Assembly: GCA_937120965.1 (NCBI GenBank)
Contig: CAKZKA010000045.1
Location: 1 to 60,697 of the forward strand
Direction: 5' to 3'
Source of the DNA: an uncultured Chloroflexota bacterium
Lineage (GTDB): Bacteria; Chloroflexota; Chloroflexia; Chloroflexales; Chloroflexaceae
Length of the DNA stretch: 60,697 nt
The position numbers were made by a program, and so were the translations under genes. Shown piece after piece: positions 1 to 60,697 of this stretch (position 1 is its first letter; each line of letters opens with the position of its first letter). A model generated the notes under the pieces. That model searched no databases. It was given only the letters and a program-made list of their open reading frames with translations, and was not told the origin of the DNA.

Positions 1-330
1 TCATTCTGGCGTTGTGCGCCATGCGCATGACCGTCTGAGGTGAACATAGCCCGCCCGCGGGAGGGTTTGGGAGGGCGCAGCCCTCCCAGGAACCAACCCG
101 CCCGCGGGGAGGGTTTGGGAGGGCGCAGCCCTCCCAAGAACGATACTATTTTCATTCCGGCGTTGTGCGGCGCAGCCGCATGGACGACTGAGGTGAACAT
201 ATGGGGAAACCGGGTTTCCCCATACCCCCTGCCGGTGGGGGGCGCCAGCCGCTCCCAACAGCGGTTGGGAAATGGGGAAACCGGGTTTCCCCATACCCCC
301 GCCCGCGGCGAAGCGCAAGCCGTAGTCCTT
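1..330. repeat. Mosaic palindromic intergenic repeats (modules A, C, D)
   Basis: There is no gene in the first 398 bases. The stretch holds a complete example of the interspersed repeat found throughout the window: two GGGAGGGC-GCA-GCCCTCCC hairpins separated by a G+C-rich spacer, then a segment containing ggcgttgtgcgg and gaggtgaacat, then two copies of the GGGGAAACC-GGTTTCCCC hairpin near 203-222 and 276-295. The hairpins lie just downstream of the mrdA stop codon, so they may act as 3' end structures. Confidence 0.8.
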
Positions 331-398
331 CAATGGGCGCTGCGCGCTCCGCAGGGCGCGAAAACCAGGATGTTGCAGGCGCTCCTCTGGCGGACGAC

Positions 399-2735
399 TC
401 AACCGCGGCCTATCGTTGGCGGAGCCGGTTCAGGGTCGGGGGGCATAGCCGGGCAGAAGGGGGCAGGATTGGCGGGGGGCGCGGTGCCGAAGAAGGCCTG
501 GAGCATCTGGGTAACTGCTGGCACGGCCATGGTTGACGAGCCGTCGTTGAGGTCGCCAACACCCTCTAGCAGCACCGCCGCCACCACCTGGGGGTCCTCA
601 TAGGGCGCGAAGCCAACGAACCAGGCATGGCTCTGGCGCACGAAGCGACCGTCGGCGCGCTCGATGAGAGGCCCGAACTCGGCGGTGCCCGTTTTGCCGG
701 CAATGCGCAGGCCCGAGCATTCCTCCCGCGCGGCGATGTTCAGGCCGTTGGTTACCGACTCGCGCATGCCTTCGCGAATAACTTGCAGGAACGCCGGATC
801 CACCGGCGCGCGACCGAGCGGTTCGGGGCCGATCTGCCGCACCACGGCCCCGCTGCCATCGGTGATCGCCGCAACGACGTGGGGGCGATAGATCGTCCCG
901 TCGCGCGCGATGCTGCCCGCCGCTACCGCCAGTTGCAGCGGTGTAACCAGCATGTCGCCCTGTCCAATTGCGGTGTTGTAGGTGTCGCCGGTGGTCCAGA
1001 CTTCGCGTTTGACCTGGGCCTTCCAGGTCTTGGTCGGCACCAGGCCCGGGGCTTCACCCGCCAGATCAATGCCGGTGACGCGCCCCAGGTTGAACCACTC
1101 CAACCCCTGCACCAGCCGGTCAATATCCAGCCCGCGGATGCGGAGCGCCCGCGCGTCGAGGTTGGTGGCCTGATCGTTGCCGCCGGCTACCGAGGCGAAA
1201 AACACGTTCGAGGAGAGGCGCAGGGCGTCTATCACCGTAAGTTCGCCATTGTCGCGGTTGCGAACCGAGTTCGGCAGCTCGAAGGGCGCGCCGTTGCGCT
1301 CGATCAACTTGAGCACACCCGGATCGCGCAGCCGCGTATCCGGGGCGATCACCCTCTCCTGGAGCGCGATCGCGCCCACAAACTGCTTGAGCGTCGAGCC
1401 TGGCGGATACTGCCCGCTGATGGCCCGGTTGGTCAGCGGCGCCTGCCGCAGCAACTCGGCCAGCGCCTCCGGGTCGCTGCGGGTGAGCAGGGCCAGCAGC
1501 TCCTCGCGGCGCGCCGGGTCAACCCAGATATTGTTATCATAAGCCGGCAGCGAGACCAGCGCCAGCACGCGCCCATCGCGCGGATCGAGCACCACGGCGG
1601 CGCCAGCGAAGATCGGGGCGTAGTCGAGTTTGTAAGCTTCACGCGCGTTCTGGCGACGCCGCTCGCCTTCGGCGATCCAGCGGCGCAGGATACGCTCCAC
1701 CTCGGCCTGGTAGGCGGCGTCGATGGTGAGCACGAGGTTATGGCCGTGCTCCACCGGGCGCACGGTTTCTGCCGCGCTGCTGGGGCGTTGCAGCACATCA
1801 ACCAGCAGGCTCTCGACCCCGGCGCGCCCGCGCAACTCGCTCTCGTAGGCCGCCTCCAGCCCGTCCTTCCCGATCCGGTCATCGAGCGCATACGGGGGAA
1901 AGCCGATGCTTGGCGGATCAATGGGTTTAACGATCAGCCCGCAGCGCCCCGCGTAGCCCAGTACGTCTACCAGCGCCGTGAGCCACGAACTGGCTGGATT
2001 GGCCGCCAGCAGCTCACATTCGTTGATCCGCCCGGTGTACCCGAGCAGGTGCGAGAGCGAAGGGATCGTCCCGCTCAGCGGGTAGCGCCGCCGGTACGCT
2101 TCGATGACTTCCACCCCGGGGAGGTAGTTGCTGTTTTCGCGGATCGCCAGCGCCAGTTCAGGGCTGATGTCTTCTTTGATCACTACTCCCTGGTAGCCTC
2201 GCAGGTCCTGCCGGGTGATCAGGTCTTCAATCGGGTTGCTCAGGGTGAGCACATCGCCGTAGGTCCGGCTGAGTTCCAGTGCCCGCAGGCTATCGTCCGG
2301 AGCCACGGTGAAGCTCAGTTCCGGCCCGGCGCCCGGCGCCGGGGCCTGCAGCTTGCTCAGAGCGGCACGCAGGGTGGGCCGTTCGGCCAGCACACTTGTG
2401 GGCGAAAGGGTGAGCGTGCTGGTCAGGCTTGCCACCTGGCTCAAGCGCGCAAGCACTGCGGCGCGCCGTTCCGGCTCAGTTGCGCGCGAGGGCAGGCGTC
2501 CGGGAACGACCGCCAGATTGTAGATCGGTACGCTCTCGGCGAGCAGGGTCCGGCCATCGGCGGCAAAGATCTCGCCCCGTCGCGGCGGTACCGTGATGTA
2601 GCGGCGCGTTGTCACGGCTACATCGGCGCTGTAGCGACGGCTCTCGTGGTCAGCCACCTGCACCATGTACAGGCGCCCCACCAGTACGGCAACCACCAGC
2701 ATCAGCGCCACGCGCAGCACGGTCAAGCGTGACAT
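399..2735 (-). CDS. mrdA: Penicillin-binding protein 2 (peptidoglycan D,D-transpeptidase)
   Basis: Class B PBP that cross-links peptidoglycan during lateral wall elongation, acting outside the cytoplasmic membrane with MreBCD and RodA. The 778-residue product has one N-terminal membrane anchor (about residues 5-25), a dimerisation domain beginning with the PPRRGEIFAADG motif, and a transpeptidase domain. The three catalytic motifs are visible: SxxK in PPGSTLKQF (serine near residue 446), SxN in LSSNVFF (near 508) and KTG in GKTGTAE (near 680). It is longer than typical PBP2 (about 600-650 residues), mostly through insertions in the first half. The C-terminus is a proline-rich tail. It lies downstream of mreD but is separated from it by a 500 bp repeat array. 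No rodA is present in the window. Confidence 0.95.
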   Translation of the reverse strand: MSRLTVLRVALMLVVAVLVGRLYMVQVADHESRRYSADVAVTTRRYITVPPRRGEIFAADGRTLLAESVPIYNLAVVPGRLPSRATEPERRAAVLARLSQVASLTSTLTLSPTSVLAERPTLRAALSKLQAPAPGAGPELSFTVAPDDSLRALELSRTYGDVLTLSNPIEDLITRQDLRGYQGVVIKEDISPELALAIRENSNYLPGVEVIEAYRRRYPLSGTIPSLSHLLGYTGRINECELLAANPASSWLTALVDVLGYAGRCGLIVKPIDPPSIGFPPYALDDRIGKDGLEAAYESELRGRAGVESLLVDVLQRPSSAAETVRPVEHGHNLVLTIDAAYQAEVERILRRWIAEGERRRQNAREAYKLDYAPIFAGAAVVLDPRDGRVLALVSLPAYDNNIWVDPARREELLALLTRSDPEALAELLRQAPLTNRAISGQYPPGSTLKQFVGAIALQERVIAPDTRLRDPGVLKLIERNGAPFELPNSVRNRDNGELTVIDALRLSSNVFFASVAGGNDQATNLDARALRIRGLDIDRLVQGLEWFNLGRVTGIDLAGEAPGLVPTKTWKAQVKREVWTTGDTYNTAIGQGDMLVTPLQLAVAAGSIARDGTIYRPHVVAAITDGSGAVVRQIGPEPLGRAPVDPAFLQVIREGMRESVTNGLNIAAREECSGLRIAGKTGTAEFGPLIERADGRFVRQSHAWFVGFAPYEDPQVVAAVLLEGVGDLNDGSSTMAVPAVTQMLQAFFGTAPPANPAPFCPAMPPDPEPAPPTIGRG

Positions 2736-2831
2736 AACCGGATCGGGAGGGCGCGAGAGGGCGCTACCCTCTCACGAACCTCGCTCAGGTGAATACAAGC
2801 TCGTAGATGTTTAAAGGTAGATAGAACATTT

Positions 2832-3220
2832 GTGGAATGCAACTTCTACCGCATTGGAACGCCCCCGCGCGCGGCGCTGGTCTCCCCTCTCCTACACGCG
2901 GGTTTAAGAGCGGACAGAACATCCGGGGCAACGTGGCTTGGACCGCATTGGAACGCCCCCGCGCGCGGCGCTGGTCTCCCCGCTTCGACAGGCTCAGCGC
3001 AGGCGCTCCAGCGAAGCTGGAGCGGGGGAGGGGGCGGGAGCCAACCAGCGCATCCCAACGCCATCACGCCTTCGGCGCCCATAGGTTCTGTCCGCCCCTG
3101 AATGCACGCGGGAGAGGGTCCGGGGGCGGGAGCCAACCAGCGCATCCCAACGCCATCACGCCTTCGGCGCCCATAGGTTCTGTCCGCCCCTGAAGCCGCT
3201 TGAGGGAGTACGGGGCTCTC
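2832..3220. repeat. GGACAGAAC-family long repeat, partly duplicated in tandem
   Basis: The 501 bp gap between mreD and mrdA is almost filled by this element. A segment containing gggagccaaccagcgcatcc and ending ggttctgtccgcccctgaa occurs twice, with an offset of about 92 bp (first near 3031, second near 3123). A segment reading ccgcattggaacgcccccgc is also present twice (near 2850 and 2944). The same element recurs at 27640-27880 and, inverted, at 60610-60697. No coding sequence is credible here. Confidence 0.75.
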
Positions 3221-3236
3221 TGCTTGCCCCGAAACC

Positions 3237-3770
3237 TCACCCCTGGCCGCGGAGCACCCGGCGCAGCATAAAGAACAGTGGCAGCGTCGGCGCCAGGGCA
3301 ATCACCACACTGGGTAGCACCACCATCAACAGATAGCTGCGCCACTCGATTGCGCCCGGCTGCAAGAACAGAGCCAGTACTGTCTCGTAGATCAGCATCC
3401 CAACGAGCACGGCGAGCAGTGGCACGACTGGCCGCTCCACGCGCAACTGGCGCGTCAACGCGGCGACCACCAGAACCCCCAGGAGCAGGGCCAGCGCATG
3501 CGCTCCCAGCGGCGTGGCGCCAAACACATCGAGGGCCAGGCCCCCGTAGAGCGCCCAGCGCAGCGCCCGACCGAGGCCCACATCGGGAAAGGCGTCACTT
3601 ACGCCGAGCAACGCCCTGCAGATCACCAGCACCGGCACCAGCGGCAGGGTGAAACCCGACGGCAGGCCGAGGAGGGTCACCTGCACGCAGGCCAGCGCAA
3701 ACAGCCCGATAATCCGCCCCACCTCGTGGGCCAGGGCCACTTCTAATCTTCTTGGCTGAGGATCACCCAC
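3237..3770 (-). CDS. mreD: Rod-shape-determining protein MreD
   Basis: Small polytopic membrane protein of the elongasome, 177 residues with about five hydrophobic segments, as usual for MreD (about 160-180 residues). Sequence similarity in this family is low, so the call rests on length, topology and position directly downstream of mreC. The ATG used here at 3770 overlaps the mreC stop (3743) by 28 bases. A GTG at 3740, immediately after that stop, is an alternative start giving 167 residues. The downstream gene, mrdA, is separated by a repeat array. Confidence 0.8.
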   Translation of the reverse strand: MGDPQPRRLEVALAHEVGRIIGLFALACVQVTLLGLPSGFTLPLVPVLVICRALLGVSDAFPDVGLGRALRWALYGGLALDVFGATPLGAHALALLLGVLVVAALTRQLRVERPVVPLLAVLVGMLIYETVLALFLQPGAIEWRSYLLMVVLPSVVIALAPTLPLFFMLRRVLRGQG

Positions 3771-4651
3771 ACGTAGCGCACCTGGTCGGGATCAACGAAG
3801 GGTCGCACCTCCGCGATCTGGTACTGGTCAATCACGCGCACCGCCTCCACACTCCCGATCGGGATATTCGGCGGAATAGCGGCCAGCTCGAAGGGCAACC
3901 GGAGCGCCGCGGTCAATCCGGCAGTGACCACCGTATCGCCGGGGGCCAGCTCCAGGGCGCGAGTAATCTGGCCGAGTCGCAGACGCGACCCACGTTGCCA
4001 CTGGCCCTGCACCAGCCCCACTTCGGCGCGGCCCTGGTGGATCACCCGGCCGCTCACCTGGCTGGAGATATCGGTGATCAGCAGCACGTCGGCAGCGTGG
4101 GGACCGGTGGTCTCAATGATGCCGATTAGCGCCGCGGGCGTGCCGGGCAACTGGCTAATGACCGCCATCCCCGGCCGCAGCCCCTCGCGGCTGCCCCGCG
4201 CGATGGTGATCATGCGCCGGCCCGCGTCGGGCGAGCGCACCGTCACCTCGGCGCCGAGCAATGTCCAGGGATGCGCCTGCTGGATCGCCAGTTGCTGACG
4301 CAGGAAGGCATTCTCCACCTGAACCTGCTCCAGGCGCAGCACCTGATTGCGCAACTCGCCATTTTCGCGCTCAAGGGCGGCGATGCGCGCCTCGAGGGCG
4401 GCGGCGCCCCGCGGCGCAGTGATGAACGCGCCGGCCTCGTCGCGCAGGCTCGTGAGGCGTTGGGCCACAGGGGCCGTCAGCGATTGCACCGCCTGCCGGG
4501 CAGGGGTGATCACCCCGCGCCGATCGAGAAACACCAGCAGCCCCGCCAGCAGACACAGCCCTATCGCCAGCACGAACGGGCGCAGCGACCCGGGCACGGG
4601 TGAGCGCTCACGACGCAACTTGATGGGATGATCGTCAAGGAAATCGCGCAT
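3743..4651 (-). CDS. mreC: Rod-shape-determining protein MreC
   Basis: Bitopic elongasome scaffold linking the MreB filaments to PBP2. About 302 residues from the ATG at 4651, with a cytoplasmic basic N-terminus, one membrane segment (PFVLAIGLCLLAGLLVFL), a coiled coil rich in E/R/L/Q (EARIAALERENGELRNQVLR region), then the beta-rich periplasmic domain with GSREGLRPGMAVI and GDTVVTAGL, which are typical MreC signatures. A GTG at 4699 would add 16 residues; neither start has a strong ribosome binding site. It lies 84 bases downstream of mreB and overlaps mreD slightly, consistent with one operon. Confidence 0.92.
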   Translation of the reverse strand: MRDFLDDHPIKLRRERSPVPGSLRPFVLAIGLCLLAGLLVFLDRRGVITPARQAVQSLTAPVAQRLTSLRDEAGAFITAPRGAAALEARIAALERENGELRNQVLRLEQVQVENAFLRQQLAIQQAHPWTLLGAEVTVRSPDAGRRMITIARGSREGLRPGMAVISQLPGTPAALIGIIETTGPHAADVLLITDISSQVSGRVIHQGRAEVGLVQGQWQRGSRLRLGQITRALELAPGDTVVTAGLTAALRLPFELAAIPPNIPIGSVEAVRVIDQYQIAEVRPFVDPDQVRYVWVILSQED

Positions 4652-4735
4652 AGGCGTGGGGGCCGGCCAGAGCGGCTGCGTGGCGACGGTGGGCCTCACA
4701 AGGTTCCAGAGCCGGTGAAGTCTGCCCCTCCGGGG

Positions 4736-5818
4736 TTACAACCTGGCCCGGCGGGTATTCTGGCTGCGGGTCAGAATATCCTGGTAGACCTTATTCTGGC
4801 CGAAGTTCTCAACCATTTTCCCGGCGCCTCGGGCGACACACGACAGAGGGTCCTCGGCGATATGCACCGGCATCTTTGTTTCGGCGGCGATGCGCTTATC
4901 GAGACCGTGGAGCAGCGAGCCGCCCCCGGCCAGGGTAATGCCGTGCTCCATAACATCGGCGACCAGTTCGGGAGGCGTTTCCTCCAGGGCCAGACGCACC
5001 TCCTGCACAATCGCGTTCACCGGGCCGGCAATGCCCTCGCGGATCTCGACCGAGCTGACCTCAACCGCCTTGGGCAACCCGGTGAGCAGGTCGCGCCCGC
5101 GCAACACGACTTTGATCTCCTCTTCGAGCGGGTAGGCCGAGCCGGCGGCGATCTTGGCCCGTTCGGCCATGCGTTCGCCAATCAGCAGGTTATACTCGCG
5201 GCGGGCGAATTGAATGATCGCCTCGTCAATCTCATCGCCTGCGGTGCGAATGGAGTGGTTGATAACGATCCCGCCCAGGGAGATCACCGCGACTTCGGTG
5301 GTGCCACCGCCGATGTCAACGATCATGCTACCGATCGGCTCGTCCACCGGCAACCCGGCGCCGATTGCCGCCGCCATCGGCTCCTCAACCACATAGGCCT
5401 CGCGCGCCTTCGCGTTGAGGGTCGCATCGCGGGCGGCCCGCTTCTCCACCTCGGTCACGCCCGAGGGCACCCCTACCACCACACGCGGGCGCGGGTCCAT
5501 CAGACGGACCGCGGAGTGGGCGTGTGCCTTCTTGATGAAGTAGGCGAGCATCTTCTCGACCACGTCGAAGTCGGCAATCACCCCATCTTTCAGCGGGCGC
5601 ACGGCAATAATATTGGCAGGCGTCTTGCCCACCATCGCCTTGGCCTCGGCGCCTACCGCGTGAACCTGCTTGGTCTTGGCATCAATCGCCACCACCGAAG
5701 GTTCACTGATGACAATGCCCTTGCCACGGACGTGGACAAGCGTGTTTGCCGTGCCCAGGTCAATCCCCAGGTCACGGCTGAATGCTCCAAACAGCGAGTT
5801 AATCGGATTGAAACCCAC
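4736..5818 (-). CDS. mreB: Rod-shape-determining actin homologue MreB
   Basis: Cytoplasmic actin-like ATPase whose membrane-associated filaments orient lateral wall synthesis. 360 residues. Phosphate 1 motif DLGTANTLV near residue 18, phosphate 2 motif in MIVDIGGGTTEVAVIS, and adenosine motif in ITLAGGGSLLHGLD are intact. The start is GTG at 5818, with GGAGAAG a few bases upstream. A basic C-terminal tail (about 15 residues) extends past the usual MreB end. First gene of the mreBCD-mrdA set; a candidate promoter lies about 200 bp upstream. Confidence 0.97.
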   Translation of the reverse strand: MGFNPINSLFGAFSRDLGIDLGTANTLVHVRGKGIVISEPSVVAIDAKTKQVHAVGAEAKAMVGKTPANIIAVRPLKDGVIADFDVVEKMLAYFIKKAHAHSAVRLMDPRPRVVVGVPSGVTEVEKRAARDATLNAKAREAYVVEEPMAAAIGAGLPVDEPIGSMIVDIGGGTTEVAVISLGGIVINHSIRTAGDEIDEAIIQFARREYNLLIGERMAERAKIAAGSAYPLEEEIKVVLRGRDLLTGLPKAVEVSSVEIREGIAGPVNAIVQEVRLALEETPPELVADVMEHGITLAGGGSLLHGLDKRIAAETKMPVHIAEDPLSCVARGAGKMVENFGQNKVYQDILTRSQNTRRARL

Positions 5819-6021
5819 AGAACTTCTCCGACGGCTCTCCGATGCTTCAGCCTGGCAGCGGGTCGTGCAAGGGACAGTTCCGGGAGCGCGTCACGCTCCT
5901 GGCGCTACGCTTCCCTGGCAACGCCTGCAAGCGAAATCGCCAGATGCGCCGCATTGCTTCGACAGGACTCACCTGCGCGTACTGTAGCCTCGACCACACC
6001 ACGGTCCACCATGACAAGCGC

Positions 6022-6030
6022 ATTATAGCA
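6022..6030 (-). promoter_or_regulatory. Candidate extended -10 promoter for mreBCD-mrdA
   Basis: On the minus strand the sequence reads TGCTATAAT, an extended -10 (TGn plus a perfect TATAAT at 6022-6027). No good -35 is visible at 17 bp, as expected for an extended -10 promoter. The predicted transcript starts near 6015, leaving a leader of about 200 nt before mreB. Confidence 0.5.
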
Positions 6031-6064
6031 CGAGCGCAAGCCGCTGCTCACGCCAGCGCCCGCG

Positions 6065-6262
6065 GGGGTATGTGTTCACACTTCTCCCGGGGTGCGCGGG
6101 CATCTTGCCCGCATCCAGGCCATTGCGGGCGGGACGCCCGCGCACCCGGGGTGACGCCTTACCCCAAATGTGAAGACGTACCTCGGGCCGGGCGCCACGG
6201 CCCGGGCGGGCAGGCCATCCCGGCAGGCGAGGGGTTGGGGAACCACGGGTTCCCCGATGCTC
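6065..6262. repeat. GCGGGCATC-family repeat plus GGGGAACC hairpin
   Basis: This 645 bp divergent gap between mreB and the chelatase gene contains an element with gcgggcatcttgcccgcatc followed by gcgggcgggacgcccgcgca, both internally palindromic and flanked by cacttctcccggg and ggggtgacgccttacc. Close relatives occur at 22215-22330 and 60310-60420. A GGGGAACC-GGTTCCCC type hairpin follows near 6236-6255. The remaining parts of the gap are promoters and unassigned sequence. Confidence 0.7.
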
Positions 6263-6277
6263 GGGTTGTTTGCCGAT

Positions 6278-6306
6278 TTGACTTTTCCTCTGCCTTATGA
6301 GACAAT
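6278..6306 (+). promoter_or_regulatory. Candidate promoter for the chelatase gene
   Basis: TTGACT at 6278-6283, a 17 bp spacer and GACAAT at 6301-6306. The -35 matches the consensus at five of six positions and the -10 at four of six. The transcript would start near 6313, giving a leader of about 150 nt. Confidence 0.4.
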
Positions 6307-6463
6307 ACACCCCGGTATAGGCCCGGGGCATCACGTTGAGACGTGCGGGTGATCACGTGTCCGGTCGACTGCTACAGGCGCCTTGTGTCGTGGCTGTCTC
6401 CGCATAACAGAGCGTTGTCGCTAGAGCTTCTGGCTCGCCCTGGGCTGGAAGATTTTTATTGCC

Positions 6464-8545
6464 GTGACAATTTCCTCCCAACGCCCAATCTACCCATTCA
6501 CCGCGATTGTTGGCCAGGAGCGGCTCAAGCGCGCCCTCATTCTCAACGCGATCAACTCGCGCATTGGCGGCGTGCTGATCCGTGGGGAGAAAGGCACAGC
6601 CAAATCCACGGCTGTGCGGGCGCTGGCGCGGCTCCTCCCGCCGATCACGGTGGTTGAAGGCTGTCCCTACTCCTGCCTGCCCGACCGCCCGGTCGGCCTG
6701 TGCCAGGTCTGCCAGAGTCGCGCCGCTACGGGTGAGCCGCTGCCCACCCTCGTGCGCCCCACGCGCCTGGTTGAGTTGCCGGTCTCGGCGTCGGAAGATC
6801 GGGTGGTCGGCGCGCTGGATCTGGAGCATGCGATCACCGAGGGGCAGCGGCGCTTCGAGCCGGGCCTGCTGGCCCAGGTTAACCGGGGCTTGCTCTATGT
6901 CGACGAGGTGAACCTGCTCGACGATCATCTGGTTGACCTGCTGCTCGACGCTGCCGCTATGGGTGTCAATACGGTTGAACGTGAAGGGGTGAGCATTTCG
7001 CATCCCGCGCGCTTTATTCTCGTGGGCACGATGAACCCTGAAGAGGGTGAACTGCGGCCCCAGTTGCTCGATCGCTTCGGCCTGGCCGTGGAGGTGACCG
7101 GGCTGACCGATGTCGCCTCGCGTGTGGCGGTGATCGAGCGGCGTATGGCCTATGAGGCCGACCCGCAGGGCTTCATCGCTCAGTGGCAACGGGAAGAGGA
7201 CGAACTGGCCGCCCAGGTGGTGGCAGCTCGCGAGGTGCTGCCGGCCGTGCAGATCGACCGCAGCGATATGGCCGCCGTCGCCAGCCTGTGCCTGGAACTG
7301 GGCGTGGATGGCCACCGCGCCGATCTGACCATTCTCGAAACTGCCCGCACCCACGCCGCCTGGCGCAACCGCACCTGGGTGACGGTCGAAGACATCCGCA
7401 TCGCCGCCGAGCTGGCCCTGCCCCACCGCATGCGCCGCCAGCCTTTCTCGGAGATCCAGCTCGACGAACAGCGCATCAGCCAGATCCTCGAACGCAGCGG
7501 CAAGACCGCGAACGGCAATGCTGCCGACGAGCTAAAAAAAAAGGCTGAGGGCGGCGAACCGCTTGACCACGGCGAGAGCGGCGACGACCCGGGTCAGGGC
7601 AATGGCTCGGTTGCCCCGGTGGGCAGCGCCAGCGGCGCCGATGCGAACCCGGCCCTATCGCAGACCAGCAGTGGCAAGCTGTACGAAGCCGGCGTCCTCT
7701 TTCGCCCTCGCCGGCTCGAAGGGGCCAGCGACAGGCAGATGCGCCGGGCCGCAGGCAAGCGCTCACGCACCCGTACCCCGCGCAAACAGGGGCGCTACAT
7801 CAAAAGCCGGCGTGTCGAGCGAGTGACCGACCTGGCCTTCGACGCCACCCTCCGCGAGGCTGCCATTTACCAGCGCAAGCGCCGCGATGAGCTGAACCAT
7901 ACCATCGCTCTGCCCCGCCAGCGTCGGCCCAGGTTGCTCATCCGCAAAACCGATCTGCGCCAGAAGGTCCGTGTGCGCCGGACACGCAACGCCGTCTGTT
8001 TTGTGGTCGACGCGAGCTGGAGCATGGCTGCCGAAGAGCGAATGCAGGCCACCAAGGCCGCCGTGCTGTCTCTGCTGCGCGATGCCTACCAGCGTCGCGA
8101 CCGGGTCGGGCTGGTGAGCTTCCAGCGCGATTTCGCGCGCGTGTTGCTGCCCCTCACCAGTAGCGTGGAACTGGCCCAGAAACGCCTGCAAACCATGCCC
8201 ACCGGCGGGAAAACGCCCCTGGCGCGAGGCATGTTGACCGCGTTTGAACTGTTGGAGCGGGCGCGGCGCCAGGATGAAGAGATCCTGCCGCTCATGGTGC
8301 TGCTCACCGATGGGCAGGCCAACGTTGCCATCGGCAACCTGCCGCCGCAGCAAGAGGCCTATCAGATCGCCGATATGATCGCCGCCCACGCGATCCGCGC
8401 CATTGTCATTGATACCGAGCACCCCAATTTCGAGCGTGGTCTCTCGCGACGACTCGCCGAACATCTGAAGGGCGCCTACTACCGGTTAGAAGATCTGCGC
8501 GATGGAGGGCTGGTGCAGGCCGTTCGCCGCCAGATGCAAGTGTAA
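6464..8545 (+). CDS. bchD: Fused ChlI/ChlD-type magnesium (or cobalt) chelatase subunit
   Basis: AAA+ motor plus integrin-like subunit that drives insertion of Mg2+ into protoporphyrin IX with BchH (or Co2+ with CobN). 693 residues from a GTG at 6464. The N-terminal AAA+ domain has Walker A in GEKGTAKST (about residues 41-49), a cysteine cluster CPYSC...GLCQVC (about 66-86) and Walker B LLYVDEVNLL (near 146). A charged linker follows (about 350-440). The C-terminal VWA domain has an intact MIDAS, VVDASWSM near residue 515 and LTDGQAN near 617. The linker begins at a run of nine A residues (7534-7542) that may allow a frameshift producing an AAA+-only protein. The chlorosome genes in the window favour a bacteriochlorophyll role, but a cobaltochelatase role is not excluded. 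Confidence 0.88.
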   Translation: MTISSQRPIYPFTAIVGQERLKRALILNAINSRIGGVLIRGEKGTAKSTAVRALARLLPPITVVEGCPYSCLPDRPVGLCQVCQSRAATGEPLPTLVRPTRLVELPVSASEDRVVGALDLEHAITEGQRRFEPGLLAQVNRGLLYVDEVNLLDDHLVDLLLDAAAMGVNTVEREGVSISHPARFILVGTMNPEEGELRPQLLDRFGLAVEVTGLTDVASRVAVIERRMAYEADPQGFIAQWQREEDELAAQVVAAREVLPAVQIDRSDMAAVASLCLELGVDGHRADLTILETARTHAAWRNRTWVTVEDIRIAAELALPHRMRRQPFSEIQLDEQRISQILERSGKTANGNAADELKKKAEGGEPLDHGESGDDPGQGNGSVAPVGSASGADANPALSQTSSGKLYEAGVLFRPRRLEGASDRQMRRAAGKRSRTRTPRKQGRYIKSRRVERVTDLAFDATLREAAIYQRKRRDELNHTIALPRQRRPRLLIRKTDLRQKVRVRRTRNAVCFVVDASWSMAAEERMQATKAAVLSLLRDAYQRRDRVGLVSFQRDFARVLLPLTSSVELAQKRLQTMPTGGKTPLARGMLTAFELLERARRQDEEILPLMVLLTDGQANVAIGNLPPQQEAYQIADMIAAHAIRAIVIDTEHPNFERGLSRRLAEHLKGAYYRLEDLRDGGLVQAVRRQMQV
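7532..7548 (+). other. Candidate programmed -1 frameshift site in the chelatase gene
   Basis: In frame the codons are CTA AAA AAA AAG GCT GAG. The A run spans 7534-7542 in an otherwise G+C-rich gene. A -1 slip gives AAA GGC TGA, so translation would end at 7546-7548 and yield a protein of about 361 residues covering just the AAA+ half, the usual size of a BchI/ChlI small subunit. Programmed frameshifting in chlD genes is known in other prokaryotes. Use of the site here is inferred. Confidence 0.65.
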
Positions 8546-8577
8546 AACGGTTCCATACACCAGGAGGAAGGGAGCAG

Positions 8578-10266
8578 ATGACCGATCAGGTACGTAGGGA
8601 AGAGTCCGCCGAGAGCGAGCTGCAACACCCGCTGCTCGACGCAGCGGACGCTCCGGCCGCTCAGAGCGAGGCTGCCACGCCGGAGCAGACGGCTGGGGCC
8701 GCCGCGCAGCCTACCCCTGAGACCACGGCTGGGGAGCCTGAGGCGGTGACGGTCGAGCCATCGGCAACGACACTGGCTGCGGCAGAGACGGCGACGCCCG
8801 TGCCCCCGGCGATGTCTGCGGAGGAGGTCGCCGGGGCGTCTGGCGCGAGTGATGCTGACTCGGCCACGGCAACCTCACCCGATGGGGTGGAGGCGCTGAA
8901 TGCCCCGGAGAGCGCAACCGCGGAGGCTCCGGTCGCTCCGACTGCAGCGTCCCCGGATGGGGGCGAGACACCGGCGGAGGCAACTGCGGATGCCCCCGCA
9001 ACCGAAACGGAAGAAGCTGCCGCTGGCGCCAGTTTTGTGCCTGTGGCCGAGGAAACTACCCGCCCGCGCAAGCTGAAGGATCTCCAGCCCGGCATGGAAC
9101 TCGAGGGCCGTGTGACCTCGATCGCCCTCTATGGCATCTTCGTGGATATCGGCGTCGGGCGCGATGGGTTGGTGCACATCTCCGAGATGAGCGACACGCG
9201 CATTGATACCCCCTCGGACCTGGTGCAGATCGGCGATACGGTCAGGGTCCGGGTGAAGAGTGTCGATCTGGACGCCAAGCGTATCAGTCTGACAATGCGC
9301 ACGGGTACGGGCGAGAAGGGCGAGGGCGCCCGCGGCGGACGTGGTCGCCCCAAGCGCGCCGAGGTTGACAAAGAGCGCCTGGCGTCGCTCAAGGTCGGCG
9401 ATGTGGTTGAAGGGGTCATTACCGGCTATGCGCCCTTCGGCGCCTTTGCCGATATCGGCGTGGGCAAGGATGGCCTGATCCATGTCAGCGAACTGGCCGA
9501 GGGACGGGTCGAAAAGCCTGAGGACGCGGTGAAGGTTGGGGACCGCTTGCAGTTCAAGGTGCTTGAAGTTGACCCCGAAGGCACGCGCATCAGCCTGAGT
9601 CTGCGCCGCGCCCAGCGCAGCCAGAAAATGCAGAGCCTGGAGGTTGGTCAGATCCTCGAGGGCACGGTGAGCGGCATCGCCCCCTTCGGCGCGTTCGTTG
9701 ACATCGGCGTTGGGCGTGATGGCCTGGTGCATATCTCCGCCCTCTCCAACACGCGGGTAAACCGGGTGGAGGATGTGGTCAAGGTTGGCGATAAGGTCAA
9801 GGTCAGGGTCCTCGAGGTTGACCCGCAAAGCAAGCGCATCAGTTTGACGATGCGTCTGGAGGAGGCCCCGCCCCCGGCTGAGGTCGAGGTGGAGGAAGCA
9901 AAAGCGCCACCTCCGGCGCCGCGTCCCCCCGCCCCCCCAGCGACCGCGCGCTTTGCCTCGGCAGCCGAGGCCCGCGCCGGTCGCGATCGTGACCGCGAGC
10001 GCCGCGAGCGCCGCGAGCGGGAGCGGCGCAATGTCTCGGCCCAATCCGAAACTTACGCATCCGAGGATTTTGAGGAAGAGTTCGTCGGCGATGCGACGCT
10101 GGAGGATCTGCTGACCAAGTTCGGCGGTCCTGCCACCGCGCGGCGTGACCGGCGCAGCAGCCGGCGCGACGACGACTTCGACGACGAGGGCGCCGAGGAA
10201 CGTCACGAGCGCCGCCAGCGCGACGCCATCCGCCGGACCTTGCAGCAGGTCGGGCGCGACGAATAG
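8578..10266 (+). CDS. Triple S1-domain RNA-binding protein (ribosomal protein S1-like)
   Basis: 562 residues from ATG 8578, preceded by a strong AGGAGGAAGG ribosome binding site. Residues 1-160 are low complexity (A, E, T, P rich, acidic) and probably disordered. Three S1/OB-fold RNA-binding domains follow, at about 165-240, 271-345 and 352-425. Each has the GxxxEGxVxxIxxxGxFVDIGVGRDGLVHIS pattern and ends with an RISL segment. The C-terminal region is basic and acidic by turns (RE-rich) and ends in a charged helix. S1 proteins bind mRNA at the ribosome or in RNA turnover; this one has fewer S1 domains than E. coli S1. It is 32 bp from the chelatase gene, so it may be co-transcribed. Confidence 0.85.
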   Translation: MTDQVRREESAESELQHPLLDAADAPAAQSEAATPEQTAGAAAQPTPETTAGEPEAVTVEPSATTLAAAETATPVPPAMSAEEVAGASGASDADSATATSPDGVEALNAPESATAEAPVAPTAASPDGGETPAEATADAPATETEEAAAGASFVPVAEETTRPRKLKDLQPGMELEGRVTSIALYGIFVDIGVGRDGLVHISEMSDTRIDTPSDLVQIGDTVRVRVKSVDLDAKRISLTMRTGTGEKGEGARGGRGRPKRAEVDKERLASLKVGDVVEGVITGYAPFGAFADIGVGKDGLIHVSELAEGRVEKPEDAVKVGDRLQFKVLEVDPEGTRISLSLRRAQRSQKMQSLEVGQILEGTVSGIAPFGAFVDIGVGRDGLVHISALSNTRVNRVEDVVKVGDKVKVRVLEVDPQSKRISLTMRLEEAPPPAEVEVEEAKAPPPAPRPPAPPATARFASAAEARAGRDRDRERRERRERERRNVSAQSETYASEDFEEEFVGDATLEDLLTKFGGPATARRDRRSSRRDDDFDDEGAEERHERRQRDAIRRTLQQVGRDE

Positions 10267-10325
10267 GGGCCATCCACCGCGAGCGCGTAGCGCGGCCTCT
10301 CCAGGCCGTTGCTACGCGTTGCCAT

Positions 10326-10355
10326 TTGACACTGCTTGAACCCGACGGGTATAAT
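10326..10355 (+). promoter_or_regulatory. Sigma-70-type promoter for rpmH-rnpA-yidC-jag
   Basis: A perfect TTGACA at 10326-10331, an 18 bp spacer and a perfect TATAAT at 10350-10355. The transcript should start near 10362, giving a short leader of about 29 nt before the rpmH ribosome binding site. Both hexamers match consensus, as expected for a highly expressed ribosomal protein gene. Confidence 0.85.
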
Positions 10356-10390
10356 AAGCGGAGTTTGCTTGAAAATAGAGGAGCTACCCA

Positions 10391-10567
10391 ATGCCGAAGC
10401 GTACATGGCAGCCGAAGCGCATTCCGCGCCGGCGAAAACATGGCTTCCTGGCGCGCATGAAGACGAAAGACGGCCGCGCCGTGCTGCGCCGTCGGCGCAT
10501 CAAGGGCCGCTGGAAGTTGACCGTCAGTGACGAGCGTCGCCACGGGGCCCGCCGCGGGCATCGCTAG
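10391..10567 (+). CDS. rpmH: 50S ribosomal protein L34
   Basis: 58-residue, very basic ribosomal protein starting [19 protein letters not shown], with the family core [14 protein letters not shown] and [22 protein letters not shown] ribosome binding site precedes the ATG at 10391. Bacterial L34 usually ends near residue 45, after the LTV segment. Here a further basic tail of about ten residues follows ([14 protein letters not shown]). It heads the conserved rpmH-rnpA-yidC-jag order. In many bacteria this order lies near dnaA and oriC, but no dnaA is in this window. Confidence 0.95.
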
Positions 10568-10810
10568 TCCGATTGCAGGTTGTGGATCTTTCATTTCGGG
10601 GGCGGCCCATCTGGACGCAGCGACCGTCGCGCCGGGTTGCGAACAGCGCGCCTGGCACTGTACCCGGGCGCCCCGCCTGCCGGGTAGAATCCCAGCGCCA
10701 GGTTCGTCCAGCGCCGGTACCCTGTTGAGGCTCTCCGTACCCCACCTGGTCATCCCGGTCCTCGACCTGCCAGGAAAGGGGACATCCGGTAAGGTGGGCA
10801 GGCAGAACGC

Positions 10811-11236
10811 ATGAAGCGCGTGTATCGGCTGCGCCGCCCGGATCAGTTCCGGCGCGTCAGGCGCGAGGGGCGGAGTTACACCTCCCCGCACCTGATGCTG
10901 AACGTTGCGGCCGGTCGTCGCCAGCGCATCCGTTGCGGCTTTGTGGTCGGCAAACAGTTTGGCGCAGCGGTGCGGCGCAATCGGGCCAGGCGCCGGGTGC
11001 GTGAGGCGGTGCGCCTGGCACTGCCCTCTATCGTTTCAGGCTACGATCTGGTCTTCGTCATTCGAGGCGTGGCAGTGCTTAGCATGCCTTTTTCGATGCT
11101 CCAGCGCGAAGTCGAGCAATTGTTGCGCCGGGCGCGCCTCTGGTCCGAGGCTCCTGACGCTGAAGCGCTCGCCGACGCGCGCGCTCCTGAGCATGTTACA
11201 CCGGGGGAAGGGGTTGGCCCTGATCCCGCATCATAA
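10811..11236 (+). CDS. rnpA: Ribonuclease P protein component
   Basis: Protein subunit that helps the RNase P RNA bind pre-tRNA leaders. 141 residues, beginning MKRVYRLRRPDQFRRV, with the RNR-type signature in GAAVRRNRARRRVREAVR (residues about 55-72), which is diagnostic for the family. The C-terminal 25 residues are a non-conserved tail. It is separated from rpmH by 243 bp, in which I see no gene, and from yidC by 12 bp. No yidD lies between rnpA and yidC. Confidence 0.95.
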   Translation: MKRVYRLRRPDQFRRVRREGRSYTSPHLMLNVAAGRRQRIRCGFVVGKQFGAAVRRNRARRRVREAVRLALPSIVSGYDLVFVIRGVAVLSMPFSMLQREVEQLLRRARLWSEAPDAEALADARAPEHVTPGEGVGPDPAS

Positions 11237-11248
11237 AGGATTGCACGT

Positions 11249-12262
11249 ATGGGCGCCATCTGGTCCTCGTTCGTTGGCTTGCTTGAACTGGCGCTGATCT
11301 GGTTCTCGTCCATTACGGGCAATGTGGCCCTCGGCATTGTGCTGTTCACCATCGCCGCGCGCCTGGTGATCCTGCCGCTGACGCTCAGTTCCATTCGTTC
11401 CAGCCGGCGGATGCAAGAACTGCAACCGATGATCAAAGAGTTGCAGCGCAAGTATGGCAAGGATCCCCAGAAGCTCAACGAAGAGACCCTCAAGCTCTAC
11501 CGCGAGTACAAGATCAATCCGCTCGGCGGGTGTTTGCCCCTGCTGCTGCAACTGCCGATCTTCTTCGGTGTCTACCAGGCGGTGTATCACCTCTTTGGCG
11601 GCGAGGCGGGGCGCCAGTTCCTCAGCGAGCGGGCCGCCGCGCGCCTTGCCGACCCGGCGATTGCCCAGATCTTTTCCCAGAAGCTGTTCGGGGTGATCGA
11701 GGTCGGTGGCGTGACCTTCGGGCCGAATGGCTTTGCGGGTATCGCCTACGTGGTGCTGCCCGTGCTTTCGATCCTGCTACAGTTGGTGCAGACGTTGATG
11801 GCCACGCCGCGGGTCCAGGATCCGCAGCAGAAGGCTATGACCCAGATGATGATGTTCATGCCCCTGGTGTTTGGCTACATCGCCTTCACTTTTCCTCAGG
11901 GGGCCGTGCTCTACTGGGTCGTGAGCAGCGTGGTGGGTATCGTGCAGCAGTACTTCACGTCGGGGTGGGGGTCGCTGGCTAACTATCTGAAGTTCCTGCC
12001 GCCCGATGGCAAGCCCTCGAGCCTGACGCCCGCGCTGGCTCCCGCGGCGGTGAGCGCCGAGGCGTCGGGTGTCACGACGGCGCCTGCGGGGCCGCGGGCC
12101 GATTTCTGGAGCGTGATGCGCCCGCTGACTGAGACGGTCGAAACGCCTGCGGAGGCGCCGGCGCCTGAACCGACCGTCCAGGCCGAAGCTGACGAAGCGC
12201 CTCCCGCAGCGCGCCAGCCTGCGCAGGTTGCCAATCCGCGGAAGCCGCGCCGGCGTAAATGA
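11249..12262 (+). CDS. yidC: Membrane protein insertase YidC/Oxa1
   Basis: Inserts and folds inner-membrane proteins, alone or with SecYEG. 337 residues with the five-helix YidC/Oxa1 core and no large periplasmic P1 domain, as in Gram-positive-type YidC. Seen: the first helix with an arginine (IAARLVILPLTL), the cytoplasmic hairpin (MIKELQRKYGKDPQKL), NPLGGCLPLLLQLPIFFGVYQ in the second membrane region, then two further helices. The C-terminal tail (about 250-337) is alanine and proline rich and ends basic (KPRRRK), suited to ribosome contact. It sits between rnpA and jag. Confidence 0.95.
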   Translation: MGAIWSSFVGLLELALIWFSSITGNVALGIVLFTIAARLVILPLTLSSIRSSRRMQELQPMIKELQRKYGKDPQKLNEETLKLYREYKINPLGGCLPLLLQLPIFFGVYQAVYHLFGGEAGRQFLSERAAARLADPAIAQIFSQKLFGVIEVGGVTFGPNGFAGIAYVVLPVLSILLQLVQTLMATPRVQDPQQKAMTQMMMFMPLVFGYIAFTFPQGAVLYWVVSSVVGIVQQYFTSGWGSLANYLKFLPPDGKPSSLTPALAPAAVSAEASGVTTAPAGPRADFWSVMRPLTETVETPAEAPAPEPTVQAEADEAPPAARQPAQVANPRKPRRRK

Positions 12263-12383
12263 GGGTGCAACAGCTCAGGAACGGTGATCCTGGTAGGCGC
12301 AGCGGAAGGGCCAGGCCCTCTCTGGAATGATCCAGCTTGCACAACCAGGTTGTTGAGACGCTAGCCTGCACACGAGGAGCACT

Positions 12384-13079
12384 ATGAAGAGCATCGAGAT
12401 CAGCGCGCGCACCGTCGCCGAGGCTGTCGAGCTGGCGCTGGCCCAGCTCGGGAAGGATCGCGATGAGGTTGCGATCGCAGTGCTGGATGCGGGCGAGTCG
12501 GGCGATGAGGCCCTGGTGCGCGTGACCGTGGTTGACGACGATGAGGAGTCGTCCCCTGCCCCGGTCGGAACCGTCGCAGCTTCTGGTGGCGCCGAGGTGC
12601 AGGAAATCGCCCGTACCATCCTCGAGGAATTGCTGCAGCGCATGGACATCCATGCCTACGTTACGCCGGTGGTGACGCGCGTGCCAGGACAGAAGGGCGA
12701 TGTCGAAGAGACGATTACGCTCCACGTCGAGGGCGCCGATGAGGAGGCGATGGGGCTGCTCATTGGCCGGCGCGGCGAAACGTTGCGCTCGCTCCAGTTC
12801 CTGCTCAACCTGCTGGTGAGCCGGCGCGTGCAGAAGTGGCCCCAGATTGTGGTTGATGTGGGCAATTATCGCCAGCGCCGCCAGGAGTCGCTGGAGGGCC
12901 TCGCCCGGCGTATGGCCGAGCGCGTGCGCCAGACCGGTCGCCCGATTATGCTCGAGCCGATGGCGGCCTACGAGCGGCGTATCGTCCACCTGGCGCTCCG
13001 CGAGGATAAGACGATCTATACCGAGAGCACCGGCGAGGGCGAGAACCGCAAGATCGTGATCTATCCCGCCAAACAGTGA
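12384..13079 (+). CDS. jag: Jag/KhpB RNA-binding protein (Jag_N, KH, R3H)
   Basis: 231 residues with a Jag N-terminal domain (about 1-50, MKSIEISARTVAEAVELAL), a KH domain carrying the GLLIGRRGETLRSLQFLLN loop (about 123-145) and a C-terminal R3H domain ending in RRIVHLALREDKTIYTES. Jag/KhpB proteins bind RNA and influence cell elongation or division in Firmicutes. The position after yidC is conserved. A GAGGAG-type ribosome binding site precedes ATG 12384. The 120 bp gap to yidC contains no obvious terminator. Confidence 0.92.
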   Translation: MKSIEISARTVAEAVELALAQLGKDRDEVAIAVLDAGESGDEALVRVTVVDDDEESSPAPVGTVAASGGAEVQEIARTILEELLQRMDIHAYVTPVVTRVPGQKGDVEETITLHVEGADEEAMGLLIGRRGETLRSLQFLLNLLVSRRVQKWPQIVVDVGNYRQRRQESLEGLARRMAERVRQTGRPIMLEPMAAYERRIVHLALREDKTIYTESTGEGENRKIVIYPAKQ

Positions 13080-13083
13080 GCGC

Positions 13084-13950
13084 TTGACGGCCGGCGCTCT
13101 GAAACCGATTCAGTACCTTGCGATCGGGCACGTCACCCGCGATTGCCTGCCTGAAGGCGGGTATGCGCCTGGAGGTACGGCCCTGTACGCCACGGCTACG
13201 GCTGCCCGCCTCGGCGCGCGCGCGGCGCTCCTCACCACGGCCCACCCTTCCCACCTTCCCGCGCGGCTGCCCCGGGTTGCCATCGCCGGAGCGGCCAGTA
13301 CTGTTACCACCACCTTCGAGAACCGCTACGACCCCGCCGGGCGGCGCCAGTGGCTGCACGCTCTTGCGCCGCCGGTACGCCTCGATTGGCTGCCCCCGGC
13401 CTGGCGCGCCGCCCTGGTGGTGCACCTCGCCCCGGTTGCCGGCGAGGTCCCCCTGGCCTGGGCCGCGGCCTTTCCCCACGCCCTGGTCGGGGTTACTCCC
13501 CAGGGCTGGTTGCGCGCCTGGGATGCGCCGCTGCCGGCCCTGGTGCGCCCGGCGCCGTGGCGACCCGCGGCTGCGCTGTTGCGCCACGTGGACCTGATCG
13601 TTCTGAGTATCGAGGATGTGGGTGGCGATGAGGACCTGGCCAGGCACTATGCCCGGTGCTGTCCGCTGGTAGCTGTGACGCGCGGCGCAGCAGGCGCGAC
13701 GCTCTACGTGGCCGGCGCGCCGCGATCCGTGCCGCCCTTCCCCGCTGTGGAACGCGACCCGACCGGCGCTGGCGATGTCTTCGCCGCCGCGCTGTTGCTG
13801 CGCCTGTGGGAAACCGGCGATGCCCTGGCTGCGGCAACCTACGCCAGCGCAGCCGCCGCCTGCGCCGTCGAGGGCTCTGGCCTCGCCGCGCTGCCCGATC
13901 GTCTCACGGTGGAGCAGCGCCTGCTCCGTGGCTATCGCTCCAGCCGGTAA
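13084..13950 (+). CDS. PfkB-family carbohydrate/nucleoside kinase
   Basis: 288 residues from a TTG at 13084, four bases after the jag stop, so probably translationally coupled. The ribokinase-fold signatures are visible: GYAPGGTALYATATAARLG near the N-terminus (first PfkB signature) and DPTGAGDVFAAALLLRL near residue 223 (second signature, with the catalytic aspartate in GAGD). It phosphorylates a sugar, nucleoside or related alcohol. The substrate cannot be told from sequence. The stop codon overlaps the 3' end of the convergent KimA gene by 19 bp. Confidence 0.85.
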   Translation: MTAGALKPIQYLAIGHVTRDCLPEGGYAPGGTALYATATAARLGARAALLTTAHPSHLPARLPRVAIAGAASTVTTTFENRYDPAGRRQWLHALAPPVRLDWLPPAWRAALVVHLAPVAGEVPLAWAAAFPHALVGVTPQGWLRAWDAPLPALVRPAPWRPAAALLRHVDLIVLSIEDVGGDEDLARHYARCCPLVAVTRGAAGATLYVAGAPRSVPPFPAVERDPTGAGDVFAAALLLRLWETGDALAAATYASAAAACAVEGSGLAALPDRLTVEQRLLRGYRSSR

Positions 13951-15785
13951 GGCACACTGGTCACCACCGTGCCCTTCTGGTACATCAGCGCGGTTTTGAT
14001 CAGCCAGCCGGTCTGGTTGTGCAGCAAGTGCTCCCACCAGCGAGCAGGCACGAACTCCGGCAAAATCACCGTAACCATGCCGTCCTTGTAGTGTGACTGC
14101 ACCTCGGCGATGTAGCTCCGCAACGGCCTGAGCAAGGAGCGGAAGGGCGACTCCAGCACCACCAGCGGCACATCGCAGCCCCACTCGCGCCAGCGCACCC
14201 GCAGCCGCTCGGTCTGGTCGGGGTCGAGGTTGACGTACACGGCGGTAACATTGTCGGGGGCAATCGAGCGGGCGTACTGGAGCGCGGGAAGCACACCCTT
14301 GTGGATGCCGCTGACCAGGATGATCGCCGTATGGCGGCGCAGATCGGGGGGCTTGACCGCGGTGGAGAGGGAGAGTTGCTCAGCCACGCGCAGGTAGTGT
14401 TGATGAATGGCCTGGAAGACCAGCACGAGCACCGGGATGAGGGTCAGCACGATCCAGGCGCCGTGGGTAAACTTCGTGATCGCCAGGATGACCAGGACGA
14501 TTGCGGTGAGTACCGTGCCGACCGCGCTGATCAGCGCCCCCCGTTCCCACCCCGGCTCGCGCATTCGCAACTGACGCCGCACCATACCGGCCTGCGAGAG
14601 GGTAAACGAGATGAATACGCCCACGGCGTAGAGGGGCAGCATTGCGATCTCGTTGGCCTGGAAGATCACCACGAGCAGCGCCGAGAAAAAGCCCAGGGCC
14701 AGAATGCCGTTCGAGAAAACCAGGCGGTCACCCCGCGAGGCGAACTGCCGGGGCATGAACCGGTCGCGGGAGAGGAACGATGCCAGGCGTGGAAAATCGG
14801 CGAAGGCAGTGTTGGCTGCCAGCACCAGAATGAGCGCCGTCGCGACCTGGATGCCGAAGTAGGCCGGGCCGGCGCCAACCACGGTGCGCGCAATCTGCGA
14901 GACAACCGTCTCGTGGGTGATCTCATTCGGTACGGCCTGGTGCAGGTGGGCCAGCCAGGTGATCCCCAGGAACATGGAGATCAGCAGCGCGGCCATGAGC
15001 GTGAGGGTAGCGGCGGCATTCTTCGCCTCGGGGGGCTTGAAGGCCTGCACCCCGTCGCTGATCGCCTCAATCCCGGTGAGCGCAGTGCAGCCGGCGGCAA
15101 AGGCGCGGAGGATGAGCCAGAGGCCCAGAGCCTCGCCCACTTCGGGCACGGGCGGGGGAACCGGGTGGGTCACCGGTGTGGCCCCGTAGAACATATCTTT
15201 GACGAGCGCGAACGTGATCAGGCCCAGGATGCTCACCACGAAGGCGTAGGTGGGCACAGCGAAGATCGCCCCGCTCTCCTTGACCCCCCGCAGGTTCGCC
15301 AGGGTAACCAGGGCAATACACAGCAGGGCGATCTCCACCGCGGCGTGCTTCAGCCCCGGGTAGCCCCAGGTGCTCGCGAGTGAGGTAATCGCCGCCACAC
15401 CGGCCGAGATACTGACCGCAACCGTTAACACATAGTCGATCAGCAGCGCCGCCGCGGCAACCAGCCCCGCCGTGTCGCCCAGGTTGTCGCGGCTGACGAT
15501 GTAGCCGCCTCCGCCCCGTGGATAGGCGTGAATGGTCTGCCGGTAGGAAAAGGCGACAATCGCGAGCAACGCAGCGATTGCCCCGCCGATCGGCAGCGCC
15601 AGCCCCAGGGCGTGCGTGCCGGCAAGGATGAGTACGGTTAAAATAGCCTCAGTGGCATAGGCCACGGAAGAGAGCGCATCGGAAGAGAACACAGCCAGCG
15701 CCGTCGTGCGTGTAAGACGTTCTTGATGCTGTTGTTCGGTGGCAATGGGCTTGCCGACCAGAAAGCGCTTGATCTGTGATGCCAT
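13932..15785 (-). CDS. kimA: KimA/YdaO-like potassium importer (APC superfamily)
   Basis: 617-residue polytopic transporter. About 12 membrane segments occupy residues 25-460, followed by a cytoplasmic domain of about 150 residues resembling a universal-stress/PTS-like fold (ILVSGIHKGVLPALQYARS and AVYVNLDPDQTERLR). The N-terminal SSDALSSVAYATEAIL and YRQTIHAYPRGGGGYIVS are characteristic of KimA-type proton/potassium symporters and relatives in the amino acid-polyamine-organocation superfamily. Known KimA proteins are controlled by c-di-AMP. Here a leader with a terminator-like hairpin precedes the gene. A generic APC amino acid permease is the alternative. Confidence 0.7.
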   Translation of the reverse strand: MASQIKRFLVGKPIATEQQHQERLTRTTALAVFSSDALSSVAYATEAILTVLILAGTHALGLALPIGGAIAALLAIVAFSYRQTIHAYPRGGGGYIVSRDNLGDTAGLVAAAALLIDYVLTVAVSISAGVAAITSLASTWGYPGLKHAAVEIALLCIALVTLANLRGVKESGAIFAVPTYAFVVSILGLITFALVKDMFYGATPVTHPVPPPVPEVGEALGLWLILRAFAAGCTALTGIEAISDGVQAFKPPEAKNAAATLTLMAALLISMFLGITWLAHLHQAVPNEITHETVVSQIARTVVGAGPAYFGIQVATALILVLAANTAFADFPRLASFLSRDRFMPRQFASRGDRLVFSNGILALGFFSALLVVIFQANEIAMLPLYAVGVFISFTLSQAGMVRRQLRMREPGWERGALISAVGTVLTAIVLVILAITKFTHGAWIVLTLIPVLVLVFQAIHQHYLRVAEQLSLSTAVKPPDLRRHTAIILVSGIHKGVLPALQYARSIAPDNVTAVYVNLDPDQTERLRVRWREWGCDVPLVVLESPFRSLLRPLRSYIAEVQSHYKDGMVTVILPEFVPARWWEHLLHNQTGWLIKTALMYQKGTVVTSVPYRLER

Positions 15786-15836
15786 ACCGTTCAGCCCTTC
15801 AAGCCGGTCACCGGAAACCGGTTGTGCGTCGAGCGC

Positions 15837-15870
15837 AAAGAAAAAACCTGACTACCGCAGCAGTCGGGTT
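15837..15870 (-). terminator. Intrinsic terminator inside the kimA-like leader (candidate attenuator)
   Basis: Read on the minus strand, AACC-c-GACT, a loop, AGTC-a-GGTT and then TTTTTT form a short stem followed directly by a U tract (15841-15846, continuing as ctttg). It lies about 50 nt upstream of the kimA-like ATG and there is no upstream minus-strand gene for it to end. A second stem, GGACC/GGTCC at 15880-15903, precedes it. Confidence 0.6.
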
Positions 15871-15937
15871 CTTCCTGTCGGACCGTGCGAGCGGAGGTGG
15901 TCCTTGTCCATTGAATAGTCATAGTCGGTGTGCCAGC

Positions 15938-15946
15938 ACTATAGCA
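15938..15946 (-). promoter_or_regulatory. Candidate extended -10 promoter for the kimA-like gene
   Basis: The minus strand reads TGCTATAGT, an extended -10 with TATAGT at 15938-15943. A TTGACG lies 20 bp upstream, which is too far for a normal -35. Transcription from about 15931 would give a leader of roughly 145 nt containing two hairpins. Confidence 0.4.
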
Positions 15947-16023
15947 GATTGTGAGCCATTGCACGTCAATGTTTCTCGCCACTGCGTGATGATCCTTCAA
16001 CTCGCAACCAACGTAAAATCGGA

Positions 16024-16216
16024 GCAACCGGGTTGCCCCGCGCCCCTGCCCGGCGAGGGCATGGGAAAACCCGGTTTTCCCCATGCGGCTGCGCCGCACA
16101 AGCCAGAATAAACATATTTGTTCTTGGGAGGGCTTCGCCCTCCCCAACCCTCCCCGCGGGCGGGTTGGTTCCTGGGAGGGCTTCGCCCTCCCCAACCCTC
16201 CCGCGCGCGGGCTATG
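16024..16216. repeat. Mosaic palindromic repeats (modules D and A)
   Basis: One GGGAAAACC-GGTTTTCCC hairpin near 16061-16081 is followed by two GGGAGGGC-TTC-GCCCTCCC hairpins around 16127 and 16173, with the usual spacers. In this array the hairpin loop is TTC rather than the GCA common elsewhere. It separates the kimA-like leader from the ABC transporter genes. Confidence 0.75.
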
Positions 16217-16303
16217 TTCACATTAGAGTGCGGCAAAGCCGCGTCGGCGACTGGTGTAGAATATGATAACTCCGGTTTCCAGAGCACAGGACCGACACGA
16301 ACC

Positions 16304-17251
16304 ATGACAGACCTGGCAATTGTGGCCCGCGGATTGCGCAAACACTACGGCCTGGTGATCGCGGTTGACGGGATCGACCTGGCGGTTCCTCGCGGGACAA
16401 TTTACGCTCTACTGGGGCCGAATGGAGCAGGCAAGACTACGACGATCAATATGCTCACCACCCTGGCTTCGCCCACGGCGGGCGAGGCGGCTGTGTGTGG
16501 CTACGACGTGGTGCGGCAGGCCGACCGCGTGCGCGCATGCATCGGAGTGACCTTTCAGGACATCGTGCTCGACTCCGACCTGACGGGCCGCGAAGTGCTC
16601 GATATCCACGGCCGGCTCTACCGACAGCCTGCCGCACTGCGGCGCCAGCGCATAGCTGAACTGGTAGACCTGGTGCAACTGGGCGAGGCGATCGACCGGC
16701 GCGTGCGCACCTACTCGGGCGGGATGAAGCGCCGTCTGGAACTGGCCCGCGGGCTGATGACCGACCCTCAGGTGCTCTTTCTTGACGAGCCAACCCAGGG
16801 GCTTGACCCCCAGAATCGCGTGGGGATCTGGAGCTACATCAGGGCCTTGAACCGCGAGCGTGGCCTGACGCTGCTGCTCACCACCCACTACATGGACGAG
16901 GCGGAAGCCCTCGCCAGCCGCGTAGGCATCGTTGACCGGGGGCGTCTGGTGGCCGAAGGGGCGCCGGGCGATCTGGTGGCCACCCTGGGCGCCGACGTGA
17001 TCCGGGTGCGTGGCTCCGGGAACCAGGCTCATTTCGTGTCGCAGGTTGCGGCGCTACCTTTCGTCGCGCGCGTCGAGACCGATGTGGAAGCGGCGATGGT
17101 GCTGGTCTACGTGGATAGCGGCAGCCGGCGCCTGGTCGAGGTCGTGGGCCTGGCCGGCGGTAACGGCTTTGTGGTCGAAGATGTTACCGTGGCGCGCCCG
17201 AGCCTGGGCGATGTGTTTCTGCACCATACCGGGCGGGCGCTCCGCGATTGA
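16304..17251 (+). CDS. ABC exporter ATP-binding protein (DrrA-type)
   Basis: 315-residue nucleotide-binding subunit of an ABC-2 exporter. Walker A GPNGAGKTTT near residue 42, Q-loop, signature YSGGMKRRLELA near 140, Walker B VLFLDEPTQGLDP near 161 and switch histidine in LLLTTHYMDEAEAL are all intact. The C-terminal 80 residues form the extra domain seen in DrrA/daunorubicin-resistance-type ATPases. The start at 16304 (MTDLAIV) is preferred; an open frame upstream runs through repeats and is not real. It pairs with the permease 45 bp downstream. The substrate is unknown. Confidence 0.9.
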   Translation: MTDLAIVARGLRKHYGLVIAVDGIDLAVPRGTIYALLGPNGAGKTTTINMLTTLASPTAGEAAVCGYDVVRQADRVRACIGVTFQDIVLDSDLTGREVLDIHGRLYRQPAALRRQRIAELVDLVQLGEAIDRRVRTYSGGMKRRLELARGLMTDPQVLFLDEPTQGLDPQNRVGIWSYIRALNRERGLTLLLTTHYMDEAEALASRVGIVDRGRLVAEGAPGDLVATLGADVIRVRGSGNQAHFVSQVAALPFVARVETDVEAAMVLVYVDSGSRRLVEVVGLAGGNGFVVEDVTVARPSLGDVFLHHTGRALRD

Positions 17252-17296
17252 CAACGGTCTCCCCGCCCTCCTCCCACCTGTGAAAGGTTCACACGT

Positions 17297-18052
17297 ATGG
17301 ATGCCACCCTGGTCATCTGGAACAAACACATGACCAAGTTTCTCCGCAGCACCGAAGAACTGCTGGGGCTGATGCTGCAATCGGTGCTCTGGGTCGTCCT
17401 CTTCGGCGTGGGCATGCGCGGCATGATCGGCGAAGTGGACGGCAGTGATTATATGTCGTACATCTTACCGGGGATCATCGCTCTGAGCGCGCTGGGTGGG
17501 GCGGTGGGCGGCGGCATGGTGCTCCTCGACGAGCGGTTGCGCGGCATTCTGAAGGAGTACCTGGCCGCGCCCATTCCCCGTCTGAGCATTCTCCTGGGCA
17601 GCGCCACGAGTACGGCAACCAAGGCGTTGATCCAGGCCCTGATCATGCTGGTCGTGGGAGTGCTGATGGGCGCCCGGCTTGCTCCCAACCCCTTCGGGTG
17701 GCTGGCCTCCCTGCTCTTGCTGGCGGTCTTCGCGGTGGGGTTCAGCGGGATGGCCCTGGCTGTGGCCGCCGTCTCGCGCTCGATCGCCGGCTACCACGGG
17801 ATGATTTTCCTCTTCAACCTGCCCCTGCTCTTCGCATCCAATGCCCTCTATCCCCTGGCTGTGCTGCCGGGATGGATGCTGACCATCGTCCTGCTCAATC
17901 CGACCACCTACCTGATTGACGCGGTGCGTGGACTGGCCTTCGGCGCGCCCTTCACCCTCCCGCTGCCCCTCAGTGTGGCGGTGGTCGCTCTGTTTGCGGT
18001 TGCCTGTACCTGGCTGGCGCTGAGTGTCTTCCGGCGCTCCATCCGGGGCTGA
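17297..18052 (+). CDS. ABC-2 type exporter permease (DrrB-type)
   Basis: 251 residues with about six membrane helices, the usual ABC-2 permease size. Visible features are the conserved GIIALSALGGAVGGGMVLLDERLRG stretch (residues about 57-82) and the loop LLFASNALYPLAVLPGWM followed by NPTTYLIDAVRGL near the C-terminus, both typical of DrrB-like permeases. It forms the transmembrane half of the exporter with the ATPase just upstream. It converges with the HTH-LytM gene; the 150 bp between them holds a short repeat fragment with no clear terminator. Confidence 0.88.
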   Translation: MDATLVIWNKHMTKFLRSTEELLGLMLQSVLWVVLFGVGMRGMIGEVDGSDYMSYILPGIIALSALGGAVGGGMVLLDERLRGILKEYLAAPIPRLSILLGSATSTATKALIQALIMLVVGVLMGARLAPNPFGWLASLLLLAVFAVGFSGMALAVAAVSRSIAGYHGMIFLFNLPLLFASNALYPLAVLPGWMLTIVLLNPTTYLIDAVRGLAFGAPFTLPLPLSVAVVALFAVACTWLALSVFRRSIRG

Positions 18053-18203
18053 AAGTTGGGGAAAGCGGGGGGGTCCCCAACCTCCCTGTCCGCCGGGGTG
18101 GCAAGCCCTCCGCGTGGGCCTGAAGGCCCTGGCTACGGCTGCGAAGCCCGCCTTCACGAGCTAGAGTAGATGTGTTGCTCAAAGGCCCTTCCAGCCTCCT
18201 CGA

Positions 18204-19265
18204 TCAACAGCCCACCAGAGCCGTCGGATCGATATTCACCCCGCTGCGCCAGACTTGATAATCCAGGTGTGGGCCGCTGGCCATACCGCTCTCGCCCATC
18301 AACCCGATCTGCTCGCCGGCGCGCACAAACTGCCCGCTCACCACGGTGATCAGCGCCAGGTGCCCGTAGCCGGTGCGCCAGATGCCGCCAGGGTCCTGCA
18401 AGGAAACATAATTGCCGCCGGGGTAGCTGTTGGGCGTGACGGTGGCAAAGCCGTCGTGCGTGGCGACAATCGGCGCGTACCAGCTTGCCCAAGCTTCGGC
18501 GAAGCCATCGCCATCGCCGTCCACGGCAAGGTCAATTGCTCCCCAGATCTCGGCGGGGGCGTGGGTGCCCACACCGTAGCCCTGGGTCATCACCACGCGC
18601 CCGCGGGTGGGCGCAACCGGGCAGCCGATGGGACCGGCGTCGCTCATGCGAAAGGTTGGGATGCTTTCGATGGTAGGCAGGGGCGCAGGGGCGACGTGCG
18701 CGGCCGGTGGCGGGCCGGCCAGCAGGGCGGGGCTGATGACCACGGGGAGCGTGGTTGGAGCAGGACGGAGTGGAGGCGCGGGGCGAGCCTGTGGGGGCAG
18801 GGGAGCAGCAGCGGGCGGCGCAGCCGGAGGGTTCAGCGCTGCGGCGCCGGGGGTGGCGCCGATCTCCGCGTCGCGCGCCAGCGCGCCAGCGCGTGGTGGG
18901 GCGCTGTCTGCGCGCGTGGCCGGTTGTACCGCAACGCTCCAGCGGAGCAGATCGAGTTCGGGCAGGACGGCGACCCCGCTGGTGACCAGCGAGGCAGCCA
19001 CAGTCAACGTGGCAAGAATCTGCAAGACGCGTTGCTCGCCGGGAGGGGCGGTGGCCACCGCGGCGCCGCTCAGGCGCCGGTGCTGCCCGGTGAAATCGGT
19101 CGGGCGCAGGCCGAGGATGCGCGCCACACGCTCGCGCTGCTCGGGGCTGAGTCGGCGCAGACCATACTCAATTTCGGCGATCTGGCGCGCGGGAATACCG
19201 GAGCGGGCGGCGAGATCCAGCAACGAAAGAGCGTGACGGGAACGGAGGCTTCGGAGGGTCTCCAT
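18204..19265 (-). CDS. HTH-TM-LytM protein with degenerate M23 peptidase domain
   Basis: 353 residues from ATG 19265. Residues about 4-60 form a Cro/CI-type helix-turn-helix (SLLDLAARSGIPARQIAEIE). One membrane segment follows near 85-110, then a long proline/alanine-rich linker, then a LytM/M23 fold (about 225-353). In the M23 domain the first zinc-binding motif reads WGAID rather than HxGxD, and the last reads HLD rather than HLH. GYGHLA is kept. Two of the usual metal/catalytic positions are therefore missing and the domain is probably inactive, as in NlpD/EnvC-type activators. An EF-hand-like DGDGDGFAE loop is inserted. The architecture recalls RodZ (cytoplasmic HTH, TM, external domain). 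Confidence 0.75.
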   Translation of the reverse strand: METLRSLRSRHALSLLDLAARSGIPARQIAEIEYGLRRLSPEQRERVARILGLRPTDFTGQHRRLSGAAVATAPPGEQRVLQILATLTVAASLVTSGVAVLPELDLLRWSVAVQPATRADSAPPRAGALARDAEIGATPGAAALNPPAAPPAAAPLPPQARPAPPLRPAPTTLPVVISPALLAGPPPAAHVAPAPLPTIESIPTFRMSDAGPIGCPVAPTRGRVVMTQGYGVGTHAPAEIWGAIDLAVDGDGDGFAEAWASWYAPIVATHDGFATVTPNSYPGGNYVSLQDPGGIWRTGYGHLALITVVSGQFVRAGEQIGLMGESGMASGPHLDYQVWRSGVNIDPTALVGC

Positions 19266-19384
19266 GGTGCTGTCTCCTGAGCAGGTTACGATGTGGCCCC
19301 AGCCTAGCACAGGGGAGGCCGGGCAGCGCAGGCTCAGGATGACAGAAGCATAAATGCCAGATTACGGTTCACCAACGTGCAAAC

Positions 19385-19515
19385 AGGCCGCGCGGGAGGA
19401 TGCGGGCGGGCGCAGCCCTCCCAGAAAACAACCCCCGGCGCGGAGAGTGTGGGCGGGCGCAGCCCTCCCAGGAACACGTATGCTCATTCGGGCGTTATGC
19501 AGCGCAGCCGCATAG
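19385..19515. repeat. Mosaic palindromic repeats (diverged module A)
   Basis: Two copies of a hairpin of the form GGGCGGGC-GCA-GCCCTCCC (near 19407 and 19451), then attcgggcgttatgcagcgcagccgcat, a relative of module C. These sit in the 279 bp between the HTH-LytM gene and the small 2-TM protein gene. Confidence 0.65.
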
Positions 19516-19544
19516 GGGTCCAGTACTCGTGACGAGAAACAACC

Positions 19545-19826
19545 TCACGCTTCGGCTGCTTCACGTTGAATGGCCTCAGCTTCGAGTTCGGCGAGTTTGC
19601 GCCGGTACTCGCGGCGTTCGAGACGGTTGAGGGTAACGTACCCGCCGAGGACCGCCACGAACATCCCTGGCCAGAACAACCAGGCAAAGTGGATCTTGAT
19701 ACTGAAGATGAACACGGCGGTCAGGATCACCAGAAACACGATCCCGGCGGCCATGTACGGCTCGAAGCCCGTACTGTTCAGGTACGCTTCGTCGCGGGGA
19801 CTGAACCGACGACTTTCCTGTGCCAT
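19545..19826 (-). CDS. Small two-helix membrane protein of unknown function
   Basis: 93 residues from ATG 19826, with an AAGGGGG ribosome binding site seven bases upstream. Two hydrophobic segments (about 24-42 and 48-66) are joined by a short loop, with a charged C-terminal helix (LERREYRRKLAELEAEAIQR) that is probably cytoplasmic and coiled-coil forming. I do not recognise a family. It is the last small gene on the same strand as the chlorosome locus, but a 387 bp gap separates it from the SRPBCC gene, so it may be a separate unit. Confidence 0.6.
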   Translation of the reverse strand: MAQESRRFSPRDEAYLNSTGFEPYMAAGIVFLVILTAVFIFSIKIHFAWLFWPGMFVAVLGGYVTLNRLERREYRRKLAELEAEAIQREAAEA

Positions 19827-20213
19827 ACGAACCCCCTTGCAGTGATGCGCGCGCGTCGTGATACCAATTACCGTTGATAATGCCGCATTGCTTAAAGCGG
19901 TTTCAGGCGTTGTGCTGCCCAGCGCGGCAATCCACAATCCAAAATCTAAAATGGTATGACCGGCTAGCCTGTATCCTAGCACAGGGGGCGCATTTTCGCT
20001 AGAGGAAAAGGGTTTTGCATAAATGTTGCAAAGGTGGGCAACCCCGGGGTTACCCACCTCTGATAAGCTTCTCGAAGCGCGCCGGAGGCGACTGAGGGGG
20101 AATGTGCAAGGCCAGAGCGCTTGACAGTTGCCCTGGCCCGTGGGGGAGGGGTGGTGCGGGGTAAGGGGCAGCCCCTCACCTTCGCACACCCGTGGAAGAT
20201 GCAGCGCGAGGAC
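19827..20213. other. Intergenic region with minor palindromes
   Basis: 387 bp without a credible gene. It holds an inverted repeat TTTGCA-N7-TGCAAA at 20014-20032 and a palindrome GGTGGGcAACCCC-GGGGTTaCCCACC at about 20033-20058, which resembles module D. The rest is unassigned. Transcripts of the small 2-TM protein gene probably begin here but I could not pick a convincing promoter. Confidence 0.45.
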
Positions 20214-20720
20214 CTACGTCTCAATATCAATCCGCTGGGAGCGAGGCACAGTGCTGGTGGTGCCGCCGAAGAGCGCGGCCATACTCGGCGGCGGCCCCTC
20301 GATGGCCTGGCGCAGGCGCTCGAGCTGGATACGCATATCCAGGCTGGCCAGAAGGCGCCCGATGCCAACCACAAAGACCCGCAGGCCCGGATTCGGCACC
20401 TCGTACTCGACGCGATTCTGCACCACGGTACGATTACCATCGGCGAACCAGCGCCACAGCTCGCTGCCCTCCCAGAGCCCTTCGATCTTCATCAGAATCC
20501 GGCCCGAGTCGCGCTCGACCACCGTATAATCCGCACCAGCCAGGCCGAGCGGTTTGAGCCGCATTTTATGGATACTCCCCGGGGTCATCAACTCACCCTG
20601 AATCGGCTCAAGCACGACCTGAGGCGAGCGCCACTGGTTCATCAACTCGGGCGATGTCAAATAGCGTTCGACCACATCGGGGGTGGTGTTGATAGAGACC
20701 CACTCTTCCTGCACAATCAT
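20214..20720 (-). CDS. SRPBCC (START-like) ligand-binding protein
   Basis: 168 residues from ATG 20720, with GGGAG eight bases upstream. The pattern fits the polyketide cyclase/START-like fold, a helix-grip fold that binds hydrophobic ligands: INTTPDVVERYLTSPELMNQW at the N-terminus, a beta-rich middle (SIHKMRLKPL, YTVVERDSGRILMKIEG, NRTVVQNRVEYEV) and a long C-terminal helix (LRVFVVGIGRLLASLDMRIQLERLRQAI). The ligand cannot be told. It follows the NDH-2-like gene by 66 bp on the same strand. Confidence 0.7.
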   Translation of the reverse strand: MIVQEEWVSINTTPDVVERYLTSPELMNQWRSPQVVLEPIQGELMTPGSIHKMRLKPLGLAGADYTVVERDSGRILMKIEGLWEGSELWRWFADGNRTVVQNRVEYEVPNPGLRVFVVGIGRLLASLDMRIQLERLRQAIEGPPPSMAALFGGTTSTVPRSQRIDIET

Positions 20721-20786
20721 TACGCTACTCCCGGGGCGCGCGCCCCCTTGTGCCGCCAGGGTTGCGGCGCGTGACACCTCACCCTG

Positions 20787-21971
20787 TTATGGCGCGAGCG
20801 AACTTTCGAGCATCGCGCGGTAGTACTGTTCGACGCCCTGTTTCAAAAGCACTGCCGGGTAACCGATGACGGGCATGCCCAGGGGGTTGCCCACGGCATA
20901 GTTATGGCCAAGTGAGACCAGTTCACCCAGCACGAGAGGTTCGTAGGTACGCGGGGGCCGGCCCTCCACTTCCGCAAGCAGCGTCTCGGCGAGGTGCTCG
21001 CCCTGGCGCATCGCAAAACTGGCCGTTGCCGGGACGGTGGCGCCATCAGGGCGCATGGGAATAGCGGCGCAGTCACCCGCAGCGAAGATCAGCGCCTGAT
21101 CGCGCACCCGCAGGTAGCGATCCACCAGCACGCGCCCGGCGGCATCAACCGGCAGCCCTGAAGCGCGCAGGAGCGGCGGCCCCTGGATGCCACCGGCCCA
21201 GACGATGGTGCCGGCCCGGAGGACGCGGCCCCCGGCGATGCGCAGGAGGCCTGGCTCCACTGCCTCCACAACCGTGTTGAGGTAGACGCTGACCCCCTGT
21301 TGATCGAGGATGCGCTCGGCAGTGCGGGTGGCCCATTCGCCGAACTGGCTCAGCAGGAGCGCGGTGCGCTCCACGAGGGCGATGCGCACCTCGCGGCGCG
21401 GCGCGCCGGTCTGCGCGCAGAGATCGTCCACCCACTCGGCCAGTTCGCCGGCGAACTGGCATCCGGTGTAGCCGCCCCCGACGATGGCAGTGGTCAGGAG
21501 GATGCGTTGTTCACGGGGATCGCTGGTCTGCGCAGCGGCCTGGAACTGTGCGACGAGATGGTCGCGGAGACGCAGGGCATGGGTGTAGGTGTGCAGGGGC
21601 AGCGTATGCTCACGCGCACCGGGCACGTTGCCATAGGCCGTTTCGGCGCCCAGGGCAATGACCAGGCGGTTGTAGCTCAGTGTGCGACCATCATCCAGGC
21701 AGACGATGCGCTGGAGCGGCACAATTTCGCGAACGGCGCCCTGCACGAAGGTAATAGCGTGGTTGTGCAGCAGCGCCTTCAAGTCGTAGATCGCCGCGTC
21801 GGGCGGCATGGCCGCGGCTGCGACCCGATGGATCACCTGTATCAACTGATGGTAGCTGTGCTGGTCAACGAGCGTGACCTGGTCGGAATGGCCCCGCTCA
21901 CGCAGCAGGCGGTCGAGGTCAAGAGCGGCGCGAAGGCCGGCGTAACCGGCGCCCAGGATAACGATATGCAT
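20787..21971 (-). CDS. NDH-2-like FAD-dependent NAD(P)H:quinone oxidoreductase
   Basis: 394 residues from ATG 21971. FAD-binding GAGYAGLRAALDLD at the N-terminus, NAD(P)H-binding VGGGYTGCQFAGELAEW near residue 163, and the FAD ribityl motif FAAGDCAAIP near 300 are intact. The C-terminal segment (MPVIGYPAVLLKQGVEQYYR) fits the membrane-associated helix of type II NADH dehydrogenases, which pass electrons to quinones without pumping protons. A sulfide:quinone oxidoreductase is less likely because the catalytic cysteine pattern is not evident. It lies downstream of the csmM/csmN-like genes, with a 569 bp repeat-containing gap. Confidence 0.8.
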   Translation of the reverse strand: MHIVILGAGYAGLRAALDLDRLLRERGHSDQVTLVDQHSYHQLIQVIHRVAAAAMPPDAAIYDLKALLHNHAITFVQGAVREIVPLQRIVCLDDGRTLSYNRLVIALGAETAYGNVPGAREHTLPLHTYTHALRLRDHLVAQFQAAAQTSDPREQRILLTTAIVGGGYTGCQFAGELAEWVDDLCAQTGAPRREVRIALVERTALLLSQFGEWATRTAERILDQQGVSVYLNTVVEAVEPGLLRIAGGRVLRAGTIVWAGGIQGPPLLRASGLPVDAAGRVLVDRYLRVRDQALIFAAGDCAAIPMRPDGATVPATASFAMRQGEHLAETLLAEVEGRPPRTYEPLVLGELVSLGHNYAVGNPLGMPVIGYPAVLLKQGVEQYYRAMLESSLAP

Positions 21972-22079
21972 ATATCTGCCCAGAGGCCGCAAAGGATCGC
22001 CCAGGTATTCCTCTCCTTACTTAGAATACCACGCTTTTCGCGAGAGGAATCACAAAAAACCGCCCCACTGCTTCGTGAT

Positions 22080-22345
22080 GCATCTGGCAGGTTCCGTTGC
22101 AGGCACAGCCGGGAAGGCGGGTTGCCGGGAGGCCGCGCCCTCCCGGCCTCTCCCGTTCCTGAACGTGCCGGACCGCGTGCGTACAGGGTTGCGCAGATCC
22201 GTTTCAGGAGCAAGGCGGGTGTTCACCCCTCTCCCGGGTGTGCGGGCATCTGGCCTGCATCCAGGCCAGTGCGGACGGGACGCCCGCGCACCACGGGTGG
22301 CGCCGTACCCCGGATGGAAGCAGGTACGTCGGAAGGGTGGAACAG
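22080..22345. repeat. GCGGGCATC-family repeat in the gap before the csmN-like gene
   Basis: The 569 bp gap 21972-22540 contains gccgggaggccgcgccctcccggc (a GGGAGGGC-type hairpin variant near 22112-22140). It also contains a GCGGGCATC-type element, tgcgggcatctggcctgcatcc, followed by gcggacgggacgcccgcgca, related to 6080-6150 and 60317-60380. The remainder up to 22540 has no recognisable gene. Confidence 0.65.
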
Positions 22346-22540
22346 CAGAAAACGTTGCTCTTCGGGCCACTGCTACCGTCTAGTTGCCTCCGGAGCGTCG
22401 AGCCCGGGTGACGCAGAAGCGCAGGAACCACCACCAGTGGCATCGAACCGGCATTCAGCCAGTTGATCCCACCGTGCGGTTCCCGCGCTTCCGCGCGCTC
22501 TCGCCCGTGCGCTCCCGCTGCTGCCGTCCGCGCGAACCCT

Positions 22541-22993
22541 CTATGCGGAGGGGGTCTGCGGCGGTCGTTCGACCCACTCGTCCACCTTCGCGGCAGTGCG
22601 CTCGACCTGGTCGGCGGCCCGGCCGGCGGCACGCCCGAGGCTCGCGCCGAACTCATCGGTGGCACGCGCCAGGCGCTCGGTGAATGCCCGGGCGCGATCG
22701 GTAAGCTGCTGCGGGCTTGGCAGGCTCGGCCCGGACACGCCGGTCCCGGAGAACAGGTCATCAACCACACGCTCCGAGACAGCGGTGAGTTCCTTGGGTA
22801 GCGCGACGGCTGCGAGGGCGAATTCGGCCATAGCGCGCCGGGCGCGCCGGCGCGAGTTCTTCGGCAGCAGGATCAGAGGGATGGCAGCGATCGACAGGCC
22901 CACGCGGGTAAGCCCGCCGACGAGCACGGCAGTGAGTTCAAACAGGCCCTCTCGGTCGGTGCGCGTGATGGTCGTGGTTCCGGTGTCGCTCAT
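22541..22993 (-). CDS. csmN: CsmN-like chlorosome envelope protein
   Basis: 150 residues (about 16 kDa) from ATG 22993 with GGAG upstream. A hydrophobic N-terminal part contains GGLTRVGLSIAAIPLILLP, followed by an amphipathic alanine-rich helix (AMAEFALAAVALPKELTAV) and a second helical region (LTDRARAFTERLARATDEFG) with no cysteine. It resembles the 106-residue protein encoded just upstream: both share an L-x-E-(N)-GG-(x)-R-G-x-S-(x)-P-(x)-LLP pattern. Chloroflexus aurantiacus chlorosomes contain CsmM (about 11 kDa) and CsmN (about 18 kDa); size, pairing and neighbours (bchK, bchU) support the name. I cannot confirm it by alignment. Confidence 0.55.
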   Translation of the reverse strand: MSDTGTTTITRTDREGLFELTAVLVGGLTRVGLSIAAIPLILLPKNSRRRARRAMAEFALAAVALPKELTAVSERVVDDLFSGTGVSGPSLPSPQQLTDRARAFTERLARATDEFGASLGRAAGRAADQVERTAAKVDEWVERPPQTPSA

Positions 22994-23119
22994 AGAAGTA
23001 CTCCTTATACTGGTGCGACAACGTATCGCGCCGGTTGTACCTGGCGGTTGGCCAACTGCCCGTGGTTTGCCCGTAGCCATTGGGGCCCACCAGGTCCGCC
23101 AGGTGTTGCTGACAGGCTC

Positions 23120-23440
23120 CTAGTTTGCCGACACCTCATCCTTGGGAGCCCTGGTGTGACCTGCCTCGAGCGCTGGCGTTTCGGCAGCCCAGGCTTCGAT
23201 GACCTGGCCCGCGGTCTCTGCAAAGTCGCGCGGCAGCGTCGCAAAGGCGTACATCAACTCTTTGGTCCCGTTCCGTATATGGGTGCGTGTTTCGACGGGC
23301 AGAATCCCTATGGGAAGCATAATGAGCGAGAAGCCCAGGCGGAAGATGCCACCGCCAAACTCCACCACCGACTCAACCAGGCTGTCGCTTCTGCGCGCGG
23401 GAAGGGTCCGCACCCGCACCTCACCTGTGGTTTCCGTCAT
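23120..23440 (-). CDS. csmM: CsmM-like chlorosome envelope protein
   Basis: 106 residues (about 11.6 kDa) from ATG 23440, with a GGGAGG ribosome binding site six bases upstream. The order is a short polar N-terminus, a hydrophobic stretch (FGGGIFRLGFSLIMLPIGILP), then an amphipathic helix (ELMYAFATLPRDFAETAGQV) and a polar tail. It is a shorter relative of the CsmN-like protein 126 bp downstream. The size matches the 11 kDa CsmM of Chloroflexus chlorosomes. Such proteins sit in the lipid monolayer envelope of the chlorosome. The name is inferred from size, pairing and context. Confidence 0.55.
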   Translation of the reverse strand: MTETTGEVRVRTLPARRSDSLVESVVEFGGGIFRLGFSLIMLPIGILPVETRTHIRNGTKELMYAFATLPRDFAETAGQVIEAWAAETPALEAGHTRAPKDEVSAN

Positions 23441-23526
23441 GGTCGACCTCCCTTGTCTTATCTCAGAGCGCTGCTGCTGGGTCAGGCTACACGCCAGACA
23501 CCCGTGTTTGACTCGTCGTTCGCGTG

Positions 23527-23665
23527 CTTCCCCCCTCAGGGAGGGGCGTGAAGAAACCCGGTTTCCCCATGTCCCAACCGCTGGTGGGAGCGGCTGGCCC
23601 CCCACAGGCAGGGGTGCGGTTCGACAGGCTCACCGCAGGTGGGGAAACCCGGTTTCCCTATTTTC
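23527..23665. repeat. Mosaic repeats between bchK and the csmM-like gene
   Basis: Two GAAACCC-GGTTTCCCC type hairpins (near 23553 and 23641) flank a segment with cccaaccgctggtgggagcgg and ggttcgacaggctcaccgcaggtgggg. The last segment recurs at 41388-41415, 41612-41640 and 58880-58905. It interrupts the otherwise continuous bchU-bchK-csmM-csmN gene order. Confidence 0.75.
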
Positions 23666-23668
23666 ACC

Positions 23669-24589
23669 TCAGCCGAAGTAGCCACCTACCATAAGAGCCG
23701 ACACGATCTGGATGAGTACTACAAACGGATTACTTGTAACCAGATAGCGCAAGTAATTCTTCTGGTTTGGCTCGTAGTACAACCGGACCTGATTGCGAAT
23801 CGGCGCCACAATCGCGAACAGGATGAGCGCAGCCACCCAGTAGTAACCCCAGAGGATCGCCAGTGCCAGCAGGAGCACCTGGGAAAGGTTAATCGTCAGG
23901 AACGCGATAATCAACGTCTTCTGCACGCCGATGACCACGGTCAATGACTGCAATCCATGGAGCCGGTCGCCCTCGACACTCTTGATGTCATTCAGGAACA
24001 GCATTCCCGAAGCCAGGGCGCCATTAATCAACGCAACAAGCACACTTTCCCATGTAAGCGGCGCAAAGATCAGGTGGCCCACCATCCAGCTCATGCCCAC
24101 ATAGCCCAGGCCAACCGCAGGGGGGCCGAGAAAAAAATGTTTCTTCAGCTTGACCGGCGGCATGCTGTAGAGCACCGAGAGGATGATTCCCAGCACTGCC
24201 AGCAGCGAGATCAACGGGTTCCCGAAGATCAGCGACACCAGGAAGGTTGCCGACCCGAGCACGATCCAGTTCAAGCGCGCTTCGCTGAGCGTTATCAATC
24301 CGGCCGGAATGGGCCGCTCCGGATCGTTGATCGCGTCAATGTCGCGGTCGAAGTAGTCGTTGATGCTCTGGCTAAACCCGGTACCCAACGGGCCACACAC
24401 AAGCGCCCCCAGGAGAGCCATAGCCCAGTCGCGCCCGCTGGTCCACTGAAAGCCCGCTTCTTGCCCCGAGGCGAGTGCGCCGAAGAGGGTAACAATTGCG
24501 GGAGAGATCCACGTTACCGGATCGGCGAGTTCGATGTGCGCGCGGATCTTCTTACCAAGCGGGACCTGCTTTTCGGAGGTTGTAATCAT
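23669..24589 (-). CDS. bchK: Bacteriochlorophyll c synthase (BchK-type UbiA prenyltransferase)
   Basis: Attaches the long-chain alcohol tail to bacteriochlorophyllide, the last step of bacteriochlorophyll synthesis, in the membrane. 306 residues with about eight to nine helices. The UbiA signature appears as NDYFDRDIDAINDPERPIP (residues about 76-94), whose aspartates bind Mg-diphosphate. The second aspartate motif is LNDIKSVEGDRLHGLQSL near 200. The DPERPIPAG variant marks the ChlG/BchG/BchK branch. Neighbouring bchU and chlorosome genes favour BchK (bacteriochlorophyll c) over BchG (bacteriochlorophyll a). It is 103 bp downstream of bchU. Confidence 0.88.
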   Translation of the reverse strand: MITTSEKQVPLGKKIRAHIELADPVTWISPAIVTLFGALASGQEAGFQWTSGRDWAMALLGALVCGPLGTGFSQSINDYFDRDIDAINDPERPIPAGLITLSEARLNWIVLGSATFLVSLIFGNPLISLLAVLGIILSVLYSMPPVKLKKHFFLGPPAVGLGYVGMSWMVGHLIFAPLTWESVLVALINGALASGMLFLNDIKSVEGDRLHGLQSLTVVIGVQKTLIIAFLTINLSQVLLLALAILWGYYWVAALILFAIVAPIRNQVRLYYEPNQKNYLRYLVTSNPFVVLIQIVSALMVGGYFG

Positions 24590-24692
24590 CGACGTATCGG
24601 TTCTCTCTCACTCGCGACCGGGTTACATCTCTCGAAGTGGTCGCGCACTGTCCGGCAAGCGTGCTGCCCCGTTCCTTATCCTGATACTGCTC

Positions 24693-25760
24693 CTACAACT
24701 TCACGGCCTGGTAGAGCACGTGGTCATACGCTTCGTCGAAGCTGATCTCGCCAAAGCCCACTTCCCGCAGCACGTCGGGATAGATCGCGTGATCTTTAAA
24801 CTCCAGCACCGAAAAGTCCATGCCGATGCTGCACACGTAGTGGGTAAGGTAGTCGTAGTTCGGGCGCTGCGGGTCGCTGATATTCATGTCGAGGATAATC
24901 ACGCGCCCGCCGGTGGGCAGGGCATCATAGGCTTTCTTCAGCAGCATCGCCGAGAACTGCCGGTTCATCGGGTACAGAATGCGCGCGAAGAGCACTGCAT
25001 CGCCCTGGGGGTACGGCTCGCGGTACATATCTACTGCCACCGGCGTGACCCGTTCGCTCAGGCCCCGCGCGGCCATGTTCTCGCGTACCAGATCCAGGGC
25101 GCTGGGCAGATTCAGCAGGGTGACGCGCAATTCGGGGTATTTGTCGCACAGGGCAGCCGCGATGTCGCCGATCCCTCCTCCCACATCGATCAGGTGCTGG
25201 ACGCCCTCGAGCCGGGCCTTATCGCGCAGCAGCTTGTTCACGAAATGGATGTTGGAGCGGTGGATGTTCTCGTAAAAGGCGCTGTCCTCAGGCGTGCGCG
25301 GCGGATGCGGCACCTGGCTGGTAAAGTCGAGCTTGCCGCGGGTCACATCGGCGAGGTTAGCAAAGAAGCTCTGGACGAGATCGACCATGAAGCTCACGAA
25401 CGGCACCATCGTCATATTGCGGTGCTGCTCGGGAGCCGTGAAGAACTGCTCGGCGAAGGGTGTCAAGGCCCAGTGCTCACCGGTGTTGCGGGCCAGACCG
25501 ACCTGCTCCATTGCGGTCAGCAGGCGCCCGAGGCGCACCGGTACGCTTCCGGTGACCTCGGCAAGGGTTGCGAGGGACTGCGGACCGCCGGCCATAGCCT
25601 CAAACAGACCCAGTTCAGAGGCGGCTTTAATGACAAAGAAATCCACCGTCCCCTTAAAGACCATCTCGTATGCCCGCTCTGCGCCACGCGCGAGCTCCTC
25701 ATCGTCGTGCATACAACGGCACTCAGGGAAACAGCGAAACTGCGTCTGCGAACTGGTCAT
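24693..25760 (-). CDS. bchU: Bacteriochlorophyllide C-20 methyltransferase BchU
   Basis: SAM-dependent methyltransferase that methylates C-20 of the 3-vinyl bacteriochlorophyllide d ring, converting the d-series pigment precursor to the c-series. 355 residues from ATG 25760. The N-terminal dimerisation domain begins AYEMVFKGTVDFFVIKAASELGLFEAM in pieces typical of plant-type O-methyltransferases. The SAM-binding motif is HLIDVGGGIGDIAAAL near residue 190. Other family elements are DMYREPYPQGDAVLFARILY and GGRVIILDMN. A cysteine-containing N-terminal segment (FPECRC) precedes the family start. A good promoter with an overlapping palindrome lies about 190 bp upstream. Confidence 0.9.
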   Translation of the reverse strand: MTSSQTQFRCFPECRCMHDDEELARGAERAYEMVFKGTVDFFVIKAASELGLFEAMAGGPQSLATLAEVTGSVPVRLGRLLTAMEQVGLARNTGEHWALTPFAEQFFTAPEQHRNMTMVPFVSFMVDLVQSFFANLADVTRGKLDFTSQVPHPPRTPEDSAFYENIHRSNIHFVNKLLRDKARLEGVQHLIDVGGGIGDIAAALCDKYPELRVTLLNLPSALDLVRENMAARGLSERVTPVAVDMYREPYPQGDAVLFARILYPMNRQFSAMLLKKAYDALPTGGRVIILDMNISDPQRPNYDYLTHYVCSIGMDFSVLEFKDHAIYPDVLREVGFGEISFDEAYDHVLYQAVKL

Positions 25761-25948
25761 AGCCGTCGGTCCTTTGTCTAGACAATCACCGCAACTGACC
25801 GGAGGGCAACCGAAACCGCCCTGCCGCCAGCGTTGCTCCCATGTCATCGAAGCGTCGGACGCCAGCGCCCCCACGTCTCCTGAGAGGAGTCAGGCAACGT
25901 CACCAACCCCGCTATGCACAATGCTGAGCGGCGTCAATCCCCGCTTCC

Positions 25949-25981
25949 TTTGTATTATAATACAAACGAAAGACATTTCAA
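25949..25981 (-). promoter_or_regulatory. bchU promoter with an overlapping 18 bp perfect palindrome
   Basis: On the minus strand, TTGAAA (25976-25981), a 16 bp spacer and TATAAT (25954-25959). The -10 lies inside the perfect palindrome TTTGTATTATAATACAAA at 25949-25966, a plausible repressor operator. The -35 overlaps the stop codon region of the upstream hydrolase gene. The transcript would start near 25947 and could cover bchU, bchK and csmM/N. Confidence 0.65.
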
Positions 25982-26697
25982 ACAACTTGCGACTCTGTTA
26001 AGGCTTCTTTCCTCAACACGCGCCCCCAGCGTGCCAGGCCGTCCCGATCGCCGTACCATGGGCGACCGTGAAGCGGCGAGTGGCTTACACCGTCTACCAC
26101 CAGGTATTCCCCGCCCTGCAACGCCCCGCAGTGCAGGGTCGTAATCCCATCGCCCCAGGCGCGCTCGTGTTCCGTTCCCGAAACCATCCTGTAGCTCCGG
26201 CAAGCCATACGCTCGCGCAGAGAACCCCGCGGGTGACCTTGAATGGCCCGTCCCACCACCGAGACATAGCGGATATCGTCGTAGAAGGCGCCCGGGTACT
26301 CGCGGTTGACGAACCCGACCGAGCGACGCGTCCAGTACTCCTGGCTGTGGTGCGGGGTACCGAGCATCACCAGGATACGCACGTAGCGCCGTCCGCCGTA
26401 GACCTGGCCGAGGTAGGGCTGCTCACCGAGGTACATCCGCGCCACGGTACCGCCGACGCTGTGAGCGAGCACATCCACCCTCTCGGCGCCAGTCTCCTCC
26501 AACGCTCGCGCGACGGTAGCGCGCAGAATCTCCAGCACGGGCCGGAAATCCCAGTCGCGGGTCAGCACCCAGCGCAGCCGGCCAATGGGGGCCACGAAGA
26601 CCCGATAGCCATACGGCGGTTGTTCGAGAGCCGTCACCAGGCCGGTGAAGTCACCGGGACCGGTCAGGTAGCCGCCGATCAGAACCAGTGGGCGCAT
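25978..26697 (-). CDS. Alpha/beta hydrolase (lipase/esterase-like), copy 1
   Basis: 239 residues from ATG 26697. It starts with MRPLVLIGGYLTGPGDF, the first strand and oxyanion loop of an alpha/beta hydrolase. The nucleophile elbow is AHSVGG (serine near residue 80, within LAHSVGGTVARMYLG). A histidine in the C-terminal VSHSPLHG segment could complete a triad. It resembles the gene 183 bp upstream in order and motifs (PPYGYRVFVAPIGRL versus PPYGRIVYITDFGRI), indicating a tandem duplication. PGAP1- and lipase-class proteins act on lipids or esters; the substrate here is unknown. Both sit inside the chlorosome locus. Confidence 0.7.
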   Translation of the reverse strand: MRPLVLIGGYLTGPGDFTGLVTALEQPPYGYRVFVAPIGRLRWVLTRDWDFRPVLEILRATVARALEETGAERVDVLAHSVGGTVARMYLGEQPYLGQVYGGRRYVRILVMLGTPHHSQEYWTRRSVGFVNREYPGAFYDDIRYVSVVGRAIQGHPRGSLRERMACRSYRMVSGTEHERAWGDGITTLHCGALQGGEYLVVDGVSHSPLHGRPWYGDRDGLARWGRVLRKEALTESQVV

Positions 26698-26704
26698 GGT
26701 ATCT

Positions 26705-26870
26705 CTACAGGGAAACCGGGTTTCCCCACCCTCCCTTCGAGGTGTTCGCGGGAGGGCGCAGCCCTCCCAAACCCTCCCGGCCAGGAGTGGTGTGGGGCAA
26801 CCGGGTTTCCCCACACCCCCTTCGAGGTGTTTGTAGGAGGGCGATGCCTCTCTCCTGCCGCAGCTTCTGG
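26705..26870. repeat. Mosaic palindromic repeats between the tandem hydrolases
   Basis: GGGAAACC-GGTTTCCCC near 26709-26728, a GGGAGGGC-GCA-GCCCTCCC hairpin near 26750-26768, and GGGCAACC-GGTTTCCCC near 26797-26812. The phrase cacaccccct-tcgaggtgtt appears twice (about 26738 and 26820). No gene is credible here. Confidence 0.7.
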
Positions 26871-26880
26871 TGGGAAGCGA

Positions 26881-27582
26881 TCAGGCTGGAACAGCGACCT
26901 CCTCAAACCACAGCGGAATGACTTCGGGGGCGCCGTACCATGTGCGGGGGGCGTTGTAGGGGGCGTGGCGCGCTCCCTCCAGGATGATATTGTCGGCGCC
27001 CTCCAGGTAGCAGGCGTGTGTCGGTACGATCCCATCGCCGATCTGATTGCCGTCGCCGAAGGATACCTCGTAGGATCGGAAGGCGATGATCTCCTCCACT
27101 GTGCCGAAGCGCCGCCCACGCACGCTCCGCCCTGCAACGGAGCGATAACTGATGTGTGGGTAGAACGCGCCAGGGTAGCGCTCATTCACCAGCCCGGCAA
27201 AGCTCTTGACCCACACTTCGTAGGTGGTATGAGCGGTGCCCAGCGTGGTCAGGGTGGCGACAAAGCGCTGCCCGTCGTAGAGCCGGTCGTTGTAGGGCAG
27301 GTGTCCGAGGTAGGCGCGAGCGATGCGTCCGCCGGCGCTGTGGCCAATCAGGTCAATCCGATCGGCGCCGGTTTCGGCAAGCGCTAGTTCGACCGTGCCC
27401 GCCAGCACATCGAGCACGGGGGTGAAGTCGGGATCGCGCAGCGACGCCCACGCAATGCGTCCGAAATCGGTGATATAGACGATACGACCGTAGGGGGGTC
27501 TGGCCAGCGTGTGGGCCATGCGAAAGTAGTCACCCGGTGATGAGAGCCATCCCCCCACAATCACGATCGGCCGCTGCTGCAT
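26881..27582 (-). CDS. Alpha/beta hydrolase (lipase/esterase-like), copy 2
   Basis: 233 residues from ATG 27582. It begins MQQRPIVIVGGWLSSPGDYF, with the nucleophile elbow GHSAGG (serine near residue 94, within LIGHSAGGRIARAYLG). A histidine in GARHAPYNAP near the C-terminus could be catalytic. It is a paralogue of the next gene downstream, with the same motif order and a shared LG(T)xHxxxEYW-like segment around the middle. The substrate is unknown. A role in chlorosome lipid, wax-ester or pigment-ester handling is possible only from context. Confidence 0.7.
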   Translation of the reverse strand: MQQRPIVIVGGWLSSPGDYFRMAHTLARPPYGRIVYITDFGRIAWASLRDPDFTPVLDVLAGTVELALAETGADRIDLIGHSAGGRIARAYLGHLPYNDRLYDGQRFVATLTTLGTAHTTYEVWVKSFAGLVNERYPGAFYPHISYRSVAGRSVRGRRFGTVEEIIAFRSYEVSFGDGNQIGDGIVPTHACYLEGADNIILEGARHAPYNAPRTWYGAPEVIPLWFEEVAVPA

Positions 27583-27639
27583 ACGCCTCCCTCAAATGCG
27601 TCCCCGTGCCCGGCGCGATGTTCGAAGGGAAAACCGCTC

Positions 27640-27880
27640 CCCTTCTCCCCGGCAGGGGTTTAAGGGCGGACAGAACATCCGAGCCAACGTGGCCTGTACC
27701 GCATTGGAACGCCCCCGCGCACGGCTCTGGTCTCCCCGCTTCGACAGGCTCAGCGCAGGCTCTCCAGCGAAGCTGGAGCGGGGGAGGGGGCGGGAGCCAA
27801 CCAGCGCATCCCAACGCCATAACGCCCGTCGGCGCTCATACGTTCTGTCCGCCCTTAAACTCCCCGGCAGAGGCGAGGGT
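27640..27880. repeat. GGACAGAAC-family long repeat (second locus)
   Basis: A close relative of the 2832-3220 element. It runs from a segment reading agggcggacagaacatccg through ccgcattggaacgcccccgc, cttcgacaggctcagcgcag and gggagccaaccagcgcatcc to gttctgtccgccc. It fills most of the 303 bp between copy 2 of the hydrolase and the repeat-protein gene. Confidence 0.75.
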
Positions 27881-27885
27881 GCCGA

Positions 27886-28950
27886 TCAACCCTGTTTGCC
27901 CGACTGGTCGGCGGCTTTCCTGGCAGCCTCGGCGGCCTTCTCCGCCGCCCCAGTGGCCTTCTGCGCGGCCTGCTCAGCCGTCTTGCCAGCGCTCGCAGCG
28001 GCGCTCGAGGCCGCCCCGGCAGCAGTCTCGGCGGCTTTGCCGGTAGCCTCAGCGGCCTTCTGCGCGGTCTGCTCGGCCGTCTTGCCAGCGCTCGCAGCGG
28101 CGCTCGAGGCCGCGCCGGCAGCAGTCTCGGCGGCTTTGCCGGTAGCCTCAGCGGCCTTCTGCGCGGTCTGCTCAGCCGTCTTGCCGGCAGTCGCGGTGGC
28201 GCTCGTCGCCGCGGTTGCGGCGCTGGCCGTTGGAGCGGGCGGTGCGTTGCGGACGGTCTTCTTTGCCTCGTCGGTGTCGTTGGTGGTGGTCACCCGGATG
28301 CGTCGGGGCTGGTCACGCCCGCCGTTGCCCCCTTCGAGGCTGCGGCCACGCTCCCCAAGCACCGCGTCGGTCAGTTCACGGCCCATACGGAACAGCTCAT
28401 CGGTCTGGAAGCGCGTCCAGTAGCTGTAGAACTTCCAGACATCGGTGAAGGTGGCGCGGGCCTCGCGGGTAAACTGCTCCAGGCCCTGAGGTGGCAGGGC
28501 GCCACGAATATACGACCGGATCAGGTATCCGATCGGCTGCACCACACCCTCAACCGGAGGCAGTGGAGCGCTGGGGGTTACCGCCGTTTCCGGACGGGGC
28601 GTCGCCGGTGGGGGGGCGGATGCCTCGGAAGGCTTCCCTGCCGCGAAGGCCCGATAGGCGCCCGTTCCTCCGGGCGGGGTATAGGTGGGTGTGGGCGGCG
28701 TATAGCTCGGTCTAGAAGGGGTGTACCCCGCGGTGGGCGGAGCATAGCCGGGTGCAGGAGCGGCAGCGCCATAGGCCGGCGCAGCGGCGCCGTAAACCGG
28801 TGTCGGGCGGGCCGGCGGCGGCGCAAGCGGGGCGCCCACTTCAGCCCCTGGCCCGTAGTCGGGCACTTCTTCGTCGAGATTCAACCATTTCCGCACGAAG
28901 TCGGGCAGCCAACTGTATGAGCCGCTCGGAGAACCATACTTGTCGGCCAT
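27886..28950 (-). CDS. Chlorosome-locus protein with amphipathic 33-residue repeats
   Basis: 354 residues from ATG 28950 with GGAAACG upstream. Residues 1-60 are charged and aromatic (YSWLPDFVRKWLNLDEEVPDY), followed by a P/A/Y-rich low-complexity stretch (PVYGAAAPAYGAAAPAPGY). A conserved-looking helical core follows (VVQPIGYLIRSYIRGALPP, then FTDVWKFYSYWTRFQTDEL). The C-terminal 100 residues are alanine-rich repeats of 33 residues beginning AGKTAEQTAQKAAEATGKAA. A period of 33 (three 11-mers) is typical of apolipoprotein- and LEA-like amphipathic helices that lie on lipid surfaces. I know no named family for it. It may coat the chlorosome monolayer; this is inferred from its repeats and location. 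Confidence 0.7.
   Translation of the reverse strand: MADKYGSPSGSYSWLPDFVRKWLNLDEEVPDYGPGAEVGAPLAPPPARPTPVYGAAAPAYGAAAPAPGYAPPTAGYTPSRPSYTPPTPTYTPPGGTGAYRAFAAGKPSEASAPPPATPRPETAVTPSAPLPPVEGVVQPIGYLIRSYIRGALPPQGLEQFTREARATFTDVWKFYSYWTRFQTDELFRMGRELTDAVLGERGRSLEGGNGGRDQPRRIRVTTTNDTDEAKKTVRNAPPAPTASAATAATSATATAGKTAEQTAQKAAEATGKAAETAAGAASSAAASAGKTAEQTAQKAAEATGKAAETAAGAASSAAASAGKTAEQAAQKATGAAEKAAEAARKAADQSGKQG
27981..28178 (+). repeat. Tandem 99 bp direct repeats inside the repeat-protein gene
   Basis: Two nearly identical 99 bp units at 27981-28079 and 28080-28178, with the phrase tcttgccagc at 27981 and 28080 and tcttgccggc at 28179. Each encodes 33 residues. The near identity of the DNA shows recent expansion or homogenisation. 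Confidence 0.85.
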
Positions 28951-29008
28951 AGACGTTTCCTCTCATCTTGTGCGCAGGCACGCCTGCGCCTGGTCGGCCC
29001 AGACACTG

Positions 29009-29893
29009 CTAGCCCAGGGCGAAGATACTGCGGCGCTGGCGCAGATACGGCGCGAAGCAGAAATCAATGATCTGGCTCAAATCATCGCCAGGGTACCGCC
29101 GGTCAAGGGTTACAATCGCGTCGAGCACGTAGGCCACCTGGTCGGGCGGCGTTTGTGGACTACAGCGCACCAGGTTGCTGATCAGTTGGCGTCGCAGCTC
29201 CAGACTGTAGCGCAGCGACGTGACGGCCAGTTTATTAAGCAGCGCGTCGCGCCGGTCCAGATCATCGGTGGCGCGTCGGAGCCAGCGCGCCAGTCCCAGG
29301 CGTTCGCTCTTGTCCAGGTAGTAGTTGACCAGATCAACCAGGCCGACATCGTTGGTGATCTGCATCATCTCGTGCCAGCGTTTTTCGAAAGGCTGGTGGG
29401 TGAACGCCGGCAGGGCGCAGAGCTGGGCAACCAGGTTGCTGGCGGTGTAGTAGGGTTCACGCTCGAAGGTGCGGATCAGACCGGCTTCGCGTTCGGCGAG
29501 GAGCGACACCGCCTCGCGCACCACGCCATCGCTCTCGTCGTAGCCGCCGGCGCGCAGGTGCATCTCGTGGGCCAGCTCGTGCAGCGCGATACCAATGCTG
29601 CCGTCCTCGTCCCAGCGGCCCAGACTGACGAAGGAGCCGCTGCGAGGCGAAAAACTGCCGCTATCGGTCCACGGACCGGAAGGTTTAGCGCCTTCCAGGG
29701 CCTCGAAGGTCAGGCGCTCGTTCAGAATCTCGGGGGCCATTGCGGCGCCCCACATCTGCGTGGTGAGCCGGCGCACCTTCCGCGCCATCCGCGCAGGCTG
29801 ATAGCGGTGCTCGCCAACCATCAGCACCTGATTGCCGGCTTGATCCATATCGATCGCCACCTGCTGGCCATTGGCTCGAAGTAGCAGTTGCAT
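29009..29893 (-). CDS. HExxH-containing putative zinc metalloprotease-like protein
   Basis: 294 residues from ATG 29893 (a TTG at 29899 is an alternative). The clear feature is IALHELAHEMHLR, with the HELAH zinc motif at residues 105-109; the motif is preceded by a hydrophobic strand. A later EAVSLLAEREAGL (residues about 128-140) could supply the third ligand as in ExxxE gluzincins. The N-terminus is beta-rich and the rest is helical with no signal peptide, so it is probably cytoplasmic. I do not recognise the family. It sits 20 bp from an alpha/beta hydrolase gene within the csmA operon direction. CsmA is made as a precursor, so this is a candidate processing enzyme, by inference only. Confidence 0.65.
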   Translation of the reverse strand: MQLLLRANGQQVAIDMDQAGNQVLMVGEHRYQPARMARKVRRLTTQMWGAAMAPEILNERLTFEALEGAKPSGPWTDSGSFSPRSGSFVSLGRWDEDGSIGIALHELAHEMHLRAGGYDESDGVVREAVSLLAEREAGLIRTFEREPYYTASNLVAQLCALPAFTHQPFEKRWHEMMQITNDVGLVDLVNYYLDKSERLGLARWLRRATDDLDRRDALLNKLAVTSLRYSLELRRQLISNLVRCSPQTPPDQVAYVLDAIVTLDRRYPGDDLSQIIDFCFAPYLRQRRSIFALG

Positions 29894-29913
29894 AGCCAAT
29901 CTCCGCCTCTGCG

Positions 29914-30882
29914 CTACCGCGCTCCACGCAAAAAGAGCCGCATAATCTGGATGACCTGTTCGGGAAGTTCAAACAGGATCAGGTGCCCGCAGCGGGGCAC
30001 CTCGAGGTACTGGCCGCTGGGGGCAAGCTGTATCAACTTGCGCCCCCCCGACGGGCGCATAATCGGGTCTCCTGCACCCGCGACGAGCAAGACGGGCCGG
30101 CGCACACTGCTGATTTGCTCCCCCACCGCCTCCAGCACCTCGCGGCGCGACAGTTCCCGCGCCGAGACACGCACCGCCTCCGGGTCGCAACAGCGCAGGC
30201 TCAGGGTCGCCAGTTTGACATCGCTGACCGGAGCGGTGTTCTTCGACAGCACGGCAAGGGCGTAGATGTAGGGGATCCACCACAGGCCCCGCCGCTCGAT
30301 TGGACGCAACACGCGGTTGAAGACCGTATCGAGTATCCCGGGGATCAGTGCCGAGGCGACCTTGTTGTACTGGAAGAGGGCGAAGTTGAAGAAGGCCAGT
30401 GAGCGCACCCGGGCCGGAGCATGCGCCGCGTAGTGCAGGGCCACGAAGGCCCCCAGGGAGAAGGCCGCCACGTGGTGCGGGGGCAGATCCAGCACCTCGG
30501 TCAGCGCCTTCAGGTCGGCGCTGAAACCGGCCACGGTGTAATCGCGACCGGGGTCACTGTCCGAGAAGCCGTGGCCCTTCAGGTCATAGGCGATCACCCG
30601 GTAGCCCGCCTGGGCCAGCGGATCGACGACGTGATGCCACCAGTACGAGGAGCAATCCCAGCCGTGAATGAGCACCAGCGGTTCCCCATCCTTCGGACCG
30701 ACGTCCATGTAATGATGGGTCACACCGCGCACGTCCACGAAGCGCGCCCGCTCCATGAGCCGGAGTTCGGCTTCGAGGCGTTTGCGCTCGCCAGCGCTGA
30801 GCTTGCCGGCAAGTTTTGCCTCCACCTCAGCTTTGTAGGTGGTGTACTTGGCGGTAGGCGCCACGTGTGACGTTACGCTCAT
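29914..30882 (-). CDS. Alpha/beta hydrolase in the chlorosome locus
   Basis: 322 residues from ATG 30882. A charged 60-residue N-terminal helix region (LSAGERKRLEAELRLMERA) precedes the hydrolase fold. Strand 3 and the oxyanion loop appear as LVLIHGWDCSSYWWHHVVDPL, followed by VIAYDLKGHGFSDSD. The nucleophile elbow is AFSLGAFVALHYA (serine), the acid is in VAGAGDPIMRP and the histidine is in VPRCGHLILFELP. The triad is complete, although the usual first glycine of the elbow is alanine. BchO-type hydrolases occur in other phototrophs, but I cannot assign this one. It is 20 bp upstream of the HExxH gene and 45 bp downstream of the degenerate ArsA gene. Confidence 0.75.
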   Translation of the reverse strand: MSVTSHVAPTAKYTTYKAEVEAKLAGKLSAGERKRLEAELRLMERARFVDVRGVTHHYMDVGPKDGEPLVLIHGWDCSSYWWHHVVDPLAQAGYRVIAYDLKGHGFSDSDPGRDYTVAGFSADLKALTEVLDLPPHHVAAFSLGAFVALHYAAHAPARVRSLAFFNFALFQYNKVASALIPGILDTVFNRVLRPIERRGLWWIPYIYALAVLSKNTAPVSDVKLATLSLRCCDPEAVRVSARELSRREVLEAVGEQISSVRRPVLLVAGAGDPIMRPSGGRKLIQLAPSGQYLEVPRCGHLILFELPEQVIQIMRLFLRGAR

Positions 30883-30927
30883 GGCCGTCTCTCTCCGCAC
30901 ACGCCAGCCGGGGGCCGGCGAGGCGGC

Positions 30928-32034
30928 TCATTCCACCCAGAGCCGGAGGATTTCGCCTTCCACCCGCGCGCGCAGGCGCCCCCCCTCGGCGATACCCGGC
31001 AACAGGATGTGGCGGCGCTGCTCGCCCAGCCGCACCACCACCTCTTCGCTCACCAGGGCCAGGTCGAGGCTCTTGGGATCCATAAAAGGAATGTAGAGGC
31101 GCACTTCCCGTTCGCCCACGGGCGGGCGGGTCGGCGCGTGCGGGCTGTAGATATCGCCATCGCGGTAGAGAGCCGCGCCGCGCAGGGCCCAGGTATCGCG
31201 GTCGGTGGGGCGGGTGGGCAGCGGCCCCACCCGCAGATGGGGGCGCACGTTACCAGTCTCGGGCGAGAAATCGCGCCGTGAGGCCTCGTCAACCTCGCTC
31301 AGCTCACCGGCGACGATCAGGTCGTCCATCGCCAGGCCGTGGAAACCCAGGGCCATGAGCGCCTGGCGCACCGCCGGCAGGTGGAGTTCCTCGGGCGTGA
31401 CCACCATGCGCACGCGCGTGCCGGTGACGCCGTCGAAGCGGGCGCGTTGCTCTTCGAGCATGACCCGCAGATCCTGAAGCGGGGCCAGCGCACTCGGCGC
31501 GATCAGCGTCGCCGGAATGAGCGATGTCTCCTGTGACAGTCGCGAGCGCCCGGGGCCGCGGTCAAGCCCGAAGACCAGCCGGATCAGCCAGCGCAGGCTA
31601 TCGGGCAGAGCCATCGAGCGAATGAGCGTATCAGGGGTCGGGCCGTCGAAAATGAGCAGATCGAAGCGTCCGGTCTGCCGCGCCCGGTCGGCCACCAGCA
31701 GCGCGGCAGTGGCATCCATACCAGCGAAGGCCGGCAGCTCTTCGGGGCCGATCTCGCGCAGACGAGTGACGAAATTGCCGCGCAGGGCGCCGCGCACCTC
31801 GTCCCAGCGCCCACCGATCTCCTCGATCGGGTTGATCTCCATAGCCGCCAGGTGCGGCTCCAGTTCGAGGGGGCGCGGACCGAGGCTCTGCCCGAGCAGC
31901 GCGCCAACGATATGCCCGGGGCCGACCGAGGCCAGCAACACGCGCGCGCCGCGCCGCGCTGCGTGGCAGGCCGTAGCAAGCGCCGCAGCGCTCTGGAGAA
32001 TGTTGTTATACGAGGTGAAGACCAGTATCCGCAT
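30928..32034 (-). CDS. Degenerate ArsA/Get3-family protein (pseudo-ATPase)
   Basis: 368 residues with the overall ArsA layout, but every nucleotide motif is altered. Where the neighbours have a P-loop GKGG(T/V)GKT, this one has TSYNNILQSAA at residues 7-17. Where they have (S/T)DPAHSLAD it has VGPGHIVGA, and where they have D(T/C)APTG(N/E)TLRLL it has FDGPTPDTLIRSM. The C-terminus (about 305-368, EVRLYIPFMDPKSLDLAL then RLRARVEGEILRLWVE) still resembles the HSP20-like domain of ArsA proteins. It is probably a non-hydrolysing partner of the intact ATPases. A diverged rather than dead NTPase cannot be excluded. The gene shows no frame damage. Confidence 0.8.
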   Translation of the reverse strand: MRILVFTSYNNILQSAAALATACHAARRGARVLLASVGPGHIVGALLGQSLGPRPLELEPHLAAMEINPIEEIGGRWDEVRGALRGNFVTRLREIGPEELPAFAGMDATAALLVADRARQTGRFDLLIFDGPTPDTLIRSMALPDSLRWLIRLVFGLDRGPGRSRLSQETSLIPATLIAPSALAPLQDLRVMLEEQRARFDGVTGTRVRMVVTPEELHLPAVRQALMALGFHGLAMDDLIVAGELSEVDEASRRDFSPETGNVRPHLRVGPLPTRPTDRDTWALRGAALYRDGDIYSPHAPTRPPVGEREVRLYIPFMDPKSLDLALVSEEVVVRLGEQRRHILLPGIAEGGRLRARVEGEILRLWVE

Positions 32035-32197
32035 TTGGGTGGTTGTCCACGACCCGCCGCCTGCCCTTGAGAATGAATCACGCGCGCCGGGCGGGCGTAG
32101 CTGGCGGCGCGCCGCGGCTGCGTGAGTGTCGGGTGGTCATACGACCGGTTAGGTGTGTGCGGAGCGACGCCTGACCCGCCCGGCCCAACCAGGCAGG

Positions 32198-33439
32198 CTA
32201 GGCGGCCTCGACCCGCACCTCGTCAGATCCCTCCACGAGCGGTTGGATGCGCTCCTCAACCGCTTCGCGGAACTCCAGGCGCAGCACCCCGTCTTCGTAG
32301 CGATGCTCGCCCAGCGTGCAGTTGTAGAGAATGCGGGGCAGGGCGATGGTGCGCTGAATGCGCCCCACCGACAGCGAGAGATCCGGCCCGCTGCGGGTCA
32401 GTTCGACCGTCTCTTCTTCATTGAGGAAGGGCAGGCGCATGCACAATTCGTACTGGCCGCGTTCCCCCTCGTTGTTCCACTGCTCCAGCCAGATCGGGCG
32501 CTCGTCGTAGAGCAGCGCGCCAGGATCGGCCGTTCCGAAGGTGGCCCGCCCGATGGCCTCGAGGGCTTTTACGCCGATGGGCTCCCCCTCCTGCAGCACG
32601 GTGCGGAAGATCGGCGTTGGCGCAAAACTGGCGTCAATCTCGCGCAGGTAGCCCTGTTGCAGGCGCACCCAGTAGTCGAAGTACGGGCCGAGATCGGCGC
32701 GCCGGGGCAGGATCTTGTTGACCATCACCGCGTCCACCAGCATGCCATAGAGATTGAGGAAGGTGTAGGCGCGGCGCGTCTCCAGCAGCGGCAGCCGTTC
32801 GGGATTAAGCACCAGGCGCAGCGAGATCTCCTGGCTGAGCAGGAAATTGGCCAGTTGCTCCATCTTTTCCAGCAGCGTCCCCACTTCCTGGAAGAAGCGA
32901 TCATCGGGCAGGTCGCGCTTAAAGGTGCGCGCGACATTGGCCAGGCCGCGGTAGACGCGGAAGAACTTCTTCCCGGCATCCCCGCCGATGATCATCTCCG
33001 GATAGGCCAGCAGCCGCAGGGTATTGCCGGTAGGAGCTGTATCGAGCACAATCGCGTCCCAGCGACCGCTCTGGGCTTCCTGCATCACCCGTTGCAGGGC
33101 GAGGATTTCGTCGAGGCCAGGCTGATTGGCCAGTTCTGCTGCTGTCGAGCGATCGATGCCCCGGTTGGCATAAGTTGAGGCGACAAACTGCTGGAAGCCC
33201 CCCAGGTTATGGCGCCACTCGTAGATCGTATCCACCTCCAGGCCATACAGCCCGGGGATAATCGGAGTGGGGCGGTCGCGGCTGATGGTCGTGCCCAGGG
33301 CGTCGGCCAGGGAATGCGCCGGGTCGCTGGAGAGCACGAGCGTGCGGCGGCCCATGCGCGCCAGCAGCGTCGCCGTAGCCGCCGAGATGGTGGTCTTCCC
33401 GGTGCCGCCTTTCCCCGAGTAGATGATGACACGCGTCAT
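32198..33439 (-). CDS. ArsA/Get3-family ATPase 1 of the chlorosome locus
   Basis: 413 residues. The deviant Walker A (signature lysine) SGKGGTGKTTIS is at residues 8-19, switch I in SSDPAHSLADALG near 37, and switch II in DTAPTGNTLRLL near 145. A C-terminal HSP20-like domain ends the protein (QYELCMRLPFLNEEETVEL, then GVLRLEFREAVEERIQ). Single-domain ArsA/TRC40 proteins act as dimers in targeting tail-anchored or hydrophobic proteins, or in arsenite efflux. No arsB, arsR or arsD is nearby and the location is between chlorosome genes, so arsenite transport is unlikely. It follows the PH-like gene by 86 bp and precedes its degenerate paralogue by 163 bp. Confidence 0.85.
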   Translation of the reverse strand: MTRVIIYSGKGGTGKTTISAATATLLARMGRRTLVLSSDPAHSLADALGTTISRDRPTPIIPGLYGLEVDTIYEWRHNLGGFQQFVASTYANRGIDRSTAAELANQPGLDEILALQRVMQEAQSGRWDAIVLDTAPTGNTLRLLAYPEMIIGGDAGKKFFRVYRGLANVARTFKRDLPDDRFFQEVGTLLEKMEQLANFLLSQEISLRLVLNPERLPLLETRRAYTFLNLYGMLVDAVMVNKILPRRADLGPYFDYWVRLQQGYLREIDASFAPTPIFRTVLQEGEPIGVKALEAIGRATFGTADPGALLYDERPIWLEQWNNEGERGQYELCMRLPFLNEEETVELTRSGPDLSLSVGRIQRTIALPRILYNCTLGEHRYEDGVLRLEFREAVEERIQPLVEGSDEVRVEAA

Positions 33440-33525
33440 ACGTCCCCTGACGGTAGGTTGGCCCTACGGGTACGCTTCGCCCCAACGCCGGGGGCGAAGC
33501 GCGCGTGTGGCGTGCTTAACCGACC

Positions 33526-34953
33526 CTACTCCTCGTACTTCCCATTCGTGCTGACACTGGTCGTTTCTGAGTCGCGTTCGACCCGGCTCACGGCGATCCG
33601 GCGCACCGGCGCCACCCGTGGCGTTTCCTGCGCTGGCAGTTCGGCTGGCGGATCCTCCACCGGGTCGTCCGCCGGTGGCCCGGCCTCGGGCGGGGAGGCC
33701 TGGGGCTCAACGCGCCGCACGCTGATACTGCGTCGCACCGGCTCGGGGCGCGACGGCGGCTCATCGGCTCGCTCCACGTGGATCGGTTGGCGCGCATTGG
33801 TGGGCATCGGCTCGGCCGGGGCATTGGCGTTCACCCGGCGCACACTCGAGCGCACCTGGATGCGCCGGGCCTGCGGGCTCTCAGCCTGAGGCTCGTCCAG
33901 CGGCTCGGCGAAGCGCACCGCCGCGCGCACCACCGGCCCCACGGGGGCCAGCGGGCCGCCCTCGGCTTCGTGTTGCGCCGCCACGTGGTAGAGGCCACGC
34001 ATGGCATTACGCCGCACCCGCGGATCCTGCAACCCGTTGACCAGTTCGGTCGCGCCACCCACGGCTTCGCTGGCCCGGCGCAGCCCGCGGGCCAGTTTGC
34101 GCGGCCCCTCGAGCATCAGGCGCAGCGAACGGCTAACCTCGTACATGCTCGGCTGCTCCGGCAGGGTTGGCAGCGGGCCTGCCGGGCCGGGCAGCGGCAT
34201 CGCTGGCGTGCCGCTACCGGCGGCCGCGGCGTTGCGCTGGCTCTCGTAGGAGGCGATCAGATTACTCGGGGTCTTCGGCGGTGTCAGGCTGGAAGCCGAC
34301 TCCTCACGCGAGCCGAACTGCCACCAGCGCCGGCGACGCGACGCACCGGCCTCTTCGCTCGGCGGGGGCGCGGTGGGCGGCAGCGGCTCGGGCGCAGTAA
34401 AGAACGGTTTGAGCGGCTGGCGCTCGACGACCGGAAAGCGCTCGACAAAGGCTGCCACCAGCTCCTCGCCGGCCAATCCGGCCACCACCTGGTCCCCCAC
34501 CCAGCGCACCATTTCGGCAAGCATGCTGACATCATCGGAAGGCATGAAATCCAGGGTGTTGATCACCAGCCGCTCGCCGGAGCCAGGCTCCTCAAACGAA
34601 CCGTTGATCGCCACCCGGCGCGTGCGCGGGGCCACCGGGGGCAGGCGGAAGGCCAGCGTAACCCGCCCGTGCCAGGGGTCCCAGGTTTCGACATCGACAA
34701 CGTCAACGTCTTTCCACTCGAAGCCATCCACCGTATCATTGAAAAAGCCGCGTGCCCAGGTGACCACGCGCCGGTCCGTGAGCACGACGAAGTCCGACAG
34801 AGCCAGGCCGCCGACGCGGCGGCGCTGCTCGTCCAGCAACACGCCGTCGAAGAGCGCGAGGAGCGTCTCGCCCTCCTCGAGCAGCCCGCGGTAGCGCAGC
34901 TCCTCAACGCTGGCCGCATTGACATTGACGCCGAGATACGGGCGAGTGCTCAT
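33526..34953 (-). CDS. Chlorosome-locus protein with PH-like N-terminus and motif-repeat tail (A)
   Basis: 475 residues. Residues about 15-150 look like a bacterial PH/YokE-type domain: LLALFDGVLLDE, then LSDFVVLTDRRVVTWARG and a run of beta strands. A helical middle (SMYEVSRSLRLMLEGPRKLA) precedes a disordered P/A/E-rich tail carrying four short basic motifs: RRIQVRS (363), QPIHVERA (389), RRSISVRRVEP (407) and RRIAVSRVERD (451). The N-terminus is related to the next gene upstream (DGVLLDE..RR..G..L.D). It is nine bp from that gene and clearly co-transcribed with csmA. It may correspond to a CsmO/P/Y-type chlorosome protein, but I cannot assign the symbol. Confidence 0.75.
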   Translation of the reverse strand: MSTRPYLGVNVNAASVEELRYRGLLEEGETLLALFDGVLLDEQRRRVGGLALSDFVVLTDRRVVTWARGFFNDTVDGFEWKDVDVVDVETWDPWHGRVTLAFRLPPVAPRTRRVAINGSFEEPGSGERLVINTLDFMPSDDVSMLAEMVRWVGDQVVAGLAGEELVAAFVERFPVVERQPLKPFFTAPEPLPPTAPPPSEEAGASRRRRWWQFGSREESASSLTPPKTPSNLIASYESQRNAAAAGSGTPAMPLPGPAGPLPTLPEQPSMYEVSRSLRLMLEGPRKLARGLRRASEAVGGATELVNGLQDPRVRRNAMRGLYHVAAQHEAEGGPLAPVGPVVRAAVRFAEPLDEPQAESPQARRIQVRSSVRRVNANAPAEPMPTNARQPIHVERADEPPSRPEPVRRSISVRRVEPQASPPEAGPPADDPVEDPPAELPAQETPRVAPVRRIAVSRVERDSETTSVSTNGKYEE

Positions 34954-34962
34954 AATTGTTCC

Positions 34963-36213
34963 CTAGTCTACACTCGTTACGGGCTCCACCCGTCCACCAG
35001 AATTGGACGTGCGGCGCTCATCAGAAGTCGTGCGATCCTCGTGGCCAGCGTCACCGGAGCCGCTGCGGGCGATGGGAAGGGCCGGTGACGCGCCTGAGGC
35101 GGCGCCACGACGGCGCAGGGGAATATCGCGCCGGTCGGGGAACGTAGTCGGGGCGCTCGGGGATACCCGTAGCGGCGGTTCGTGGCGCGCCGCGGCAGGG
35201 CTGCTGGCCGACGCCGGCGCAGCCGCGGGGGCGCCCCGGCGCCGCAGCGGGATCTCATGGTAGGTACGAGGCGCAGCCGCCTGTGGCGCCGCGGCTGCTT
35301 CCGCAGGCGCGGCAGCAGGACGTTCCTTTGCCGCCGGAGCCTCGGCCGGCGCCGTAGGAGCGGCCGCTGGCGCAGCAGCCCCTGCCGCCCCCGTCTGGCG
35401 ATTGATCAGACTCATCGCCATCTGCTGGGCCACAGGGTTACTTGCCACCGTCGTGATCAATTCGTTGATGGCGCGAACCGCATCAGCAAGATCACGCAGA
35501 CTGGTGCTGTTGAGGGCGCTCAGATCAAACGGTAGATCAGCTTCACGCAACGAGCGGCGCAGCGTATCCCACGCCGAGCGGGCGAGACGGCCCGCAGCGT
35601 AGACCTGGCCGGGAGGAAGACTTGCCGGGTCCTGATAAAAGGCGGGGAGCGGAGCGCTGGGCGCACTCGCGGCGGCGCCGAGCCAGCGATAGGGCGCCTC
35701 ACCGGGCCGTGGCCCGTCTGCGTGTCCGAAGATCTGCTCACTCAGCGCAGCGATCACTTCCGGGCCGGCGTCGCGCGCCTCGTACCCTGCTTCGAGCATT
35801 CCGCGGGCCGTTTCGCTGGCGGTGCGCAACAACTGCAGCGCGGCCTGCAGATCGGCCAGGGGCAGCAGGGTCAGGCTGAAACGCTGCTCGTCTTCATCGG
35901 GGGCGGCGAAGCGCAGGTGCACCTGGGCATGCAGCGGGTCGAGGCCGCTGCCCTGCACCTCGACGAGTTCGGCGAGGGGGAAGGCGCAGCAGAGGTGCCG
36001 CCCGTAGTCCCGCGCCCAGAGGACCACCCGCAGGCTGGTGAGCAGGCAGTAATCGTGCAACGTCGGCCCGCTCAGGCGCCGGCCGTTCTCATCGAGGAGA
36101 ACCCCATCGAGGGCCACGAGGACGTGCTCGTCATACTCAAGGACATTGAGGGCCTCGAGTTCGGCCAGATGCGCCGGAACGATCGTATGGCTGTGGTAGA
36201 GCAGACTGATCAT
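34963..36213 (-). CDS. Chlorosome-locus protein with PH-like N-terminus and motif-repeat tail (B)
   Basis: 416 residues from ATG 36213 (a TTG at 36225 would add four). Residues about 15-140 carry the PH-like pattern (VLVALDGVLLDENGRRLSG, HDYCLLTSLRVVLWARD). A helical middle follows (LRDLADAVRAINELITTVAS, NPVAQQMAMSLINRQTG), then an A/P-rich linker and a tail with EIPLRRRGA at 320-328 and DIPLRRRGA at 363-371. At 381-390 the tail reads IARSGSGDAG, almost the same as IARSGSGESG in CsmA at the end of its mature region. The gene lies 75 bp after csmA, behind a strong hairpin. No membrane segment is present. Confidence 0.75.
   Translation of the reverse strand: MISLLYHSHTIVPAHLAELEALNVLEYDEHVLVALDGVLLDENGRRLSGPTLHDYCLLTSLRVVLWARDYGRHLCCAFPLAELVEVQGSGLDPLHAQVHLRFAAPDEDEQRFSLTLLPLADLQAALQLLRTASETARGMLEAGYEARDAGPEVIAALSEQIFGHADGPRPGEAPYRWLGAAASAPSAPLPAFYQDPASLPPGQVYAAGRLARSAWDTLRRSLREADLPFDLSALNSTSLRDLADAVRAINELITTVASNPVAQQMAMSLINRQTGAAGAAAPAAAPTAPAEAPAAKERPAAAPAEAAAAPQAAAPRTYHEIPLRRRGAPAAAPASASSPAAARHEPPLRVSPSAPTTFPDRRDIPLRRRGAASGASPALPIARSGSGDAGHEDRTTSDERRTSNSGGRVEPVTSVD
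35044..35073 (-). other. CsmA-like IARSGSG motif in the PH-like protein B tail
   Basis: Encodes IARSGSGDAG. The paralogous stretch in csmA (36352-36381) encodes IARSGSGESG. At DNA level the two share a core of 16 identical bases, gccgctgcgggcgatg on the plus strand. Confidence 0.8.
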
Positions 36214-36230
36214 AGTGAGGTGCAAGGGAA

Positions 36231-36273
36231 CTGGATACAGGATACCTGCTCACGCAGGACACCCTGTATCCAG
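36231..36273 (-). other. Nested intercistronic hairpin downstream of csmA
   Basis: Perfect 11 bp arms CTGGATACAGG (36231-36241) and CCTGTATCCAG (36263-36273) enclose a second hairpin, CCTGC-TCAC-GCAGG (36245-36258). It lies between the csmA stop (36289) and the next start (36213), with no U tract. It looks like a 3' stabiliser or partial terminator that would raise csmA transcript levels over downstream genes. Confidence 0.75.
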
Positions 36274-36288
36274 GCCCCTACCCTCCTG

Positions 36289-36534
36289 CTACCGATTGAA
36301 GCGCGAACGAATGCGCTTCGGGCGGAAGCTGCCGACCTCGCGAGCGGTGTAGCCACTCTCGCCGCTGCCGCTGCGGGCGATGCCCGGATAGGCATTGCGG
36401 TTGATGTTCTCGACCGCGGCTGACGTCGCCTGCAGCGCGTTCGACACCCATTGCCAGTGGCCCTGGAACATGATGTCGCCGATCTGCGCGACCTGCGCCG
36501 ACGACTCCGAGAACCAGCCTCGTGTCACGGCCAT
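36289..36534 (-). CDS. csmA: Chlorosome baseplate protein CsmA (precursor)
   Basis: Bacteriochlorophyll a-binding protein that forms the paracrystalline baseplate of the chlorosome, next to the cytoplasmic membrane. 81 residues. Residues 5-51 match what I know of Chloroflexus CsmA: RGWFSESSAQVAQIGDI, then FQGHWQWVSNALQAT with the pigment-ligand histidine at residue 26, and ENINRNAYPG. The mature Chloroflexus protein has about 51 residues, so the basic tail from about residue 52 (IARSGSGESG to RFNR) should be a cleaved C-terminal propeptide. AAGGAGGTG precedes the ATG, near-consensus and stronger than its neighbours. One extra residue (Val3) lies near the N-terminus. Confidence 0.95.
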   Translation of the reverse strand: MAVTRGWFSESSAQVAQIGDIMFQGHWQWVSNALQATSAAVENINRNAYPGIARSGSGESGYTAREVGSFRPKRIRSRFNR

Positions 36535-36648
36535 GCGTACACCTCCTTAACCTAAATGGACACCCTATAGGCCACGGGGCAGCGCCCCGATAACCCCAGC
36601 CTGAGCGCGAGCAAGAACGGGCGGACGCCCACGCTACCGCGTGACGCC

Positions 36649-37848
36649 CTACGATCTCACCCCGTTCGCCGCGTAAAACGGGACGATCAGCCAGTCGCCG
36701 TCCATCTCGGCCTGGCCGGCCTCCTGGCCCGCCAGGCTGGTAGGCAGCGTGAGCACCCGTCGAAAATCGCCGATCTGGATCACCAGTTCATCGCCGTTCT
36801 GGAACAGATCAAGCTGGTTAACATCCGCAAACGGCAGCTTCAGCTTCACCCGATAGGTGCCATCGTGCAGCTTGCTGATATCCATTGGCGCCTCGCGGTA
36901 GAGCACCGCGGTCGGGTCGCTGTCGCCGTAGATGTCCCGCCCCATAACGCGCAACTTCTCCAGCCCCACCACCTCTTCGGCGTAGTAGGGCACCCGCCGG
37001 ATCGGCAGGGGCACGAATGACTGCTCGACGTCCTGGAGGTACCGTTGCTGGATCTCCTTCCAGTGGTTCAGGTAGCCACTGTCCTGATCCACGGGCAGGA
37101 TCTTGTTCACGACGACCATATCAACGGTCATGCCGTACATGGACAGGTACGTCAGTGCCCGCTGGCTCTCCTTGATAACCATCTTCTCCGGGTTCATCAC
37201 CAGGCGGATCGACGTCTCCAGGGGGTTCGCCAGCGTCTCGGTGACGCCCTCCATCTGCCGGAACAGATCATCCACCGCCTCGTACACCTCAGACGGCGCG
37301 ACCATCTTGCTCAGGCCGGGGGTGATCCGGCTCATCGGGCGGATCAGGGGCTTGATCAGGTACTTCTCCGCGCCCCGCAGCATCCCGATCGCCCACTTGA
37401 AGCTCTCCGGAGCCGACAGCAGCCGCAGCGTCTCGCCCGTCGGCGCGCAGTCGATGACCAGCAGGTCGTAGTCGCCCGCGTCTTTGTGCTTCTTGATCCT
37501 GATGAGCGGGAAGGCTTCCTCCATGCCCGGGAGGATACTCATCTCATCCGCCAGGATGCCCTCAACCCCCTGTTCGGCCATCAACTGCGAGAAGTGCTGG
37601 CGCACGATCCCCCAGTTCGACTCGATGTCGTGATAAATACTGACTTCCAGGGCGTGGAGCGTGGGCGTGATCGGCACCGGATCCGGGCCGAGCGGGCCTT
37701 CCAGGTCCAGCGAATCGGCCAGGCTATGGGCCGGGTCGGTGCTCATCACAAGTGTGCGCAACCCCATATCGGCGGCGCGCAGGGCTGTGGCTGCGGCGAC
37801 GCTTGTCTTGCCGACGCCGCCTTTGCCGGTGAAAATCAGGGTTCGCAT
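36649..37848 (-). CDS. ArsA/Get3-family ATPase 2 of the chlorosome locus
   Basis: 399 residues, first gene of the csm transcript. Signature-lysine P-loop TGKGGVGKTSVA at residues 7-18, switch I STDPAHSLADSLD near 36, and switch II DCAPTGETLRLLS near 129 are intact. The C-terminus is an HSP20-like domain (YRVKLKLPFADVNQLDL, then EMDGDWLIVPF). It is a paralogue of the ATPase at 32198-33439; both lack ars-operon partners. A GGAAAGG ribosome binding site precedes ATG 37848. The 114 bp to csmA include a small GGGGC-GCCCC type hairpin and a GCGGGC-type repeat fragment near 36590-36650. Likely role, by inference: delivery or assembly of hydrophobic chlorosome proteins. Confidence 0.87.
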   Translation of the reverse strand: MRTLIFTGKGGVGKTSVAAATALRAADMGLRTLVMSTDPAHSLADSLDLEGPLGPDPVPITPTLHALEVSIYHDIESNWGIVRQHFSQLMAEQGVEGILADEMSILPGMEEAFPLIRIKKHKDAGDYDLLVIDCAPTGETLRLLSAPESFKWAIGMLRGAEKYLIKPLIRPMSRITPGLSKMVAPSEVYEAVDDLFRQMEGVTETLANPLETSIRLVMNPEKMVIKESQRALTYLSMYGMTVDMVVVNKILPVDQDSGYLNHWKEIQQRYLQDVEQSFVPLPIRRVPYYAEEVVGLEKLRVMGRDIYGDSDPTAVLYREAPMDISKLHDGTYRVKLKLPFADVNQLDLFQNGDELVIQIGDFRRVLTLPTSLAGQEAGQAEMDGDWLIVPFYAANGVRS

Positions 37849-38492
37849 CGTTGCCTTTCCAGGTCGGAGCGCTCGACGAGTTGACGCGGGCGAGTATCAG
37901 GGGATTGGCCCCATAGCCGGGACCAGGGTTTTTGCTTAAATGCCAAAAGTATGCGGCAATAAGTACGGCCAGACGTCTGCTTGCTGTGGTGCAATAGTAC
38001 CATGTTTATCGGGCAGTGTCAACAAAAGTTGCTCATATGCATCAGGCCCGCCAAAGGCGCTCCCGGGGGCCAGATGGCGCACTAATGGCCTCTATCTTGC
38101 CCCTCTGCCCGGGTTGTGGCCGGCGCTCCTCCACGGTTGACCGGGGCCATGGCCCGCGCATACGCCGATGTTGGGAGCCAGCCGGCGCCGCTTCCGGCGC
38201 ATGTCGCGATGCTGTCATTGTCTTATTTGCAACGAGTGCTGTATCACGATGATGGCGATCCGCCGACAGGTGGAGGCGTGAGAGGCGACACCCTGCTCGC
38301 CCTGTCCGTCACAACCTGGTTGCCGCCCCCGCGGCGCATACCTTTCATCTGGTCTTGTAACGACCGCAGCGACGAGGTTATCCGCTCGCTCGTCGCCGGC
38401 AGGTGTGCATGCACAGCGGGCCGATGCGACCCATGGTACACTACTCTGAGCAACCTTGGTAGATGTGCAGAGTTAAACCTACGCAACTCGAA
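37849..38492. other. Divergent intergenic region with the csm promoter
   Basis: 644 bp between the ArsA-2 gene (minus) and the truncated haemoglobin gene (plus). It contains the strong minus-strand promoter at 37994-38022. The rest shows no repeat module of the kinds seen elsewhere and no RNA gene I could identify. A 126-residue open frame at 38116-38496 has no recognisable features and is not called. Confidence 0.6.
37994..38022 (-). promoter_or_regulatory. Strong sigma-70-type promoter for the arsA2-csmA transcript
   Basis: On the minus strand, a perfect TTGACA (38017-38022), a 17 bp spacer and TACTAT (37994-37999). The transcript should start near 37987, giving a leader of about 140 nt before the ArsA-2 ATG. 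Confidence 0.75.
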
Positions 38493-38888
38493 ATGAGCGA
38501 CCGCCCTTCCATCTACGAGCAAATCGGTGGCGCCGCGACCATCCGGCGGATTGTTGATCGGTTCTACGCCCGCGTCGAGCGCGACCCGTTGCTGCGCCCG
38601 ATGTTCCCCGCCGACCTCGAACCCGGCAAGGAGCACCAGTTCCTCTTTCTCTGCCAGTACTTCGGCGGCCCGGATGACTACAACCGGCTGCGAGGCCACC
38701 CGCGCCTGCGGATGCGGCACGCTCCCTTCCCGATTGACCAGGTTGCCCGTGACGCCTGGCTCGCCCATATGCTGGCCGCCCTCGATGAGGCCGGCGTGCC
38801 TGAACCGGCCCGCACGGCTATGCACCGCTACTTCGAGCAAGCCTCCACGGCCATGATCAACCAGGCGCCGCTGATCGAGCCATCCTGA
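38493..38888 (+). CDS. glbO: Truncated haemoglobin, group II (TrHbO)
   Basis: 131-residue 2/2 haemoglobin that binds haem and O2/NO in the cytoplasm. From ATG 38493 it begins MSDRPSIYEQIGGAATIRRI. The FYARVERDPLLRPMFP, QYFGGPDDYNRLRGHPRLRMRHAPF and ARDAWLAHM segments are characteristic of group II, with a proximal histidine in the RMRH region and the TrHbO tryptophan in DAWL. Length is typical. An upstream ATG at 38463 gives ten extra residues but poor family fit. It is transcribed away from the chlorosome genes. Oxygen or NO detoxification is plausible in a facultative phototroph. Confidence 0.92.
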   Translation: MSDRPSIYEQIGGAATIRRIVDRFYARVERDPLLRPMFPADLEPGKEHQFLFLCQYFGGPDDYNRLRGHPRLRMRHAPFPIDQVARDAWLAHMLAALDEAGVPEPARTAMHRYFEQASTAMINQAPLIEPS

Positions 38889-38924
38889 ACGCTGCGACCT
38901 GCACGGAGGGCTGCGCATCCCCGC

Positions 38925-39060
38925 CCCCGGGCAGGGACGTTTAAGGGTGGACAGCACATCCGCGCCGGGAGGGCGCAGCCCTCCCAGGAAACAACCCGCC
39001 AGCGGGGAGGGTTTGGGAGGGCGCAGCCCTCCCAGGAACAAATATGTTCATTCTGGCATT
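38925..39060. repeat. Mosaic palindromic repeats (modules A and C, GGACAGAAC end)
   Basis: Begins with gtttaagggtggacagcacatc, an end of the GGACAGAAC family, then two GGGAGGGC-GCA-GCCCTCCC hairpins and cattctggcattgtgcggcg. The 423 bp gap 38889-39311 also holds a promoter at 39195-39224 and is otherwise unassigned. Confidence 0.75.
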
Positions 39061-39194
39061 GTGCGGCGTAGCCCCATGGATGACCGAAAGGAGAGGGTGC
39101 AGGTGGGTGAGGACCAGCAGCTCAACCGAATCTCTTCGCTCGGTTACGAATTGATCACAGATCATTCAGATCGCCTAACCAGGGCCTGCAGCCG

Positions 39195-39224
39195 TTGATC
39201 TGCCCGCCCGGCCCATGCTATAAT
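39195..39224 (+). promoter_or_regulatory. Promoter for the Cox2-like hairpin gene and ctaA-ctaB
   Basis: TTGATC at 39195-39200, an 18 bp spacer and a perfect TATAAT at 39219-39224, preceded by TGC (extended -10). The transcript would start near 39231, about 80 nt upstream of the GTG at 39312. Confidence 0.7.
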
Positions 39225-39311
39225 GCCCCAGACGCGCAAACTTGTGAAGAAACGCACGATATTCTCCTGCTGATGCTGACGCCGTAAGACGCCCCTGGAA
39301 AGTGAAAGGCC

Positions 39312-39524
39312 GTGCTCGCCCACATCCTCTTCTGGTTGATTGTGGTCGTCTTTGTCGCCGGTCAGGCCCTGCTGCTCCGCGCCGCCTGGCGCCTGCGGCG
39401 TCCCCGGGTTCAGCCCCCTGACCACGTTCCGCGGAGTGACCCGCGCAGCGATCTCGGCTGGACGCTGGTTACCGCCGCGGCCACTGCCGTGATGTTCTAC
39501 GCCGCCTTTGCGGCGCTGCCGTAG
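39312..39524 (+). CDS. Cox2-like transmembrane hairpin protein without a CuA domain
   Basis: 70 residues from GTG 39312, with GGAAAGTGAAAGG upstream. Two membrane helices (about 4-24 and 49-68) are joined by a basic, proline-rich loop. The pattern LFWLIVVVFVAGQALLLRAAWRLRRP, then SDLGWTLVTAAATAVMF resembles the membrane hairpin of cytochrome c oxidase subunit II (helix, RFRRR loop, LE-WT helix). It stops before the CuA cupredoxin domain. It is 98 bp upstream of the haem O/A synthesis fusion gene, which supports a link to haem-copper oxidase. No other oxidase subunit is in the window. Confidence 0.6.
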   Translation: MLAHILFWLIVVVFVAGQALLLRAAWRLRRPRVQPPDHVPRSDPRSDLGWTLVTAAATAVMFYAAFAALP

Positions 39525-39622
39525 CCGTGGCGCCTGTCGCCACGGCGATGGTCGGTTGTTTCGTCCGGAGCAGTTCGTTCCCCGCCCCGGCAGGTCTTGC
39601 CGTCTGAGAGTGGTAGTCTGGT

Positions 39623-41365
39623 ATGCCTCACACTACTGTGCGCCGTCTGGCCCTTGCTGGAGCGACCGCCACGCTGCTGGCGATTGCTTCCGGTGGTCTC
39701 GTAACCGCCACGCTGAGCGGAGCCGCCTGCCCGGGCTGGCCGCTCTGCAGCGGCGGCCTGGATCTGCGCGCCGGGCCGGCTGTCTGGATCGCCGCCGGTC
39801 ATCGGATCGCCGTGTTGCTCGCTGCGCTGCTTTCGCTCTGGGGTGCTGTCGTGGCCTGGCGCGCCCGCGCGCTTGAGACCTGGGCGCGCCTGCCGCTGCT
39901 GCTGGCCCCGCCGCTCGGCATGCTGCAAACACTCCTCGGCGCGCTGATCGTGCAGTTGGGACTCTTCGGCGCCGCCGATGTGTGGCACCTGGCGCTGGCG
40001 CTGCTCGTCCTGGCCTGCCAGGTGGTGCCGCTGGCCGTGCTGGCCCAACCCCGGGGTGAAGCGACCAGGCCGGGCGGGCGCGCCCTGCGCGAAGCCCGCC
40101 GTTTGCGCGCCCTGACCTGGTGGAGCGCTGGCGCAGCCGCGGTGCTGACCCTGGCCCTCAGCGCCCGGGCGGCTGCCGCCCCGATGACCAGCGCAGCCAC
40201 CTTCCTGCCCGTAAACTCCTTCGGCGCGCTGGCTATGGCCGGCGTGCTGGCAAGCGGCACCTTCTGGCAAACCTGGCGCTCGCGGCGCGCCGATCGCCTG
40301 CTGGTTGGCATAGCGGCGCTCCTGGCCGGGCTGATCGCCGCAGAGAGCCTGTTGCTGCTCCTGCCACCCACTGCGGCCGGCCTGGGCGTGGGTCTCGGCG
40401 CCCTGGTGTGGAGCACGGCCCTGGTCCTTGCCGTGCTGGTGGCGCGCCGCCCACTGCCGGTTGGCGCCCCGGCGCCCGTGGTCGCAGCCCGATCCGAGCG
40501 TCCTTCCCTGCTCAGCGACTACCTCAGCCTCACCAAGCCCAAGGTGATCTCCCTGTTGCTGGTGACCACCCTGGCGGCGATGTACATCACCGAGGCCGGC
40601 GCGCCATCGCTCTGGCTGGTGCTCTGGACGATGGTCGGCGGCTATCTGGCCGCGGGCGGCGCGGGGGCGATCAACTGCGCGTTTGACCAGGACATTGACG
40701 TGAACATGGGCCGCACCAGCCGCCGTCCGGTGCCCAGCGGGCGCATCGCCCCGCGCAGCGCCTTCATCTTCGGGCTGGTTCTCAGCCTTCTGGCTGTCGT
40801 CGTGTTGCTCCTCTTCACCACCCCCCTGGCGGCGCTGTTCGCTACCCTGGGCATCGTCTATTACGCCCTGTTCTACACCCGCTGGCTCAAGCGCAGCACC
40901 TGGCAAAACATCATCATCGGCGGCGGCGCGGGCGCGCTCCCGCCCCTGGTCGGCTGGACAGCCGTTACCGGGAACCTGAGCCTGGCCGCGGTGGTGCTCT
41001 TCGCGATCATTTTCTACTGGACGCCGCCGCACTTCTGGGCGCTGGCCCTGGTCAAGCAGAAGGATTATGCGCGGGCGGGTGTACCGATGCTGCCGGTGGT
41101 GGCGGGCGAAGCCGAGACCCGCTGGCAGATCCTGGTCTACTCGGTGCTCATGGTGGCGCTGAGTGGTTTGCTCACCGCAATCGGCGCGATGGGCTGGGTG
41201 TACCTCGGCGCGGCAGCCCTGCTCGGAGCGCCGTTTCTGCGCTACGCCTGGAACACCTGGCGCCGGGGGGATCAGGCCAGCATCTGGGGGCTGTACAAGT
41301 ACTCGTTGCTCTACCTGGCCCTGCTCTTCGCGGCCATGGTGCTGGATCGGGCGATCCTGAGGTGA
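39623..41365 (+). CDS. ctaB: CtaA-CtaB fusion (haem A synthase-like domain plus haem O synthase)
   Basis: 580 residues, about 16 membrane helices. Residues 1-285 resemble CtaA/Cox15: the extracellular cysteine pair in ACPGWPLCSGG (near 36-42) and haem-ligand type histidines in AGHRIAV and VWHLALAL are in the first half. The second half of the CtaA region has no histidine at all. Residues about 295-580 are CtaB/Cox10, the protohaem IX farnesyltransferase: SLTKPKVISLLL, INCAFDQDIDVNMGRT with the Asp-rich prenyl-diphosphate site, TRWLKRSTWQNIIIGG and YWTPPHFWALAL. The CtaB part looks complete. The CtaA part is likely half-active or structural. No separate ctaA is in the window. Confidence 0.88.
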   Translation: MPHTTVRRLALAGATATLLAIASGGLVTATLSGAACPGWPLCSGGLDLRAGPAVWIAAGHRIAVLLAALLSLWGAVVAWRARALETWARLPLLLAPPLGMLQTLLGALIVQLGLFGAADVWHLALALLVLACQVVPLAVLAQPRGEATRPGGRALREARRLRALTWWSAGAAAVLTLALSARAAAAPMTSAATFLPVNSFGALAMAGVLASGTFWQTWRSRRADRLLVGIAALLAGLIAAESLLLLLPPTAAGLGVGLGALVWSTALVLAVLVARRPLPVGAPAPVVAARSERPSLLSDYLSLTKPKVISLLLVTTLAAMYITEAGAPSLWLVLWTMVGGYLAAGGAGAINCAFDQDIDVNMGRTSRRPVPSGRIAPRSAFIFGLVLSLLAVVVLLLFTTPLAALFATLGIVYYALFYTRWLKRSTWQNIIIGGGAGALPPLVGWTAVTGNLSLAAVVLFAIIFYWTPPHFWALALVKQKDYARAGVPMLPVVAGEAETRWQILVYSVLMVALSGLLTAIGAMGWVYLGAAALLGAPFLRYAWNTWRRGDQASIWGLYKYSLLYLALLFAAMVLDRAILR

Positions 41366-41835
41366 AAATATGGGGAAACCGGGTTTCCCCACCTGCGGTG
41401 AGCCTGTCGAACCGCACCCCTGCCTGTGAGGGCGGCAAGCCCTCCCCACCGGGAGGGTCTGGGAGGGCGCAGCCCTCCCAGGAAACAACCCGCCAGCGGG
41501 GAGGGTTTGGGAGGGCGAAGCCCTCCCAAGAACAACAATAATATTTTCATTCTGGCGTTGTGCGCCCCGCGCATAGGGTCTGACGTGAAAGTATGGGGAA
41601 ACCGGGTTTCCCCACCTGCGGTGAGCCTGTCGAACCGCACCCCTGCCTGTGAGGGCGGCAAGCCCTCCCCATCGGGAGGGTTTGGGAGGGCGCAGCCCTC
41701 CCAGGAAACAACCCGCCACCGGGGAGGGTTTGGGAGGGCATCGCCCTCCCAAGGAACAATAATATTTTCATTCTGGCGTTGTGCGGCGCAGCGCATGCAT
41801 GGCTGAGGTGAATGGGGAAACCCGGTTTCCCCGCC
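41366..41835. repeat. Largest mosaic repeat array, two tandem full units
   Basis: The 601 bp gap contains two consecutive copies of the unit: GGGGAAACC-GGTTTCCCC hairpin, then cctgcggtgagcctgtcgaa, cttccc/ccctccccac segment, two GGGAGGGC hairpins and a cattctggcgttgtgcg segment. One copy starts near 41372 and the other near 41594; an extra GGGGAAACC hairpin is at 41814-41832. The two copies differ by only a few bases. Confidence 0.85.
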
Positions 41836-41893
41836 CCCTGCCCGCCAGGCTGAGAATTGACCCCGGAGGCACTGGCCTTTCACGCCCCTGGCA

Positions 41894-41902
41894 TGTTATA
41901 CT
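41894..41902 (+). promoter_or_regulatory. Candidate extended -10 promoter for the erpA-like gene
   Basis: TGTTATACT, i.e. TGn plus TATACT at 41897-41902, with no convincing -35. The transcript would start near 41909, about 58 nt upstream of the ATG. Confidence 0.4.
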
Positions 41903-41966
41903 AGGCGCAAAGAATCCCCTCCGGCACGGCCGGAGCGTGATGGGTTCGACGAGGAGGTAACCAGAT

Positions 41967-42395
41967 ATGACCACGATCGGGGACAATCTGATCGGCCTGC
42001 AACCGGCGACGGCTCAACCTATTTTGAGTGTCAGCGAGCTTGCATCATCGCGCTTGCTCATGATGATGCGCGAGAAGGGTCTCGAGGGCTACGCCCTGCG
42101 CGTCTTCGTGGCCGGGGGCGGTTGCTCGGGTTTGCAGTACGGGATGACGTTCGACGATGAGACCCGCGAGGGTGACAGCGAGTTCAGCACCGGTGGCTTG
42201 CGTGTGCTGGTTGATCCGATCAGCGCCGGATATCTGATGGGCGCCTCGATCGATTACGTTGATAGCCTGATGGGTGGCGGCTTTAAGATCGATAACCCCA
42301 ACGCCGTTTCCAGTTGTGGCTGCGGCCACTCCTTCCGCACCTCCAACAGTGGCGATGCGGGCTCGAGTGGCGGCGGCTGTAGTTCCTGCGGCTAA
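41967..42395 (+). CDS. erpA: A-type iron-sulfur carrier (IscA/ErpA/HesB family)
   Basis: Accepts and delivers Fe-S clusters. 142 residues with a strong GAGGAGG ribosome binding site. The family core is complete: [36 protein letters not shown] with the first cysteine (about residue 53), and [13 protein letters not shown] with the CxC pair. It is longer than usual (about 105-120 residues) because of an extra tail ending GGGCSSCG, which contributes two more cysteines. The erpA symbol is approximate; IscA or SufA would fit equally. Bacteriochlorophyll and photosynthetic electron transport enzymes need many Fe-S proteins. Confidence 0.9.
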
Positions 42396-42588
42396 GTGGC
42401 GCGGTCCGTTCGACGCCGATGGCTTCAGCGGGGAGGGTCATCCCTCCCCGCTGCGGTGAGCACAGCTTGTGAGCGGGAGGAGGGTGCAGCCCTTCCGCTC
42501 CTTCCACAACGGGCCTCTGGTAAAACCGGATTTCCCTACCCTGGATCGCGTTTCTGGATCCTCATCATGAGCGCCCGCTGATCCTGGC

Positions 42589-42927
42589 ATGTACTCTCCT
42601 GCGTACCTCGAAGGCGTTCGCCTCTTCAACGCGGGTCACTACTGGCATGCCCACGAGCAGTGGGAAGCCTGCTGGCTCGCAGCCAGCGGCGATGATGCCC
42701 TCTTCTACAAGGCGATTATTCAGGCTGCTGCGGCTCTGGTCAAATGGCGCCAGGGTAACCCACGCGGCCTGGCGCGGAACTGGGCCAAGAGTCGGGCGCG
42801 TCTGGATGCGCTCCCCGACCGCTACCACGGCCTGGATCTGGCCGCCCTGCGCGCTCACCTCGATCTGATCTGCGCCGGCGTCAGCAACACGCCGCCCGTG
42901 TTGCGCCTCGATCCTGCGCCGCCGTGA
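42589..42927 (+). CDS. DUF309 family protein
   Basis: 112 residues. The N-terminal LEGVRLFNAGHYWHAHEQWEACWLAA matches the DUF309 signature (FNxGxYxxAHExxExxW), and YKAIIQAAAALVKWRQGNPRGL continues the helical family pattern. The conserved histidines and glutamates suggest a metal or small-ligand site, but no biochemical role is known to me. It is 193 bp downstream of the Fe-S carrier gene, and the intervening sequence contains degraded repeat fragments. Confidence 0.85.
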   Translation: MYSPAYLEGVRLFNAGHYWHAHEQWEACWLAASGDDALFYKAIIQAAAALVKWRQGNPRGLARNWAKSRARLDALPDRYHGLDLAALRAHLDLICAGVSNTPPVLRLDPAPP

Positions 42928-42934
42928 GCAGCCT

Positions 42935-43110
42935 CGATCCTGTTGGGAAGGCGTAGCCCTCCTAAACTCTCCCGTTGGGGAAGGCCTGGCGCCCCGATGG
43001 GCGGGGGTATGGGAAAACCTGGTTTCCCCATATGTTCACACCAGGAGGGTGTAGCTCGCTCCCCCGTACACCTCTCTCCCACGAGGGGAAAGGTCGTAAC
43101 GTCCCTCCAG
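42935..43110. repeat. Degraded mosaic repeats before the HD-GYP gene
   Basis: A module-A fragment (gaaggcgtagccctcctaaac) and a GGGAAAACC-GGTTTCCCC hairpin near 43010-43028 are followed by atgttcacaccaggagggtg. Further degraded copies lie at 43300-43415. The rest of this 640 bp gap contains a promoter and a structured leader. Confidence 0.65.
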
Positions 43111-43179
43111 TTTCCGCGAAATCGTACCCGAGACCTGCAACAGTTAATCAACAAAATCAAGAACTGATTGCTGCACGTG

Positions 43180-43188
43180 TGGTATAGT
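43180..43188 (+). promoter_or_regulatory. Candidate extended -10 promoter for the HD-GYP gene
   Basis: TGGTATAGT, with TATAGT at 43183-43188 and TGG immediately before it. No good -35 is present. Transcription from about 43195 would give a leader of about 370 nt. Confidence 0.45.
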
Positions 43189-43431
43189 TACGCTGTGGAA
43201 GTGGATGTGCGGTATCCTTAGTAAGCCTGAGAACCGGAGTGCGTGGGCTGCGCTCGCTGCTGGCCGCTCATCGCAGGTCGCAGCGCGTGACAGGCGCTAG
43301 ACGGTCATGTGGCTGCGCCGCACGCCGCGGGAATGAAAAGAGATTCTCTCGGGAGGGCTTATCACCCCGGCAGGCAGGGGGTTGGGGAAGGCTGATTTCC
43401 CCAGGATCATATCAGAGATGCCTCCGACGAC

Positions 43432-43502
43432 AACCTGTCGGGTGTAGCGGCGCAGCTTGCAGGTAAGCCGGCAGCGGCCTGAGTTGTTGCACCCGACAGG
43501 TT
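43432..43502 (+). other. Long 13 bp stem-loop in the HD-GYP leader
   Basis: Perfect arms AACCTGTCGGGTG (43432-43444) and CACCCGACAGGTT (43490-43502) enclose 45 nt that can form at least one further stem (gcttgc-aggt-aagc). There is no U tract. It could be a structured regulatory RNA, or a mobile palindrome like others in the window. Confidence 0.55.
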
Positions 43503-43567
43503 TGTATCGAGACTTGCCGGATGCGCCGCGACATGGCTGAAGCGGCGCGCCGGAAAAGGGGATAGAC

Positions 43568-44575
43568 GTGTCAGCAAAAATACTTGTAGTGGACGACGAT
43601 CCGGCGATTGTCGATCTCCTGGTGCGCATCCTCAAGCGCGATGGGTACCAACCAATTACCGCGGAGAATGGCCGGCAAGCCCTTGATCTCGTTGAGCGAG
43701 AAGAGCCTGATCTTATCCTGCTTGATGTTACGATGCCCGTCCTTGATGGCTTCTCCGTCTGCAAGGAGTTGAAAGACAACGAGGCCACGGCGCTGATACC
43801 CGTAACCATGATCACCGGGCTGGACGATCGCGAGCACCGGCAGCGCGGTCTGGAGGTGGGCGCCGACGATTTTTTGACCAAGCCGTTTGAGCAGAGCCTG
43901 CTCCGGGCGCGTATCCGCTCGCAGTTGCGGATCAAACGCCTCACCGACCAGCTTGAGCGCACCGAGAATGTGATTTTTATGCTTGCCCTGGCGGTTGAGG
44001 CCAGAGATGCCTACACCGAAGGCCATCTCCGTCGCCTGTCGAGCTATAGCGAGCAACTGGCCCTGGCTATCGGTCTGGGCATGGCGCAGGTGCGCGCCAT
44101 CCGTTTCGGCGGGTTGTTGCACGACATTGGTAAGATCTCTATTGACGACGCGATTCTACGCAAGCCGGGCAAACTGACCCCCGAAGAGTACGCGCAGATC
44201 AAACTGCATCCCGAGCACGGGGCGCGGATCGTCTCGCAGATGCGCTTTGCCCCCGATGTTTGCCCAATCATTCGTCATCATCACGAGCGCTGGGATGGTA
44301 GCGGTTATCCCTACGGGTTGCAAGGCGAGGCCATTCCCATCGGCGCGCGCATTGTCGCCATCGTTGACGCCTACGATGCCATGATGACCGACCGTCCCTA
44401 CCGGCGCGCCCTGGGGCGCCCCGAAGCCCTGCGTCGTTTGCGTGAAGGCCGCGGGCGTGAATGGGATCCGGCGCTGCTTGATCGCTTCCAGGAGTTGATC
44501 GAAACCGGGCAACTGGTAGAACCCGTTGAGAGCGGGGTGCATACGTTTGATATGCTTCGTAAGCCGGAGGGGTAG
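43568..44575 (+). CDS. HD-GYP response regulator (c-di-GMP phosphodiesterase)
   Basis: 335 residues from GTG 43568 with AAAAGGGG upstream. Receiver domain residues about 3-120: KILVVDDDPAIVDLL, phospho-acceptor aspartate in LILLDVTMP near 53, and the lysine in FLTKPF near 105. HD-GYP domain about 150-320: GLLHDIGKI (HD), HHHERWDGSGYP (the GYP motif) and DAYDAMMTDRPYR. All metal ligands are present, so it is probably an active c-di-GMP phosphodiesterase of the RpfG type, controlled by an unknown sensor kinase. No kinase gene is adjacent. A methyltransferase gene follows by 18 bp. Confidence 0.92.
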   Translation: MSAKILVVDDDPAIVDLLVRILKRDGYQPITAENGRQALDLVEREEPDLILLDVTMPVLDGFSVCKELKDNEATALIPVTMITGLDDREHRQRGLEVGADDFLTKPFEQSLLRARIRSQLRIKRLTDQLERTENVIFMLALAVEARDAYTEGHLRRLSSYSEQLALAIGLGMAQVRAIRFGGLLHDIGKISIDDAILRKPGKLTPEEYAQIKLHPEHGARIVSQMRFAPDVCPIIRHHHERWDGSGYPYGLQGEAIPIGARIVAIVDAYDAMMTDRPYRRALGRPEALRRLREGRGREWDPALLDRFQELIETGQLVEPVESGVHTFDMLRKPEG

Positions 44576-44593
44576 GGTGCCGGCGCCAGGTGA

Positions 44594-45436
44594 ATGATGT
44601 ACGCTGAGGCGCTTGACTATCTCACATGCCCGCATCATCCTGTTGCGCCGCTCACGCTTGAAGCGGGCGAGCAGCGGGCCGAGGACGGAGAGATCGTCAC
44701 GGGCGCGTTGCGCTGCCCGGTGTGTGCGGCACGCTACCCGGTTGCCGAGGGGATCGCCGATCTGCTCGGTCCGATCCGGTTCCCCGAGACGCTGACCCAG
44801 GCATTGAATCTGCTGCCGCTGACCGCGTGGGGCTACGAGCGCACCTGGCGTCCGAATGCGCTTACCGCGTTGACGGGCGAGCCGTTCGGGTACCAGCGCG
44901 AGTTGCCGCTGATCACCGGCATGGCCGCCCCGGAGCGCGGCGGCCTGATGGTTGATGTGGCCTGCTCGAACGGGTTGTACGCCCGGGCGCTCGATCACGC
45001 CCGTGGCAATGCGCCAGGCCATGTGGTGGGGATTGACTACGCCATGCCTATGCTGCAGCAGGCCCGTGCCTTCGCCCGCGCCGAAGGGCTGCGTATCAGT
45101 TACGTGCGCGCCAGAGCGGAGGCGCTGCCGTTTGGCGCAGGCACGGCGTCGGTGCTGGCGATGGGCGGTTCACTCAATGAGATCGGCAATTCGGCCCGGG
45201 CGCTGCGCGAGCTGCGACGGGTGCTGGCGCCTGCCGGGCGGGTGGCGCTTATGTGCCTCATCCGCGATGACCGCGCCCCCGGTCGCGCTGTGCAGTCCTT
45301 CCTCGGCCTGGCCGGGGTGAGCTTTCCAACCCTCGATCAACTGAACCGCGCCTTCGCGGCTGCCGGCCTGCGCCTGCGCGCCCAGTGGCGCTACCGGGTG
45401 GTGGTGTTCAGTTTGTTGACCGCCGACGCGGCCTGA
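44594..45436 (+). CDS. SAM-dependent methyltransferase with N-terminal zinc-ribbon (RlmA-like layout)
   Basis: 280 residues. Residues about 8-55 form a short zinc-ribbon-like domain with CPHHP and CPVC pairs (YLTCPHHPVAPL, GALRCPVCAARYPV), as in Trm112-like fused methyltransferases. The class I methyltransferase domain has GLMVDVACSNGLYARALDHA (motif I) near residue 117, VVGIDYAMPMLQQAR with the adenine-contact acid, and VLAMGGSLNEIG as motif IV. The substrate is not evident; small molecules, quinones or rRNA are possible. It is probably in one operon with the HD-GYP gene. Confidence 0.75.
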   Translation: MMYAEALDYLTCPHHPVAPLTLEAGEQRAEDGEIVTGALRCPVCAARYPVAEGIADLLGPIRFPETLTQALNLLPLTAWGYERTWRPNALTALTGEPFGYQRELPLITGMAAPERGGLMVDVACSNGLYARALDHARGNAPGHVVGIDYAMPMLQQARAFARAEGLRISYVRARAEALPFGAGTASVLAMGGSLNEIGNSARALRELRRVLAPAGRVALMCLIRDDRAPGRAVQSFLGLAGVSFPTLDQLNRAFAAAGLRLRAQWRYRVVVFSLLTADAA

Positions 45437-45454
45437 GCGAACGTCGGGAAACGT

Positions 45455-45745
45455 GGGGTTCTTCGTCTTCCAGCGGGGGGAGGCTGAGAGGAGGGCGGAA
45501 CGCTGCAGACCCTCCCTGTGAGAGGGGCGTGGGGAAACCTGGTTTCCTCGATGTGCATATCAGCCGTCCATGCGGCTACCCCGCACAACGCCAGAACAAA
45601 CGTGATTTGTTCTTGGGAGCGCGCAGCCCTCCCAAACCCTCCCCGCCAGCGGTTGTTTCCTGAGAGGGCGCAGCCTTCATCCTCCCCACAGGCAGGGCCA
45701 TGGGGAACCCCGGTTTCCCCGATCTGGTGAGTGTGCCGCACACAG
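45455..45745. repeat. Mosaic palindromic repeats before the VWA operon
   Basis: Hairpins GGGGAAACC-GGTTTCC near 45531, GGGAGCGC-GCA-GCCCTCCC near 45617, a GAGAGGGC variant near 45661 and GGGGAACCCC-GGTTTCCCC near 45700, joined by spacers as in other arrays. The 386 bp gap also holds the leaderless promoter at 45787-45816. Confidence 0.7.
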
Positions 45746-45786
45746 GCGACCACAATGACAATCGGCTGACAGGCGACGTTTTCGCG

Positions 45787-45816
45787 TTGACGCCACCCAG
45801 ACCCGGCAGGTATACT
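45787..45816 (+). promoter_or_regulatory. Promoter predicted to give a leaderless mRNA
   Basis: TTGACG (45787-45792), 18 bp spacer, TATACT (45811-45816). The expected start site, seven bases after the -10, is 45823, exactly the G of the GTG start codon of the downstream gene. No ribosome binding site lies between. Confidence 0.65.
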
Positions 45817-45822
45817 GAAGGC

Positions 45823-47097
45823 GTGCGACACTCGCTACAGGTTCAACTTGACCGACTTGCCAGCGACCGCTGGGCCCGACGGGGCGTCCGCACGCTGCTC
45901 CGCGCGACTGCGCTGGCGCTGACTCTGGTGTGCCTGGCCCTTGGCGCGCACCTGCTCACCGGCCAACCCCTGCGCTGGACGCTGGTCGGCGCCGCAGCGC
46001 TCACCTGCATTGCGCTGGGGGCGTTGCTGGTGTTGCGACCGCGCTTGCGGGCGGTTGAGGTAGCTCGCCGGCTCGACCGCCGTTTTCACCTTCACGAACA
46101 GTTGACCACGGCCCTTGAGGTTGGCCCGCAGGCCGCGGGTGCGGGAGCCTATCTCTACGATCAGGCCCGGCGCACCCTGGCCCAGATCCGGCGCCAGGTG
46201 GCGGCGCGCCAGCGCTTTCCCTGGTCGGAACTGGCGCTGGTGGTCTTCCTTGCCGTCCTTCTGGCAGGACTGGCGACCCTGGCCACGATCGAGGCCAATC
46301 CTCTCACGGCGCCCGCGGAAGCTCTACCGGCCTTGAACCGCCCCCCCGACCTGGCCGGGCGCTTTCCCGAGGAGCCGTTTCAGCCCCCACCCGGCGATCC
46401 CTCCGGCGGGCCAGGTGAGGCCCCGGCGCTGGCCCCCGGCCCGGCTGATGCTGCGGCGCTGGCAGCGCTGGCCGATGCGCTGCGCGACCAGAGTGTGACT
46501 CGCCCTGCCGCCGAAGCGCTCGATCAGGGCGATCCGGCGGGCGCCGCCCGGCAGTTGCGCGAACTGGCCGGGCAGGCAGGCCAGATGTCGGCTGAGGCGC
46601 GCGGCGATCTGAGCCAGGCCCTGCGCGAAGCCGCCAATCAACTGGCGCCAACCAACCCCGGCCTTGCTGACCAGGTGCAACGGATCGCCGATGACCTCGG
46701 CGCCGACAGCGCCCGGGCGGCCGGGGCGCTGGAGCGCCTGGCAGAGCTGGTAGAGCAGGCCGGCGCAGGGGCGCAGGCCGGACAGGTTCCGGCAGAGCAG
46801 ACCGGCCAGCCCGGCGCGAGTCCCGGGGGCGCCGGGCAGGGTAACCTGCCCGGGGAGCAGCGTGAGCGCAGTCAGCGCCTTGGCGTTGACGGCGTGCCTC
46901 TGGAGCTGTCGGGCGCCGGCCCCGGTGACGTGCCGGATGCCGGCGCCGCCGGGCAGGCCGCGGGCGCTGGCGGTCCGGCAGGGGCGGGGGGCTTCACGCG
47001 TGGCAGCCCGAGCAGCGAGCGGATTACGGTTGATGCTGATCCGCTGCGCATTCCCGGGGATCTCCGTGATGTGGTTCAAGACTATTTTTCGCCGTAA
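45823..47097 (+). CDS. Membrane protein of unknown function, first gene of the Bat/DUF58 operon
   Basis: 424 residues from GTG 45823. Two membrane helices (about 24-42 and 48-66), a short arginine-rich helical stretch, then a third hydrophobic segment near 140-160. The remaining 260 residues are soluble, rich in A/G/P/Q/E and helical (AALADALRDQSVTRPAAEAL, AARQLRELAGQAGQMSAEAR), perhaps coiled coil, with a disordered tail ending in PLRIPGDLRDVVQDYF. I recognise no family beyond a loose resemblance to DUF4175-like proteins. It overlaps the DUF58 gene by 29 bases. A role in an envelope-spanning Bat/VWA complex is likely only from context. Confidence 0.7.
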   Translation: MRHSLQVQLDRLASDRWARRGVRTLLRATALALTLVCLALGAHLLTGQPLRWTLVGAAALTCIALGALLVLRPRLRAVEVARRLDRRFHLHEQLTTALEVGPQAAGAGAYLYDQARRTLAQIRRQVAARQRFPWSELALVVFLAVLLAGLATLATIEANPLTAPAEALPALNRPPDLAGRFPEEPFQPPPGDPSGGPGEAPALAPGPADAAALAALADALRDQSVTRPAAEALDQGDPAGAARQLRELAGQAGQMSAEARGDLSQALREAANQLAPTNPGLADQVQRIADDLGADSARAAGALERLAELVEQAGAGAQAGQVPAEQTGQPGASPGGAGQGNLPGEQRERSQRLGVDGVPLELSGAGPGDVPDAGAAGQAAGAGGPAGAGGFTRGSPSSERITVDADPLRIPGDLRDVVQDYFSP

Positions 47098-48022
47098 GCC
47101 GATGGCGCCCCGCAAGCCCGGAAGCGCCGTTACGCGTTCCGACGGGCCGTTGTTCGATGAGGCGTTTCTGCGGCGGCTCGAGCGGATGAGCCTCCAGGCC
47201 CAGCGCACCTTGCGCGGCAACCCCTCCAGCGGTGAACATCCCAGCCGCCGCCGGCTGCCAACCACGATTTTTAGCGAACATCGCCCCTACACCCGTGGCG
47301 ATGATGTGCGCTATGTTGACTGGAACGCCTATGCCCGCCAGGAGCACGTGCTGGTCAAGCTCGGCGAGGCCGAGCAGGATGTGCACGTGCACCTCTTGAT
47401 TGATGCTTCGCGGAGCATGAGCGTGGGCCACCCGCTGCGCCTGCGGCTGGCCCAGCAACTGGTTGGCGCCCTTGGCTACCTGGCCCTGGCTCACAGCGAC
47501 CGCCTGCACGTGGCGCCCTTCGGCCCCGAGGTGTTGCGCTCCTTTGGCCCGGCTCAGGGCAAAAGCCGCGTGATTGAGCTGTTCCGCTTCATTGAGGGCA
47601 TCGCTCCCCAGCCCGACACCCGGGTAGCAGCGGTCCTGGCCGGCTACGCCCGGCAGCACCCGCAGGGCGGGTTGCTGGTGGTGTGCTCGGATCTGCTGGC
47701 GCCTGATGGACTGGAGGAGGGCTTGCGCCTCCTGGCGCCACCGCGCTGGCAGGTGCTGGTGCTGCACCTGCTCGACCAGCGCGATCTGGACCCGCGCCTC
47801 CAGGGGCCGTTGGAACTCGAAGATAGCGAAACCGGTCAGCGCCTGGCGCTGACGCTCGATGACGCCACCCTGCGCGCCTATGCCCGCGCCGCGCGCGAAT
47901 GGCGGGAGGGGATTGCCCGGCTCTGCGCCCGCCGCGGGGTGCGCTATGCGCCGATACTGAGCCACTGGCCCCTCGAACGGCAGGTGATTCCCTACCTGCA
48001 CGCGCGTCGTCTGCTGTCGTAA
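47069..48022 (+). CDS. DUF58 domain protein
   Basis: 317 residues from ATG 47069 (ribosome binding site GGGGAT eight bases upstream); ATG 47102, after the previous stop, is an alternative. DUF58 features include SLQAQRTLRGNPSSGEH at the N-terminus, RPYTRGDDVRYVDWNAYARQ near 75, and a VWA-like core with LLIDASRSMS near 118 and VVCSDLLAPDGLEEGL near 215. DUF58 proteins are commonly encoded with MoxR ATPases and VWA proteins (BatA/BatD) and are thought to act in envelope stress or protein maturation. No moxR gene is present in the window. It is followed by the BatA-like gene after 19 bp. Confidence 0.88.
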   Translation: MWFKTIFRRKPMAPRKPGSAVTRSDGPLFDEAFLRRLERMSLQAQRTLRGNPSSGEHPSRRRLPTTIFSEHRPYTRGDDVRYVDWNAYARQEHVLVKLGEAEQDVHVHLLIDASRSMSVGHPLRLRLAQQLVGALGYLALAHSDRLHVAPFGPEVLRSFGPAQGKSRVIELFRFIEGIAPQPDTRVAAVLAGYARQHPQGGLLVVCSDLLAPDGLEEGLRLLAPPRWQVLVLHLLDQRDLDPRLQGPLELEDSETGQRLALTLDDATLRAYARAAREWREGIARLCARRGVRYAPILSHWPLERQVIPYLHARRLLS

Positions 48023-48041
48023 GCGGGGCCCAGGAGCATCC

Positions 48042-49904
48042 ATGAGTTTGCTTGCCCCCCTCGGCTTACTGGCACTGCTCGCATTGCCGCTCATCGTCTT
48101 CCTCCATATGCTGCGCGAGCGGCGCCGGCGGGTGATCGTGCCCTCGCTGTTGCTCTGGCAACTGGTGCCCCAGAGCCGCGCCGCCCGCCAGCGCCGCCGC
48201 CTCTCCATCACGCTCCTGCTGCTGTTACACCTCCTCGTCGCGGCCCTGCTGGGGCTGGCCCTGGCGCGCCCGCAGTGGGATCTGATCAGCTTTGGAGGCC
48301 AGCGTCACCTGGCGCTGGTGATTGACACCTCGATCAGCATGGCCGCCCCGGCCCCCGGTGGCGGCAGCCGCCTCGAGGCCGCGCGCTCCCGCGCGCAGGC
48401 GCTGCTGGGCAGATCTGGCGCCGGGGGCAGCATCACGCTGATCACCGCCGGCCCGCAGGCGCGGGTGATTGACAGTGATCGTACCGGTAGCGCCCGGCTG
48501 GTCTCCGCCCTTGCCGGGCTGCAACCCGCCGGGGTGGGGAGCGATATCGCTGGCGCGCTGACTCTGGCCGAGGCCGTCTTGCAGGGTCGCCCGGGCGCGC
48601 AGATCGTGGTGCTGACCGATGCGGCCCTGCCGACGCTTGCCACCGAGCTCGGCGGACGCCGGCCAGCCGTTCCCATCCGCTGGGAGACGCTGGGCGGCGA
48701 GCTGGATAACCGCGCCATCGTTGCTTTCGCGGCGCGACCCCGCCCCGGCGCTGGCCCGGTCCAGGTCTATGCTCGAGTGGTAAACTACGGCAGTGGCGCG
48801 CTGCGCACAGTAGTGCGTCTGTACGGCGATGACACCCTGCTTGATACCCGTCCGGTGACGATGCAGCCCGACGGCGAGGTTGAGTTGACCTGGACCGTGC
48901 CGCGGAGCATCGAGTTCCTGCGCGCAGAGCTTGATGGCGACGATGCCCTGCCCGCCGATGATCGCGCGGAGCTTGGCCTGGCCGCGTATCGCCCCGTGCG
49001 CGCGTTACTGGTTTCGGAGCAGCCGGCGGCTCTGGAGCGCGCCCTGCGCGCCGTGCCCGGGCTAGAACTGACGGTTATGGCTCCCTCGGAGTATCGGGGT
49101 GCCGCTGCGGATCTGACCGTCTTTGACGGATTCCTGCCGGCGGCCTGGCCCTCCGGTGGGGTGCTGGCCATCCATCCACCACGCGACTCGGCCTTGCTGA
49201 GCGCCGGTGTGGCCGCTCCGCCTTCCGATGAGGTGACCTTCACTCCGGCAGGGGCGGCTCTGTTCGAAGGGATCAGCCTCGGGGCGGTGGAGTGGGGACC
49301 GGCGACGCCGGTGACTCCTCCTGCCGGGGCCACGACCCTGCTCAGCCGGGCCGGCCAGCCGCTGATCGTTCGCTGGCAGGCCCCCGGCAGCACGATCGCA
49401 GTCTGGGCCTTCGACCTGGCCCGGGGCAATCTGACGACGCGGCTGGCCTTCCCGCTGCTGGTGGCGCGCACCGTGCGCGATCTGACCCCGCCGGCCGTGC
49501 CGGCCTCGGCCCTGGCCGGGGCAACGCTGAGCCTGCGCACCGACCCCCGGGCAACGACGGTGGAGGTGACGGCGCCGGACGGTACCGCAACGCCCCTGGC
49601 GGTCGATCCGGGCGGCCAGGCGCTGGTCACGTTCGGCCAGCCCGGTCGCTACACCCTTGTGGAGCTGGCGGGTGGTGAGCGGCTGTACAGCGGGCAGGTC
49701 GGGGTGAATGCCGGGGCGGCGTTTGAGTCCGATCTGCGGCCCCGCCCGGTGCCCGAGACGGTGGCAGCGCCGCCCCCGCGCGGCGAGCGCGAGGAAGCGG
49801 CCCAGCCGCTCTGGCCCTGGTTGGTGGCGCTCGCGCTGGTAGTGATCCTCGGCGAGTGGGTGTATGTGCATGCCCGGCGCCTGCGTGGTTTTGCCGAGGG
49901 ATAG
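48042..49904 (+). CDS. BatA-like VWA membrane protein
   Basis: 620 residues. N-terminal BatA domain with two helices (PLGLLALLALPLIVFLHML and LLLLLHLLVAALLGLALAR) linked by a basic loop. Next is a VWA domain with MIDAS DTSISM near residue 96, VVLTDAALP near 186 and other elements. Then beta-rich regions, probably periplasmic, follow (ARVVNYGSGALRTVVRLYGD). One C-terminal membrane helix (PWLVALALVVILGEWVYV) ends in a basic tail. It is thought to work with DUF58 and MoxR-type partners at the membrane. The protein sits between DUF58 and a second VWA protein in one operon. Confidence 0.85.
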   Translation: MSLLAPLGLLALLALPLIVFLHMLRERRRRVIVPSLLLWQLVPQSRAARQRRRLSITLLLLLHLLVAALLGLALARPQWDLISFGGQRHLALVIDTSISMAAPAPGGGSRLEAARSRAQALLGRSGAGGSITLITAGPQARVIDSDRTGSARLVSALAGLQPAGVGSDIAGALTLAEAVLQGRPGAQIVVLTDAALPTLATELGGRRPAVPIRWETLGGELDNRAIVAFAARPRPGAGPVQVYARVVNYGSGALRTVVRLYGDDTLLDTRPVTMQPDGEVELTWTVPRSIEFLRAELDGDDALPADDRAELGLAAYRPVRALLVSEQPAALERALRAVPGLELTVMAPSEYRGAAADLTVFDGFLPAAWPSGGVLAIHPPRDSALLSAGVAAPPSDEVTFTPAGAALFEGISLGAVEWGPATPVTPPAGATTLLSRAGQPLIVRWQAPGSTIAVWAFDLARGNLTTRLAFPLLVARTVRDLTPPAVPASALAGATLSLRTDPRATTVEVTAPDGTATPLAVDPGGQALVTFGQPGRYTLVELAGGERLYSGQVGVNAGAAFESDLRPRPVPETVAAPPPRGEREEAAQPLWPWLVALALVVILGEWVYVHARRLRGFAEG

Positions 49905-49964
49905 ACTTTCAGCGGGGCTGCGCTTCAGGTTGCCGTCTCGTGCCGCATACCCCGACCGCGGTCG

Positions 49965-50150
49965 GGGTCGTCTGGCGCCCCGACGGGCATGGGGAAACCG
50001 GGTTTCCCCGATGTTCACATCAGCCGCCTATGCGGCTGCGCTGCACACTACAGGAGTAAAAAGGGATTCTCCTGGGAGGGCTTGCTGCCCCCACAGGCAG
50101 GGGGATGGGGAAACCGGGTTTCCCCATATGTTCATATCAGTCATCAGGCG
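49965..50150. repeat. Mosaic palindromic repeats between the two VWA genes
   Basis: GGGGAAACC-GGTTTCCCC hairpins near 49990-50009 and 50107-50126, with cattcacatcagccgccta-type and gggagggcttgctgcccccac segments between. The array interrupts the VWA operon, yet the genes on both sides are in the same orientation. Confidence 0.75.
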
Positions 50151-50179
50151 CGGGCCTGAACTGCTTGCGGCTACCCATA

Positions 50180-52717
50180 ATGATGTTCCGTAACCCTCAG
50201 TTACTCTGGCTCCTGCTGACCCTGCCCGCCTTTGTGTTGTTCTGGCGCTGGCATGGCGTGCGTGTAGCGGCGGCAGCGCTGATGTTGCGCCTGTTGACCG
50301 TGACACTGTTGATCCTGGCCCTGGCTGATCCCCTCATCGCAACGGCCCTGCCTCCCGAGGGGGCGCTGGTTGTGCTCGTGGATCAGTCTGACAGTCTTTC
50401 GGAGGCGACACGCGCGGCGTTGCGAACGCAGGCTGGGGAGCTTGCGCGTACTGCTGGCGCTGAGGCGAAGGTGCTGTACGTTGGCGCGAACGTGATCGGC
50501 GCTGGGGAGCAGGAGGGCGCGGCTGTCGATCCGGGCGGCAGCGACCTCGCGGCAGGGTTGCGCGCGGCGCGGGCGCTCTTGCCCGGTGGTGGTCAGGTTA
50601 TCCTGATCTCCGATGGCCTTGCCACCTCCCCCGACACCCTGGCCGAGGCCCGTCTGGCCGCGCAGGCGGGGATAAGCGTGGACGTGGCTCCGGTTGCTCC
50701 CGCCGAGGCGCCGGAGGTGGCGATCACCGGCTTGAACGTGCCGCGCACCCTGCGCCTGGGCGAAGCGTACCCGATCGAAATCAACGTGCGTGCTACCGGC
50801 GCGCCGGTAAGCGGGCGCCTGCGACTGTGGGAGGGTGAAGTCCTGCTGGGTGATGAGCAGGTGCTGCTGACCCCCGGCGAGGAGGTCTTTTCCTTCTCGC
50901 ACACCGCCAGCGCGGTGGGCATCGTCCGGTTGCGCGCTGAGCTTGAGGCGTCTGCTGGCGATACCTTCAGCGCTAACAACCATGCGGCGGCCGTTGCCGA
51001 AGTGAACCCGCCGCCGCAGGTTCTCCTGGTAGCCGCCAGCGACGACGAGGCTGCTCTGCTGGGCGATGCGCTGCGACGCCAGGGGGTGGAGACGCGCCGG
51101 GTGCGGCCCGCGGAGATGCCCTCGCGCCTGGTTGACCTCGCAGAGTACGACGGCGTGGTGCTGGTTGATGTGCCGGCAGCGGCCCTGAGCCTCGACCAGA
51201 TGGCCAGTGTGCGGGAACTGGTGCGTAGCGAAGGCCGCGGGCTGGTCGCGATTGGTGGGCGCAACTCCTTCACCCTGGGGGCCTACAAAGACACCCCGCT
51301 GGAGGAAACGCTGCCGGTGACGATGGAACCGCCGCCGCGCCCCCAGCGCACCGAGATCGCCCTGCTGCTGATTGTCGATCGCTCGGCGAGTATGACCGCT
51401 GCGGTGGGGGTAAGCAAGTTCGATATGGCCAAAGAAGCTGCCATCCTGGCGACCGAGAGTCTCAAGCCCGAGGATCGTATCGGGGTGCTGGCCTTTGATA
51501 CCGGGCACCTCTGGGTGGTGCCTTTTCAGCAGGTGGGGCAGAGCGCTAACCTGGCGGCTATCCAGCAGGCCATTCTCGATCTGCCCAGCGGCGGCGGCAC
51601 CGATATCGAGATGGCGCTGACCGAAGGCTTGCCCGCCCTGGCCCGCCAGCCCTCCAGTGTGCGCCATGCCGTCCTGCTTACTGATGGGCGCAGCTTTACC
51701 AACAATATGGCCAACTACGAGCGTCTGGTGCAGACGGCGCGCGATCAGCAGATCACCCTCTCGACGATCGCCATTGGCGAGGATGCTGATACCGCCTTGC
51801 TCGACCAGTTGGCCCGTTGGGGCGCCGGGCGCTACTACTTCGCCGATCGTCCGGAAGACATTCCCCGCCTTACTCTGCTGGAAAGTGAGATCGCCCGCTC
51901 GGCTCCGGTGGTCGAGGGGCCGGTGCAGCCCACCCTCGACCAGCCCCACCCGATTGTGCGCGACTTTGCTCCGGCTGAACTGCCTGATCTTGCCGGCTAT
52001 GTGGCCGCCACCGCCCGTCCCGTGGCTGACGTGGTGCTGCGCACGCCCGATGACGACCCGCTGCTGGCCGCCTGGCAGTACGGGTTGGGTCGGGCAGTAG
52101 CCTGGACGCCGATGGCCGGCGAGCCATGGGCCGCAGCGTGGACGCGCTGGGAGGGGTTTGAACGCTTCTGGGCGCAGACCGTGCGCTATACGCTGCCCGA
52201 ACCCGATAGCGGCCCGCTTCAGGTGCGCATCGAGGGGCGTCCCGACGGCGGCGCACGCCTGGTAGTGGACGTGTTGCAGCCGGGCGGTGCGCCGCTGGAT
52301 CTGGCGACAGTCAATGCGCGGGTTACGTTGCCCGGCGGCGAGCAGCGCGCCTTCGACGTCCCGCAGACAGCCCCGGGTCGCTATACGCAGGATCTGGTGC
52401 TGGCTACGCCCGGGGCCTATCTGGTCTCGGTGGTGCTGCTGCACGAGGGTCGCTTGCAACAACGTGACGTGGGCTTTGTGCAGCCCGTCGCGCCGGAGTA
52501 TCGCCAGCAGAGCGATCCTGCCAAGGGGCGGGCTTTGCTGGAGGCGATCGCCACGGCTACCGGAGGCAAGGTGCTGGCTGACCTGGAACAGGCGGGCCTG
52601 CCGGAGGCGGGGGTGCTCGAAACACCTGAGGGATTGTGGCCCTGGTTGCTGAGCCTGGCGCTTGGTCTCTGGGTTCTGGAGATCGCCGTGCGGCGCGGGG
52701 TGTTCGTGCGCGCGTGA
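50180..52717 (+). CDS. Large VWA-domain membrane protein (glutamine amidotransferase-like/Bat type)
   Basis: 845 residues from ATG 50180 (MMFRNPQLLW). Two N-terminal membrane helices (about 4-22 and 30-52). A first VWA-like region begins ALVVLVDQSDSLSEATR (near 65), and a beta-rich domain follows. A second complete VWA domain lies near residue 395 with MIDAS LLIVDRSASMTAA, DLPSGGGTDIEMALTEGL and VLLTDGRSFTNN. The C-terminal half is beta-rich with a final membrane helix (PWLLSLALGLWVLEI) and a basic end. The layout matches large VWA membrane proteins found with BatA and DUF58. Its stop overlaps the next gene by four bases (GTGA). Confidence 0.85.
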   Translation: MMFRNPQLLWLLLTLPAFVLFWRWHGVRVAAAALMLRLLTVTLLILALADPLIATALPPEGALVVLVDQSDSLSEATRAALRTQAGELARTAGAEAKVLYVGANVIGAGEQEGAAVDPGGSDLAAGLRAARALLPGGGQVILISDGLATSPDTLAEARLAAQAGISVDVAPVAPAEAPEVAITGLNVPRTLRLGEAYPIEINVRATGAPVSGRLRLWEGEVLLGDEQVLLTPGEEVFSFSHTASAVGIVRLRAELEASAGDTFSANNHAAAVAEVNPPPQVLLVAASDDEAALLGDALRRQGVETRRVRPAEMPSRLVDLAEYDGVVLVDVPAAALSLDQMASVRELVRSEGRGLVAIGGRNSFTLGAYKDTPLEETLPVTMEPPPRPQRTEIALLLIVDRSASMTAAVGVSKFDMAKEAAILATESLKPEDRIGVLAFDTGHLWVVPFQQVGQSANLAAIQQAILDLPSGGGTDIEMALTEGLPALARQPSSVRHAVLLTDGRSFTNNMANYERLVQTARDQQITLSTIAIGEDADTALLDQLARWGAGRYYFADRPEDIPRLTLLESEIARSAPVVEGPVQPTLDQPHPIVRDFAPAELPDLAGYVAATARPVADVVLRTPDDDPLLAAWQYGLGRAVAWTPMAGEPWAAAWTRWEGFERFWAQTVRYTLPEPDSGPLQVRIEGRPDGGARLVVDVLQPGGAPLDLATVNARVTLPGGEQRAFDVPQTAPGRYTQDLVLATPGAYLVSVVLLHEGRLQQRDVGFVQPVAPEYRQQSDPAKGRALLEAIATATGGKVLADLEQAGLPEAGVLETPEGLWPWLLSLALGLWVLEIAVRRGVFVRA

Positions 52718-53763
52718 GGGCCGTGATTGACAGTCTGATCGATCGGGCCATCGCCGGGCAGGTCTTTCCGGGGGCTGTGGTGCTGGTGGCCCGCGAGGGT
52801 GTGCCGCTGCACTACGCCGCCTACGGCGCCACCATGTACGCCGACCCGGGTTCACGACCCCTGACCCCGACAGACATCTTCGATATCGCCTCGCTCACCA
52901 AGGTCTTCACCGCCAGCGCCGCGCTGGCGCTGCACGACGCCGGGTTGCTCGATCTGGAGGCCCCGGTGCGTCGCTACCTGCCACGCCTGCGCGCGGAGCG
53001 CGTGCAGGTGCGCCATCTGCTGACGCACACCTCGGGCCTGGATGTGCGGCTCTCGGTGTTGCGCGCCCTGGGGCCGGCGGGCATTCGGGCCACAGTGTAC
53101 GGGGCCACGCCGCTGCGTCCGCCGGGCAGCGCGGTGGCCTACACCAACATCAACAGCTTCCTGCTGGGAGAAGTGGTGAGCACGCTGGCCGGTATGCCCC
53201 TCGATGCGGCAATTCGCACACTGATTCTGGAGCCGCTGGGGATGGCCGAGACCGGCTATTGCCCGTCCCCGGCACTGCGCGCGCGCATTCCACCGACGGA
53301 GATCGAGCCTGAATGGCGCGGGCTGGTCCACGGGGTGGTGCACGACGAAAGCGCGTATGCCCTGGGGGGCGTGGCGGGCCACGCCGGGCTGTTCAGCACG
53401 GCACGCGATCTGGAGCGGCTGTTGCGCATGTGGCTCCAGGGCGGGGCGTGGGAGGGGCGCCAGGTGTTGCGCGAGGCCACGGTCGCGGCGGCGCTGCGCG
53501 ACTACACCGCGGCGCTACCGGCGCTGAGCGGCGCGCCTGCCCGCACGGGTCTCGGCTGGATGCTCGACCGGGCAAACTTCATGGGCGCGGCGCCGACGGG
53601 GAGCTTCGGGCACACCGGTTTCACCGGGCCAGCAATGGTGGGTGTGCCCGCGCAGGGCCTGGCCCTGGTGATGCTCAGCAACCGTACCTTCCCCCGGCGA
53701 ACGCCGCCGCCGTATCGGCATCATGCGGTAATGGCAGCGGTGCTTGAGGCCGCCCTGAGGTGA
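52714..53763 (+). CDS. Class C beta-lactamase-fold serine hydrolase
   Basis: 349 residues from GTG 52714 in a GTGA overlap with the VWA gene. Catalytic motifs of the AmpC/LCL fold are visible: SLTKVFTA with the SxxK serine (near residue 63), the YTN triad element in VAYTNINSFLLGE (near 146) and HTG in FGHTGFTGPAM near 310. No signal peptide is obvious from this start, so the location is uncertain. Such enzymes may be esterases, D-aminopeptidases or peptidoglycan hydrolases; resistance should not be assumed. Coupling to the VWA gene suggests a shared envelope function. Confidence 0.85.
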   Translation: MRAVIDSLIDRAIAGQVFPGAVVLVAREGVPLHYAAYGATMYADPGSRPLTPTDIFDIASLTKVFTASAALALHDAGLLDLEAPVRRYLPRLRAERVQVRHLLTHTSGLDVRLSVLRALGPAGIRATVYGATPLRPPGSAVAYTNINSFLLGEVVSTLAGMPLDAAIRTLILEPLGMAETGYCPSPALRARIPPTEIEPEWRGLVHGVVHDESAYALGGVAGHAGLFSTARDLERLLRMWLQGGAWEGRQVLREATVAAALRDYTAALPALSGAPARTGLGWMLDRANFMGAAPTGSFGHTGFTGPAMVGVPAQGLALVMLSNRTFPRRTPPPYRHHAVMAAVLEAALR

Positions 53764-53945
53764 AAATAGCCCGCCCGCGGGAGGGTTTGGGAGGGCGACG
53801 CCCTCCCAGGAAACAACCCGCGCGCGGGTTGGTTTGGGAGGGTAAAGCCCTCCCAAGAACAACCCATGTTCATCTCGTCGTTGTGCGGCGCAGCCGCGTG
53901 GACGGCTGAGGTGAACATAGGGAACCCGGGGTTCCCCACGCCCCT
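53764..53945. repeat. Mosaic palindromic repeats between convergent VWA and pst operons
   Basis: Two GGGAGGGC hairpins (near 53787 and 53837; the second arm is GGGAGGGT-AAA-GCCCTCCC), a module C segment (cgtcgttgtgcggcgcagccgcgtggacggctgaggtgaacat) and GGGAACCC-GGGTTCCC near 53917-53934. They lie between the convergent hydrolase and pstB genes and may serve as bidirectional terminator-like structures. Confidence 0.75.
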
Positions 53946-53955
53946 GCTCGTGGTA

Positions 53956-54753
53956 TCACCCAAAGCGCCCGGAGATATACTCCTCGGTACGCTTATCCTT
54001 CGGGTTCTGAAAAATATTGCTGGTCGTATCGTACTCGATCAACTGACCGGCGCGATCGTCCTTATCCATCAGAAAGAACGCGGTATAGTCAGAAGCGCGG
54101 GCAGCCTGCTGCATATTGTGCGTCACGATCACGATGGTGTAGTTCTGACGCAACTCGAACATCAGCTCTTCGATCTTGAGGGTAGAAATGGGATCGAGGG
54201 CCGAACAGGGTTCGTCCATCAAGATCATCTCAGGCTCAACCGCGAGGGCGCGAGCGATGCAGAGGCGCTGCTGCTGGCCGCCTGAGAGGGCCAGGCCGCT
54301 CTTCTTCAGATCATCCTTGACCTCATCCCAGAGGGCCGCGCCGCGGAGCGCGCGTTCAACAAGCTCGTCCATCTCCGCTTTGCTGCCCTTCCAGCCGTTG
54401 ATGCGCGGGCCATAGGCAATGTTGTCGTAGATGCTCTTGGGGAAGGGGTTGGGCTTCTGGAAGACCATGCCGATCTCGCGCCGCACCTGCACCGCATCCA
54501 CATCGGGGGCGTAGAGATTCTGCCCGTGGTAGAGCACCTCGCCTTCGGTCCGGGCGCCGGGAATAAGGTCATTCATCCGGTTGAACGAACGCAGCACGGT
54601 GGACTTACCGCAGCCGGAGGGACCAATGAGAGCGGTGATCTTATTCCGCTCGATCCCGAACGAGACATCCTTTACAGCGCGAAAGGCGCCGTAGTAGATG
54701 TGCATATTGCGCGTTTCGATTGCGTATTTCGTATCGTACGTCGCGCTTGTCAT
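53956..54753 (-). CDS. pstB: Phosphate ABC transporter ATP-binding protein PstB
   Basis: 265-residue ATPase of the high-affinity phosphate importer. Walker [10 protein letters not shown] near residue 42, Q-loop region [10 protein letters not shown], signature [15 protein letters not shown] near 149 and Walker [14 protein letters not shown] near 170 are intact, as is the H-loop [14 protein letters not shown]. The usual PstB length is about 250-270. It overlaps pstA by four bases (ATGA). It is last in the pstSCAB order, with no phoU following. Confidence 0.96.
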
Positions 54754-56084
54754 GTTGAGATCCTCTTGGAACGGAGATAATTACGCAGCATAATTGCTGC
54801 CGCATTCAGTGAAAGCAGCAGGATGAGCAGGACGATAATCGCCGCCGCGGCAATGGCCCGGAACTCCTCCTGGGGCCGCGAGGTCCAGTTGTAGATCTGG
54901 AGCGGCAGCACGGTAAACTTCGAAAACAGCCCGTCTGGATCGGTGACAATAAAGGTAGACGCGCCGATGACGATCAGCGGGGCGGTTTCGCCGATGGCGC
55001 GGGAGATCGCAAGAATGGTGCCGGTGAGAATACCAGGCAGGGCATTGGGCAGCACAATCTTCCAGACCGTCTGCCACTTGGTGGCGCCCAGGCCGTAACT
55101 GGCCTGGCGCAGCGAACTGGGAACGGCGCGAATGGCCTCTTGCGAGGCGATGATCACCACCGGCAGCACCAGGAGTGACATCGTGAGCGCGGCGGAGAGG
55201 ATGGTGCGGCCATTCGCGGTCACTCCTTCAGTGGCGCCAAAGATGGCGCCGCTGGTGAACGGTTCGAGCGCGCGCACGAAGATCGCCAGGCCGAGGATGC
55301 CGTAAATGATCGAGGGCACGCCCGACAGGTTATAGATGTTCGTTTCGATCAAGCCGGCGGCGCGTTGAATAGTTCGGTTGAGCCAGCGACCGACTGGCGA
55401 GCGTTCATCGAAGGGCTTATCGGCATTGTACTCTTCGAGGTAGATCGCGGCGCCAATGCCCAGGGGGAAGGCGATCAGAACGGTGAGGAGGAGCAGAAAG
55501 AGCGTGCCGAGAATAGCGGTTCGAATGCCGGCCTGGGTCGGATTGCTCGACATCGGGCTGACAATGAAGTTCCAGTTGAGCCAGCTCTTGAACTGCAACT
55601 CGGCGCGCGGGAACGCCTCGGCCAGTTCGGCCTCGATAGCCGCGCGGTTAAAGAGAAACTCCGAGAGTGGATAGATGGCTACCACCTCGGGCTTGATAAT
55701 TTCCTGATTGATAATATCAATTAATTCCCCTTCATCCCGCTCGGCGAGCGGGCGCTCGCGTTCGAGGTTACGCAGCACGCGCGAGCGCAGGTTCGCCTCC
55801 AGAATGGCGATCAGTTCCGGCTGGGAGAGGTCCTCTAACCGGCGACCGTCGGTCAGGTCTTCCTCTTCAACAACCGACTGCACGGCGATACCGCCAAAGG
55901 CATCGTTGACGATGTTGAAGGCGAGCATCACCAGGATCACGATGCCCACCACGGTGCTGGCAAACAGCACCACTTCCCAGACCCGGCCGCGGCGCTGGCG
56001 CTGGGCGACATTCTGGCGCACCGCCTCGCCCTGGGGGAGAGTACCGGTGGAACGCTCGCTCGATGCGTTGGTCTCTGCGCTCAT
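54750..56084 (-). CDS. pstA: Phosphate ABC transporter permease PstA with an enlarged N-terminal loop
   Basis: 444 residues, about 150 more than typical PstA. After the first membrane helix (about 37-60, [19 protein letters not shown]) there is a charged soluble insertion of about 130 residues (from [20 protein letters not shown] to [17 protein letters not shown]). The normal five-helix core follows, with the EAA-like loop in [24 protein letters not shown]. The insertion should face outside the membrane. ATGA overlaps join it to pstC upstream and pstB downstream. Confidence 0.92.
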
Positions 56085-57046
56085 CAGTCGTATACCTCCC
56101 GGAAGCGGCGAACGATCTGGCGGCTGGCGATATTGAGGCCAAGGGTTATGAAGAACAGCACCAGGCCAATCGCGAAGATGGACTTGTAGTCAATGCTGCC
56201 GTAGCTCAGATCACCGCCGGAAATGCGCGCAATGTGACCGGTCATGGTCTCGGCGGGCTCGAAGGGGTTCCAGGTGAGATTGGGGCTGGCGCCAGCCGCC
56301 AGGGCCACAACCATGGTCTCGCCAATGGCGCGTGACATCGCGACAATCGAGGCGGCCAGGATGCCCGAGAGGGCCGCGGGCACCACAATGCGAATGGCGG
56401 TTTCCCAGCGGGTAGCGCCCAGGCCAAAGCTGGCCTGGCGCAGCCGACCGGGCACAGCGCTCAGCGCATCCTCGCTGAGCGTGGCAACAATCGGGGTGAT
56501 CAACACGCCCACCACCAGGCCGGCCGACATGACGTTGTACACCGAAACCACATCCTGGCCGAAAACGCCCCGCAGAATAGGGGTGACAAAGGTCAGGGCA
56601 AAGTAGCCATACACAACGGTGGGGATGCCGGCGAGCAGTTCTATGACCGGTTTCAGGATGGCCCGCGCGCGCTCCGAAGCGTACTCGCTCAAATAGATCG
56701 CCGTACCCAACCCGAGGGGAAGGGCCACACCCATCGCAATGAAGGCCACCATCAGGGTGGCGTTCACCAGCGGGAGAATGCCAAATTGCTCGATGCGCGG
56801 TTGCCAGACGGTGTTCGTGAAGAACTCTACCAGGGTGACTGCGGGATCGGCGAAGAAGGCGAGCGACTCCTCGAACAGCACGAACACGATCCCTATGGTG
56901 GTGAAAATCGAAATGAAACCACAAGCGAAAAGCGTTGTCTGAATGATCGACTCACCAATCCGCGGGCGTTTGCGTAGATCTACCACACGCTCGGCGCGCT
57001 GAGCAGCTATCGCCCGCTGTGCACTGGCCTGTACCTGATCCGCCAT
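56084..57046 (-). CDS. pstC: Phosphate ABC transporter permease PstC
   Basis: 320 residues from ATG 57046 ([12 protein letters not shown]); the longer open frame upstream runs through repeats and is rejected. Six helices. The EAA-like cytoplasmic loop is [25 protein letters not shown] near residue 195. [19 protein letters not shown] is a typical PstC core element. Pairs with PstA. It is separated from pstS by 333 bp containing repeats. Confidence 0.94.
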
Positions 57047-57084
57047 GAACCATTGCCCCTTTTTTAGTCCGAGTTCTGATATGA

Positions 57085-57265
57085 ACATGGGAAAACCTGG
57101 TTTCCCCGCACCCCTGCCCATGAGGGCGCCCGGCAACCCGACCCGCTGGTGGGGTTGGGGGAAACCGGGTTTCTCCACGCCCCTGCCTGTGGGAGTATGG
57201 GGAAACCGGGTTTCCCCGCGCCCCTGCCCTGGGGAGAGTCTGGGAGGGCTGCGGCCCTCCCAGAC
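57085..57265. repeat. Mosaic palindromic repeats between pstS and pstC
   Basis: Three GGGAAACC-type hairpins near 57089, 57161 and 57198, then GGGAGGGC-TGC-GGCCCTCCC near 57242-57261. They sit inside the pst operon, in the 333 bp before pstC, so they may separate expression of pstS from the membrane components. Confidence 0.75.
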
Positions 57266-57379
57266 AAACCGCTTTATTACCTTATCGGCGTGCGACGCAG
57301 CCGCGAGAGGGCTACGTTTCCTCCGTCCGCTGACCTGAGTGGAAGGCCCTGCCCCGGGCGCGAACCGGGCCTGAGAATG

Positions 57380-58480
57380 TTACCGCGATTGCGCATCGAG
57401 CCAGTTTTGCTTGGCCTCGTTCAGCGCCTCGACGCTTGCAGGGAAGTAGCCGACATCACGGATCTCGTCGTTGACGTTGGTGAGGTAGAAGTTGATGAAG
57501 GCAGCCACCTGCGGCTTCTCTGCCATAATGTTTGCGGCGGAGTAGATAAAGAGCGGGCGTGCCACCGAGTACGTGCCATTCTCGACGTTCTCTTCGGTGG
57601 CTTCGACCCCTTCGACCTTGAGAATCCGCAGCCGGTTGCGGTTCTCCTGGTAGTAGGCGTAGCCGAAGTAGCCAATGGCATATGGCGAAGCCTCGATACC
57701 GGCCACGAGGACATTATCGTCTTCGGAGAGCTGCGGATTGGCGCCCAGCAGAGGCGCGGGGTCCTTCTCAAAGAAGTGCTCGACGAAGTAGTCGAACGTG
57801 CCCGAGTCGGTGCCGGGGCTGAAGAGCTGGATGGGCTGATTCGGGAAGCTGGGATCGACTTCGTTCCAGGTCTTGGCCTTACCCGAGAAGATATCAGCGA
57901 TCTGGGCTTCGGTCAGATCCTCGACGAAATCGTTTCGCGCGGATACGACAATGGCCAGGGCATCGGTGCCAACACGGAACTCGATTGCCGGGCGACCGCT
58001 GGCCTCACAGGCAGCCTTCTCCTTATCGTTGATCGGGCGCGAGGCGTTGGAGATGTCGGTCTCGGCGGCGGTGCAGAAGCGCTCGAAGCCTGCGCCAGTG
58101 CCGATGCTGTCGATCGTAATCTGGCCGGTGTATCCATCTTCCTTGAAGAGTTCAGCCATCCGCTCGGTGAGCGGGAAGACCGTACTTGATCCGGCGATGA
58201 TAATGTTCCCGGTGACGGTAGCCGGATCAATTTCCGGAAGTGTGAGCGCCGCGCCTGCGCCGGCGGTCGGCGCCGGGGCCGCAGTCGGCGCGGTTGTGGG
58301 AGCAGGGGCCGCCGTGGGCGCTGCAGTAGGCGCGGGAGGCGCCGTGGGCGCCGGAGCTTCTGTAGCAGGAGCAGCGGGGGCGGTCGTCGGAGCAGTGGCG
58401 GCGCCACCGCCGCAGGCCGCCAGGATGGGCAGGAGCAGCGCAAACGTCAAGAGAGCCGCCAGCGTGCGGATACGTGTCAT
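57380..58480 (-). CDS. pstS: Phosphate-binding lipoprotein PstS
   Basis: Extracytoplasmic receptor of the phosphate importer. 366 residues from ATG 58480, with GGAGG eight bases upstream. Signal peptide with lipobox LLPILAAC (lipidated cysteine near residue 23), then an A/P/T-rich linker of about 50 residues. The binding domain starts near 85: IIAGSSTVFPLTERMAELF and IGTGAGFERFCTAAETDISNASRPI carry phosphate-contact residues. SARNDFVEDLTEAQIADIF and SPGTDSGTFDYFVEHF follow. A candidate Pho box lies 170-225 bp upstream. Confidence 0.95.
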   Translation of the reverse strand: MTRIRTLAALLTFALLLPILAACGGGAATAPTTAPAAPATEAPAPTAPPAPTAAPTAAPAPTTAPTAAPAPTAGAGAALTLPEIDPATVTGNIIIAGSSTVFPLTERMAELFKEDGYTGQITIDSIGTGAGFERFCTAAETDISNASRPINDKEKAACEASGRPAIEFRVGTDALAIVVSARNDFVEDLTEAQIADIFSGKAKTWNEVDPSFPNQPIQLFSPGTDSGTFDYFVEHFFEKDPAPLLGANPQLSEDDNVLVAGIEASPYAIGYFGYAYYQENRNRLRILKVEGVEATEENVENGTYSVARPLFIYSAANIMAEKPQVAAFINFYLTNVNDEIRDVGYFPASVEALNEAKQNWLDAQSR

Positions 58481-58649
58481 ACAACTAACCTCCACTAAGC
58501 GTGCCGTTGCGGAACGCCCCACTGGCGTACCGCACCTGTCAGGTGAGCAAAACCTGAAGCGCCACAGTGACACCGAATCTTCGCAGACTGGTCCCGCGAG
58601 GAAAGCGGCGCCAGGGCCTCTCTGGAGTAGCGCTCACACTAACAGCGAC

Positions 58650-58703
58650 ATCTTAGCGGTTTTACGTTAAGTGCAGCACATGTAAATATTAATTAAATGT
58701 TAA
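58650..58703 (-). promoter_or_regulatory. Candidate Pho box and -10 of the pstSCAB operon
   Basis: On the minus strand, TTAACA (58698-58703), TTAATA (58687-58692) and TTAACG (58665-58670) lie on a strict 11 bp phase; the third position in the series is ATGTGC. This matches the TTAACA-N5 direct repeat layout recognised by PhoP-type regulators. A TAAGAT -10 candidate follows at 58650-58655. Confidence 0.55.
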
Positions 58704-58739
58704 ATACCTTGCTCAATCAACGCCAGAAGGAACATGCTT

Positions 58740-59060
58740 GTTCCTGGGTGGGCGTAGAGGCGCGGCGCCGCCGCGCCTCTACGCCCAAACTCTCCCACCA
58801 GGGAGGGGGATGGGGAACCCCGGGTTCCCCATGTCCCAACCGCTGGTGGAAGCGGCTGGCGCCTCCACAGGCAGGGGCGCGGTTCGACAAGCTCACCACA
58901 GGTGGGGAAACCCGGTTTCCCCGTATATTCACATCAGTCATCCATGCGGCTGTGCTGCACAACGCCAGAATGAAAATATTTGTTCTTGGGAGGGCGCAGC
59001 CCTCCCAAACCCTCCCCGCTGGTGGGTTGTAAACCCTCCCGCGGGCGGGCTATGTTCACA
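58740..59060. repeat. Mosaic repeats and a 37 nt perfect hairpin between pstS and the peptidase gene
   Basis: A perfect 18 bp stem with a one-base loop occupies 58750-58786 (arms GGGCGTAGAGGCGCGGCG and its complement). It is followed by GGGGAACC-GGTTCCCC near 58812, the ggttcgacaagctcaccacagg segment, GGGGAAACCC-GGTTTCCCC near 58903, module C near 58935-58975 and a GGGAGGGC hairpin near 58988. Confidence 0.75.
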
Positions 59061-59966
59061 TCACACACCAACCACCGGCTCACCTGCGCCACTGCGGTAG
59101 GCATAGGCCATGCGGCGCGTGTTCCAGGCCAGGCCGGGCCTGCCATCGGGGGTCAGGACAATGCAGCCGCCAGTGCCGCCGGCGACGCGACGATTGAGGA
59201 TGCGCACGGCGGCTTCAGCGGCGGACTGTGGCGCGAGCCCCCGTTCGAGCAAGTCAACGACGCGGCGGGCGAGGGCTACACGCACAATCGCTTCGCCCCA
59301 CCCGGTGCAGACAGCAGCGCCGATCTGCGCATCGGCATACAGGCCACAGCCAATCAGCGGCGTGTCGCCGACCCGGCCAGGGAGCTTCAAAGGGGTGCCG
59401 CCGGTTGAGTTGGCAGCCACCAGGTTGCCGCTCTGGTCGAGAGCGATAGCGCCTACCGTATCGCGTCCTCCCAGGGTGTGCTGGAGGCCGCTGGCGGCGG
59501 TTGCGGTCTGGCTGGCGCGCCACTGTTCCCACAGCGCGCGCTCACGTTCGACCACCAGTTCGCTGTTCTCGCACAGGGCCATGCCCTGGGCGGCGGCGTA
59601 GCGTTCAGCCCCCTCGCCCACCAGGAAGGTGGCGGGGCCGTGCAGGAGACGATGCGCCAGGACAATCGGGTTGCGCACCCGCCGCAGACTGGCCACCGCG
59701 CCGTAGCGCAGGCTCTGCCCATCCATCATCGCGGCGTCGAGTTCAACCGATCCCGCGGCGGTGAGGTGCGAGCCGGTTCCGGCGTCGAAGGTCGGATCAT
59801 CTTCCAGCAGGCGTACGGCGACCTCGCAGGCGTCACGCGCCGACCCTCCACTCTCCAGGACAGCCCAGCCAGCGGCAAGAGCGGCACGGCAGCCGGCCAG
59901 ATGGGCCTCGACCTGATCATCGGGAATGGCCCAGGCGCCGCCGTGGACGATCATTGCTATACGCAT
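59061..59966 (-). CDS. Isoaspartyl peptidase / L-asparaginase (plant-type Ntn hydrolase)
   Basis: 301 residues from ATG 59966. Autocatalytically cleaved Ntn hydrolase that removes isoaspartyl damage or hydrolyses asparagine. The family pattern is clear: MIVHGGAWAIPDD at the N-terminus, FDAGTGSHLTAAGSVELDA, then GGRDTVGAIALD with the nucleophile threonine at residue 170. GRVGDTPLIGCGLYAD follows and GGTGGCIVLTPDG is near the C-terminus. Length is typical. It is followed (minus strand) by repeats and preceded by the tRNA terminator, so it is probably a single-gene unit. Confidence 0.92.
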   Translation of the reverse strand: MRIAMIVHGGAWAIPDDQVEAHLAGCRAALAAGWAVLESGGSARDACEVAVRLLEDDPTFDAGTGSHLTAAGSVELDAAMMDGQSLRYGAVASLRRVRNPIVLAHRLLHGPATFLVGEGAERYAAAQGMALCENSELVVERERALWEQWRASQTATAASGLQHTLGGRDTVGAIALDQSGNLVAANSTGGTPLKLPGRVGDTPLIGCGLYADAQIGAAVCTGWGEAIVRVALARRVVDLLERGLAPQSAAEAAVRILNRRVAGGTGGCIVLTPDGRPGLAWNTRRMAYAYRSGAGEPVVGV

Positions 59967-60054
59967 GCGCTCGTACCTCAGATCTGCAGCGATACCCATC
60001 GCTTAATCTATCACAAGGGCCCGTGGGGCGCAAAGGGGAGCGTGTTCGGTATAT

Positions 60055-60088
60055 GCAAAGAGCCGCCGCACAAGTATGCGACGGCTCT
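60055..60088 (-). terminator. Intrinsic terminator of the tRNA-Ala pair
   Basis: Twelve-base arms at 60077-60088 and 60059-60070 (AGAGCCGtCGCA with TGCGgCGGCTCT, one G-U pair) flank a six-base loop. On the minus strand they are followed by TTTGC. It lies eight bases after the CCA end of the second tRNA. Confidence 0.8.
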
Positions 60089-60096
60089 CGTTGTTC

Positions 60097-60172
60097 TGGT
60101 GGAGCCAAGCGGGCTCGAACCGCTGACCTCAACACTGCCAGTGTTGCGCTCTCCCAGCTGAGCTATGGCCCC
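60097..60172 (-). tRNA. tRNA-Ala (anticodon GGC), CCA encoded
   Basis: 76 nt cloverleaf on the minus strand. Acceptor GGGGCCA pairs with TGGCTCC through the G3-U70 wobble that identifies alanine tRNAs. D stem GCTC/GAGC, anticodon stem CAACA/TGTTG with loop CTGGCAG (anticodon GGC, reading GCC/GCU), and T arm with TTCGA. The discriminator A and CCA are present in the DNA. Confidence 0.96.
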
Positions 60173-60180
60173 CTGACCTG

Positions 60181-60253
60181 TGGACGCACGGGGATTCGAA
60201 CCCCGGACCTCGACAGTGCGATTGTCGCGCTCTCCCAACTGAGCTATGCGCCC
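60181..60253 (-). tRNA. tRNA-Ala (anticodon CGC), CCA not encoded
   Basis: 73 nt on the minus strand. Acceptor GGGCGCA/TGCGTCC again contains G3-U70. Anticodon stem CGACA/TGTCG with loop ATCGCAC gives anticodon CGC (reads GCG). T arm CGGGG-TTCGAAT-CCCCG. After the discriminator A the DNA reads CAGG rather than CCA, so CCA must be added after transcription. It is eight bases upstream of the GGC tRNA and is co-transcribed with it. Confidence 0.95.
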
Positions 60254-60265
60254 GCAACGTGAAAA

Positions 60266-60294
60266 AGTATACCACTACGATTGGGGGATGTCAA
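60266..60294 (-). promoter_or_regulatory. Consensus promoter for the tRNA-Ala pair
   Basis: On the minus strand, TTGACA (60289-60294), a 17 bp spacer and TATACT (60266-60271), with initiation expected near 60259, just upstream of the first tRNA. Confidence 0.85.
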
Positions 60295-60309
60295 ACAAGT
60301 TGTGTACGC

Positions 60310-60420
60310 GTTCACACTTCTCCCGGGAGCGCGGGCACCTTGCCCGCATCCAGACCCTTGCGGGCGAGACGCCTACGCTCCCTCCCGGGGTGACGCCTTA
60401 CCTCACATGTGAACACGCAC
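60310..60420. repeat. GCGGGCATC-family repeat (third copy)
   Basis: cacttctcccgggagcgcgg, caccttgcccgcatccag, ttgcgggcgagacgcctacg and ggggtgacgccttacctcac occur in the same order as at 6080-6175, with small differences. Confidence 0.75.
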
Positions 60421-60529
60421 ACAAGTTGTTGTCATTGGACACGACACCGGTGAACGTGTTACACTTCTTAACATGCTCTTTCGCCGGAGGCGGGAGAGCG
60501 ACCCGATGTCCTCGGAGTTTCGTATCCGA

Positions 60530-60697
60530 CAGTCATGCGGCTGCACCGCACGACGCTAGAAAGAACATCGTTGTTCCTGGAAGGGCGCAGCCCTCCCAGA
60601 CCCTCCCGCCCGGGTTCAGAGGCGGACAGAACGTATGAGCGCCGACGGGCGTGATGGCGTTGGGATGCGCTGGTTGGCTCCCGCCCCCTCCCCCTCT
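60530..60697. repeat. Mosaic module A/C repeat joined to an inverted GGACAGAAC-family element
   Basis: gcggctgcaccgcacgacgc and a GAAGGGC-GCA-GCCCTCCC hairpin are followed from about 60616 by ggcggacagaacgtatgagcg and gttgggatgcgctggttggc, the reverse complement of the element at 3031-3100 and 27790-27860. It runs off the end of the window. Confidence 0.75.

Follow-up and report, generated by a model that had tools for sequence, protein, structure and literature searches.

Gene content of the csmA locus

The window, i.e., the whole stretch of 60,697 nucleotides analyzed here, carries the gene for CsmA, the main baseplate protein of the chlorosome, with which green bacteria harvest light, within a run of minus-strand genes. 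Their order is ArsA1, csmA, PHL1, PHL2, ArsA2 and ArsA3, with intergenic gaps of 114, 63, 9, 86 and 163 bp, respectively. We assigned the following features, from upstream to downstream:

37994-38022, minus strand: promoter-like TTGACA-N17-TACTAT, its second hexamer preceded by TG, by sequence match
36649-37848, minus strand: ArsA1 (399 aa), clade I in the tree, P-loop intact, ArsA_ATPase (PF02374, E 4.1e-91) plus α-crystallin domain (PF17886, 1.3e-21), Get3d-type
36289-36534, minus strand: csmA, chlorosome baseplate protein (81 aa; PF02043, E 9.3e-26)
34963-36225, minus strand: PHL1 (420 aa), N-domain assigned to the PH type from its homology with PHL2, followed by a tail; PHL profile match 184.8 bits
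35236-35259, minus strand: PHL1 tail motif HEIPLRRR
35107-35133, minus strand: PHL1 tail motif RRDIPLRRR
33526-34953, minus strand: PHL2 (475 aa), predicted PH-fold N-domain (about aa 1-165) from an AlphaFold2 model and its PH matches, plus long tail
33850-33867, minus strand: PHL2 tail motif RRIQVR
33712-33735, minus strand: PHL2 tail motif RRSISVRR
33583-33603, minus strand: PHL2 tail motif RRIAVSR
32198-33439, minus strand: ArsA2 (413 aa), clade II (support 100/100), Get3d-type ATPase, P-loop intact (PF02374, 4.1e-66; PF17886, 3.1e-16)
30928-32034, minus strand: ArsA3 (368 aa), degenerate Get3d-type paralogue by motif loss (PF02374, 1.5e-19; PF17886, 3e-9)
29914-30900, minus strand: α/β hydrolase, BchO-related but under the BchO cut-off (TIGR03056, 100.6 bits vs 172.55); order conserved in relatives
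29009-29899, minus strand: conserved protein with an invariant HELAH from a motif alignment, candidate metallopeptidase
27886-28950, minus strand: U354, conserved cluster protein without assigned family; order kept in most loci
26881-27582, minus strand: α/β-hydrolase/lipase-like
25978-26814, minus strand: α/β-hydrolase/lipase-like paralogue, absent from some relatives
24693-25874, minus strand: bchU, bacteriochlorophyllide d C-20 methyltransferase (TIGR02716, 490 bits)
23669-24589, minus strand: bchK-type bacteriochlorophyll synthase, named from position, conserved order and the Chloroflexus cluster in the available part of PMC3150298
23120-23440, minus strand: csmM orthologue, approximate start; position, and similarity (124 bits) to a 97-aa protein that follows bchK in a compared locus (L061)
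22541-22993, minus strand: csmN orthologue, approximate start; position, and 180 bits to a 145-aa protein in the same compared locus

These gene calls agree with the coordinates and arrangement given in a preliminary description of this DNA, i.e., csmA between intact ArsA-type ATPase genes, with two PH-like proteins, all on one strand. That description had ended the cluster at 30928 with ArsA3, but the conserved order continues with the α/β hydrolase, the HELAH protein and further genes up to bchU, bchK, csmM and csmN, and relatives keep the same order past ArsA3 as far as csmN. It had also claimed a single strong upstream promoter. The sequence TTGACA-17-TACTAT (38022-37994) fits the promoter pattern well, but such matches occur at chance level (2 in the region vs 1.0 ± 1.3 in shuffles), so that a single strong promoter is not supported. 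The HELAH sequence was identical in 28/28 aligned homologues; no Pfam family matched this protein, nor did a Pfam scan assign one to the csmM and csmN orthologues. For PHL1, an ATG at 36213 is the likely start. A polyketide-cyclase/lipid-transport-like gene lies farther downstream, at 20214-20777.

Architecture of the ArsA proteins

ArsA1, ArsA2 and ArsA3 all matched PF02374, the ArsA/Get3 ATPase core, and PF17886, a C-terminal α-crystallin domain, above cut-off; their architecture is that of Get3d/ArsA_HSP20 proteins. The earlier assignment to the ArsA/Get3 family thus stands for the ATPase core, but it had missed the α-crystallin domain. In TIGR00345, ArsA1 (248.5) and ArsA2 (205.7) scored over the cut-off and ArsA3 (61.7 vs 135) under it, and none of the three reached the NosAFP equivalog cut-off (ArsA1 141 vs 325). 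Weak Pfam and NCBIfam cross-matches of the ATPases pointed to ParA/MinD-class families. The best solved-structure match of ArsA1 was archaeal TRC40 (3zq6), and that of ArsA3 in the PDB was NosGet3d/All4481 (E 6.3e-22). ArsA1 and ArsA2 contain GKGGxGKT and retain both P-loop and switch I, whereas both the P-loop and the switch I Asp are gone from 8/8 ArsA3 rows, which bears out the initial description of ArsA3 as degenerate. The CxxC zinc motif was found in 0/80 single-domain rows. ArsA insert hydropathy was moderate.

Get3d proteins (NosGet3d/All4481 and AtGet3d) likewise combine an ATPase core with a C-terminal α-crystallin domain and lack CxxC, according to the available sections of PMC10248533. 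The ATPases described here differ in that several paralogues, one of them without a P-loop, share a fixed locus with csmA and the genes for PH-domain proteins; the same sections mention no linkage to csmA or PH proteins. They report that Get3d binds a tail-anchored protein in vitro and call the role of its α-crystallin domain unclear. With the eukaryotic/archaeal Get3-TRC40 pathway, ArsA1 has the ATPase core in common, but the ATPases here carry the α-crystallin domain and no CxxC.

PHL proteins have a predicted PH fold and motif-bearing tails

PHL1 and PHL2 are homologous. As modelled by AlphaFold2 (pLDDT 86.4), the N-domain of PHL2 (aa 1-167) resembles PH domains, reaching a VIA Z of 11.7 across 107 residues; in Foldseek its best E was 1.2e-3, with no match at 1e-3 or better. 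The PHL N-domain is therefore predicted to adopt a PH fold (7-strand barrel plus C-terminal helix), in line with the label "PH-like" used before. Bacterial PH domains of the bPH_3 type (3hsa, 3dcx) share this fold (VIA Z 9.7-9.8, 16-17% identity). The PHL proteins differ from these in their long motif-bearing tails and in scoring below the Pfam bPH_3 threshold (PHL2 16.4 bits vs 23; PHL1 without a match).

In both Chloroflexota and Chlorobi, the PHL tails contain repeated I-x-I/V motifs flanked by basic residues. The pattern [RK]x[IVL]x[IVL][RK] occurred 45 times in 30 non-redundant Chloroflexota tails (3.8 expected) and 56 times in 27 Chlorobi tails (4.2 expected). Motif density was 0.52-0.60 per 100 aa in PHL tails vs 0-0.12 in eight other cluster protein families. 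No motif was present in 4/59 Chloroflexota and 6/68 Chlorobi tails. The best-enriched patterns differ by phylum, bbbhxh ranking 1 in Chlorobi and 620 in Chloroflexota, and hphbb ranking 1 in Chloroflexota and 3313 in Chlorobi; the shared core alone ranks high in both. Few motifs were present in the RCI genome G281 (8 vs 2.3 with the loose pattern, 0 with the strict one), where 0/2 tails were significant alone. A read-through AlphaFold2 model placed a 3-residue strand at 1/3 motifs with low confidence, and another motif in a helix.

IXI motifs bind the β4/β8 groove of α-crystallin domains, as described in the available part of PMC6791718. Since the tail motifs resemble these known groove ligands, PHL may dock the ATPases. 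The α-crystallin domain of Get3d packs on the ATPase core, and the groove may therefore be blocked.

Distribution in Chloroflexota and Chlorobi

The preliminary description had proposed tracing the ATPases together with csmA across genomes. Among 400 Chloroflexota genomes, csmA, PHL, the ArsA1 clade (at least 696 bits) and the ArsA2 clade were all found in the same 22, although 21 of these 22 belong to one family and the survey hence covers few independent events. The opposite case that it had named, orthologues beside arsenic genes in chlorosome-free Chloroflexi, was seen for neither ArsA1 nor ArsA2 across the 378 genomes without csmA. Three of the latter are RCII phototrophs with PF00124 matches (G206, G353, G158), and PHL, clade I and clade II were absent from them. 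Each has one clade IV ArsA, G206 and G353 also have a degenerate relative, and G353 has a two-domain ArsA; separate two-domain ArsA proteins are also present in several relatives. G281 is an RCI genome without RCII (PF00223 34.2 bits, over cut-off; PF00124 none), and retains ArsA1-csmA-PHL1-PHL2 amid housekeeping genes.

In Chlorobi, the order is ArsA1-csmC-csmA-PHL-ArsA. Of 72 loci, all 62 with at least 2.5 kb upstream have a clade I ArsA upstream of csmA, and all 68 with at least 1.2 kb have PHL downstream; both were found in 6/6 diverged loci. The core order ArsA1-csmA-PHL is conserved in Chloroflexota and Chlorobi. Clade I (support 99/95) and clade II (100/100) each unite Chloroflexaceae, G281 and Chlorobi in trees that lacked plant or cyanobacterial Get3d rows and for which the program warned of long branches meeting, including ArsA3 and the clade II members of G281 and Chlorobi. 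The Chlorobi ArsA2 orthologue sits elsewhere in the genome, away from the csmA locus, and the ArsA gene that follows PHL is a member of clade IV, a clade also present in chlorosome-free bacteria. In C. ferrooxidans, a further clade I gene has bchU-like, bchK-like and radical-SAM genes as neighbors.

Co-occurrence and synteny in a second phylum thus uphold the proposed chlorosome link for ArsA1 and ArsA2, but not for ArsA3, which has relatives in csmA-negative phototrophs. A relative scoring 434 bits occurs in G410 (csmA status not scored), and five phototrophs, two csmA-negative and three with csmA not scored, have lower-scoring ones (184-207 bits). Judged by these similarities, ArsA3 is not chlorosome-exclusive.

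A candidate chlorosome assembly module

The portions of the chlorosome envelope literature available to us describe the proteins, and we found no inserting machinery in them. Because the ATPase/PHL set is kept together beside csmA in two phyla, its members are strong candidates for chlorosome-building machinery. From sequence and predicted fold, we consider the locus to be probably a chlorosome-dedicated targeting and assembly module of Get3d type. ArsA1 and ArsA2 would form dimers in an ATP cycle. Chlorosome envelope proteins that are hydrophobic or prone to aggregation would be shielded by these dimers after synthesis in the cytoplasm and released where a new chlorosome is forming along the inside of the cytoplasmic membrane. 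PHL, which its PH domain would hold at this membrane or at the chlorosome envelope, might recruit the ATPases with several tail motifs bound in their α-crystallin grooves, and ArsA3, which has no P-loop, could serve as a pseudo-ATPase partner or as an adaptor.

The hydropathy scan of CsmA from this genome found no hydrophobic client-like segment, its maximal 19-residue hydropathy being 0.17 vs 1.85 for CsmM and 1.90 for CsmN. These hydrophobic proteins of CsmC/D type are the more likely clients, CsmA being a possible one. CsmA carries a C-terminal extension (..KRIRSRFNR) that is conserved in the alignment across groups. This extension is removed in the mature protein, possibly by the HELAH protein acting as a peptidase.

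More tentatively, chlorosomes might be built by a Get3d pathway of their own that different phyla inherited together with the organelle. In this pathway, PH proteins at the membrane or envelope would act as multivalent receptors whose I-x-I/V tails clamp the α-crystallin domains of ArsA1 and ArsA2, and the ATPases would pass envelope proteins to the nascent monolayer. If true, such receptors would give the Get3d α-crystallin domain its missing function, with PHL as candidate partner and the tail motifs as binding mode. Moreover, the gene block, common to two phyla and to RCI and RCII phototrophs, names candidate genes for chlorosome assembly and provides new markers beside csmA for tracing chlorosome spread between phyla.

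The ATPase chamber could instead load glycolipid, quinone or bacteriochlorophyll rather than protein for the growing chlorosome, with PHL marking the site. The low hydropathy of CsmA would fit, as would the C. ferrooxidans clade I gene that adjoins bchU-like and bchK-like genes, the lipase-like cluster genes and the polyketide-cyclase/lipid-transport-like gene. The available sections of PMC10248533 describe density consistent with phospholipid in the AtGet3d chamber, which its authors note was possibly carried over from purification. Get3 relatives of known function transport proteins, and we regard a lipid or pigment carrier as rather unlikely. That the ATPases are general chaperones for tail-anchored or photosynthesis proteins, in an operon with csmA for co-regulation only, would agree with Get3d in cyanobacteria and plants and with the clade IV paralogue in chlorosome-free relatives. 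The occurrence of clades I and II solely with csmA in the 400 genomes, their absence from the csmA-negative RCII phototrophs examined and the gene order preserved across two phyla make this quite unlikely. We find it very unlikely that ATPases and PHL act as a MinD/ParA-like system that positions chlorosomes at the membrane or distributes them at division: the ArsA fold falls within the ParA/MinD ATPase class, as in the weak cross-matches, and PHL joins a PH fold to a long repeat-motif tail, but the best matches are Get3/TRC40, with TIGR00345 far over cut-off, and the ATPases carry an α-crystallin domain. We know of no positioning ATPase with such a domain.

An arsenite-efflux role, suggested by the family name alone, has negligible probability: each protein has one domain (368-413 aa) vs two tandem ATPase domains in the pump, distinct two-domain ArsA proteins exist in several relatives, the cysteines number only 1, 2 and 1 in ArsA1, ArsA2 and ArsA3, with no CxxC, where pump ArsA requires three for metal binding, and, as first described, Pfam found no ars partner gene (arsB, acr3, arsD) in the cluster or in the 20 additional window ORFs that were scanned.

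Relation to earlier ArsA classifications

An ArsA-type ATPase is likewise tied to the building of a non-bilayer intracellular organelle in gas-vesicle gvp clusters, according to the available part of Castillo and Saier 2010 (PMC2963123), but that protein is two-domain (mean 637 aa) and has other partner genes. The words "csm" and "photosynth" are absent from the text of PMC2963123. In the same part, ArsA Cluster 11 comprises four proteins, only from Chlorobi, Chloroflexus and Chloracidobacterium, i.e., from three chlorosome-bearing groups, and its authors judged orthology unlikely. The lengths of Cau4 (399 aa) and Cau2 (407 aa), from Clusters 8 and 11, agree with those of Chloroflexus ArsA1 and ArsA2, and record numbers 163845724 and 163845728 would place the two proteins at the two ends of a row of five consecutive genes.

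A csmA gene block with three ArsA/Get3-family ATPases

The preliminary description had placed csmA between two intact ArsA-type ATPase genes, accompanied by two genes for PH-like proteins (PHL) on one strand. This order was confirmed, and the genes are listed here as transcribed.

Genes of the csmA block in transcription order
37848–36649, minus strand: ArsA1, first gene
36534–36289, minus strand: csmA, second, 114 bp after ArsA1
36225–34963, minus strand: PHL1, third, 63 bp after csmA
34953–33526, minus strand: PHL2, fourth, 9 bp after PHL1
33439–32198, minus strand: ArsA2, fifth, 86 bp after PHL2
32034–30928, minus strand: ArsA3, sixth, 163 bp after ArsA2

A strong upstream promoter had also been proposed; its match was not above chance. 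Beyond ArsA3 follow genes for an a/b hydrolase, the HELAH protein, one protein of no known family and two lipase-like proteins, up to bchU (TIGR02716 match, 490 bits). After bchU we found a bchK-type synthase gene and then orthologues of csmM and csmN. By published locus numbers, this order fits Chloroflexus aurantiacus, i.e., csmA Caur_0126, bchK Caur_0138, csmM Caur_0139 and csmN Caur_0140 (PMC3150298). The text of that publication places bchU, bchK and csm genes in the Chloroflexus cluster and does not contain the word 'arsA'.

Just upstream of the promoter-like site, a gene for a globin of bacterial type (PF01152, 38463–38888) reads away from the cluster. An ORF at 39623–41365 fuses a CtaA-like part (PF02628, below cut-off) to a UbiA prenyltransferase (PF01040). 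The window has interspersed intergenic repeats (e.g., about 38941–39165, 41426–41883 and 42855–43160), which show up as ORFs that repeat GRAAPSQTLP or GKPGFP-like peptides.

Gene order and co-occurrence with csmA

Scanning named genomes for csmA gave 72 Chlorobi and 8 Chloroflexi loci, i.e., 80 of 100 confirmed places; the 20 left out may include Chloracidobacterium. The 72 Chlorobi entries are loci, not genomes: two (L154 and L164) come from one bin, and one with a Latescibacterota title (L139) looks like a misbinned Chlorobi contig. An ArsA gene of clade I, the tree group of ArsA1, preceded csmA on the same strand in each of the 62 Chlorobi loci that reach at least 2.5 kb upstream (68 of 72 overall), and csmC sat between the two in 70 of 72. 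PHL was found downstream of csmA in 68/68 loci with at least 1.2 kb downstream (69/72 overall), and a clade IV ArsA then followed in 68/72. PHL occurred in 52 of 218 Chlorobi-phylum genomes, where csmA was sought just around PHL in fetched loci. Seven PHL matches were weaker (130–144 bits); the six fetched all had the same gene order.

In Chloroflexaceae, ArsA1 was upstream in 21/21 loci for which csmA had been the criterion of choice (the window and L061–L080). Adding nine loci raised this to 30/30, with ArsA2 in 29/30 and ArsA3 in 27/30, but these nine (L084–L092) were fetched because of their ArsA matches and are hence no independent test of adjacency. Eight loci (L166–L173) partly repeat other Chloroflexaceae loci, and the PHL ORF of L084 was missed by the distance rule because its called start lies upstream of csmA. 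With the gene order kept in two phyla, a chance neighbourhood of ArsA, PHL and csmA is ruled out. In C. ferrooxidans, a second clade I ArsA gene lies among bchU-like, radical-SAM, a/b-hydrolase and bchK-like genes (L205, 2176–8723).

The expected co-occurrence of ArsA with csmA was surveyed in 400 Chloroflexota genomes and held for the ArsA1 and ArsA2 clades. csmA (profile search), the PHL domain, ArsA1-clade proteins at 696–742 bits and ArsA2-clade proteins (E 1e-95 or better, 710–776 bits) were each present in 22 of 400, the identical set of genomes. Six more genomes from two other families also passed the ArsA1 threshold (473–486 bits); the clade III model gave higher scores to the three of them that we examined, and these branched outside clade I. 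As 21 of the 22 csmA genomes belong to one family, they stand for few independent events. More can be learned from G281 and from three type II phototrophs that are csmA-negative, G206, G353 and G158. G281 has a type I reaction-centre match and no type II match, keeps ArsA1-csmA-PHL1-PHL2 among housekeeping genes and resembles the type I strain described as 'Ca. Chloroheliales' (PMC10972752). These three csmA-negative genomes carry one clade IV ArsA apiece, with a degenerate ArsA relative additionally in G206 and G353 and a two-domain ArsA additionally in G353. A third PHL protein of G281 (647 aa, 115 bits) is encoded away from csmA (L217, contig C2, 8350–10293).

Phylogeny of the ATPases

In the main ArsA tree (88 rows), clade I (99/95) joined Chloroflexaceae ArsA1, a G281 ArsA and the ArsA encoded upstream in Chlorobi csm loci. 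Clade II (100/100) comprised ArsA2, one G281 ArsA and Chlorobi ArsA from outside the csm locus. A second Chloroflexaceae paralogue (contig C55 type) and one G281 protein formed clade III (100/97), which is a weak candidate for chlorosome specificity, as it joins Chloroflexaceae with G281 only; three ArsA from other Chloroflexota families scored best on its model and branched just outside clades III and IV. Clade IV (100/100) took in the Chloroflexaceae C74 type, one G281 ArsA, the Chlorobi csm-downstream ArsA and all 17 rows from genomes without known csmA, nine of which are csmA-negative by profile in the 400-genome survey and eight outside that test (G405, G410, G413, G414, G416, G417, G419 and G422). 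Being shared with chlorosome-free genomes, clade IV is ruled out as chlorosome-specific. Two of the searches listed only some of their matches, and numbers per genome were therefore taken in place of rows.

The clade models told rows apart by wide margins, with the rows scored having partly built the models. The tree program flagged meeting long branches at ArsA3, at the outgroup and, within clade II, at the members from G281 and Chlorobi. A quick tree of 89 rows placed ArsA3, together with related proteins of other phototrophs, as sister to clade I (100) and gave clade I itself 90.

In Castillo and Saier (PMC2963123), Cluster 11 holds proteins of C. tepidum, Chloroherpeton, Chloroflexus and Chloracidobacterium only, and orthology within it was thought unlikely. 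The protein from Chloroflexus in this cluster agrees with ArsA2 in length and record number, and clade II therefore probably extends to a third phylum, that of Chloracidobacterium, going by the published table.

Get3d architecture and the degenerate ArsA3

ArsA1, ArsA2 and ArsA3 each matched the ArsA ATPase and ArsA_HSP20 alpha-crystallin domains above Pfam cut-offs, which by sequence is the architecture called Get3d. Arsenic resistance is rejected on domain count, cysteines and the neighbour genes scanned. Get3d structures have been solved from Nostoc and Arabidopsis, and their authors describe complete conservation of the protein across cyanobacteria and the green sulfur and nonsulfur bacteria; in vitro it binds tail-anchored protein, the role of the alpha-crystallin domain being called unclear (PMC10248533).

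P-loop and switch I are kept in ArsA1 and ArsA2. The third paralogue had been described as degenerate, and rightly so: ArsA3 has lost both motifs in 8/8 rows, its best solved structure match being Nostoc Get3d (E 6.3e-22). ArsA3 is ruled out as a chlorosome marker, as its relatives occur in phototrophs that are csmA-negative or outside the csmA survey. Such degenerate proteins were seen in type II phototrophs at six loci (L221–L226), the one of G410 (L223) being a close relative of ArsA3. These proteins point to a role of Get3d outside chlorosomes that does not depend on ATP.

PH-like proteins and their tail motif

PHL1, PHL2 and Chlorobi PHL are all homologues of one another, with D36, R46, D54, W66, R68 and F78 invariant in 15 rows. 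The PH-like assignment stood up to modelling: the PHL2 N-domain (78 sequences, pLDDT 86.4) was predicted to form seven strands plus a helix at the C-terminal end. The model matched PH and PH-like domains, bacterial ones included.

The PHL tails look disordered by composition. A motif spotted in them by eye was followed by enumeration of 11,520 reduced-alphabet patterns on non-redundant tails, each phylum scored separately against expectations from six shuffles. Basic-flanked hydrophobic-x-hydrophobic patterns ranked high in both phyla (bbhxhb: Chlorobi 2nd, Chloroflexota 19th; bxhxhb: Chloroflexota 15th, Chlorobi 28th). The very top patterns were not the same. Larger z-scores from a count in which related sequences were included were set aside. 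Examples are RRIQVR, RRSISVRR and EIPLRRR in the window and RRKKISIK and KKKIQIK in Chlorobi. Per protein, the motif was significant (p 0.01 or less) in 22/59 Chloroflexota, 36/68 Chlorobi and 0/2 G281 tails. In G281 the motif is weak. A CsmM-like protein (L061, 16902–17195) has a similar RSVPVRR near its start, RTLPARR in the window version.

Motifs of the I-x-I/V kind are described as binding alpha-crystallin domains in their beta4/beta8 groove (PMC6791718), and each of the three ATPases has a domain of this type. For docking we modelled a read-through at L068, where PHL2 tail and ArsA2 share one frame (pLDDT 66.4); its ATPase part matches Get3. Of the 211-residue lead that precedes ArsA2, only 120–122, where the third motif (RRIAV) begins, form a strand in this low-confidence model. 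Lead confidence reaches 50 only at residues 23–27, 49 and 120–122, with 23–27, the first motif, placed in a helix. The model is weak as a test of tail docking and does not name the partner.

Possible clients and the CsmA C-terminus

Get3 proteins carry hydrophobic helices as cargo. The ATPases had been proposed to deliver CsmA or other envelope proteins, and here the second part fared better. Peak hydropathy over 19 residues was 0.17 for window CsmA, too low for a classical tail-anchored client, but 1.85 for CsmM and 1.90 for CsmN. For Chlorobi we obtained 1.34 for CsmC, an intermediate value, and 1.31 for CsmA. Proteins of the CsmC/M/N type would hence be better clients, having hydrophobic segments that window CsmA lacks; CsmA could act as a less favoured client or as a partner at the site of delivery, and PHL might tether the ATPases to the membrane or the envelope. 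We consider it very probable that the module functions in chlorosome biogenesis in some form and somewhat probable that it works by protein targeting; docking of PHL onto the alpha-crystallin domains of the ATPases is a tentative proposal.

Among matches listed in the open-licence literature, we found no link between ArsA/Get3 and chlorosome assembly; reviews or book chapters on green bacteria may have noted the neighbourhood. The ArsA/Get3d family is known, and as far as searches of that literature show, the fixed module, its PH partner and the tail motif seem undescribed.

All 83 of 83 distinct CsmA sequences of Chloroflexaceae, G281 and Chlorobi, counting one CsmA-like protein (L201, 1910–2158), carry K-x-[IV]-x-S-[RK]-F at the C-terminus. 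The motif lies in the stretch that is removed from the mature protein and is a possible recognition signal. The HELAH protein (29009–29899) of the Chloroflexaceae csm cluster, for which no Pfam family matched, has HELAHE, then a histidine two residues further along and R-E later in the sequence, invariant in 28/28 homologues, and is a candidate metallopeptidase. As a universal CsmA peptidase it is rejected, none being seen at the Chlorobi and G281 loci examined. In C. thiosulfatiphilum (L201), a divergent ArsA gene (5806–6990) lies about 4 kb from the CsmA-like gene, which is presumably of the CsmE type.
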